DNA of 32,915 nt, from positions 1-32,915 of the forward strand of contig NZ_MAUD01000019.1 in assembly GCF_001700515.1 (NCBI RefSeq), read 5' to 3'. The translations under genes were made by a program, and so were the position numbers. The notes beneath the pieces were generated by a model. It was given only the letters and a program-made list of their open reading frames with translations, was not told where the DNA came from and ran no database searches. Positions 1-32,915 of the stretch are shown here, one piece after another; within the stretch, counting starts at the first letter, position 1, and the number at the start of each line of letters is the position of its first letter. Origin of the DNA: Streptomyces lushanensis (GTDB taxonomy: Bacteria > Actinomycetota > Actinomycetes > Streptomycetales > Streptomycetaceae).

Positions 1-1179
1 CTGTTCCTCGCGCAGCTCGGCCGGCTGACCGGCTCGTCCCGCTACACCGACCTGGCGCGCGAGGCGCTGGCCCCGGTGTCCGCGCTGGTCGCCGCGCTCG
101 CCTCGGATCCCGGGCTCAGCAGGACGGTGGGACCGGGCGCGTTCCACGGTCTGGGCGGGATCTGTTACGCCGTCGCGCGGCTGACCACCCTGCTCGGTGA
201 GGCCGAGGCCGGGAGTGCGGGCACGGGCGGGGCCGGGGCCGGGGCCGGGGCCGGGGAAAGGGAGCGGGGAGGATCGGCCGAGGGGGCCACGGACGACACC
301 CTGCGTACCGCCGTCACCGCGCTCGCCCTGTCGGTCGACGACGCCCCCGGCGCCGAGGTGTCCCTCGATGTCTCGGCCGGTCTCGCGGGCGCGCTGGCCG
401 CGCTGCTCGCCGTACATCGGGAACGCGGGACGCCGGAGGCCGCCGCCCACGCCGACCGGATCGCGGAGCTGCTGCTCCTGCGCACGGACCACGGACACCG
501 CGGCACGGGCACCCCGGGATTCGCCTTCGGAGACGCGGGCATCGGCTGGTCCCTGCTGCGCTACGCCGCCGACGGCGACCGCGTGCCGTACGCCGAGGCC
601 GGGCGGCGCCTGCTGGATTCCGCGCTGGCCGCCGCGGAACGCAACGCGCCTGAGGATCTGAGCTGGTGCTCGGGGCTCTCGGGTGCGGTCCTCGCCGCCG
701 CCGACCGCCTCGGCCGACCGGCCGCCCAGGGCGCCGCGGGACCGGCCTCGGCCGGCGCCGTCACCCGGACCGCTGTCCCGGACACCTCACTCGCCCGTCT
801 CGACGCGGCGGTGCGGGTGCTCGGCGCGCAGGTGCCGCTGACCGACCACAGCCTCTGCCACGGCGATCTGGGCACGGTCGAGCCCCTCGCCGTGCTCGCC
901 GCGCGGGGCCACCAGGACGCCAGGACCGCCCTGACGCGGCGTGCGGGACTGACCGTCGGCGCCTTCCAGTACGGCGGCCATCTGTGCGGCACGCCCGGCC
1001 GCGTGCACTCCCCCGGGCTGCTCACCGGGCTGTCCGGCATCGGATACGCCCTGCTCCGCCTGGGGTTCGCCGACCGTGTGCCCTCGGTGCTGCTGCTCGA
1101 TCCCACACCGCCCCGGCTCCGGGCCGCGTCGAGCTGGGACACCGCCCCGGCCCCGTGTCCGCCCACCACGGCTCAGTGA
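1..1179 (+). CDS. Class II lanthipeptide synthetase LanM, C-terminal cyclase part (5' end outside window)
   Basis: The reading frame is open from base 1, so this is the 3' part of a longer gene (392 residues visible; complete LanM proteins are about 900-1100). LanM enzymes dehydrate Ser/Thr in a precursor peptide and then add Cys thiols to form (methyl)lanthionine rings. Only the LanC-like cyclase domain is visible. Its zinc ligands are present: Cys in WCSGLSG (visible residue 223) and Cys-His in LCHGDLG (286-287). The LanM-typical ending GLLTGLSGIGYALLRLG followed by VPSVLLLDP is also seen, which favours LanM over free-standing LanC. A low-complexity Gly-Ala run near bases 215-255 comes from tandem GGCCGG repeats and looks like an expanded surface loop. 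A small ORF follows 40 bp downstream. The class is confident; the dehydratase domain cannot be checked here. Confidence 0.85.
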   Translation: MFLAQLGRLTGSSRYTDLAREALAPVSALVAALASDPGLSRTVGPGAFHGLGGICYAVARLTTLLGEAEAGSAGTGGAGAGAGAGERERGGSAEGATDDTLRTAVTALALSVDDAPGAEVSLDVSAGLAGALAALLAVHRERGTPEAAAHADRIAELLLLRTDHGHRGTGTPGFAFGDAGIGWSLLRYAADGDRVPYAEAGRRLLDSALAAAERNAPEDLSWCSGLSGAVLAAADRLGRPAAQGAAGPASAGAVTRTAVPDTSLARLDAAVRVLGAQVPLTDHSLCHGDLGTVEPLAVLAARGHQDARTALTRRAGLTVGAFQYGGHLCGTPGRVHSPGLLTGLSGIGYALLRLGFADRVPSVLLLDPTPPRLRAASSWDTAPAPCPPTTAQ

Positions 1180-1219
1180 CCACTTCCCCCGTCTTCCCCC
1201 ACAGAAGGGATCACCCATC

Positions 1220-1441
1220 ATGTCCACATCGCAGAACACCCGGCACTCCGCCGAGGACACCGCCGCCCAGGAATCCCCGCTCGCCCCGGAGCCGGCCGGC
1301 ACCGTCGGCGCGGACACCATCAGCCTGGCACGCCGGAACCTGGCCTGCGCCCGCGTCCGGGTCCTCGCCGGACTGACCCTCGGCAGCGGCATCGTCATCA
1401 CGCTCAGCGCGATGCACACCACGGTCTCCAGCCCCGGCTGA
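1220..1441 (+). CDS. Small 73-residue protein, candidate lanthipeptide precursor or small membrane peptide
   Basis: ATG at 1220 is preceded by GAAGGGA at 1204-1210 with good spacing, so translation is credible. The N-terminal ~30 residues are hydrophilic, acidic and rich in Ser, Thr, Ala, Glu and Pro, as in leader peptides. A possible processing point is Gly-Ala near residue 30. The rest contains one Cys (in NLACARV), a hydrophobic stretch of about 20 residues, and a Ser/Thr-rich tail ending HTTVSSPG. It lies directly behind the LanM gene on the same strand and is probably co-transcribed. One Cys allows only one thioether ring, and the hydrophobic stretch could instead be a single membrane segment. 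I do not recognise a known lanthipeptide family, so the precursor role is an inference from position and composition. Confidence 0.6.
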   Translation: MSTSQNTRHSAEDTAAQESPLAPEPAGTVGADTISLARRNLACARVRVLAGLTLGSGIVITLSAMHTTVSSPG

Positions 1442-1478
1442 CCGGACCTCACAGCGGAATCCCGTCCTCAGGCGCCCT

Positions 1479-1506
1479 CTGGCAGAACCGGTCCGACCGC
1501 TACGAT
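1479..1506 (+). promoter_or_regulatory. Putative promoter of the LAL regulator, leaderless transcript
   Basis: A -10-like TACGAT (1501-1506) lies 16 bp after a CTGGCA (-35-like, 1479-1484). The ATG of the regulator begins at 1515, where transcription would be expected to start, and no Shine-Dalgarno sequence is visible. This suggests a leaderless mRNA. Confidence 0.4.
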
Positions 1507-1514
1507 CCCTGTCC

Positions 1515-4421
1515 ATGCATGCGCGTGCAGCCGAAGTTGTGGGTCGTGACAGTGAGCTCGCCCTCATCGAGGAGTCGTTGCTCGGCTGTCGGCAAGGGCA
1601 CGGCCGCGCCTTGTTCCTCGTCGGTGAGGGAGGAATCGGGAAGTCGCGGCTGGTCGCCGAGGCGACGGGCGCGGCACTCGGCGCCACCATGCGGGTGCTT
1701 CGCGGGCGGAGCGGCACCATCGGGCCGATGGTGCCGCTCCGCCCGCTCACCGAGGCGCTGATGCCCCTGTCCCGGGGCGGTGAGCCGCTGGACGGGGCGG
1801 CCCTCGGCCCGTACCGGGCGGTGCTCGGCCGGCTCATCCCCGACTGGCGCGGCGACGCCCAGCCCGACCAGAGCTCGATGGTCGTCCTCGGCGAGGCGGT
1901 GCTGCGGCTGCTCGTGGCCGTCGGCCGGGACAGCGGCAGTGTGCTGATCCTGGAGGACCTCCACGACGCCGACACCGAGACCCTGGCCGTCGTGGAGTAT
2001 CTGATCGACAATCTGGAGCAGTTGCCGGTCGTGCTGCTGGCCACCGTCCGGGCCGAGCCGAGCGACGCGCTGGGGCTGGCCAACTCGGCGGAGCGGCGCG
2101 GGACCGGGACCTTGCTCCGGCTGCCGCCGCTGTCCGGGCCCGATGTCACCCGGCTGGTCGCCTCGTGCCTGGACACCACCCCCGAGCACGTGCCCGCCGA
2201 TGTGCTGGAGCTGGTCTGGCGGGACAGCGCGGGCAATCCCTTTCTCGTCGAGGAGCTGCTCCAGGGGATCATCGGCGACGGCTCGCTGGTACGGGACGGC
2301 GACGACTGGCGGCTGACCGGTGATCTGCGCCGTACCGTACCGAGCGCCCTGGTCCAGGGCGTCATCCACCGTACGGACCGGCTGGGCACCGAGGGCCGGA
2401 TGCTGATGTCCGCCGCGGCCGTACTGGGCCGGCGCTTCCCGCTCTCGGTGCTCCAGCGGATGACGGGCACCGACGACCGGAGTCTGCTCAGCCATCTGCA
2501 CGCGGGCGTGGCCGCGCAGTTGGTCGTACCGGACGAGCCCGCGCCCGACTGGTACGCGTTCCGCCATCCGCTGACCGCGGAGGCGCTGCTCACCCAGCTC
2601 ACCCCCACCGCACGGGCCGGCCTGTGCGAGCGCGCGGCGGACGCGGTCGAGTCCCTGCACCCGGGTCTCGAGGGCGACTGGTGTCCGCTGGCCGCGTCGC
2701 TCCGCTCGGACGCCGGGGACGCGCGGCGCGCCGGGCGGCTCTTCACCGAGGCGGGGCGCCGCGCGCTCGCGGACGGCGCGGTCGGCTCCGCGGTGGCACT
2801 GCTCGGCCGGGCCGAGCGGCTGCTGGCCACCGGGCCCGACACACCGGCCCGCGCGGAGGCGCTGGAGGCACTGCTGCCCGCACTGGCGGAGACCGGTGAC
2901 GTGGAGCGGGCACTGAGTCTCGCGGACAGTCTGCGGGAACTGGTGGGCGGCGGGCTCGGCGCGCACAGGCTCGCGGCCCTGCACACCAGGCTGGCCCAGG
3001 TCGCGCATGTGGCGGGCCGCTGGGCCGACGGCAACGACCAGATCGCCAGGGCCCGTTCGCTCCTCGGCCCGGAGCCCGACGAGGTGTACGCCGCGCAGAT
3101 CGACGTGGTGGCGGCGCATCTCACTCTCGACACGCCGGGACCCAACCGTACGCAGCGCGCGGGAAGGCTGGTCAGCCGGGCGATCGACGCGGCGGAGCGG
3201 CACGGTCTGCCGCTGGTCGCCTGCCAGGCCTGGGAGCTGCTCGGAGTGCTGGCCAGGGAGCGGGATCTGAGCGAGGCCTCGGCCTGTCTGCAGCAGGTCC
3301 TGGAGACGGCCGACCGGCACGGCCTGCCGCTCCAGCGGATGTACGCGCTCACCCGGCTCGGCGGTATCCACTGGCTGGCCGCGGGCGACACCAGAACGCT
3401 GACCGAGGCCCGGGAGGAGGCCCAGCGGCTCGGCGCCGTGCCGGTCGTCTACTCGATCGACGGGATCCTCGTCCTCAACCGTGTGCTGCTCGGCGAGTTC
3501 GCGGGGGCCCGGGAGCTGAGCGAGGAGTGCCTGACCATGGCGACCCGGCTCCGGCTGACACCGGTGGCCCGCTATGTGCTGATGGCCAGGGCGGCGAGCG
3601 CCGCCCACCAGGGCGACCGGGCGGCCATGGACCGGGCCGTGGCCGAGTTCCGGCGGATGGGCGGCACCGGCTCCCAGGAGGAACCGCTGCTCCTCGGTCT
3701 CGCCGGGGTGTTCTGCGCGCTGCTGGAGGAGGACCGGCCCCGGGCCGTCCGGGAGCTGGACGAGGTGCGCACACTGACGGCGGAGAATCCGACCACCTTC
3801 CATCTGGACGGCCGGCACGGCGTCGGGCTGCTGCTGGACGTACTGGCGGGGACGGCGGGCCGGGAGCGGTTCCGCGAGGTCGCGGGCGCCTCGGCCGCGC
3901 AGATGCGCTGGAACCGTCACTTCGTCCTGCTCGCGGACGCCGTGCTCCTCGGCCGGGAGGGAAAACCCTCGGCGGCGACGGAGGCCGCCCACGAGGCACA
4001 CGACACCGCCGCCGCCCATCCCACCGCGCGCCATCTCGGACACCGCCTGGTCGCGGAGACGGCACACACCGACGGCTGGGGCGAGCCGGAGGCGTGGCTG
4101 CGCGAGGCGGAGCACCACTTCCAGCGGGCCTCGGTACCGGCGGTCGCGGGCGCGTGCCGCGCGCTGCTGCGCGGTATCGGGGCCCCGGTCCGCCAGCGAC
4201 GGGTCGGCAGCAACCGGATCCCGGCCTCGCTGCGTACCCGGGGTGTCACGGTCAGGGAGTACGAGGTCTTCCTGCTCCTGGCGGAGCGGCTGAGCAACAA
4301 GGCCATCGCGACCCGTCTCTACATCTCGCCGCGCACGGTCGAGAAGCACATCGCCAGCCTGATCACCAAGACCGACCAGCCGAACCGGTCGGCGCTCTGC
4401 GAGCTGTCCGCGGCGCAGTAG
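1515..4421 (+). CDS. LAL-type LuxR family transcriptional activator (ATP-binding, 968 aa)
   Basis: Large ATP-binding regulator of the LuxR family, a class that often acts as pathway-specific activator in Streptomyces gene clusters. The N-terminal AAA/NACHT-like ATPase shows Walker A GEGGIGKS at residues 37-44 and a Walker B region VLILEDLHDAD near 142-152. A long alpha-helical, TPR-like middle section follows. The C-terminus (from about 905) is a LuxR helix-turn-helix with VREYEVFLLLAERLSNKAI and ISPRTVEKHI. The length is normal for the class. The ATG at 1515 has a plausible leaderless promoter and no ribosome-binding site. It sits between the lanthipeptide genes and the transporter operon; which of them it controls cannot be read from sequence. 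The 3' end faces the XRE gene with a 16-bp gap. Confidence 0.93.
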   Translation: MHARAAEVVGRDSELALIEESLLGCRQGHGRALFLVGEGGIGKSRLVAEATGAALGATMRVLRGRSGTIGPMVPLRPLTEALMPLSRGGEPLDGAALGPYRAVLGRLIPDWRGDAQPDQSSMVVLGEAVLRLLVAVGRDSGSVLILEDLHDADTETLAVVEYLIDNLEQLPVVLLATVRAEPSDALGLANSAERRGTGTLLRLPPLSGPDVTRLVASCLDTTPEHVPADVLELVWRDSAGNPFLVEELLQGIIGDGSLVRDGDDWRLTGDLRRTVPSALVQGVIHRTDRLGTEGRMLMSAAAVLGRRFPLSVLQRMTGTDDRSLLSHLHAGVAAQLVVPDEPAPDWYAFRHPLTAEALLTQLTPTARAGLCERAADAVESLHPGLEGDWCPLAASLRSDAGDARRAGRLFTEAGRRALADGAVGSAVALLGRAERLLATGPDTPARAEALEALLPALAETGDVERALSLADSLRELVGGGLGAHRLAALHTRLAQVAHVAGRWADGNDQIARARSLLGPEPDEVYAAQIDVVAAHLTLDTPGPNRTQRAGRLVSRAIDAAERHGLPLVACQAWELLGVLARERDLSEASACLQQVLETADRHGLPLQRMYALTRLGGIHWLAAGDTRTLTEAREEAQRLGAVPVVYSIDGILVLNRVLLGEFAGARELSEECLTMATRLRLTPVARYVLMARAASAAHQGDRAAMDRAVAEFRRMGGTGSQEEPLLLGLAGVFCALLEEDRPRAVRELDEVRTLTAENPTTFHLDGRHGVGLLLDVLAGTAGRERFREVAGASAAQMRWNRHFVLLADAVLLGREGKPSAATEAAHEAHDTAAAHPTARHLGHRLVAETAHTDGWGEPEAWLREAEHHFQRASVPAVAGACRALLRGIGAPVRQRRVGSNRIPASLRTRGVTVREYEVFLLLAERLSNKAIATRLYISPRTVEKHIASLITKTDQPNRSALCELSAAQ

Positions 4422-4437
4422 CCGCGCGGGCGGTCCC

Positions 4438-5379
4438 TCAGACGGCCGAGGGCCTCCCTGGGTCCGCGGCGGGCCCCGACCGGCCAGGACGCCCCGGCTC
4501 GTGCCGCTCGCGCTCCGCAGGCGCCGGCCGGCCCGCGAGCAGCCGGAGGGCCCGCTCGGAGGGTGAGCCGGGTTCGGCGGTGTGCAGGCCGAGTGTCTGC
4601 TCGGGGTCCGCGGCGGGTGTGAGGGCCTCGTACTCCAGGTCGAGATCGCCGACCACGGGATGGTGGTAGCGCTTGGTGCCATGGGTACGGCGCAGGACGT
4701 CGTGGTCGGCCCACCAGCGTCGGAAGTCCTCGTCACGGAGGGAGAGTTCACCGATCAGCTCGGCGAGGAGCGGATCGTCTGGATGGCGTCCGGCGTACAG
4801 GTGCAGGGCGGCGACGGAGCCCCGGGCGGAGGACTCCCAGTCGATGTAGAGCTCGCGGGCGGCCTCGTCCAGGAAGATGAAGCGGACCATGTTCCGCTCC
4901 CGGTGCGGCAGCGCCTCGAAGTCGGTGAACAGGGCCCGTGCGAGCCGGTTGGCGGCCAGGACGTCCATACGGCGGCCGAGGACCATGGCGGGAGCGTCAC
5001 CGACGGTCTCCAGCACCCGGTACAGCCCGGGCCGTACCCGCTGCGGCGCCGTCGGGGTCCGGTGCGCGCGGGTGCGCCGGGCGACGGCGAGGAGATGACC
5101 GCGCTCGGTGTCGTCCAGCCGCAGCGCTCGGGCCACGGCGTCGAGCACGTTCTCGGAGACGCTCGCCGTACGCCCGCGCTCCAGGCGTACGTAGTAGTCG
5201 ACGCTCACCCCGGCGAGCCGGGCGACCTCCTCACGCCGCAGCCCGGGCACCCGCCGGGTACCGCCCTGCGGGGACAGCCCGGCCTGCTCGGGTGTGATCC
5301 TGGCCCGCCGCGAGCGCAGGAACTCCCGCAGTTCCGTATTGCCCCCGCCCTCGGAGGAACCGGTGGAGAAGTCACTCAT
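4438..5379 (-). CDS. XRE/MmyB-family transcriptional regulator (313 aa)
   Basis: The N-terminal helix-turn-helix (about residues 15-90) contains GTRRVPGLRREEVARLAGVS followed by DYYVRLERGR, the hallmark of Streptomyces regulators that carry an MmyB-type ligand-binding domain. That domain covers about 105-270, with LAANRLARALF and NMVRFIF, and later RRWWADHDV and HPVVGDLDLEYEAL. The C-terminal 45 residues are a charged, Pro/Gly/Arg-rich tail. The gene follows the two luciferase-like oxidoreductases on the same strand but probably has its own promoter. It may sense a small hydrophobic ligand; MmyB domains are thought to bind fatty acid-like molecules. The target could be the oxidoreductase/transporter operon, by position only. 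Confidence 0.92.
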   Translation of the reverse strand: MSDFSTGSSEGGGNTELREFLRSRRARITPEQAGLSPQGGTRRVPGLRREEVARLAGVSVDYYVRLERGRTASVSENVLDAVARALRLDDTERGHLLAVARRTRAHRTPTAPQRVRPGLYRVLETVGDAPAMVLGRRMDVLAANRLARALFTDFEALPHRERNMVRFIFLDEAARELYIDWESSARGSVAALHLYAGRHPDDPLLAELIGELSLRDEDFRRWWADHDVLRRTHGTKRYHHPVVGDLDLEYEALTPAADPEQTLGLHTAEPGSPSERALRLLAGRPAPAERERHEPGRPGRSGPAADPGRPSAV

Positions 5380-5385
5380 GCTCCC

Positions 5386-5391
5386 AGGCTA
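5386..5391 (-). promoter_or_regulatory. Putative -10 element of the XRE/MmyB gene, leaderless
   Basis: On the minus strand TAGCCT lies 7 nt before the A of the ATG at 5379, the spacing expected if transcription starts at the start codon. The only purine run, GGGAG, is one base from the ATG, too close for a ribosome-binding site. A good -35 is not evident. Confidence 0.35.
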
Positions 5392-5519
5392 AGGGGTGTC
5401 CCGTCGTCCCCGGCGGATCGGCCGGCGGCATCGGACGCGGTGCCTCGTGAGGCGGACAAGCGCCCGCGTACGGGACGTCTTCGGGTACGGGATGTATTCG
5501 GGCCGGGCGGCGCGGCGGG

Positions 5520-6632
5520 TCACCAGCCCCGGCGGTAGTGCGGGGTCGTGCGGACCGGTGGCGGGACGTAGTCGTTGCGCAGGCGCGCCACCAGGTCTCT
5601 CCGGAGGTCGCGGTCCTCGTCCGTTTCCACGGACATGTCCAGCTGGACGATGTCCACACCGGCCGCCCGGAGCCAGCCGACGCGCTCCGCCACGCTCTGC
5701 GGTGAACCGACGAACGCGCCGGCGAGTGAGCGGCGGACGTACGCGGTGAGCTGCTCCGCGCCCGGGGCGGGATCCGCACGGCCGCGCTCGCGGTCCCGGT
5801 CCAGCTGGACCGCGCGGTGCCAGGGGCCGCCGTCCGGGCCCGTGGTCAGCCGGACGGCGTCCCGGCCGATGGATCGCGCCCGTTCCGCCGCCTCCTCGTC
5901 CGTCGCGGCCAGCACCAGGGTGAGGTGGCGCCAGATCCGCAGGGTCCGCCCGTGCGCTGCCGCCGCCGCCCGCGCCGCCGCGATCCGCCGCCGGGTCACG
6001 GACAGCGGGCCGGGAGCGACCGCGTACACCTCGGCGAACCGCGCGGCGAGTTCCACGCCCTCGGGCGACGAGCCGCCGAAGGACAGCAGTTCGGCGCGCG
6101 GGCGCGGCCAGAGGCCCGGTCCGCCGTCGCGCACCGAGTAGAACTCGCCCTCGAAGTCGAATCTCTGACGCTCCGTCAGGTTCTTGGTGAACAGCTCCAG
6201 ATACTCGCCCGCCCGCCGGTAGCGCTCCGCCTTCCCCAGGCCGTCGCCGTCCCGGGCGACATCCGCGTCGCTGGACCCGACGATCACATGGGCCGAGGCG
6301 CGTCCGCCGGAGAGCCGGTCCAGCGTGGCGAGCGCCCGGGCCGCCACGGTGGGAGCCGTCGTACCGGCCCGGTGCGCCACGGCTATCCGCAATCTGGTGG
6401 TGGCCGCCAGCGCCCAGGCGGCCACCAGCCAGGGATCGGGCCAGGAGCTCGACTGGGTCACCAGGGCGCTGTCGAGTCCGTCCTCCTCGTTCTCGCGCGC
6501 GGTACGCGCCACATGGTCCGGATCGGCGTCGCGCTCCGGCGGATCCGGTGCGAAGCGCAGCGCCTGCCGCTCACGCGGCGTACTGCCGAGGACCGGCGCG
6601 GCCCTGACACCGCCCCGCAGATCGAGTTCCAT
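5520..6632 (-). CDS. LLM-class flavin-dependent monooxygenase, SsuD-like (370 aa)
   Basis: Luciferase-like (LLM) TIM-barrel oxidoreductase. The pattern RLRIAVAHRAGTTAPTVAAR, then LATLDRLSGGRASAHVIVGS and ERYRRAGEYLELF, matches the alkanesulfonate monooxygenase (SsuD) branch, which uses reduced FMN and oxygen to split C-S bonds. The C-terminus has VGSPQSVAERVGWLRAAGVD, typical of the family. ATG at 6632 is preferred over the GTG two codons upstream because GAGGAG then sits 5 nt before the start. It is the last enzyme of the minus-strand transporter operon, 92 bp behind the second LLM gene with a hairpin between them. The substrate is unknown; a sulfonate or other organosulfur compound imported by the linked ABC system is an inference. 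No dedicated flavin reductase is adjacent. Confidence 0.85.
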   Translation of the reverse strand: MELDLRGGVRAAPVLGSTPRERQALRFAPDPPERDADPDHVARTARENEEDGLDSALVTQSSSWPDPWLVAAWALAATTRLRIAVAHRAGTTAPTVAARALATLDRLSGGRASAHVIVGSSDADVARDGDGLGKAERYRRAGEYLELFTKNLTERQRFDFEGEFYSVRDGGPGLWPRPRAELLSFGGSSPEGVELAARFAEVYAVAPGPLSVTRRRIAAARAAAAAHGRTLRIWRHLTLVLAATDEEAAERARSIGRDAVRLTTGPDGGPWHRAVQLDRDRERGRADPAPGAEQLTAYVRRSLAGAFVGSPQSVAERVGWLRAAGVDIVQLDMSVETDEDRDLRRDLVARLRNDYVPPPVRTTPHYRRGW

Positions 6633-6657
6633 ACGCACTCCTCAACCGTCTCGTCGG

Positions 6658-6682
6658 CCGGACCGGAAGCGCCCCGGTCCGG
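6658..6682 (-). terminator. Perfect 9-bp hairpin between the two LLM genes
   Basis: CCGGACCGG (6658-6666) and CCGGTCCGG (6674-6682) form a 9-bp stem with a 7-nt loop in the 92-bp gap between the LLM genes. There is no T tract. It may attenuate or process the transcript so that the distal monooxygenase is made at a different level. Confidence 0.4.
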
Positions 6683-6724
6683 GGCCCGCCGCGGACCGCC
6701 GGCCCGGGGCGCGGGGCGGCGCCG

Positions 6725-7753
6725 TCAGCGGCCCGCCGGCCCCAGCCGGGCCAGTGTGTCCAGCAGCCGCGCCCTGCTCACGAACACCTCGGGCGGCAGC
6801 GACACATAGAGCTGGATCGTCGTCACACCGGGCCGGCTGTAGCGCAGGATGCGTTCACGGCACTCCTCGGGGGACCCGCTGATGAACAGCCCGTCGACCA
6901 CCTCGTCCGGGAGCGCCTTCTGTGCCGCCTCCGGGTCTCCCGCCGCCCACGCCTCGTGCGACGCGCGCAGCAGTTCGCCGTGGCCCAGCCATTCGTGGAA
7001 CTTCCGGTAGGGCTCGCGGTTGAGGATCCAGGCGAGGAAGGGCCGGGTCGCGCGGTGCGCGTAGTCGGTGTCCTCGGTGGGACACACGAACACCTTCACC
7101 ACCAGCTCCTTGCCGGGCGGCTGCGGGCCGACCGCGTCCAGCACCTTCGGGACGTCCTCCGGGAAGAGCAGGTTGGAGATGGCCCCGTCGCCCTCGGTGA
7201 ACCCCAGCCGCAGCATGCCGGGCCTGAGCGCTCCGAGGATCACCTTCACCGGTTCCGTCGGCGGATGCGGCAGCCGGTAGCCGGTGATGGAGAAGGTGTC
7301 GAAGTCCCCGGAGACATATTCTCCGCGCAGTGCCCTGGTGACGAAGCGCAGCACGTCCCTGGTGCGTTTGAACGGCTCGTCGAACGGGATGCCGTTGATG
7401 TCGGTGACATGGGCGGGCACCGAGGCGCCGAGTCCCAGCAGCAGCCGGCCCGGGGCGAGCTGGGCCAGGGTCGCCGCGGTCTGGGCGAGGACGGCCGGTC
7501 CGCGGGTGTGCACCGGTACGATCCCCGTCGCGATCCGCAGGGACGGCGACCACGCGGCGGTCGCCGCCAGCGGGGTGAACGCGTCGGTGCCGCCGCCCTC
7601 CGCGCTCCACACGTCCGTGTAGCCGAGGTCGGGCAGCCGCTCCACCAGAAAGCGGTGCCGGTCGATGGTCAGTCCCGGCAGTGGCAGGGTGACGCCCCAC
7701 TTGGCCGGCGGGGTCACAACGGGATGGTGGTGCGGTGGCTGCTCGGCGGTCAT
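6725..7753 (-). CDS. LLM-class oxidoreductase, probably F420-dependent (342 aa)
   Basis: Second luciferase-like oxidoreductase. Signature stretches are IATGIVPVHTRGPAVLAQTA and LAPGRLLLGLGASVP, followed by the C-terminal SGSPEECRERILRYSRPGV. These are typical of actinobacterial LLM proteins that use coenzyme F420 rather than FMN, although the sequence alone does not prove the cofactor. The length is normal. The ATG at 7753 has AAAGGA 12-17 bp upstream. It lies 51 bp downstream of the solute-binding protein gene and so belongs to the same transcript. Together with the SsuD-like partner it suggests two oxidation steps on the imported compound. Confidence 0.85.
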   Translation of the reverse strand: MTAEQPPHHHPVVTPPAKWGVTLPLPGLTIDRHRFLVERLPDLGYTDVWSAEGGGTDAFTPLAATAAWSPSLRIATGIVPVHTRGPAVLAQTAATLAQLAPGRLLLGLGASVPAHVTDINGIPFDEPFKRTRDVLRFVTRALRGEYVSGDFDTFSITGYRLPHPPTEPVKVILGALRPGMLRLGFTEGDGAISNLLFPEDVPKVLDAVGPQPPGKELVVKVFVCPTEDTDYAHRATRPFLAWILNREPYRKFHEWLGHGELLRASHEAWAAGDPEAAQKALPDEVVDGLFISGSPEECRERILRYSRPGVTTIQLYVSLPPEVFVSRARLLDTLARLGPAGR

Positions 7754-7804
7754 GGAACCGGCCGTCCTTTCATGCCGTACGGGGATTGCGTGCCGTGTAC
7801 GGGG

Positions 7805-9442
7805 TTACTTGCCGACCCGTACCGTGGTGAGGTCCAGGAACCAGGACTGCGGCTGTACCAGTCCGTGGACGGTGGGGGCGAGCGCCCGCGGATTGCGGTC
7901 GTTGACGACGAAGAGCCAGGGCGCGTCCTCGGTCACCTCGGCGAGGGCCCGCCGGTAGTCGGCCTGCCGCCCGGCCTGGTCGGGTGAACCGGCCGCCGAG
8001 GCGAGCAGCGCGTCCACCTCGGGGTTGCTGTAGTGGCCGGTCCAGAACGGGCTCCTGCTGCCGATGAACAGCGGGAGGAGCGCCTCGGACTGGAAGAGCG
8101 TGGTGGACTGGGCGACGGCGTCGGAGCCGAGGGCCACCTCGCCCTTCGCCTCCGCGCCGATCAGGGTGGACCAGTCGGTGGTACGGATCTCCACCTCGAT
8201 GCCCACGGCGGACAGGTCGCGTTGCAGCGCCTCGGCGATCGGCACCGGCAGCAGATTTCCCGATCCTCCGGTGGGCACGGTCACGGAGGTGCTGAACCCG
8301 TCCGCGTATCCGGCGTCCGCGAGCAGTTCCCTGGCCTTCGCCGGGTCGTACCCGTACAGGTCACCGGACTTGTCGTACGCGAGTGTCGCCCGGGGAGCGG
8401 CCTGGTAGGCCGGGTCGGCGGTGCCGTGCAGCAGTTTCTCCGCGATCGCCTCGCGGTTGACGGCGTAGTTGGCCGCCCGCCGGACCCTGGCGTCCTTCCA
8501 GGGGCCCTTCTCCGTGTCGAGGATCCAGTACCAGAGGTGGTCGTAGCTGTTGGTGACCACCTTCGCGCCGTCGGCCTTCAGGCTCTCGATGTCGTCCGGG
8601 TTCGGGTACTCGATCCAGTTGACGGAGCCGGAGCGCAGCGCGGCGGTACGGGCGGCGGCGTCCGGCAGCGCCTTGACGACCAGCTTGTCGAGCTTGGGGG
8701 CGCCGCGCCAGTACGACGTGTTGGCGACCAGTTCGATCTCCTCGCCCGGCTTCTGGGACTTGAAGGCGAACGGACCTGTTCCGACGGGGTGCCGGGAGAA
8801 GTCGGCCGATCCGGTGGCGCGTACGGCGGCGGGGCTGGCGATCAGCACATGGGCGAGGTCCTCGGGGAAGTGGCCGTTGGGCTCCTTGGTGACCAGTTCC
8901 ACCCGGTCGGCGCCGAGTTTGCGGTAGGCGGTGATCCCGCCCGCGTACTCGCCCGCCGCGGCGCCCAGTGCGTCGGTGTAGTACGCGCTCTTCTTGTCGA
9001 GATAGCGGTCGAGGTTGAAGAGGACCGCGTCGGCGTCGAACGGTGTGCCGTCCTGGAAGGTGACACCCTGGCGCAGGGTGAAGGTCCAGGTCTTCTTGTC
9101 GGCGGCGACCTTCCAGGAGGTGGCGAGCGCGCCGGTGACGGGCGGCGGGCCGTCCGTCACGGACAGGTCGTAGCGGGTGAGGCCCTCGTAGAGCTGGAAG
9201 CTGACCAGCCGCTTGCCCTCGAACCCGGCGCCGCCGATCACGGTGTCGGTGTTGGGCAGCTTTCCGGTCGCGCCGATGACCAGGGTGCCGCCCGGCCCGG
9301 AGGCTCCCGTGGGGCCGCCGTCCCCGGAGCCGGGCGCGCAGCCGGAGACGGTGATCAGCAGGGCTCCGGCGCAGAGCGGGGCCAGGGCGGAGAAGGCGGT
9401 TCTCGCTCGGCCGCGGTGGTGGTGAGGAGGGCGGTGCGTCAT
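7805..9442 (-). CDS. ABC transporter solute-binding lipoprotein, family 5 (oligopeptide/nickel type; 545 aa)
   Basis: Extracellular binding protein of the peptide/nickel/opine importer class. The N-terminus has basic residues, a hydrophobic segment and a lipobox VSGC, so it should be lipid-anchored outside the membrane. Family 5 landmarks are GALATSWKVAADKKTWTFTL, RQGVTFQDGTPFDADAVLFN and GTGPFAFKSQKPGEEIEL. ATG at 9442 is chosen over the upstream in-frame ATG at 9469 because AGAGGA lies 5 nt before it. It is the fifth component of the importer in transcript order, after both permeases and both ATPases, whereas such operons usually start with the binding protein. A tandem repeat separates it from the ATPase gene. 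The substrate cannot be predicted from the sequence. Confidence 0.92.
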   Translation of the reverse strand: MTHRPPHHHRGRARTAFSALAPLCAGALLITVSGCAPGSGDGGPTGASGPGGTLVIGATGKLPNTDTVIGGAGFEGKRLVSFQLYEGLTRYDLSVTDGPPPVTGALATSWKVAADKKTWTFTLRQGVTFQDGTPFDADAVLFNLDRYLDKKSAYYTDALGAAAGEYAGGITAYRKLGADRVELVTKEPNGHFPEDLAHVLIASPAAVRATGSADFSRHPVGTGPFAFKSQKPGEEIELVANTSYWRGAPKLDKLVVKALPDAAARTAALRSGSVNWIEYPNPDDIESLKADGAKVVTNSYDHLWYWILDTEKGPWKDARVRRAANYAVNREAIAEKLLHGTADPAYQAAPRATLAYDKSGDLYGYDPAKARELLADAGYADGFSTSVTVPTGGSGNLLPVPIAEALQRDLSAVGIEVEIRTTDWSTLIGAEAKGEVALGSDAVAQSTTLFQSEALLPLFIGSRSPFWTGHYSNPEVDALLASAAGSPDQAGRQADYRRALAEVTEDAPWLFVVNDRNPRALAPTVHGLVQPQSWFLDLTTVRVGK

Positions 9443-9502
9443 ATCGGTCCTCTGTGTGCGGGATTCCATGGGTCGGTCGGCGGACGTTCGGCGATCGGCA
9501 GG

Positions 9503-9595
9503 CGGTCGGCGTGGGGTGGACGGTCGGCGTGGGGTGGACGGTCGGCGTGGGGTGGACGGTCGGCGTGGGCTGGGCCGGCGGTCGGCGTGGGCCGG
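9503..9595. repeat. 18-bp tandem repeat, three perfect copies plus two degenerate ones
   Basis: The unit CGGTCGGCGTGGGGTGGA occurs perfectly at 9503-9520, 9521-9538 and 9539-9556. A degenerate copy at 9557-9574 and a further partial copy to 9595 follow. It fills most of the 153-bp gap between the ATPase stop and the binding-protein start. Because 18 is a multiple of 3 it can be read as Pro-His-Ala-Asp-Arg-Pro repeats on the minus strand, but no start or ribosome-binding site supports translation. Confidence 0.9.
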
Positions 9596-10480
9596 TCAGA
9601 GCGGTGCGGAGGGCTCGACGGTGGTGGCGTCGAAGGAGGCGGCGGGGACGGCGGCCGTGTCCGCCGGGGCCGACGCGGCGGCGGCCGTACGGGACGGTGC
9701 CTCCGCGGCGGCGAGCAGGGCCCGGGTGTACGGATGGGCCGGCGCCGCCCAGAGGTCCGCCGCCGGGCCCTCCTCCACCACCCGGCCCTGCCGCAGCACC
9801 ACCACCCGGTGGGCCAGCCGGCGGACCACGGCCAGGTCGTGGGAGATGAAGAGATACGCGAGTCCCCGGCTCTCCTGGAGCCCGACCAGCAGATCCAGCA
9901 CCTGCGCCTGGACCCGGAGATCGAGCGCCGAGGTCGGTTCGTCGCAGACCACCAGCTCGGGACCGGTGGCCAGCGCGCGGGCCACGGCCACCCGCTGGAG
10001 CTGCCCTCCGGACAGCTCGCGCGGATAGCGCCGAGCCAGCGCCGGATCGAGTCCGACCTGACGGAACAACTCGGCGGTACGGTCGGCCCGTTCGCGTCGG
10101 GGCGTGCCGTGTGTCCGCAGGGCGAGGGCCACGGCCTCACCCGCTCTCAGAGCCGGGTTCAGAGAGCCGCGCGGATGCTGCGGCACGAACTGCAACCGGG
10201 CGCGTACGGGCCGGGCGGACCGGCCGCGCAGCCGGTACGGATCGTGCCCGGCGAACCGTACGGTGCCCAGCGTCGGCGCGAGCAGACCGAGGCTCAGCCG
10301 GGCGAGTGTCGACTTCCCGGAGCCGGACTCGCCGACCAGTCCGACCGTCTCGCCCGCGGCGACGGTCATCGTGACCCGGTCCAGGGCGGGCCTGCCGCCG
10401 CCGTCCGCGTCGCGCCCGGTCGCAGCGCCGCCCGGGTAGCGCTTGGTCACCCCGGTGAGGGAGAGCAGGGCCTCGGTCAC
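9596..10480 (-). CDS. ABC transporter ATP-binding protein, DppF/OppF type (294 aa)
   Basis: Cytoplasmic ATPase subunit of the peptide-type importer. It shows Walker A GESGSGKST, the Q-loop region FVPQHPRGSLNP, the signature LSGGQLQRVAVARAL, Walker B LVVCDEPTSALD and the switch His in FISHDLAVV. The ending HPYTRALLAAAE is typical of OppF/DppF proteins. A low-complexity Ala/Pro/Thr tail of about 40 residues follows. Its ATG overlaps the stop of the preceding ATPase gene by 4 bp, so the two are translationally coupled. Confidence 0.95.
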   Translation of the reverse strand: MTEALLSLTGVTKRYPGGAATGRDADGGGRPALDRVTMTVAAGETVGLVGESGSGKSTLARLSLGLLAPTLGTVRFAGHDPYRLRGRSARPVRARLQFVPQHPRGSLNPALRAGEAVALALRTHGTPRRERADRTAELFRQVGLDPALARRYPRELSGGQLQRVAVARALATGPELVVCDEPTSALDLRVQAQVLDLLVGLQESRGLAYLFISHDLAVVRRLAHRVVVLRQGRVVEEGPAADLWAAPAHPYTRALLAAAEAPSRTAAAASAPADTAAVPAASFDATTVEPSAPL

Positions 10481-11331
10481 CGGTGGCCTCCCGCTCCGGC
10501 GGCCACCAGTTCGGCCGCGTAAGGATGCCGGGGGCGGGTGAGCACCTGTTCCGCGTCTCCCGACTCGACGATCCGGCCGCCGCGCATGACCGCGACCCGG
10601 CCACCGATCCGCCGGGCCGCGATGAGATCGTGGGTGACCATCAGCAGGGCGATCCCGTGTACGGCGCGCAGGGACGCGAACAGATCGAGGATCTGCGAGC
10701 GGACCACGGCGTCCAGGGCGGTGGTGGGCTCGTCGGCCACCAGAAGTCCGGGAACGCAGGACACGGCCAGGGCGATCGCCGCCCGCTGGCGCAGTCCGCC
10801 GGACAGTTCATGCGGATAGCTGCGGGCGATCCGGTCCGGTTCGTCGATCCCGGCCCGTTCGAGCAGACCGGGCACGGCCGCCCGCGCCGCCCCGCGCCCG
10901 GTGGCGATGCCGTGGCGCAGCAGAACCTCGGTGAGCTGGGAGCCGATCCGGCGCAGCGGATCCAGCGATCCCGTCGGGTCCTGCGGCACATAGCCGATGC
11001 GCCGGCCCCGTATCCGGGACAGCGCGCGCTCGTCCGGCGGACGCAGATCGGTGCCGTCGACCTGTACGCGCCCGGTGACCTCGGCGCCGTGGCCGGGCAG
11101 TCCGAGGACCGTCCTGGCCACGGTGGTCTTGCCGCTGCCCGATTCACCGACGAGGACCAGCGCGCCGCCGGGTTCGACGGTGAGGGTCACCTGGTCGACG
11201 GCGAGGAGCGGACCGGCCGCTCCCGGATAGCGGACGGTCAGTTCCGTGACGGCCAGCGCCGACGTGCTCGGTACGGAACGGCTCGCCGGCGCGGGACGGC
11301 TCGACGACGTGCTCGGCGCGGGACGGCTCAT
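10477..11331 (-). CDS. ABC transporter ATP-binding protein, DppD/OppD type (284 aa)
   Basis: First ATPase subunit of the importer: Walker A GESGSGKTT, Q-loop GYVPQDPTGSLDP, signature LSGGLRQRAAIALA, Walker B LLVADEPTTALD, and switch MVTHDLIAARR. The open frame continues far upstream. ATG at 11331 is chosen because it overlaps the permease stop by 4 bp (ATGA) and gives the normal length. The first ~25 residues are a Ser/Pro/Ala/Arg-rich repeat with recurring SRPAPS-like motifs, before the conserved part begins at LAVTELTVRYPG. Confidence 0.95.
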   Translation of the reverse strand: MSRPAPSTSSSRPAPASRSVPSTSALAVTELTVRYPGAAGPLLAVDQVTLTVEPGGALVLVGESGSGKTTVARTVLGLPGHGAEVTGRVQVDGTDLRPPDERALSRIRGRRIGYVPQDPTGSLDPLRRIGSQLTEVLLRHGIATGRGAARAAVPGLLERAGIDEPDRIARSYPHELSGGLRQRAAIALAVSCVPGLLVADEPTTALDAVVRSQILDLFASLRAVHGIALLMVTHDLIAARRIGGRVAVMRGGRIVESGDAEQVLTRPRHPYAAELVAAGAGGHR

Positions 11332-12263
11332 CGGACGGCCTCCGCAAGCAGCGCCCCGCTGTCGCCGGCGCGTGCGCGCAGGGCGTCGCCGAGGGTGTTG
11401 AAGACCACCGAGACAGCCAGGATGGTGAGCGCGGGCAGGACGGCGACGGACGGGTGGGTCAGCAGGGCGGGCCGCGACTCGTCCAGCATCGCGCCCCATT
11501 CGGGGTCGGGCGGTGCCACGCCCAGCCCGAGGAAGGAGAGTCCGGCCGCGTAGACGATGGCCAGGCCGACGAGCGACGAGCAGTAGACCAGGACGACGGG
11601 GGCCACGACCGGGGCGACCTGGCGGACCACCACGGCGGCCCGGCCCGCGCCGCTCACCCGCGCGGCCTCCAGAAACTCGGCGGTGCGGATGCGCTGCACC
11701 TCGGTGAAGCAGACGCGGGCCACCGCCGGGGTGAGCACGAAGGACAGGGAGATCACGGTGGTGGTCAGCCCCGGTCGCAGCAGGGAGGCGACGGCGATGG
11801 CGAGCAGTACGCCGGGGAAGGCGTAGAGCACGTCCAGCGTACGGAGGAGGGCCTGCTCGGTGATCCGTCCGGCGAGGGCGGCGACCGCGCCCAGCAGTGT
11901 GCCCGCCACCGCCGCGACGGCCACCGGCAGCAGCCCGCCGGTCAAGGACGGCCGCACGGCCACGACCAGCCGGCTCAGCATGTCCCGGCCCTGGGTGTCG
12001 GTGCCGAGTGGATGGCCCGGTGTCCAGAGGCCGAGCAGCCGGTCGTCCAGGCTTCCGGCGGCCGGGTCCTGCGGAGCGATCCAGGGACCGGCGACGGCCA
12101 GCAGCAGGAGGAGGGCGGCCAGCCCGGCGGGCACCAGCAGCCCGGGCCCGTACCGGCCCCGTGCAAGGCGTGCCCTCCGTCCCTTCCGGGCCCGCCGCTC
12201 CTCCTGGGCATTCCGGGTGTCCTGGGCGTTCCGAGCCTGTGTCATGGCGGCCGGCCGGGTCAT
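11328..12263 (-). CDS. ABC transporter permease, DppC/OppC type (311 aa)
   Basis: Inner-membrane permease. After a basic N-terminus comes the first membrane segment (LLVPAGLAALLLLLAVAGP), then the DppC-type motif HPLGTDTQGRDMLSRLV. The cytoplasmic EAA loop is EAARVSGAGRAAVVVRQVAP, and the family ending GLSFLGLGVAPPDPEWGAML is present. ATG at 12263 overlaps the upstream permease stop by 4 bp. Six membrane segments are expected. Confidence 0.95.
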   Translation of the reverse strand: MTRPAAMTQARNAQDTRNAQEERRARKGRRARLARGRYGPGLLVPAGLAALLLLLAVAGPWIAPQDPAAGSLDDRLLGLWTPGHPLGTDTQGRDMLSRLVVAVRPSLTGGLLPVAVAAVAGTLLGAVAALAGRITEQALLRTLDVLYAFPGVLLAIAVASLLRPGLTTTVISLSFVLTPAVARVCFTEVQRIRTAEFLEAARVSGAGRAAVVVRQVAPVVAPVVLVYCSSLVGLAIVYAAGLSFLGLGVAPPDPEWGAMLDESRPALLTHPSVAVLPALTILAVSVVFNTLGDALRARAGDSGALLAEAVR

Positions 12264-13210
12264 CGCGCGCTCCTGACCCGGGGATCGACGAGCGCGTGCG
12301 CCGCGTCCACCAGGATGTTGATGCCCACGAACGCGACCGCGACCAGCAGTACTCCGCCCTGGACGAGCGGAAGGTCGCGTGCGGTGAGCGCGTCGTACAG
12401 CAGCCGTCCGACACCCGGCCAGGCGAAGAGGGTTTCCACGAAGACGACCCCCTCCAGCAGATAGGCGAGCTGGAGCCCGCCGATGGTGAGGAGGGCGGGC
12501 GAGGCGTTGTGGACACAGTGCCGCAGTACGGCGGTCCGGCTCAGCCCTCGGGCCCGCAGGCTGTCCGCGAGGTCCGAGGTGAGCACGGAACCGAGGGCGG
12601 TACGGAACACCCGGGCGGTCAGGCCCAGTGGTACGAGCGCGGCGGCGGTCGCGGGCAGCACGAGATGGCGTACCAGGTCGAAGGGGCCACCGCCGCCGAA
12701 CACGTCGTGCGTACCGCCCGCGGGCAGCCAGCGCAGCCATACGGCGAAGACGGCGATCAGCAGCAGCGCCACCGAGTACTGGGGAGCGGAGACGGCGAGC
12801 GTGTTCAGCGCGCCGGACAGCCGTCCCGGCACTCCCCGGGGACGCAGGGCGCCGAGCGTGCCGAGCGCGGTCCCGCCGGTGACGACCAGGGCGAACGCGA
12901 CCGCGGTGAGCAGCAGGGTCTGGCCGAGCGCGGGCAGCAGCGTTTCCGTCACCGGGCGCTGCGCGGAGATGGAGACACCCAGGTCGAGGTGGAGCGCGTG
13001 CCAGAGCCAGTTGCCGTACTGGACCGGCACCGGCTCACCGAGGCCGAGCCGCTCGGTCAGCTCCCGCCGGGACTCCGGGGGCGCGCCGGGACCGAGCAGG
13101 GCGCCGACCGGATCGCCCGGGATCAGGGCGACCGTCAGGAAGACCACGACCGTGACGCCGAGCAGGGTGGGCACGGCCAGCAGCAGCCGGCGCAGCAGGA
13201 AGCGCCTCAC
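12260..13210 (-). CDS. ABC transporter permease, DppB/OppB type (316 aa)
   Basis: First permease of the importer. The N-terminus RRFLLRRLLLAVPTLLGVTV is the classic DppB start, followed by ALIPGDPVGALLGPGAP, the EAA-like loop ADSLRARGLSRTAVLRHCVH, and EGVVFVETLFAWPGVGRLL. I chose GTG at 13210. It gives the family-typical N-terminus and overlaps by 4 bp (GTGA) the stop of a 22-codon ORF that carries a strong ribosome-binding site. The in-frame ATG at 13261 would add 17 Arg/Pro-rich residues and has no ribosome-binding site of its own. Confidence 0.9.
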   Translation of the reverse strand: MRRFLLRRLLLAVPTLLGVTVVVFLTVALIPGDPVGALLGPGAPPESRRELTERLGLGEPVPVQYGNWLWHALHLDLGVSISAQRPVTETLLPALGQTLLLTAVAFALVVTGGTALGTLGALRPRGVPGRLSGALNTLAVSAPQYSVALLLIAVFAVWLRWLPAGGTHDVFGGGGPFDLVRHLVLPATAAALVPLGLTARVFRTALGSVLTSDLADSLRARGLSRTAVLRHCVHNASPALLTIGGLQLAYLLEGVVFVETLFAWPGVGRLLYDALTARDLPLVQGGVLLVAVAFVGINILVDAAHALVDPRVRSAR

Positions 13211-13275
13211 CCTTCGGCCCGCCGGGCGAGGAGACCGGGGCGACCGGCGGCGGGCGGGCATGGGCGGCGGAACAT
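13207..13275 (-). CDS. 22-codon upstream ORF, translationally coupled to the permease
   Basis: ATG at 13275 follows GGAAGGA by 6 nt, the best ribosome-binding site in the area. The peptide begins MFRRPCPPAAGRPG and ends ARRAEG. Its TGA overlaps the GTG of the DppB permease (GTGA), so ribosomes finishing it could restart on the permease. It is in a different frame from the permease. It may be a regulatory leader peptide or simply a loading site for the operon. No homology is recognised. Confidence 0.5.
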   Translation of the reverse strand: MFRRPCPPAAGRPGLLARRAEG

Positions 13276-13662
13276 GAGCGGTCCTTCCGGGAGTTCGGGG
13301 TGGCGGCGCGGTGTGGTGGCACGGTCTCGGGGTGGCCGGTGGGGACCGCGGCCGGGGCCGGTACGGCGCCACCGCCCGGCGCCCGTTCGGAAGGTCGATT
13401 CGCAGGGCCGTCCGCGCGAAACGGCCACGGTGCGGCCACGGTGCGGCCACGGTCGTCGGAGCCCTCGGTCGTGGGGTTCGGTCGCGGGGACGGACCGGCG
13501 CGGCGCCGTCGGGCCCGGTGAGACCGGACCGGGCCGCCGTGTCGAAGAATGGGGGATGCCAACACCCCTCAGCCAGGCAACAGTTCATGCTGATACCCGA
13601 GGTCATAGGATCGGGCGGACCCGGCAGGGGGGTGGGTGTGACCGGTGCTGCCCTGGCCGACA
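13276..13662. promoter_or_regulatory. Non-coding control region upstream of the ABC operon, with an 11-bp triple direct repeat
   Basis: No convincing gene is seen in this stretch between divergent units. It should contain the promoter of the minus-strand transporter operon, but I cannot place its -10/-35 with confidence. The clearest structure is three head-to-tail copies of CGGCCACGGTG with exact 11-bp period at 13422-13454 (the last copy ends C). A more AT-rich patch at 13580-13612 contains TAGGAT-like and TATGAC-like hexamers on opposite strands. Confidence 0.5.
13422..13454. repeat. Three direct repeats with 11-bp period
   Basis: CGGCCACGGTG is repeated at 13422, 13433 and 13444. One helical turn per copy places all copies on the same face of DNA, as in multi-protomer activator sites. 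The position, 150-180 bp upstream of the operon's first start codon, is suitable for an activator. Confidence 0.7.
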
Positions 13663-13691
13663 TTGACCCACAGCAAGCCCCTTACTAGGCT
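13663..13691 (+). promoter_or_regulatory. Strong sigma-70-type promoter, leaderless start
   Basis: TTGACC (13663-13668), 17-bp spacer, TAGGCT (13686-13691). The predicted transcription start, about 7 nt after the -10, coincides with the ATG at 13698. This is the best consensus promoter in the window. Confidence 0.7.
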
Positions 13692-13697
13692 GTAAAT

Positions 13698-13796
13698 ATG
13701 GCTATTCCGTGCACCGACTTCACCTTGGTCGGTATCGGCGGCTCGTGGCACCGCAGGTGCTTCGACGAGCTGTGTAGCGCCCTCACGCGGCGCTGA
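13698..13796 (+). CDS. Leaderless 32-codon ORF with three cysteines, possible leader peptide
   Basis: The ATG at 13698 lies exactly where the TTGACC-17-TAGGCT promoter should start transcription. The ORF begins MAIPCTDFTLVG and ends DELCSALTRR, with Cys at 5, 21 and 26. There are no in-frame stops before TGA at 13794-13796. It precedes the LuxR-type gene by 217 bp on the same strand. Short leaderless ORFs rich in one amino acid are known elsewhere in actinobacteria as attenuators that sense that amino acid. Here cysteine would be the candidate, but this is inference. Between it and the LuxR gene (13797-14013) I see no further convincing gene. Confidence 0.5.
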   Translation: MAIPCTDFTLVGIGGSWHRRCFDELCSALTRR

Positions 13797-14013
13797 CCTT
13801 CGGCTCTTCCCCGAACAGCGGCGCCCTCTCCTCCTCTGCCGGCACTTTCCGTACCCCGGCCCAGGTCACCGCCGACCTGATGGCAGGCCAGGGGTACGCG
13901 GGAGAACTCCGGCGTCACCGTCGTATCCGAGGGGAACGCAGCGCGATGCCATACCACTTCCGAGAACGTGCTCCCAGAACGGCCGTCGCCCTCCGCCGGA
14001 GGGGTGGCCGGCC

Positions 14014-14937
14014 ATGGAACTCCTGACCGGGGCGGACCCGGGCGCCGGGCGTGGACGGCGGCAGCCGGCGCGCCGCGCGCCGCGCGCGCTGCTCGGGCGT
14101 ACGGGCCCCGAGGCGCTGCACACCGAGATCGACAACCCGCTCGATCTGATCGCGGGCCATCAGATGCTCGCCGAGCAGGAGGACCGCGCACCGGGCCTGA
14201 CGGCCTCGCCGCGGCTCAACCCGGCACCCGTGGGCTGCGCCTGCGGCCATCCGCTGTGCACGGAGTCCGCCCACCGCGAGCGGCTGCCCACCCGGGTGTT
14301 CCTGGTGGAGCGCCATCCGGTGGCGTGCGCAGGACTGCGCAGTGTGCTCGGGCCCGTGCCGGACATGGCGGTGGTCGGCAGCTCGGGCGATCCGGACCGG
14401 GCGCTGGAGGCCGTACGCAGGATCCGTCCCGATGTCGTCCTGCTCGGCGGCGGCGACACGCTGGGCGACGACCTGTCCGCCGTGGTCCGGCTGCGCGGCC
14501 CGGAGGGCTTCCCGGGCGCGCGGGTGCTGCTGCTGCGGCGGGCCGAGAGCACCACGGAGGCGAGCAGGATGCTGCTCGCCGGGGCGAGCGGCTGCTTCCC
14601 GCTCGAACTGGCGGAGGACCGGATCATCAGTACGGTGTCGATGGCGGCGGCCGGCGCGACGGTCTTCCTGCCGGCGCCGCCTCCGGTCCAGGTCCATCCC
14701 GCCAGCCTGGCCGGCCACGCGGGCGAACCACTGCCGCAGCACTGCGGGCTGACGGGCCGTGAACGCCAGGTGCTCGCGCAGCTCGCCCGGGGTCTGAGCA
14801 ACGCGGAGATCGGCCGCGAACTCGCCCTCGCGGAAGCGACGGTGAAGAAGCACCTCACCCAGGCGATGCGCAAGACGGGCCAGTCGGACCGCCTGCGGGC
14901 AGCGCTCTACGCCCACCGCCACGGCCTGGCGGGCTGA
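14014..14937 (+). CDS. LuxR/NarL-type regulator with degenerate receiver domain (307 aa)
   Basis: The C-terminal LuxR helix-turn-helix (about 246-307) has LTGRERQVLAQLARGLSNAE, then LALAEATVKKHL. A response-regulator fold covers about 92-225, but the key residues are missing. The usual acidic pair of VDDHP is Glu99-Arg100 (VERHP), and the phospho-acceptor position after PDVVLL is Gly145, so it cannot be a conventional phosphorylated regulator. A ~90-residue N-terminal extension contains GCACGHPLC (74-82), a possible thiol or metal site. ATG at 14014 has GGAGGGG at 13998-14004. It sits immediately before the five-gene operon on the same strand and is its likely regulator. Confidence 0.9.
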   Translation: MELLTGADPGAGRGRRQPARRAPRALLGRTGPEALHTEIDNPLDLIAGHQMLAEQEDRAPGLTASPRLNPAPVGCACGHPLCTESAHRERLPTRVFLVERHPVACAGLRSVLGPVPDMAVVGSSGDPDRALEAVRRIRPDVVLLGGGDTLGDDLSAVVRLRGPEGFPGARVLLLRRAESTTEASRMLLAGASGCFPLELAEDRIISTVSMAAAGATVFLPAPPPVQVHPASLAGHAGEPLPQHCGLTGRERQVLAQLARGLSNAEIGRELALAEATVKKHLTQAMRKTGQSDRLRAALYAHRHGLAG

Positions 14938-15289
14938 CCCGGCCCGGGGCGCACGGCGCGCACGCCCACCGGGGCGACGACGGGGGTCCGGCGCCGCGCG
15001 CCGCGCCGGACCCGTCCCACCGGCGCGCGGCGGAGGCCCGGCTCCGGTGAACAGCGGCCTCCCGCGTTCAGGACAGGCTCAAGGGCGGGCCCCTGACGGG
15101 TGCCCGCCCTTCGGCGTGCCCGCCGGCGGCCCGTCCTTTGCGGGGCGACCTTTGGAGCATCCCGCGTGGGCCCATCGTCGCCGTTACCGACTCCGTTCGG
15201 GGCTTCTGGGGGCCATGGCGGCGTACCTAGCGTTACGGGCGGACCAGGAGTCGCCCGGTCCTCATCCACGCCTGGCCAAGGAGATCCCG
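14938..15289 (+). promoter_or_regulatory. Intergenic region upstream of the five-gene operon
   Basis: No gene is supported here. The stretch contains the strong hairpin at 15081-15111 and, downstream of it, a weak -10-like TAGCGT at 15228-15233. AAGGAG (15279-15284) is the ribosome-binding site of the first operon gene. The operon promoter is therefore probably between 15112 and 15260. Confidence 0.4.
15081..15111 (+). terminator. Strong hairpin, likely terminator of the LuxR-type gene
   Basis: AAGGGCGGGC (15081-15090) pairs perfectly with GCCCGCCCTT (15102-15111). The loop adds an inner CCC/GGG pairing. It lies 144 bp after the regulator's stop, without a T tract, as is common in Streptomyces. 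Confidence 0.6.
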
Positions 15290-16153
15290 ATGAGCGATGC
15301 GGCCGAAGGAGGCATCGCCCGCGCCGGTTCGCGCGACACCGTCGCGGACGGTACCGGTACACCGCCCGAGACGGAATCCGCCGACAGCGGACGCGCCCGG
15401 ACGACGGTCCTGCCGGACGACGGCACGGCCGGCGGCGCCGTACGACCCGAGAAGTCCCGCAACCCGTACCGCTCGATGCCGGACGCGGAGCGCTCCGCCC
15501 TGTGGCGGCAGCGGCTCCACGAGGCCGAGGCCGGTCTCACCGGGCTGCTCGCCTCGCTCGGCGACGAGGTCCATCTGACCGACTGGTTCGCCCTCCAGGC
15601 CGAGCTGTTCGCCGATCTGCCGGATCCGCGCACCGCTCCGGCCGCCGAATGGCAGCGGGTCTTCTTCCGGGACCAAGCACTGATGGAACGTTTCCTCGTG
15701 GCCCGTTACGGCGAGGCGATACTCGCCGACTGGGCACGCGCCAACGCCGGGGTGCACCGCCAGGTGGAACCCGACCACGGCCGGGGCGCCGGCGATCCCG
15801 TCCACCGGATCGCCCGTCAGGCCGAACTCTACGGTTCCGACTACGAGTTCGACGACGAGTTCGAGGACGACGACACCGCGCCGGCGGGCCTCACGCACGC
15901 CGCGCTCACCATCACCCACTGCGCCATCTGGGACTACCGCGAGCAGGCCCGCCGCAACGGCGTACGGCTCACCCTCGCCTCGCCCTGCACGTACTGCACC
16001 GAGGCCCTGAGCGCCAATATCCGCGCCAAGGGCTATGTGCCCGCGCACCAGTTGCGCACCGGCCCCACCGGGCACGGCTGCCGCTGGGAGGCCACCGCGC
16101 CTCCCGTCCCGGGCGCCGCGCCCTCCCCCACCGACGAACTCCAGGAGCCCTGA
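15290..16153 (+). CDS. Cys-motif protein resembling aminothiazoline-carboxylate hydrolases (287 aa)
   Basis: The start at 15290 is supported by AAGGAG 5 nt upstream. The first ~60 residues are low complexity and probably disordered. A helical section follows (about 65-150), then an acidic patch DDEFEDDD. A conserved-looking C-terminal half contains ITHCAIWDYREQARRNGVRL, SPCTYCTEALSANIRAKGY and TGHGCRWEA. The spaced Cys residues (ITHC, CTYC, GHGC) and the helical N-terminal part resemble the L-2-amino-thiazoline-4-carboxylate hydrolase family. I could not confirm this, and a zinc or thiol site is the safer statement. Its TGA overlaps the ATG of the amidotransferase by one base, so both act in the same pathway. 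The true function is unknown. Confidence 0.6.
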   Translation: MSDAAEGGIARAGSRDTVADGTGTPPETESADSGRARTTVLPDDGTAGGAVRPEKSRNPYRSMPDAERSALWRQRLHEAEAGLTGLLASLGDEVHLTDWFALQAELFADLPDPRTAPAAEWQRVFFRDQALMERFLVARYGEAILADWARANAGVHRQVEPDHGRGAGDPVHRIARQAELYGSDYEFDDEFEDDDTAPAGLTHAALTITHCAIWDYREQARRNGVRLTLASPCTYCTEALSANIRAKGYVPAHQLRTGPTGHGCRWEATAPPVPGAAPSPTDELQEP

Positions 16154-17988
16154 TGTGCGGAGTCACCGGCTGGATCGACTGGGAAACCGATCTCCGGAAC
16201 GAGGAGGCGACGCTCCGGGCCATGACCGCGACGCTCGCCTGCCGCGGTCCGGACGACTCCGGCGTCCTGCTCTCCCGGCACGCCGCCCTCGGCCACCGCA
16301 GACTCGCCGTCATCGCTCCCGACGACGGCGCCCAGCCCATGGGCACCGTCACCGGTGACGGGCCGCGCACGGTGCTGACCTACAACGGCGAGCTGTACAA
16401 CTACCCGGAGCTGCGCGAGGAGCTGCGCTCGCTCGGCCACGAGTTCCGTACCCGCTCCGACACGGAGGTCGTCCTCCGTGCCCATCTCCAGTGGGGCGCC
16501 GACGCGCCCCGCCGCTTCAACGGGATCTTCGCGTACGCGCTGTGGGACGACCGCGCGCGGGAACTCCTGCTGGTGCGCGACCACTTGGGCGTCAAACCGC
16601 TGTACTGGCATCCGCACGCCTCCGGGGTGCTCTTCGGCTCCGAGCCCAAGGCCGTACTCGCCCATCCCCTCTTCCACGCCGAACTCGACGCCGAGGGCGT
16701 GGCCGAACTGTTCGCCCTGCCCGCCGCGCCGACCGCGGGCCACGGCGTCTTCCGCGGGCTGCACGAGGTGCTCCCCGGCCAGACCGTCACCGTACGGCGC
16801 GGCGGGACCCGGACCGCCCTCTACTGGCGGCCCACCGCCCGTGCCCACCCCGACGATCCCGCGACCACCCGCGAGAGGGTGCGGGCGCTGCTCGCCGACA
16901 CCGTCGAACGCCAGCTCCTCAGCGATGTCCCGCTCTGCACACTGCTCTCCGGCGGTGTCGACTCCAGCGCCGTCACCGCCCTCGCGGCGGCGGCGCGGGA
17001 GCGCGCGGGCCACTCCAAGGTGACCAGCTTCTCGGTGGACTTCCCCGGCAGCGCCGACCGCGCGCCCGACGCCTGGCGCACCGGCGCGGACGCGCCCTTC
17101 GTCCGGGCCGCCGCCGAGCACATCGGCACCCTCCACACCTCCGTGCTCATCCCGGACGACGACCTGCTGGAGGCCCGTGACGCGGTGCTGCGCGCCCGGG
17201 ACCGGCCCGGCTGGGGCGAGATGGACGCGTCGCTGCACCTCCTCTTCCGCGAGGTGCGCAGACGTTCCACGGTGGCCCTGTCCGGGGAGGCCGCCGACGA
17301 GATCTTCGGCGGCTACCCCTACTTCCACGATCCCGCGGCGCTCGCCGCGGACACCTTCCCTTGGCTGCACGGCCGCACCACTCCGGCCGCGCTGCTGCGT
17401 CCCGAGGTGGCCGCCGAGGTCAGGCCCGGGGAGTACACCGCCGAGCAGTACCGCCGCTCGCTGGCCGGCGTACCGCGGCTGGAGGGCGAGGAGGGCGCCG
17501 ACCGCCGTATCCGCGAGATCTTCCATCTCGCGCTCACCCGCTGGCTGCCGCCGCTCCTGGAACGGGTGGACCGGGTCAGCATGTCCGTCGGTCTGGAGGT
17601 CCGGGTGCCGTTCTGCGACCACCGGCTGGTGGAGTACGTGGCGAACGTGCCCTGGGCGGTCAAGACGCCCGGCGGCCGGTCCAAGGGCCTGCTGCGCGAC
17701 GCCGTACGCGATCTGCTGCCCCCGCAGGTCGCCGACCGGCCCAAGAGCGGCTACCCCTCCACGCCCGCCGTGCGCTACACGGAGGTGCTCACGGCCCGCG
17801 CGCACGAACTGCTCGCCGACTCCCAGGCGCCGGTGTTCGACCTGGTCGACCGGGAGACCGTACGCCGCGCGCTCGCCGAGGGCCGTCCGCTGCCCAGCCC
17901 GCGCACCGCGCCCAACCCGGTCGGCGGGCTCGACCATCTCGTGCAGGTCGACGAGTGGCTGCGCGCGTACCGGGTGAGGCTGCGGTGA
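16153..17988 (+). CDS. asnB: Glutamine-dependent asparagine synthetase-like amidotransferase (611 aa)
   Basis: AsnB-type enzyme: an N-terminal class II glutamine amidotransferase releases ammonia, and a C-terminal ATP-pyrophosphatase activates a carboxylate as acyl-AMP for amide formation. Cys2 follows Met in MCGVTGW, with RGPDDSG, LGHRRLAVI and TYNGELYNYPELREEL as substrate-binding motifs. The PPi loop is SGGVDSS at residues 266-272. LSGEAADEIFGGYPYF and RVDRVSMSVGLEVRVPF complete the synthetase. All catalytic landmarks are present and the length is normal. In this operon it more likely makes a carboxamide (or another C-N bond) on a pathway intermediate than housekeeping asparagine; that is inferred from context. 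The next gene's GTG overlaps its stop by 4 bp. Confidence 0.93.
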   Translation: MCGVTGWIDWETDLRNEEATLRAMTATLACRGPDDSGVLLSRHAALGHRRLAVIAPDDGAQPMGTVTGDGPRTVLTYNGELYNYPELREELRSLGHEFRTRSDTEVVLRAHLQWGADAPRRFNGIFAYALWDDRARELLLVRDHLGVKPLYWHPHASGVLFGSEPKAVLAHPLFHAELDAEGVAELFALPAAPTAGHGVFRGLHEVLPGQTVTVRRGGTRTALYWRPTARAHPDDPATTRERVRALLADTVERQLLSDVPLCTLLSGGVDSSAVTALAAAARERAGHSKVTSFSVDFPGSADRAPDAWRTGADAPFVRAAAEHIGTLHTSVLIPDDDLLEARDAVLRARDRPGWGEMDASLHLLFREVRRRSTVALSGEAADEIFGGYPYFHDPAALAADTFPWLHGRTTPAALLRPEVAAEVRPGEYTAEQYRRSLAGVPRLEGEEGADRRIREIFHLALTRWLPPLLERVDRVSMSVGLEVRVPFCDHRLVEYVANVPWAVKTPGGRSKGLLRDAVRDLLPPQVADRPKSGYPSTPAVRYTEVLTARAHELLADSQAPVFDLVDRETVRRALAEGRPLPSPRTAPNPVGGLDHLVQVDEWLRAYRVRLR

Positions 17989-18521
17989 GCGCGGCCCGCC
18001 GGCCCGTCCGCGGCGCCGAGGCGGAGGCGTACCGAGGTGCCGCGCGGCGCTGGACCACCGGTGTCGCCGTGCTCACCGCGCGCTCCGGCGAGGACGTCTT
18101 CGCCAAGACGGTCTCCTCGCTGTGCACCCTCTCCCTGGAGCCGCTGCTGATCAGTGTGGCGGTCGACGCCCGCAGTCCGCTGGCGGCGGCGGTACGCGCC
18201 AGCGCCCGGTACGCCGTGTCCGTACTGGGCGCGGCCCAGGAGCCGCTCGCCCGGCGGTTCGCCTCTCCCGGGGCCGGTCACGCCCTCGGCTTCTTCACCC
18301 ACGCCCCGATGCGCGAGGACACCGGAGCGCCCGTCCTGGAGGACAGCCTCGCCTGGTTCGACTGCCGGCTGCACAGCGTCCTGCCGGGCGGCGACCACGC
18401 CGTTCTCGTCGGCCGGGTGGTCGAGGCGGACGTCGGTCAGGGCGAGCCGCTGCTGTACCACGACGGCCGCTACCGCACTCTCCACCACCAACCGATGACG
18501 TCGACAGGAGCCCGCGCATGA
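17985..18521 (+). CDS. Flavin reductase, HpaC-like partner of the monooxygenase (178 aa)
   Basis: Small flavin reductase-domain protein that supplies reduced flavin from NAD(P)H to a monooxygenase. Typical motifs are RRWTTGVAVLTAR near the N-terminus and KTVSSLCTLSLEPLLISVAV (the flavin-binding region), followed by ARYAVSVLGAAQEPLARRF. The C-terminal part has DHAVLVGRVVEADVGQGEPL and LLYHDGRYRTL. GTG at 17985 overlaps the amidotransferase stop (GTGA), and its own stop overlaps the ATG of the HpaB-like gene. This is a two-component system in textbook order. Confidence 0.92.
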   Translation: MSAARRPVRGAEAEAYRGAARRWTTGVAVLTARSGEDVFAKTVSSLCTLSLEPLLISVAVDARSPLAAAVRASARYAVSVLGAAQEPLARRFASPGAGHALGFFTHAPMREDTGAPVLEDSLAWFDCRLHSVLPGGDHAVLVGRVVEADVGQGEPLLYHDGRYRTLHHQPMTSTGARA

Positions 18522-20020
18522 CCCGACTGGACACCTCGGCACCGGGGAAGGGGCCGGGGAGGGGCCTGCTCACCGGCGACCGCTACCGGGCCGAGCTGAA
18601 CGACGGCCGCGAACTGTACCTGGACGGCGCGCGTGTCACCGACACCGCGGCGCACCCGGCCTTCCGGCCCGCCGTCGACGAGCTGGCCCGGCTGCTCGAC
18701 CTCCAGCACGATCCCGCCCATCACGAGCTGCTCACCTGGAAGGACCCGGACACCGGAGCGCGGCTGGCCCGTGGCTACCAGCCGCCGCGCACCCTGGAGG
18801 AGCTGCGCGTACAGCGGCGCAGCGCCGAGTTCTGGCACGCCGAGTCCCTCGGCCAGCACGGCCGTTCGCCCGCCTTCATGGCGTCCATCGCCGTCGGTGT
18901 GCACGACTTCCGCCATCAGCTGGAGCGGGCGCGTCCGGGCTTCGGCGCCAACGCCGAGGCGTGGTACCGCCATTGCGCGGCCAACGACCTGGTGCTCTCG
19001 CACGCCCTCGGCGACCCCCAGATCGACCGCTCCACCGATCCGGTCGACGATCCCGATCTCGCCCTGCGGGTGCTGGAGGAGAACGACCGCGGCATCGTCG
19101 TACGCGGCGCCAAGCAGCTCACCACGCTCGCGCCCCTCGCCCATGAGGTGCTCGTCTATCTCTCGGCGTCCTTCACCCAGCGCCGCGGCGAGCAGTTCGT
19201 GGTCTGGTTCGCGCTGCCGCTCAACACTCCCGGTCTGGTGACGCTGTGCCGCGAGCCGCTCGGCAGCAGTCCCTGGGGCCATGCCCATCCGCTGGGCGCG
19301 CGCTTCGACGAGCAGGACGCCATGCTGTTCTTCGACGACGTGACGGTGCCCTGGGACCGGGTGTTCCTGCTGCGCGACGGTGAGCTGGCCCGGCGCGGAC
19401 TGGGCCGGATCAACGCCTGGAGCGCGTACATCGGCCATGTCCGCTACCGGGAGCGGCTGCGGACGCTGCTGGCCACGGCCACCCTTGTCGCCGAGAGCAT
19501 CGGTGTGGACGGCTTCCGCAACATCCAGGAGGACCTCGGCCGGCTGGCCGGCTACGCCGAACTGACCGAACTCTTCCTGGACGCCGCCGAGGCCAGGGCC
19601 ACCGTCACCGACAGCGGTCTGCTGGCCCCGGGCGACACCGCCGCCAGCCGTGTCTGGTCCGCGGAGGTCGCCGAGAGCGCCGTCGCCATCGTGCGCGGGA
19701 TCGGCGCCTCGGGGCTGCTGATGCAGCCCACCGAGAACGATCTCGCACATCCCCGGCTGCGCCCGCATCTCGACCGGTACATGCGCGGACGGGGCATCGA
19801 CGCCGAGCGCAAGTCCCGGCTGTTCCGGCTCGCCTGGGAACTCACCGGCGACGCCTTCGGACAGCGCCAGCATCTGTACGAGTACGTCCACCGCGGCGAT
19901 CTGGCCCGCAACCGCATCAACCTCTACAAGCGGTACGACCAGAGCGCCGTCCGGGAACGGCTCCAACGGCTCATCGACGTACCCGCCCCGCCCGCCGCTC
20001 CTCAGGAGGTCAGTCCGTGA
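18518..20020 (+). CDS. HpaB-family flavin-dependent monooxygenase (500 aa)
   Basis: Oxygenase component related to 4-hydroxyphenylacetate 3-monooxygenase. These enzymes hydroxylate phenols with reduced flavin and oxygen, and relatives oxidise amines. The family pattern is clear: LLTGDRYRAELNDGRELYLD at the start, then RTLEELRVQRRSAEFWHAES, GRSPAFMASIAVGVHDF, GIVVRGAKQLTTLAPLAHEV and FALPLNTPGLVTLCREPLGS. FDDVTVPWDRVFLLRD and a helical C-terminal bundle follow. Near-normal length (HpaB about 520). The flavin reductase is encoded directly upstream with a 4-bp overlap. Substrate unknown; with the amidotransferase and methyltransferase it suggests hydroxylation then O- or N-methylation of an aromatic acid/amide. 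Confidence 0.93.
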   Translation: MTRLDTSAPGKGPGRGLLTGDRYRAELNDGRELYLDGARVTDTAAHPAFRPAVDELARLLDLQHDPAHHELLTWKDPDTGARLARGYQPPRTLEELRVQRRSAEFWHAESLGQHGRSPAFMASIAVGVHDFRHQLERARPGFGANAEAWYRHCAANDLVLSHALGDPQIDRSTDPVDDPDLALRVLEENDRGIVVRGAKQLTTLAPLAHEVLVYLSASFTQRRGEQFVVWFALPLNTPGLVTLCREPLGSSPWGHAHPLGARFDEQDAMLFFDDVTVPWDRVFLLRDGELARRGLGRINAWSAYIGHVRYRERLRTLLATATLVAESIGVDGFRNIQEDLGRLAGYAELTELFLDAAEARATVTDSGLLAPGDTAASRVWSAEVAESAVAIVRGIGASGLLMQPTENDLAHPRLRPHLDRYMRGRGIDAERKSRLFRLAWELTGDAFGQRQHLYEYVHRGDLARNRINLYKRYDQSAVRERLQRLIDVPAPPAAPQEVSP

Positions 20021-20871
20021 CCGCGTCCGCCACCGAGATCCAGGCCCGTACGCTCGCCGGCTACGCGCACGCCAGCGCGCTGCGGCAGATCCACGACCGC
20101 GACTGGGTGCTCGACCGGGTGACCGGCGAGCCCGAGGTGCTGCTCGATCTCGGCAGCGGCATCGGCCAGTTGCTGCACGAGGCACTTGAGCGGCACCCGT
20201 CCCTGCGGCTGGCCGTCGGCCTGGAGCGCTCCGAGCACCGGATCGCCGAGGCCGCCGAGCTGCTGAGCGCCCGGGGCGACCGGGTCCGGCTGCACCGGGC
20301 CGATCTGACGGCGCCGCCCGAACTGCCGGAACTGCCCGACGGCGCCGACGTGGTGACCATGACGTCGGTGCTGCACTGGCTCTATCCGGACGAGGAGCGG
20401 ACGCTCGACTGGATCAGCCGTCAACTCGCCCCGGACGGGGTCTTCCTGCTGACGACCTACCATCCGGACCGGGACGCGCACGGGCTGGGCGGCGAGGACG
20501 ACCTCGTCCGTGACGCGCTGGTGGCCCTCGGCACCGAACGGAGCGCGGTGCCCTCGGTGTTCTCCGACGGCGGCGTCCTGCCCATCGCGACCAGGACCCG
20601 TACGGAGAGCGAACTGGGCGCGCTGCTGGAGCGGTTCTTCCACGTCGACTCCTCCCTGGAGCGCGACGCGGTGGTCACCGTCGAGAGCGGGAGCCAGTAC
20701 GAGCACTTCCACGCGGCGACCTTCGGCGACTACTACGCCCGGCTCCTCGAACCGGCCGGGCGCGCGGCCTTCTTCACCGCGGTCGGCGAGAGCGCCTGGC
20801 GGCGCCAGCGCGAGCGGGGCCGGGTCAGCGAGATGCCCGTACGGCTCTGGCGGCTCACCCCGCGCCGGTGA
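20017..20871 (+). CDS. SAM-dependent class I methyltransferase (284 aa)
   Basis: Rossmann-fold methyltransferase. Motif I is VLLDLGSGIGQLL (about residues 40-52), with the acidic residue of strand 2 in GLERSEHRI and the motif IV-like region DVVTMTSVLHWLYPDEERTL. A post-motif DGVFLLTTYHPDRDAHG follows. It resembles small-molecule O- or N-methyltransferases; no substrate-specific feature is recognised. GTG at 20017 overlaps the monooxygenase stop by 4 bp, making it the last gene of the five-gene operon. Confidence 0.92.
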   Translation: MTASATEIQARTLAGYAHASALRQIHDRDWVLDRVTGEPEVLLDLGSGIGQLLHEALERHPSLRLAVGLERSEHRIAEAAELLSARGDRVRLHRADLTAPPELPELPDGADVVTMTSVLHWLYPDEERTLDWISRQLAPDGVFLLTTYHPDRDAHGLGGEDDLVRDALVALGTERSAVPSVFSDGGVLPIATRTRTESELGALLERFFHVDSSLERDAVVTVESGSQYEHFHAATFGDYYARLLEPAGRAAFFTAVGESAWRRQRERGRVSEMPVRLWRLTPRR

Positions 20872-20951
20872 GCGTCCGACTACGCTGAGAGGGCGGGCAC
20901 CCGGACCCGGCGGGCCCGCCGACACCCGTCCTGTCCGGCCGAGGAGCCACG

Positions 20952-21833
20952 ATGTCAACTCCCCTCCCCAGCGCGAAACTCGGCGCGTTCCTCCGAGCCC
21001 ACCGAGAGCTGCTCAAGCCCGCCGACGTCGGGCTGGTGGCCACCGCGCGCCGGCGCACCCCCGGGCTGCGCCGGGAGGAGGTGGCCTCGCTCTCGGGCGT
21101 GGGACTGGCCTGGTACACCTGGCTGGAGCAGGGCCGGGTGACCGCTTCCCGGCAGGTGCTGGGCGCGGTCACCCGGGCGCTGCGGCTCGACGCGGCCGGG
21201 CAGCGGCACGCGATGCGGCTGGCCGGCTACCACGATCCCGCGCTCCCGGCGGAGGAGGACGGCGGCGGCGGTGGACTGGCCGCCGCCGTCCAGCCGGTGC
21301 TGGACTCCTGGACCGCCAGTCCGGCCGTCCTGCTGGACCGGTACTTCGATCTGCTGGGCTGGAACACCGCGTGGGGAGCCCTGTGGGGCAGCCCGGACAC
21401 CGTTCCCGAGGACCGCCGCAATCTGATGTGGCTGATGGTGGCCGACCAGCGGCTGCGGACGGTGCTGCGGGACTGGGAGCCGCTGGCCATGAACGTGTTC
21501 CAGCACTTCCGCGCGCAGGCGGGCCCGGCGCTGGAGGATCCCCGTACCGACGAGGTCTACCGGCGTCTGGACGAGGACGCGCCGGAGCTCCGCCACTGGT
21601 GGGGATGCCACTCGGTGGCGGAGCTGACGGCCCGTACGGTCGTCGTGGAGCCGGCCGGGATCGGCAGGACCGAGCTGTCGCTCTCGTCCTTCCACCCGGT
21701 GGACGACCCGAGCGCGCTGGTGCTGCTCTTCACACCGGTGTCCGCCACGGACCGCGCCCGGATGGGAGCCCTCACCGAGCGGCCTCTGCGGTCCGTCGAT
21801 CCGGGCGCGGGCGCGGGACGTCAGGCCGGCTGA
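20952..21833 (+). CDS. XRE/MmyB-family transcriptional regulator (293 aa)
   Basis: Same family as the regulator near 5 kb, but clearly a different protein. The HTH region has RRRTPGLRREEVASLSGVGL followed by AWYTWLEQGR. The MmyB-type domain runs from about 105, with FDLLGWNTAWGALWG, RNLMWLMVADQRLR, RHWWGCHSVAEL and LSLSSFHPVDDPSALVLLF. GAGGAG (20941-20946) precedes the ATG. The gene starts 80 bp after the methyltransferase and converges on the MFS exporter gene, overlapping it by 13 bp. It is the nearest candidate regulator for either neighbour. Confidence 0.92.
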   Translation: MSTPLPSAKLGAFLRAHRELLKPADVGLVATARRRTPGLRREEVASLSGVGLAWYTWLEQGRVTASRQVLGAVTRALRLDAAGQRHAMRLAGYHDPALPAEEDGGGGGLAAAVQPVLDSWTASPAVLLDRYFDLLGWNTAWGALWGSPDTVPEDRRNLMWLMVADQRLRTVLRDWEPLAMNVFQHFRAQAGPALEDPRTDEVYRRLDEDAPELRHWWGCHSVAELTARTVVVEPAGIGRTELSLSSFHPVDDPSALVLLFTPVSATDRARMGALTERPLRSVDPGAGAGRQAG

Positions 21834-23059
21834 TCCTGCCGTACGGCCTTCTTCGGGCCCGCGCCGACCGTGAGCGCGCCCAGCGCCGCGAGGACCGCCA
21901 GACCGGTACCGATGACCAGGGTGCCGGTGGTGACCTCGGCGAAGGATCCCACCGCCCAGGCGCCGATGCCGGTGCCCGCGTACATGGTCGAGGTCAGCCA
22001 GGCGCTGGAGGTCGCGCGCAGCTCCGGATCGACGGTGCCCGCCAGCGTCTGCTGGTCGGTGACGAAGCCGCCGCTGGCCACGAACCACACGACCACGCCG
22101 GCGAGCGCGAGCACCGGTCCCGGGCCCCAGGCCGACAGGGTGATGCCCGCCGCCATCACGACTCCCCACACGGGCAGCAGCGGCACCTGGTTGCCTCCGG
22201 CCGCGCGGGCCCGGTCGCCCAGCCGGCCGCCGAGCAGGGAGCCGGCCACACTGCCCGCGCCGACCAGGATGCCGACGAGTCCGAGTTCCGAGACGGACAG
22301 GTCGAAGCGGTCGACGAGCAGGGCGCCCAGGAAGGTGTAGGCACCGAGATTGGCCGCGTGGAAGACCGTGTTGACGGTGAGCGCCTTGCGCAGCGTCGGA
22401 TCGCTCCATCCGGCGAGCACGGCCCTGACCGCGCCGACCTGGGCCGGCCGGCCGGTGCTCGCGGGGAGCTGGCGCAGCAGCAGAGGCAGCGCGAGGGCGG
22501 TGGCCACGGCCATGGCGAGGAACGCGGAGCGCCAGCCGGCCCGGCCGGCGAGCACCGCGCCGAGCGGTACGCCGATCACCTGGCCGCAGGAGAAGAGCGC
22601 CATGCCGAGGCCGAGGGCCCGGCCACGCACCCGGTCGGGCGCGGTCTCGGCGATATGGGCCCAGATCGCGGGGCCCGCGGCGGCGGCGGCGAGACCGGCG
22701 ACGGCGCGCGAGACGACCAGCAGCGCCAGTCCGGTGGAGAGCGCGGCGATGGCGTTGGACACGAGGAAGAGCGCGGCACCGGCCAACAGGGTCCGCCGCC
22801 GTCCGAACCGGTCGCTGAGCAGACCGAGGAACGGCGCGCAGATCGCGTACACGAGGACGTACGCGGTCACACTGGAGGCCGCGGCGGCCTCGCTGACGTC
22901 GATGTCCTCCGCGATGGTCGGCAGGAGCGGAGAGACCAGGAAGGTCTCCGTGCCGAAGAGGAAGAGCAGGGCGAAGACGCCGGCGTACCGCAGTCGGTCG
23001 AAGGTCTCGGATGCGGTGTCGGGGGCGTGCGCGTCCGGGGGACCGCTCAAGGGGATCAC
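21821..23059 (-). CDS. MFS drug/metabolite exporter, DHA1-type (412 aa)
   Basis: Twelve-helix major facilitator. The conserved loop between helices 2 and 3 is LSDRFGRRRTLLAGAALFLV, and helix 5 carries the antiporter-type motif MALFSCGQVIGVPLGAVLAG. The N-terminus contains FLFGTETFLVSPLLPTIAED, typical of proton-driven drug exporters such as the chloramphenicol-efflux branch. The start is taken as GTG at 23059; an AAAGG lies very close upstream, and an in-frame TTG at 23050 is the alternative. The 3' end overlaps the convergent XRE gene by 13 bp. It could export the product of the five-gene operon or of the ATP-grasp ligase next to it; this is inference from position. Confidence 0.93.
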   Translation of the reverse strand: MIPLSGPPDAHAPDTASETFDRLRYAGVFALLFLFGTETFLVSPLLPTIAEDIDVSEAAAASSVTAYVLVYAICAPFLGLLSDRFGRRRTLLAGAALFLVSNAIAALSTGLALLVVSRAVAGLAAAAAGPAIWAHIAETAPDRVRGRALGLGMALFSCGQVIGVPLGAVLAGRAGWRSAFLAMAVATALALPLLLRQLPASTGRPAQVGAVRAVLAGWSDPTLRKALTVNTVFHAANLGAYTFLGALLVDRFDLSVSELGLVGILVGAGSVAGSLLGGRLGDRARAAGGNQVPLLPVWGVVMAAGITLSAWGPGPVLALAGVVVWFVASGGFVTDQQTLAGTVDPELRATSSAWLTSTMYAGTGIGAWAVGSFAEVTTGTLVIGTGLAVLAALGALTVGAGPKKAVRQDQPA

Positions 23060-23200
23060 TGCCTTTCGGGCGTCGTGGGGAGTCCCGGCGGCGACGGGGG
23101 CCGTACGGGAGAAGCCACGTGCGGCTCCGGCGGCGGCAGGGACCGTCCGGCCCCGCCATGCTGCTCGGGACGCGCGGACGCAACCAGGCAGGCGTTCATC

Positions 23201-23219
23201 CTGTGACCCCAGGTCACAG
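23201..23219. promoter_or_regulatory. Perfect 19-bp operator-like palindrome upstream of the MFS gene
   Basis: CTGTGACC (23201-23208), CCA, GGTCACAG (23212-23219) form a perfect inverted repeat with a 3-bp centre, about 140 bp before the exporter's start. A further half-site-like GTGAC lies immediately adjacent (23219-23224 on the minus strand). Size and symmetry suit a dimeric repressor such as TetR, MarR or GntR type, none of which is encoded in the window. Confidence 0.6.
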
Positions 23220-23325
23220 TCACCCCAGGAGAGGGCGTGATCGGTCCGGTGGAGCTGAGGGCGGTGGAGGGCGGTGCCCCCCACCGTTCTTCTCATGTCC
23301 CGGCGACCGGCCGGGAACTCAGCTT

Positions 23326-24498
23326 CTAGACAAGTGGCGCCGCACTGACGGCAGTTGCCCCGACGGGCACGGGCGGGGCAAGAGGCTCGGGCGACATGAC
23401 GGGCCTCGGCGGGAGAAGAGGCCCGGGCGCAAGGACGGACTCGGACGGGCCGATGGCCATGACGGACTCGGTGACGGCGACACGGCCGCCCAGCCGGGGT
23501 GCCAGCCGACCGGGATCGCCCGTCAGCAGCAGACGTACCGCGGCCCACGGGAGGTTCACTCCGGCGAAGGCGGTCTGGAAGATTCCGGCGGAGGCCCGTG
23601 GGTTGGCCTCCAGCAGGATCGGCCGGCCGTGCCAGTGGCGCAGCTGGACGTTGGAGAGATAGGCGAGCCGGAAATGGCTCACCAGGCGCTGGGCTATGGC
23701 GGTCAGGGCGGGGGCGTCGAGTAGATGGCGGTAGCGCCCGTCCTTGGAGCGGGCGACACAGGTGACCATCTCGCCGCCCGGGGCCGAGAGGCAGTCGATG
23801 CTCACCTCCGGGTCGTCCAGATAGGGCATCACGATGAACTCGGGGACCTTCTCGCCCTGGTCCGCCGCCCGGTCCAGCGCGTCGGCCACCGCGCCGACGG
23901 AGGCGATCGGCCGCGCCGGTGCGAGCAGATCCTGCATGCGCAGGGGTTCGTCGTCGAGGATACGGAAGCCGAACGCCGAGAACTCTCCGGCGGGTTTGAT
24001 ACAGGCGGTGCTGCCCGCGTCGGCTATCTGCCGTGCCGCCGCGCGGAGTTGCTCGCCGTCGGAGACGATCCACCAGGGCGGTACGGGGACACCGATCGCC
24101 TGGGCGGCCTCGTAGGTCAGACTCTTGCTGGTCAGTGTGGAGACCGCGGCGGCCGGTGAGCACATGAGCTTCGTGCCGTCCGCGGCGAAGGCGTCGGCGT
24201 AGGGCGCGAGCGCGTCCAGTCGCCGGGGCGGTATCAGGACGTCGATGGCGTGCCGGCGGCAGAAGTCGAGGGCGAACTCGGCGTAGGCCGCGTTGCTCAC
24301 CCGGTGTGGTTCGACTTCGCCCACGTCACAGGCCGCGAGCGCGGGAGCGTGCCGGCTGATGTTGGAGCCGTAGATACGGACATCGGTGGCGTCGGGGTTC
24401 TCACGCAACATCCGGGCCACCTCGGTGGCGGCGACCCCCGCGCTGCTGAGCCAGATGCGAAGTGCTATCGGGAACGCTCCCCTCGGACAGGGCGACAT
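23326..24498 (-). CDS. ATP-grasp family ligase (380-390 aa)
   Basis: ATP-grasp enzymes join a carboxylate to an amine or thiol through an acyl-phosphate. The N-terminal domain begins ALRIWLSSAGVAATEVARML and has DVLIPPRRLDALAPYADAF. The ATP-grasp core includes SKSLTYEAAQAIGVPVPPWW, ACIKPAGEFSAFGFRIL and PEVSIDCLSAPGGEMV, ending with the Mg-binding LLEANPRASAGIFQTAFAG. A Pro/Val-rich tail of about 50 residues is unusual. Start problem: the only canonical in-frame start near the domain is ATG at 24498, which lacks a ribosome-binding site. GAGGGGAG (24477-24484) sits 8 nt before an AUA codon (24466-24468) that would give M-A-L-R-I-W. Next to an exporter gene, a small peptide or amino-acid conjugate is a plausible product. 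Confidence 0.88.
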   Translation of the reverse strand: MSPCPRGAFPIALRIWLSSAGVAATEVARMLRENPDATDVRIYGSNISRHAPALAACDVGEVEPHRVSNAAYAEFALDFCRRHAIDVLIPPRRLDALAPYADAFAADGTKLMCSPAAAVSTLTSKSLTYEAAQAIGVPVPPWWIVSDGEQLRAAARQIADAGSTACIKPAGEFSAFGFRILDDEPLRMQDLLAPARPIASVGAVADALDRAADQGEKVPEFIVMPYLDDPEVSIDCLSAPGGEMVTCVARSKDGRYRHLLDAPALTAIAQRLVSHFRLAYLSNVQLRHWHGRPILLEANPRASAGIFQTAFAGVNLPWAAVRLLLTGDPGRLAPRLGGRVAVTESVMAIGPSESVLAPGPLLPPRPVMSPEPLAPPVPVGATAVSAAPLV

Positions 24499-25019
24499 GG
24501 CCGCGCGGCACGGGAAATCAGCCCGGGGGAACCCTCCGGTGCCGGAAAACCACGGCCTGCGCGGCGGTGCGCAATCGGGTGTGTAGAGCGGATGATAGCC
24601 CGGATGGGCTGCGGTTTTGTACGTTCGGCGGCAGGCCCTCCCGGTCCGCGCGACGGCGGTCGCCCCCCGCGCGGACGGGCGTCCGCGACGACGGCGCACC
24701 GCCCGCCGGACCTGCCCGGGCCTGCCCGTGCCGAAACCCCTCCGGCCCCCCGTCCCCGGGAGAACCGGCCCCGGTCCCCTCGCCCCGGCGTCCGCCCCGC
24801 GGCGCGCGCGGCCGGAGACGATCGGGTGCGCGGCGGGCGGTGGTGACCGGGGGCTCGGCCGGATGCGGTGTCCGTGGCCGCAGGTCAGCGGGGCGGCGCG
24901 GCACGGGACGGCCGTTCGACCGTGGATCAGTGGGATGATTCCGGGTGTCACCGGAGCGACGGAAGCCCGCGCTCCGGTTTCGGTGCGGTGCCGTGTGCCG
25001 AGGCAGGGAGGAGTCGCTG
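24499..25019. promoter_or_regulatory. Non-coding region between the divergent ATP-grasp and LysR genes
   Basis: No gene is supported in these 521 bases. On the minus strand TATCAT (24592-24597) is a good -10 for the ATP-grasp gene, though its -35 is poor. Just beside it is an AGCCC-GGAT-GGGCT dyad (24597-24610). GGGAGGAG at 25006-25013 is the LysR ribosome-binding site; its promoter is not obvious. Confidence 0.35.
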
Positions 25020-25952
25020 ATGCTGTTCCGTCAGTTGGAGTATTTCGTGGCGGTGGCCAGGGAGAGGCACTTCGCGCGGGCGGCGGAATCCTGTTACGTG
25101 TCGCAGCCCGCGCTCTCGGCGGCGATCGCCAAGCTCGAACGCGAGCTCAACGTCACGCTGATCAACCGGGGGCACAACTACGAGGGCCTCACCCCGGAGG
25201 GCGAGCGGCTCGTCGTCTGGGCCAAGCGGATCCTCGCCGAGCAGGACGCGTTCAAGGCCGAGGTGGCCGCCGTGCAGTCGGGCATCACCGGGACGTTGCG
25301 GCTGGGCACGGAACCCACGGCGTCGACGACCCTGGCACTGCCCGTCGCCGCCTTCTGCGGCGCGCACCCGCTGGCCAAGGTCCAGGTGCGTTCCCGGCTC
25401 TCGGCCCGGGAACTCCACCGCCAGCTCAGGGAGTTCGAGCTGGACGCGGCGATCGCGCACTTCGCCCCCGAGGACCGGGAGAGCCTGCAAGTGGTGCCGC
25501 TGTACCAGGAGAGGTACGTACTCCTCGCGTCGGGCGACCAGCTGATGCCCCAGACCAACACCATGACCTGGGCGGACGCGGCCCAGTTGCCGCTCGCCCT
25601 GCTGACGCCCGACATGCGTATCCGTCAGCTCATCGACAACGTGTTCGCGGACAGCGGTGTCGTGGTGACTCCGCAGGTGGAGACGGACTCGGTGGCCTCC
25701 CTCTACGCCCATGTGGGCGTCGGCGACTGGGCCAGCATCGTGCCGCACACCTGGCTGCGCGCGATGCCGGTGATCGGCAGGCCGAGGGCCGTCCGGCTGG
25801 TCGCCCCGGACGCCAGGGCACAGGTCTCGGTCGCGATCCACGCGGCGACCCCGGGATCGATCGCGGCGCGGGCGTTCGTGAACGCGGCGACGGGTCTGTC
25901 ACTGGACGAGTTCTTCGACCAGCCGCTCCCGGCCGAGCACCGCGTCAGATAG
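25020..25952 (+). CDS. LysR-family transcriptional regulator (310 aa)
   Basis: The N-terminal winged HTH is standard for LysR: MLFRQLEYFVAVARERHFAR, then AAESCYVSQPALSAAIAKLE and LINRGHNYEGLTPEGERLV. The effector-binding domain starts at about 90 (GTLRLGTEPTASTTLALPVA). ATG at 25020 is set by GGGAGGAG 6 nt upstream; the open frame extends farther but without support. It converges on the oxalate--CoA ligase gene, 147 bp away. A LysR-box-like dyad lies in the oxc/ligase divergent region 1.9 kb downstream, so it may be the oxalate regulator. That is inference; its own upstream region shows no matching dyad. Confidence 0.93.
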   Translation: MLFRQLEYFVAVARERHFARAAESCYVSQPALSAAIAKLERELNVTLINRGHNYEGLTPEGERLVVWAKRILAEQDAFKAEVAAVQSGITGTLRLGTEPTASTTLALPVAAFCGAHPLAKVQVRSRLSARELHRQLREFELDAAIAHFAPEDRESLQVVPLYQERYVLLASGDQLMPQTNTMTWADAAQLPLALLTPDMRIRQLIDNVFADSGVVVTPQVETDSVASLYAHVGVGDWASIVPHTWLRAMPVIGRPRAVRLVAPDARAQVSVAIHAATPGSIAARAFVNAATGLSLDEFFDQPLPAEHRVR

Positions 25953-25992
25953 GGCCGGACGCGGCCCCGGCCGGCCGGGCCCCGCGGGGAGG

Positions 25993-26076
25993 TCGGGGCC
26001 CGGGGTTCCGGAGGAGGTCGGGGCCCGGCAGCGTCGGGACCCGGGAGGATCGGGACCCGGCAGTGTCGGGGCCGGG
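25993..26076. repeat. Palindromic repeat array, 16-bp period, between convergent genes
   Basis: TCGGGRCCCGG (itself palindromic) occurs at 25993, 26018, 26034 and 26050, with a variant at 26066. The last four are exactly 16 bp apart. The array fills the gap between the LysR and ligase 3' ends and could act as a bidirectional terminator or roadblock. Confidence 0.75.
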
Positions 26077-26099
26077 CCCCGCGGCGCCGTCCCCGGGTG

Positions 26100-27740
26100 T
26101 CACTTCGATTCCGCGTACCGCTTCTCCACCGCGCGCCGGTCCAGTCCGCCCTTCGCCGTGTGGGGCAGCGCCGCGACGATCTCCAGCCGGTCGGGCACCT
26201 CGGCGGGGGACAGCCGGTCGCGGCAGTACTGGAGGATCTGCCCGGAGCCGAGGATCTCGTCGTCGCGTACGACCACGACGGCCCCGACCCGCTGCCCGTA
26301 GTGCGCGTCCGGCACCGGGAACACGGCCGCCTCGGACACCCCGGGACAGCCGGCGAGCACGTCCTCCACATGCTCGGGTGAGATCTTCTCGCCGCCGCGG
26401 TTGATGAGGTTCTTGATGTGCCCGGTGAGGAACAGATATCCGTCCTCGTCCAGTGAGCCCAGATCACCCGTGCGGAACCAGCCGTCGGCGAAGCTCCCCG
26501 CCGTCCCGTCCGGGTCGCCGAGATAGCCGCGCATGACGGTGGGACCCTGCACCCACACCTCGCCCTGGGCGCCGACCGGGCACATGCGCCCGCCGCGGTC
26601 GACGACCCGCAGGTCCACTCCGCTGGTCCGGCCGACGGACCCCTGTTTCAGCGGCCCCCACTCCGGCAGCGGTTCGCTGGTCGTCTGGTGCGTGGTCTCG
26701 GTCATCCCGTACGCGGACAGCAGCGGCGCCCCGAGCGTGCGTTCCAGCGCGCGCTGCGTGGCCGCGTTGAGCGGGGCGCTGCAACTGCGTACGAATCTCA
26801 GCGGCGCGAGCTCCGGGCCCGGATACTCCGTCGCCGACCGGTCCAGGAGGATCTCGTGGATGGTGGGGACCGCGGTGAACCAGCTCGCGCCCACGGCCTG
26901 CACGTCGTCCCAGAACGTGTGCGCCGAGAACCGTCCGCGCTCGGGGAGCAGGACGCAGCCCCCGCTGGCCAGCGAGGCCAGCAGGGCCGCGAAGAGCCCG
27001 TGACCGTGGAAGAACGGCATCACCGCGACCGTCGCGTCGCCGGGTCCGAGTTCGTAGGTGGCGCAGATGCCCCGTACGGAGGCCGCCACATTGGCATGGG
27101 TCAGCGGGACCATCTTGGCCCGGTCGGTGGTTCCCGAGGTGAACAGCACGAGGGCGTCGTCGCCGGTCAGCTCGCCGGCCGCGCCTCGTACGTCCCGCTC
27201 CCCGTCCCGCACGCCACGCGCCCCGTCGCCGGGCCCGCCCTCCCCCGTACCGAGCGTGACCGTCGCGCTCCCGTCGCGGGAGACGTCCACGCGCACCGTC
27301 CACGACGGCGTTCCGTCGGCCTCCGAGGCCGTCCCTGCGCCGGCCGCGAGCGGGCCGGTGAGGACCGCCCGCGTGCCCAGCGCGTCGAGCCTTGCGGACG
27401 TCTCCGGCCGCGACAGGGCGGGATCGACCGGCGCGACCACCAGCCCGGCCCGGGCCGCGCCCAGCAGTGCGACCACGAACTCGGCGGTGTTGGCGCAGAC
27501 GAGACCCACCGCGTCACCGCGCCGCAGCCCCGCGCCGCCGAGGCGCTCGGCCATGTCGTCGGCCAGGGCCGCGAGGGTGCCGTAGGACAGGTCCGCCCGG
27601 TTGCCGGTGACGGTGACGACGAGCGCCCGGGCGCCCGGACAGTCGCGTACCTGGCGGTCCAGAAGATCCACGAGGCCCGTGACCGCCGGGGGCCGGTACC
27701 GGTTCGTGTCGCACACGGACGCCGTAGTGGGAACGGCCAT
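26100..27740 (-). CDS. Oxalate--CoA ligase (acyl-CoA synthetase family, 546 aa)
   Basis: Adenylate-forming ligase: ATP loop LVLFTSGTTDRAKMVPLTHA, SAYGMTETTHQTTSEPLPEW, GWFRTGDLGSLDEDGYLFL, then GHIKNLINRGGEKISPEHVE, and the C-terminal catalytic Lys in LPHTAKGGLDRRAVEKRY. The stretches around LPEWGPLKQGSVGR and INRGGEKISP closely resemble plant and fungal oxalyl-CoA synthetases (AAE3/Pcs60). With oxc and frc divergently adjacent, oxalate is the likely substrate: oxalate + CoA + ATP gives oxalyl-CoA. A Gly/Arg/Asp-rich insertion near residues 170-195 is unusual. Start: ATG at 27740, because GAGGAG directly abuts the upstream ATG (27749) and is well spaced only for the second one. Confidence 0.85.
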   Translation of the reverse strand: MAVPTTASVCDTNRYRPPAVTGLVDLLDRQVRDCPGARALVVTVTGNRADLSYGTLAALADDMAERLGGAGLRRGDAVGLVCANTAEFVVALLGAARAGLVVAPVDPALSRPETSARLDALGTRAVLTGPLAAGAGTASEADGTPSWTVRVDVSRDGSATVTLGTGEGGPGDGARGVRDGERDVRGAAGELTGDDALVLFTSGTTDRAKMVPLTHANVAASVRGICATYELGPGDATVAVMPFFHGHGLFAALLASLASGGCVLLPERGRFSAHTFWDDVQAVGASWFTAVPTIHEILLDRSATEYPGPELAPLRFVRSCSAPLNAATQRALERTLGAPLLSAYGMTETTHQTTSEPLPEWGPLKQGSVGRTSGVDLRVVDRGGRMCPVGAQGEVWVQGPTVMRGYLGDPDGTAGSFADGWFRTGDLGSLDEDGYLFLTGHIKNLINRGGEKISPEHVEDVLAGCPGVSEAAVFPVPDAHYGQRVGAVVVVRDDEILGSGQILQYCRDRLSPAEVPDRLEIVAALPHTAKGGLDRRAVEKRYAESK

Positions 27741-28028
27741 GACCACCATCTCCTCGCTCTGGAACTCATACCGGATCTGAGGAATCTGAGGAAACCGTCA
27801 TCTGTGAGCCTGCGCTGGCGAGAAGTGTGCGTCCAATACGCACTGGTGAACAGTTGATAGCAAACGTTTATCAAGCGAGTTGCCGCGCTTCCCGCGCTCC
27901 CGCGACCAGCATCAATAAATGCTGTTTATCGGTTGGTCGCCGATAGGTCTTGGACGGGCGAACGCGCGCCGAACAAGGTGGGACAAGAAGCCGCACAGGC
28001 ATGACCGCCCAAGGAGGACCTCGGAGCC
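27741..28028. promoter_or_regulatory. Divergent control region of the oxalate genes with several dyads
   Basis: This 288-bp gap is clearly more AT-rich than its surroundings. Dyads: GTGCGT-N5-ACGCAC (27827-27843); TTGATA-N9-TATCAA (27854-27874) with AACGTT at its centre, a LysR-box-like shape; CAGCAT-N6-ATGCTG (27907-27924) inside the larger GCGACCA...TGGTCGC (27902-27908 with 27934-27940); and TATCGG-N7-CCGATA (27927-27945). AAGGAGG (28011-28017) is the oxc ribosome-binding site. Exact -10/-35 boxes are not assigned. Confidence 0.7.
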
Positions 28029-29786
28029 ATGACCGCCCCTTCCGCACTGGAGACCGCGTCGACCGCCGACGTTCCGGCCGAGGCCGAGCTCACCGACGGG
28101 TACCACCTGGTCGTCGACGCGCTGAAGCTGAACGACGTCGACACCATCTACGGGGTGGTCGGCATCCCGATCACCGACCTGGCCCGCCTCGCCCAGGCCC
28201 AGGGCATCCGCTACATCGGCTTCCGCCACGAGAGCAACGCCGGTCACGCGGCGGCGGCGGCCGGTTACCTCACGAAACGGCCGGGCGTCGCCCTGACGGT
28301 GTCCGCGCCGGGCTTCCTCAACGGACTGGTCGCACTCGCGAACGCCACCACGAACTGTTTCCCGATGGTGCAGATATCCGGCTCCAGCGAGCGGCACCTC
28401 GTCGACCTCAAGCAGGGCGACTACGAGGAGATGGACCAGCTCGCCGCCGCTCAGCCGTTCGTGAAGGCCGCGTACCGCGTGAGCCGCGTCGAGGATATCG
28501 GCCGCGGTATCGCCCGCGCGCTGCGCACCGCGATCTCGGGCCGGCCCGGCGGTGTGTATCTCGACATCCCGGCCGCGGTGCTCGGCTCGATCATGGACGC
28601 GGAGGAGGGTGCCAAGACGCTGAGCCGTCTTGTCGACCCGGCGCCGCGCCAGCTTCCGGCCCCCGAGGCCGTGGACCGCGCGATCGAGATCCTGGCGGGC
28701 GCCCGGCGCCCGCTGGTGGTGCTCGGCAAGGGCGCCGCGTACGCGCAGGCCGACGAGCGGATCCGTGAGTTCATCGAGTCCACGGGAATCCCGTACGTAC
28801 CGATGTCGATGGCGAAGGGCCTGCTGCCCGACAACCACCCCCAGTCGGCCGCCACCGCCCGCTCGCTCGCGCTGCGCAAGGCCGATGTCGTGGTGCTCCT
28901 CGGCGCCCGGCTGAACTGGCTGCTCAACCACGGCGAGGCACCGCAGTGGAACCCGGACGCCAAGTTCATCCAGGTGGACATCGAGCCCAAGGAGCTGGAC
29001 AGCAACCAGCCCATCGCCGCCCCGCTCGTCGGAGACATCGAGTCGGTGCTCGAAGTGCTCGCCGAGCGGACCAAGCCCGGCCAGATCACCGCTCCCACCG
29101 CCTGGCGTGAGGAGCTGGCGGCGCGCTCGGCGCAGAACGTCGCCAAGATGGCGGAGCGTCTCAAGGCCGACCCGCACCCGATGCAGTTCATGGGCGCCCT
29201 CAAGGCCGTACGGGACGTCGTCCACGAGCGCCCCGAGACGTACATCGTCAACGAGGGCGCCAACGCGCTGGACATCGCGCGCAACGTGATCGACATGCAG
29301 GTGCCGCGCCACCGCCTCGACAGCGGTACCTGGGGTGTCATGGGCATCGGCATGGGCTACGCGATCGCCGCGGCCGTCGAGACCGGCGCGCCGGTCGTGG
29401 CCGTGGAGGGCGACAGCGCCTTCGGCTTCAGCGGCATGGAGCTGGAGACGATCTGCCGCTACAAGCTGCCCGTCGTCACCGTCATCATGAACAACGGCGG
29501 TGTCTACCGCGGCGACGACATCAACCCGCTGGAGACCGACCCGTCGCCGACGACCCTGATGCTCCAGGCGCGCCACGACCTGATGATCGAGGCGTTCGGC
29601 GGCAAGGGCTACCGCGCGACCACGCCCGCCGAGGTCACCGCCGCCCTCACCGAGGCGCTGGCCTCGGGCGGCCCGGCGCTCATCGACTGCGCCATCGACC
29701 CCTCGGCCGGTACCGAGAGCGGCCACATCGCGCATCTCAACCCGAAGGGCATCACCGTCGGCAACATCACGCCGGCGAAGAAGTAG
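28029..29786 (+). CDS. oxc: Oxalyl-CoA decarboxylase (585 aa)
   Basis: Thiamine-diphosphate enzyme converting oxalyl-CoA to formyl-CoA and CO2. The match to the Oxalobacter enzyme is obvious in long runs: [54 protein letters not shown] followed by [41 protein letters not shown] and [16 protein letters not shown]. The ThDP-binding motif is [19 protein letters not shown] through to MNNGGVY. The Glu of [11 protein letters not shown] is the expected cofactor-activating residue. AAGGAGG lies 11 nt before the ATG. It is followed 121 bp later by frc on the same strand, with no terminator between. Confidence 0.97.
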
Positions 29787-29907
29787 CCGTCGCGCGCGGA
29801 CGTTCCGCCCTCCCCCGAACCCCGCGCGCTCTCCTGAACCCCGCGCGTACTCAGCACACCGCACACTCCACCCTCGCACCGAGATCATTCACGAGAAGGA
29901 AGCCAAC

Positions 29908-31164
29908 ATGAGTGAAAAGCCGCTCGCCGGAATCAAGGTGATCGACTTCACCGGGGTCCAGGCCGGTCCGGCGTGTACCCAGATGCTCGCCTGGTTCGGC
30001 GCCGACGTCATCAAGGTCGAGCGCCCCCAGGGCGGCGACGTGACCCGCAACCAGCTCCGGGACATCCCCGACCTCGACGCGCTCTACTTCACCATGCTGA
30101 ACAGCAACAAGCGCTCGCTGGCCATCAACACCAAGACCGCCGAGGGCAAGGAGGTCATGGAGAAGCTGATCCGCGAGTCGGACATCCTGGTCGAGAACTT
30201 CGCGCCGGGCGCCATGGACCGTATGGGTCTGAGCTGGGAGCACATCCACGCGCTCAACCCGCGTCTGATCTTCGGCTCGGTCAAGGGCTTCAACGACGAC
30301 TCGTCGTGGAACGACCTCAAGGTGTACGAGAACGTCGCCCAGGCCGCCGGTGGCGCCGCGTCCACCACGGGATTCTGGGACGGCCCGCCGACCATCAGCG
30401 GCTCGGCCCTCGGTGACAGCAACACCGGCATGCACCTGCTGATCGGCCTGCTGACCGCGATCATCCAGCGCAACGCGACCGGCCTGGGACAGAAGGTGTC
30501 GGTGTCCATGCAGGACGCCGTGCTGAACCTGACCCGCGTCAAGCTCCGCGACCAGCAGCGCCTGGACAAGATCGGCTTCCTGGAGGAGTACCCCCAGTAC
30601 CCGCACGGCGAGTTCGGCGAGGCGGTGCCCCGCGGCGGCAACGCCGGCGGCGGTGGCCAGCCCGGCTGGATCCTGAAGTGCAAGGGCTGGGAGACCGACC
30701 CCAACGCCTACATCTACTTCACGATCCAGGAGCAGAACTGGAAGCGCACCGCTGAGGCCATCGGCCACCCCGAGTGGGTCGAGGACCCGGACTACACGAC
30801 CGCCCGGGCCCGCCAGCCGCGCATCATGGAGATCTTCGGCGAGATCGAGAAGTGGCTGGCCGACAAGACCAAGTACGAGGCGGTCGACATCCTGCGCGAG
30901 TGGGAGGTGCCCTGCGCCCCCGTGCTCAGCATGAAGGAGCTCGCCGAGGACCCCGACATGCGCAAGAGCGGCACGATCGTCGAGGTCGAGCAGAAGGAGC
31001 GCGGTACGTACCTGACCGTGGGCAGCCCGGTCAAGTTCTCCGCCTTCAAGCCCGACATCAAGGGCGCGCCGCTGCTCGGCGAGCACACGGACGAGGTTCT
31101 CGCGGACCTCGGCTACGACGCGAACGACATCCGCAAGCTGCACGAGGACAAGGTCGTCGCCTGA
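29908..31164 (+). CDS. frc: Formyl-CoA:oxalate CoA-transferase (418 aa)
   Basis: Class III CoA-transferase that moves CoA from formyl-CoA to oxalate, giving formate and new oxalyl-CoA for Oxc. Near-identical blocks to the Oxalobacter enzyme include [55 protein letters not shown], and the catalytic Asp in [10 protein letters not shown] (about residue 170). The glycine loop is [15 protein letters not shown], and the ending is [23 protein letters not shown] precedes the ATG by 7 nt. It is probably co-transcribed with oxc; the two form the standard catalytic cycle. Confidence 0.97.
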
Positions 31165-31195
31165 CGCGGTGAGACGCGTCCCGACGACCGCTTCC

Positions 31196-31232
31196 CGGGT
31201 GCCCCGCGCGCGATCCGCGTGCAGGGCACCCG
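31196..31232 (+). terminator. Hairpin terminator after frc
   Basis: CGGGTGCCC (31196-31204) and GGGCACCCG (31224-31232) form a perfect 9-bp stem. The 19-nt loop can pair further internally (CGCG repeats). It begins 32 bp after the frc stop. Confidence 0.65.
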
Positions 31233-31282
31233 TCTGCGTGCGCGGTCCGCACGAAGGGGCTGCCCGGCGCCGGGACCGTTCC

Positions 31283-31288
31283 TAAGCT
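31283..31288 (+). promoter_or_regulatory. Putative -10 of a leaderless FAD oxidoreductase gene
   Basis: TAAGCT ends 7 nt before a GTG at 31295. There is no ribosome-binding site for any of the three clustered GTG codons (31289, 31295, 31301), which supports a leaderless start at 31295. The -35 is weak. Confidence 0.4.
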
Positions 31289-31294
31289 GTGTCC

Positions 31295-32623
31295 GTGACT
31301 GTGACACAGGAAACGTACGACTCCGTCGTGATCGGCGCCGGAGTCCTGGGCTGTTCGGTGGCCTACGCGCTGGCCCGGGACGGACGGCGCGTCTGTGTGG
31401 TCGACCGCAACGCCTCGGCCGGCAGCGGATCCACGAGCGCCTCCTCGGCGATCGTGCGCTACAACTACTCGACCTTCGCCGGCGTGGCCAGTGCCTGGGA
31501 GTCCGCGCACATCTGGCGGGACTGGGCACATCATCTCGGCACCGGCGAGGGGACGGGTCTGGCCCGCTTCATCAAAACGGGCGGGCTCTCCCTGGACGCT
31601 CCCGGCCAGGACCGGCAAAAGGTGCTCGGCCTCTTCGACCGTGTCGGCGTGCCGTACGAGGTCTGGGACGAGGCCCGGTTGCGCGAGCGGATGCCGCTGC
31701 TGGACACCGGGCGCCACCATCCGCCCAAGGCGATCACCGACGACGCCTTCTGGGACGACCCCACCGGCTCGCTCACCGGCTACTGGACCCCGGACAGCGG
31801 TTTCATCGACGATCCGCAGCTCGCGGCCCGCAATCTGATGGACGCCGCGGTGCGCCACGGCGCCCGTTTCCGGTTCCGTTCGCCCGTCGTCCGTGTCGAC
31901 CGCACCCACGGCGCCGACGGCACCGGCCGTGTGGCGGGCATCGGCCTGGCCGACGGTACGGTCCTGTCGGCGCCGGTCGTGGTGAATGTCGCCGGACCGC
32001 ACTCGGGCGCCGTCAATGGACTGGCCGGGGTGACGGACGGTTTCCGTGTCCGTACCCGTCCCCTGCGCCAGGAGGTCCACGAAGTGCGCGCGCCCGAGGG
32101 CTACGGCCCGGACGGCGCGGGCCCGCTGGTGGCCGATCTGGATCTGGGCACCTACTTCCGCGGCACGCCCAGCGGCGGGATCATCGTCGGCGGGACCGAG
32201 CCGGAGTGCGACGTCCTGCAATGGCTGGACGATCCCGACGACTACGGCGTCCACCCGAGCAGAGCGGTCCACGACGCCCAGCTCTACCGCGCGGCCCGCC
32301 GTCTGCCCACCCTGACCGTCCCGGGCACACCACGCGGGACAGCCGGGGTGTACGACGTGTCCGACGACTGGATCCCGGTCTACGACAGAACCGATCTGCC
32401 CGGCTACTACGTGGCGATCGGCAGCAGCGGCAACCAGTTCAAGAACGCGCCCGTGGTCGGCCGGTATCTCGCCGCGATCATCTCCGCCTGCGAGGACGGC
32501 CGCGACCACGACACCGACCCGGTCGAGGTGGATCTGCCCCGCACCGGCCACCGTGTGGACCTGTCGCACTACAGCCGGCTGCGTACCGTCAACCGCGACA
32601 GCAGCTTCAGCGTGATGGGCTGA
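31295..32623 (+). CDS. FAD-dependent amine/amino-acid oxidoreductase, DAO family (442 aa)
   Basis: Flavoprotein of the D-amino-acid/glycine/sarcosine oxidase family. The dinucleotide-binding motif is VVIGAGVLGCSVAYALARDG at the N-terminus, followed by the acidic strand end VCVVDRN and the flavin loop GSGSTSASSAIVRYNYST. The C-terminal FAD contacts include SDDWIPVYDR and YYVAIGSSGNQFKNAPVVGR. Substrate not predictable; sarcosine, dimethylglycine, glycine or a related amine are options. It lies behind a terminator after frc, so it has its own promoter. If it makes glyoxylate from glycine it could feed oxalate metabolism, but this is speculative. Confidence 0.88.
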   Translation: MTVTQETYDSVVIGAGVLGCSVAYALARDGRRVCVVDRNASAGSGSTSASSAIVRYNYSTFAGVASAWESAHIWRDWAHHLGTGEGTGLARFIKTGGLSLDAPGQDRQKVLGLFDRVGVPYEVWDEARLRERMPLLDTGRHHPPKAITDDAFWDDPTGSLTGYWTPDSGFIDDPQLAARNLMDAAVRHGARFRFRSPVVRVDRTHGADGTGRVAGIGLADGTVLSAPVVVNVAGPHSGAVNGLAGVTDGFRVRTRPLRQEVHEVRAPEGYGPDGAGPLVADLDLGTYFRGTPSGGIIVGGTEPECDVLQWLDDPDDYGVHPSRAVHDAQLYRAARRLPTLTVPGTPRGTAGVYDVSDDWIPVYDRTDLPGYYVAIGSSGNQFKNAPVVGRYLAAIISACEDGRDHDTDPVEVDLPRTGHRVDLSHYSRLRTVNRDSSFSVMG

Positions 32624-32636
32624 CCACCGGCGCGGC

Positions 32637-32656
32637 CCGCTCCCGGGCGGGAGCGG
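32637..32656 (+). terminator. Hairpin terminator after the FAD oxidoreductase
   Basis: CCGCTCCCG (32637-32645) and CGGGAGCGG (32648-32656) form a 9-bp complementary stem (two-base centre), 13 bp after the stop codon. Confidence 0.65.
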
Positions 32657-32733
32657 CAGACCCTCCGAGGCGCAGGGCCCCACGCCGGGGCCGCCGCTCC
32701 GCGCCCGGTCCATGACACCCGGTCGATGAGAAG

Positions 32734-32769
32734 CGGCCCCACCGGCGAGGGGGTGCGCCGGTGGGGCCG
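32734..32769. terminator. 13-bp perfect hairpin, probable bidirectional terminator
   Basis: CGGCCCCACCGGC (32734-32746) pairs with GCCGGTGGGGCCG (32757-32769) around a 10-nt loop. It lies in a gene-free stretch (32624-32915), where I see no coding sequence, and may terminate a gene entering from the right. Confidence 0.7.
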
Positions 32770-32843
32770 GGGAGCCCGTCCGGCCGGGAGGGTAGGCCGC
32801 GAGCTCGGCTCATCAGTCCCCTGCCCCGGTTCGGACGACGTAT

Positions 32844-32865
32844 GCCTGGCGACCCCCGGCCAGGC
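32844..32865. repeat. 7-bp inverted repeat near the right edge
   Basis: GCCTGGC (32844-32850) and GCCAGGC (32859-32865) with an 8-nt loop. The role is unknown; it may be part of a terminator for an element to the right. Confidence 0.5.
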
Positions 32866-32915
32866 GTCCGTCCTGGTTCCCCTTCCTTCCGCCTCCTAGG
32901 CCCTGTCCGGTCGAT

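Follow-up and report, generated by a model that had tools for sequence, protein, structure and literature searches.

A conserved gene block of Streptomyces and Kitasatospora for the probable synthesis, export and recapture of a small, likely aromatic amide

The window, i.e., the whole analyzed stretch of 32,915 nucleotides from Streptomyces lushanensis, harbors a conserved block of ~18 kb (5520–23083) with about fifteen genes. These include a pair of luciferase-like oxidoreductases, an ABC importer of the Opp/Nik type encoded by five genes, a LuxR gene, the genes A–E (15290–20871), an MmyB gene, and an MFS exporter. The features are listed below, with locus counts referring to 17 related loci:

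5520–6638, minus strand: LLM1, SsuD-like FMN-dependent luciferase-like monooxygenase, optional (best NCBIfam match TIGR03565, 130.6 bits, below the cut-off of 518)
6725–7753, minus strand: LLM2, F420-dependent LLM-class oxidoreductase (TIGR03841, 243.5 bits, above the cut-off of 213.65)
7805–9469, minus strand: substrate-binding protein of an Opp/Nik/Gsi-type ABC importer (GsiB 174, NikA 164, CntA 102 bits; 14/17 loci)
9596–10480, minus strand: ABC importer ATPase 2, NikE/DppF-like (14/17 loci)
10477–11331, minus strand: ABC importer ATPase 1, NikD/OppD-like (15/17 loci)
11328–12263, minus strand: ABC importer permease 2, Opp1C/NikC-like (16/17 loci)
12260–13261, minus strand: ABC importer permease 1, Opp2B/NikB-like (16/17 loci)
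13698–13796, plus strand: conserved tiny ORF of 32 aa, MAIPCTDFTLVGIGGSWHRRCFDELCSALTRR, with a -10-like TAGGCT lying 6 nt upstream of its ATG
13946–14026, plus strand: second tiny ORF of 26 aa, overlapping the LuxR start (from sequence and alignment)
14014–14937, plus strand: LuxR/NarL-type regulator with a pseudo-receiver domain (GerE, 52.2 bits)
15290–16153, plus strand: gene A, outside all Pfam families, with four Cys invariant (211, 233, 236, 264), H-NOX/Bet3/aromatic-sensor-like predicted fold
16153–17988, plus strand: gene B, class II glutamine-dependent amidotransferase of the AsnB type (TIGR01536, 461.6 bits, cut-off 267)
17985–18521, plus strand: gene C, flavin reductase (PF01613, Flavin_Reduct, 125.4 bits)
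18518–20020, plus strand: gene D, HpaB-type two-component flavin hydroxylase (PF11794, HpaB_N, 271 bits; PF03241, HpaB, 144 bits)
20017–20871, plus strand: gene E, class I SAM-dependent methyltransferase (PF08242, 49.6 bits; model Z ~18–20 to several methyltransferase types)
20952–21833, plus strand: MmyB-like regulator with a ligand-binding domain (PF17765, 118 bits)
21821–23083, minus strand: MFS exporter, Cmx/CmrA-like, start inferred (best NCBIfam match 129.7 bits, below the cut-off of 400)

Conserved synteny of A–E had been set beforehand as a check on the initial annotation, and the five genes were found together in all 17 related loci, which come from scattered species of Streptomyces and Kitasatospora. 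By ORF count, LuxR, B, C, D, E, and MmyB are each present in 17/17 loci, and gene A and the MFS gene are each found in 16 loci as ORFs and in all 17 by tblastn. LLM2, which shows the strongest conservation of all block proteins (mean identity 90.5%), occurs in 13 loci, the remaining four stretches stopping short of its position; LLM1 occurs in 10 and gave no match at its expected place in L018, L020, and L023. The nearest genes outside the block are shared with none of the 17 loci, within a reach of ~3 kb beyond the MFS gene and at most 1.3 kb beyond LLM1. The genes are present and conserved as one block. The operon of five genes that the initial annotation had described is real and kept together; however, it is not the whole unit, which spans 5520–23083, and its extent was too narrow, leaving out the importer, the F420-type enzyme LLM2, and the tiny ORF at 13698–13796. 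Its statement that no characterized cluster holds exactly this set agrees with term searches of open-licence literature, in which no such cluster was found.

In the relative G202, the genes for LuxR (44%), A–E (A 60%), MmyB, MFS, and LLM2 (80%) are grouped, and the importer does not adjoin the A–E core; thus, the set retained there looks like the core of the system. The link to the importer recurs in a different cluster, the distant L038, where a complete Opp-type importer is found with AsnB (48%), A (46%), and an LLM enzyme. Among the four distant A-bearing clusters that were read, L037, L038, and L039 contain a class-II DAHP synthase, and L040 contains a DHQ synthase II.

The junctions of A–E, read from the sequence, overlap by 1 (A/B), 4 (B/C), 4 (C/D), and 4 (D/E) bases, as first described for these plus-strand genes, and GC3 lies at 0.88–0.94 in all five. 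With automatic start picking, 17 of 18 loci (L014–L031) have an A–B spacing between -1 and +1; in the exception, L026, the picked A ORF is a fragment. Across loci L015–L031 (n = 17; automatic starts, with outliers not checked by hand), a spacing of -4 was found in 15 loci for B–C, 12 for C–D, and 15 for D–E. The overlaps recur in the relatives beyond chance.

The HpaB_N and HpaB domains of D, together with the adjoining flavin reductase C, define an HpaBC-type pair. The closest solved relative of D is T. thermophilus HpaB (276 bits), in whose numbering Arg100, Tyr104, and His142 are the residues that we take to contact the phenol. The equivalents of Arg100 and His142 are kept in all 19 sequences, which is the likeness to 4-hydroxyphenylacetate hydroxylase HpaBC; however, the equivalent of Tyr104 is Phe and that of Thr183 is Leu, again in 19/19. 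The exchange of Tyr104 for Phe argues for a pocket other than that of 4-hydroxyphenylacetate hydroxylase, and D falls below both HpaB equivalog cut-offs. Of the two activities originally considered for such a pair, the hydroxylation of phenols is compatible with the domains and the conserved Arg and His; amine oxidation is not supported.

B combines GATase_7 (PF13537, 137 bits)/GATase_6 and Asn_synthase (PF00733, 314.5 bits) domains, and both Cys2 and the SGGxDS loop are present in 18/18 sequences, in line with its proposed role as a carboxylate-amidating AsnB-type enzyme. Its best match in the PDB is 7ylz, the hydroxyamidotransferase TsnB9, at 507 bits versus 147 bits for E. coli AsnB. B is 44.6% identical to TsnB9 and 49.8% identical to the other AsnB of the genome, C711. 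Assignment of B to the TsnB9 branch of hydroxyamidotransferases is not supported, as a small unrooted tree of few sequences groups TsnB9 with the paralog C711 (support 0.995) and places B apart. E is a class I methyltransferase, in line with the methylation step put forward earlier; the acceptor is not readable from the enzyme, whose model matches several methyltransferase types.

The product of gene A matched no Pfam or NCBIfam family. A Pfam scan of 18 members returned only four unrelated families, with one member each and a best E of 0.064, and none of the 18 reached the Pfam cut-off for PF14196 (ATC hydrolase). Profile comparison with hhalign gave a weak match to PF14196 (score 31.4, probability 21%, against 8.8–12.7 for ten shuffles and 14.2 for the reversed profile), which spans the C-terminal part of A and aligns Cys positions, although the single ATC hydrolase sequence shown aligned lacks an equivalent of the CxxC of A. 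Ring opening by this protein, as suggested previously, finds no support beyond that weak profile link. The predicted model of A resembles H-NOX, Bet3, and aromatic-sensor folds with middling strength: the comparison with H-NOX gave Z 9.0 (rmsd 4.2 Å, 153 aligned), against best Z values of 7–8 typical of models with no clear match, and the best Foldseek E was 0.011. The phenol/catechol sensor MopR appears in the fold list with probabilities of 0.84 and 0.77 (E 0.1), and the V4R profile did not match A (score 11.3). Fold matches of this strength are often reached by unrelated proteins.

The regulators flanking A–E are as the initial annotation described them. The upstream LuxR has a pseudo-receiver: PF00072 scores 18.1 bits, below the cut-off of 30.2, and the canonical receiver motif PDVVLLD is replaced by PDVVLLG or the like, the acceptor Asp being exchanged in all 11 of 19 sequences in which the motif was found (Gly in 10, Ala in 1; the other 8 gave no motif match). 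The MmyB gene and the exporter follow the operon on opposite strands.

The tiny ORF at 13698–13796 is probably leaderless, given the position of its ATG just past the -10-like TAGGCT. It is present in all 17 loci whose stretch covers its place, with 32 aa in 13 and a longer C-terminus in 4. Its pS of 0.237 exceeds its pN of 0.051, the order being reversed in the other two frames, and the ORF is under protein-level selection, as judged from these substitutions. Within residues 6–26, 17 of 21 positions are identical in 18 sequences, and conservation of most of the peptide suggests a sequence-specific leader. Its DNA pattern was detected in 3 of 391 sampled genomes, only with this cluster. A promoter scan upstream did not find a consensus site, and the downstream RNA showed no clear conserved fold. 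For the second tiny ORF, the alignment shows that the start region is kept in most loci and the peptide is not. The polycysteine attenuators of mycobacteria (PMC9031893) are likewise leaderless short ORFs before an operon, and the tiny ORF shares with them a start codon at the probable mRNA start; however, it has no run of Cys codons, only isolated Cys.

We infer the product, the order of steps, and the function of the block: the molecule would be a small amide, probably an aromatic one, which the block seems to produce, export, and recover. Our leading reading, with a probability of roughly 0.45, takes the locus as a self-contained system for one small molecule, with hydroxylation, amidation, and methylation of a phenolic acid followed by export and recapture of the product. 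A phenolic (aromatic) carboxylic acid would be hydroxylated beside its hydroxyl group by D with reduced flavin from C; the carboxylate would be adenylated and converted to a carboxamide by B with ammonia from glutamine; E would methylate, and LLM2 would perform an F420-dependent reduction or oxidation. Protein A may bind or convert an aromatic intermediate in its Cys-rich pocket. An aromatic substrate is suggested by the HpaB Arg100 and His142 equivalents, by the DAHP/DHQ synthases in the distant A-bearing clusters, and by MopR in the fold list of A, and an amide product is suggested by the two intact catalytic motifs of B. Since the block contains no ring-making gene, the aromatic substrate must come from elsewhere. 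The MFS pump would export the product, and what the Opp/Nik-type importer brings in may be the product itself, a metal complex of it, or a precursor. Expression would be set by the pseudo-receiver LuxR and by MmyB, with the tiny ORF as a putative regulatory leader peptide. Our guess is that an exporter and an importer occur together most likely because the product chelates or signals; however, the two could serve different molecules.

In staphylopine-type Cnt systems, an efflux pump and an Opp/Nik-type importer adjoin the synthesis genes. A metallophore circuit of this kind, with A–E and LLM2 making an amide chelator of the catechol or methoxyphenol type, which the MFS pump would export, and the importer recovering the metal complex, is in our view unlikely. 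It would account for a Nik/Cnt/Gsi-related importer and an MFS exporter within one conserved block, a pairing in which the block resembles the Cnt systems (compare PMC5719457), for the joint recurrence of importer, AsnB, and A in L038, and for closest solved structures that include HbpA- and nickel-binding proteins. The binding protein of the importer scores below every NCBIfam cut-off listed. However, DmdR, Zur, and Nur boxes (consensus, up to 3 mismatches) gave 0, 0, and 1 matches in the window, not above chance, and the lack of an iron, zinc, or nickel box above chance speaks against a metallophore under usual control. The importer does not adjoin the G202 core, and all block genes but A belong to families other than the enzymes of opine-metallophore synthesis, nicotianamine-synthase-like and opine dehydrogenase genes being absent among the scanned block genes (A alone having no family). 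SsuD/NtaA-type LLM enzymes are often catabolic, and the importer and both LLM genes form one minus-strand run, so that a catabolic or detoxifying block could be envisaged, in which an aromatic amide or peptide-like compound is imported and oxidized by LLM1, LLM2, and HpaBC, and the rest is exported. This is improbable: amidation, which consumes ATP, and methylation would be an expensive investment for a catabolic route, ring-cleavage or beta-oxidation families were not found among the scanned block genes, the enzymes persist in G202 with no adjoining importer, and LLM1 is missing in three loci.

The resemblance of B to TsnB9 raises the alternative of a hydroxamate route like that to trichostatin A or benzohydroxamic acid, in which B would transfer hydroxylamine from glutamyl hydroxamate to the carboxylate, and HpaBC or A would make the donor. 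According to PMC13418202, free benzoic acid is a substrate of a TsnB9-type enzyme, and the cassette usually includes a methyltransferase gene; the locus shares with the TsnB6/7/9 cassette an AsnB-type transferase for a free carboxylate, a nearby methyltransferase, a probable small aromatic amide-like product, and an actinomycete host. This route is nevertheless doubtful to a similar degree as the catabolic one, because B is closer to C711 than to TsnB9 and lies outside the TsnB9 branch of the small unrooted tree, the HpaB pocket keeps two phenol residues, and HpaBC stands in place of an AurF-type amidooxygenase (TsnB7, PF11583), which had no match in the organism's own genome (732 contigs, 99.96% complete), a weak negative, as controls were detected in 1 of 14 cases, below the cut-off. 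RiPP clusters, too, can contain AsnB-type enzymes, flavin enzymes, and methyltransferases, and the conserved peptide, restricted to this cluster within the 391 genomes, might be a precursor modified by A–E and the F420 enzyme LLM2. In a broader form, the tiny ORF would be the ribosomal source or the signal of a new peptide-based route or circuit, with A–E and LLM2 acting on residues derived from the peptide and the Opp-type importer returning the peptide or product. We regard both as very improbable, since A–E and LLM2 are kept in G202, where such a peptide was not found (by DNA pattern and by a motif search of L036, which a very divergent peptide would escape), known RiPP proteases or recognition proteins were not found among the scanned block genes, and the place of the tiny ORF, past a probable promoter and ahead of the regulator, better fits a leader peptide.

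Pathway-calling tools may overlook the locus, as its conserved block contains no assembly-line genes and most of its enzymes belong to general families, yet the block is kept in species of two genera. It gives a set of targets: one product, the protein A family, a transporter pair, and a tiny peptide. Protein A is a new Cys-rich family whose model is like ligand-sensing folds, the exporter and importer offer a target for testing the recapture of a self-made molecule, and the peptide, highly conserved in sequence and encoded where the mRNA probably starts, may serve as a new sensing leader.

The five plus-strand genes at 15290–20871, designated A to E, lie where the initial annotation had placed them and are joined by overlaps of 1, 4, 4, and 4 bases, as it had described, with a GC3 of 0.88–0.94 across all five. 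Its enzyme assignments are also borne out by Pfam and NCBIfam, which place B among the AsnB-type amidotransferases, C among the flavin reductases, and E among the class I methyltransferases and match D to HpaB; A is without any family in either database. The LuxR gene upstream, described as carrying a pseudo-receiver, does have a degenerate receiver according to Pfam: the acceptor Asp is replaced by Gly in 10 and by Ala in 1 of 19 sequences, and the motif was not found in the remaining 8.

That A to E form a set is upheld by conserved synteny in 17 related loci (L015–L031; the near-identical 10-kb locus L014 is outside this count), which were scored on picked ORFs at a threshold of at least 55% identity. 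B, C, D, and E are present in all 17, A in 16 by ORF and 17 by tblastn, the LuxR and MmyB regulator genes in all 17, and the MFS gene in 16 by ORF and 17 by tblastn. Each permease of the Opp/Nik-type importer is found in 16 of the 17, ATPase 1 in 15, and ATPase 2 and the binding protein in 14 each, and the LLM2 and LLM1 genes are found in 13 and 10, respectively; where importer genes or LLM2 are missing from these counts, the fetched stretches end too soon, and in L026, for example, both are present once the same record is read further (L041). At the place of LLM1, tblastn finds nothing in L018, L020, and L023, and an unrelated ORF occupies the position in L018. Flanking genes were found in 0/17 loci within a reach of about 3 kb beyond the MFS gene on one side and no more than 1.3 kb beyond LLM1 on the other, which covered the right-hand ATP-grasp-like ORF and LysR gene, the acyl-CoA ligase and LAL regulator of the window flanks lying mostly beyond it. 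The conserved block thus has the MFS gene at one end and LLM1 or LLM2 at the other (5520–23083). The start codons of the relatives are automatic picks, with an inferred MFS start. L026 and L031 carry extra genes in the interval from LuxR to A, by eye not the same ones in the two loci, and L030 has a similar gap. In L026 (9803–10015; Kitasatospora genome G227), an in-frame TAG lies close to the N-terminus of A, the true start of which is probably downstream of it.

The left edge of the window (76–1179, plus strand), outside the block, encodes the C-terminal portion of a lanthipeptide synthetase of the LanM type (TIGR03897, 101.5 bits, below the cut-off of 304). Genes for oxalate use at 26100–31164, encoding a FadD7-family CoA ligase, an oxalyl-CoA decarboxylase (998.8 bits), and a formyl-CoA transferase (711.5 bits), neighbour the block and are not members of it.

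When close relatives of A were sought with each species represented by a single genome, 18 loci came up, every one from Streptomyces or Kitasatospora. Among 391 genomes of the order, 13 with a match at E ≤ 0.001 were reduced to 8 with a credible relative, 4 of them at 60% identity or more, the own genome counted; the 5 dropped (G138, G213, G238, G296, and G297; E 5.8e-4 to 8.6e-4) match the disordered N-terminus only. In a phylum-wide search of 396 genomes, with at most 6 candidates scored per genome listed, A was found in the own genome only. Among the open-licence PMC papers listed, no cluster of the same composition was recognised, and the initial annotation knew of no characterised cluster with exactly its set of genes.

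A more distant version in the genome G202 comprises LuxR (44%), A to E, MmyB, and MFS, followed directly by LLM2 (80%), an F420-type oxidoreductase (TIGR03841), and this gene content suggests that LLM2 is probably a partner that acts together with A to E. Neither the importer nor the tiny ORF that precedes LuxR in the window (13698–13796) was found at the G202 cluster, which suggests that both are probably later gains or losses relative to the core. Further afield, the clusters L037 and L038 have in common an AsnB (48%), A (42–46%), an LLM enzyme, a class-II DAHP synthase, and a pair of proteins of which one is AMP-ligase-like and the other aldehyde-dehydrogenase-like, the ligase of L038 being assigned by eye because it resembles its L037 counterpart; L038 has a complete Opp-type importer in addition. 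A LysR-like gene was recognised by eye in both, which represent a related orphan cluster. In L039, A and a DAHP synthase are accompanied by a Rieske oxygenase and a CMD protein, and L040 (6364–14900), which we take to be perhaps a 3-amino-4-hydroxybenzoate pathway, has a short relative of A together with a DHQ synthase II, an AMP-binding ligase, and a FAD hydroxylase-O-methyltransferase fusion. Judged from gene content, A is associated with predicted aromatic pathways in these four clusters.

Residues invariant in an alignment of 18 A sequences include Cys211, Cys233, Cys236, Cys264, and Trp266; the alignment leaves out L001, L002, L003, L005–L008, L014, and L026 as copies, short stretches, or fragments, and further L019, L020, L024, and L030. 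The AlphaFold model of A has a mean pLDDT of 78.9, with blocks of 80–96 over residues 61–270 except 191–200 (58). Among the matches listed, the closest structure is H-NOX (Z 9.0, rmsd 4.2, 153 aligned), followed by Bet3 proteins (Z about 7), a best Z of 7–8 being usual for models without a clear match; the MopR aromatic sensors rank 19 and 22 in the Foldseek list, in which none of the matches listed has E < 0.001. Because these matches are of middling strength, an H-NOX/Bet3/MopR-like fold may be regarded as a lead. A single superfamily takes in H-NOX, Bet3, V4R, and perhaps the ATC hydrolases. Assignment of A to the ATC hydrolases (PF14196) was not upheld by Pfam, which gave no match, and a profile comparison gave a weak one: with a profile built on 22 proteins (22 of 25 loci), the cysteines of the C-terminal part are in register at a score of 31.4 (8.8–14.2 in ten shuffled and one reversed controls) and an HH probability of only 21%. 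For V4R (PF02830), profile comparison using 9 of 12 loci gave no match.

B retains Cys2 and SGGxDS in 18/18 sequences, and its best solved match is TsnB9 (PDB 7ylz), the hydroxyamidotransferase of the trichostatin A pathway, which prompted a hydroxamate reading of the locus. PMC13418202 reports the formation of benzohydroxamic acid from benzoic acid by enzymes of the TsnB type, and PMC5719088 describes TsnB7 as AurF-like, with TsnB6 as its helper. However, B is 44.6% identical to TsnB9 versus 49.8% to the genome's other AsnB (C711), and TsnB9 pairs with C711, not with B, in a small unrooted AsnB tree, in which the branch of the second paralog, C65, is an empty sequence and meaningless. An AurF-type gene was not found in the own genome in a search with weak controls. 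The hydroxamate reading is supported neither by the tree nor by the identities or the AurF search, and on these comparisons the locus does not look like the TsnB cassette of TsnB9, AurF-like TsnB7, and TsnB6; the 7ylz match may reflect only the scarcity of solved AsnB-type enzymes. D retains the equivalents of Arg100 and His142 of Thermus thermophilus HpaB in 19/19 sequences, but has Phe in place of its Tyr104. The E model matches the S-methyltransferases GtmA (Z 20.2) and TmtA (Z 20.0); since N-, C-, and carboxyl O-methyltransferases (SAMT 18.7, JHAMT 18.6) follow within about 2 Z, the predicted structure cannot type the methyltransferase.

The region before and at the LuxR start contains two small reading frames:
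13698–13796, plus strand: tiny ORF of 32 codons, between the divergent importer and LuxR
13946–14026, plus strand: second tiny ORF, running past the start of LuxR

The first is present in 17/17 loci with a covering stretch (L014–L028, L030, and L031), with 32 codons in 13 of them and an extended C-terminus in the other 4 (L026, L028, L030, and L031). Within codons 6–26, 17 of 21 residues are identical among 18 sequences, and pS is 0.237 and pN 0.051, both slightly lowered by anchoring on a conserved 15-base motif, with the relation reversed in the other two frames. A search pattern for this ORF hits 3/391 genomes, once in each and always with the cluster, and the peptide is single-copy in the own genome. 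In the window, the arrangement TTGACC-17-TAGGCT-6-ATG suggests a leaderless start, a reading made by eye because the scan of 13250–15300 for consensus promoters and terminators, which returned 0 of either, did not list this pair. Whereas the known leaderless attenuator ORFs described in PMC9031893 have runs of Cys codons, the tiny ORF is without them, from which we infer a sequence-specific leader. In the RNA downstream, double changes in 3 of 20 predicted pairs give weak support for a structure, and Rfam gave 0 matches across the window. For the second tiny ORF, the GAGGGGA-ATG region is kept in most loci, the peptide not. Most loci conserve a stretch of DNA at about 13580–13620 (TTCATGCTGATACC..GGTCATAGGA), which lies upstream of the two divergent transcripts and is a possible operator.

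The co-conservation of exporter and importer, together with the importer in L038, suggests that a product may be made, exported, and recaptured. A metallophore would be one such product, but this form of the idea is weakened, since no metal box above chance was found in the window. The best-supported picture combines hydroxylation, amidation, methylation, an F420-dependent step, and export and uptake, with no order of steps implied: a phenolic acid would be hydroxylated by D with C, B would amidate and E methylate the substrate, LLM2 would perform the F420-dependent step, and A would bind or convert an intermediate, while the MFS pump would export the product and the Opp/Nik-type importer would take it up.
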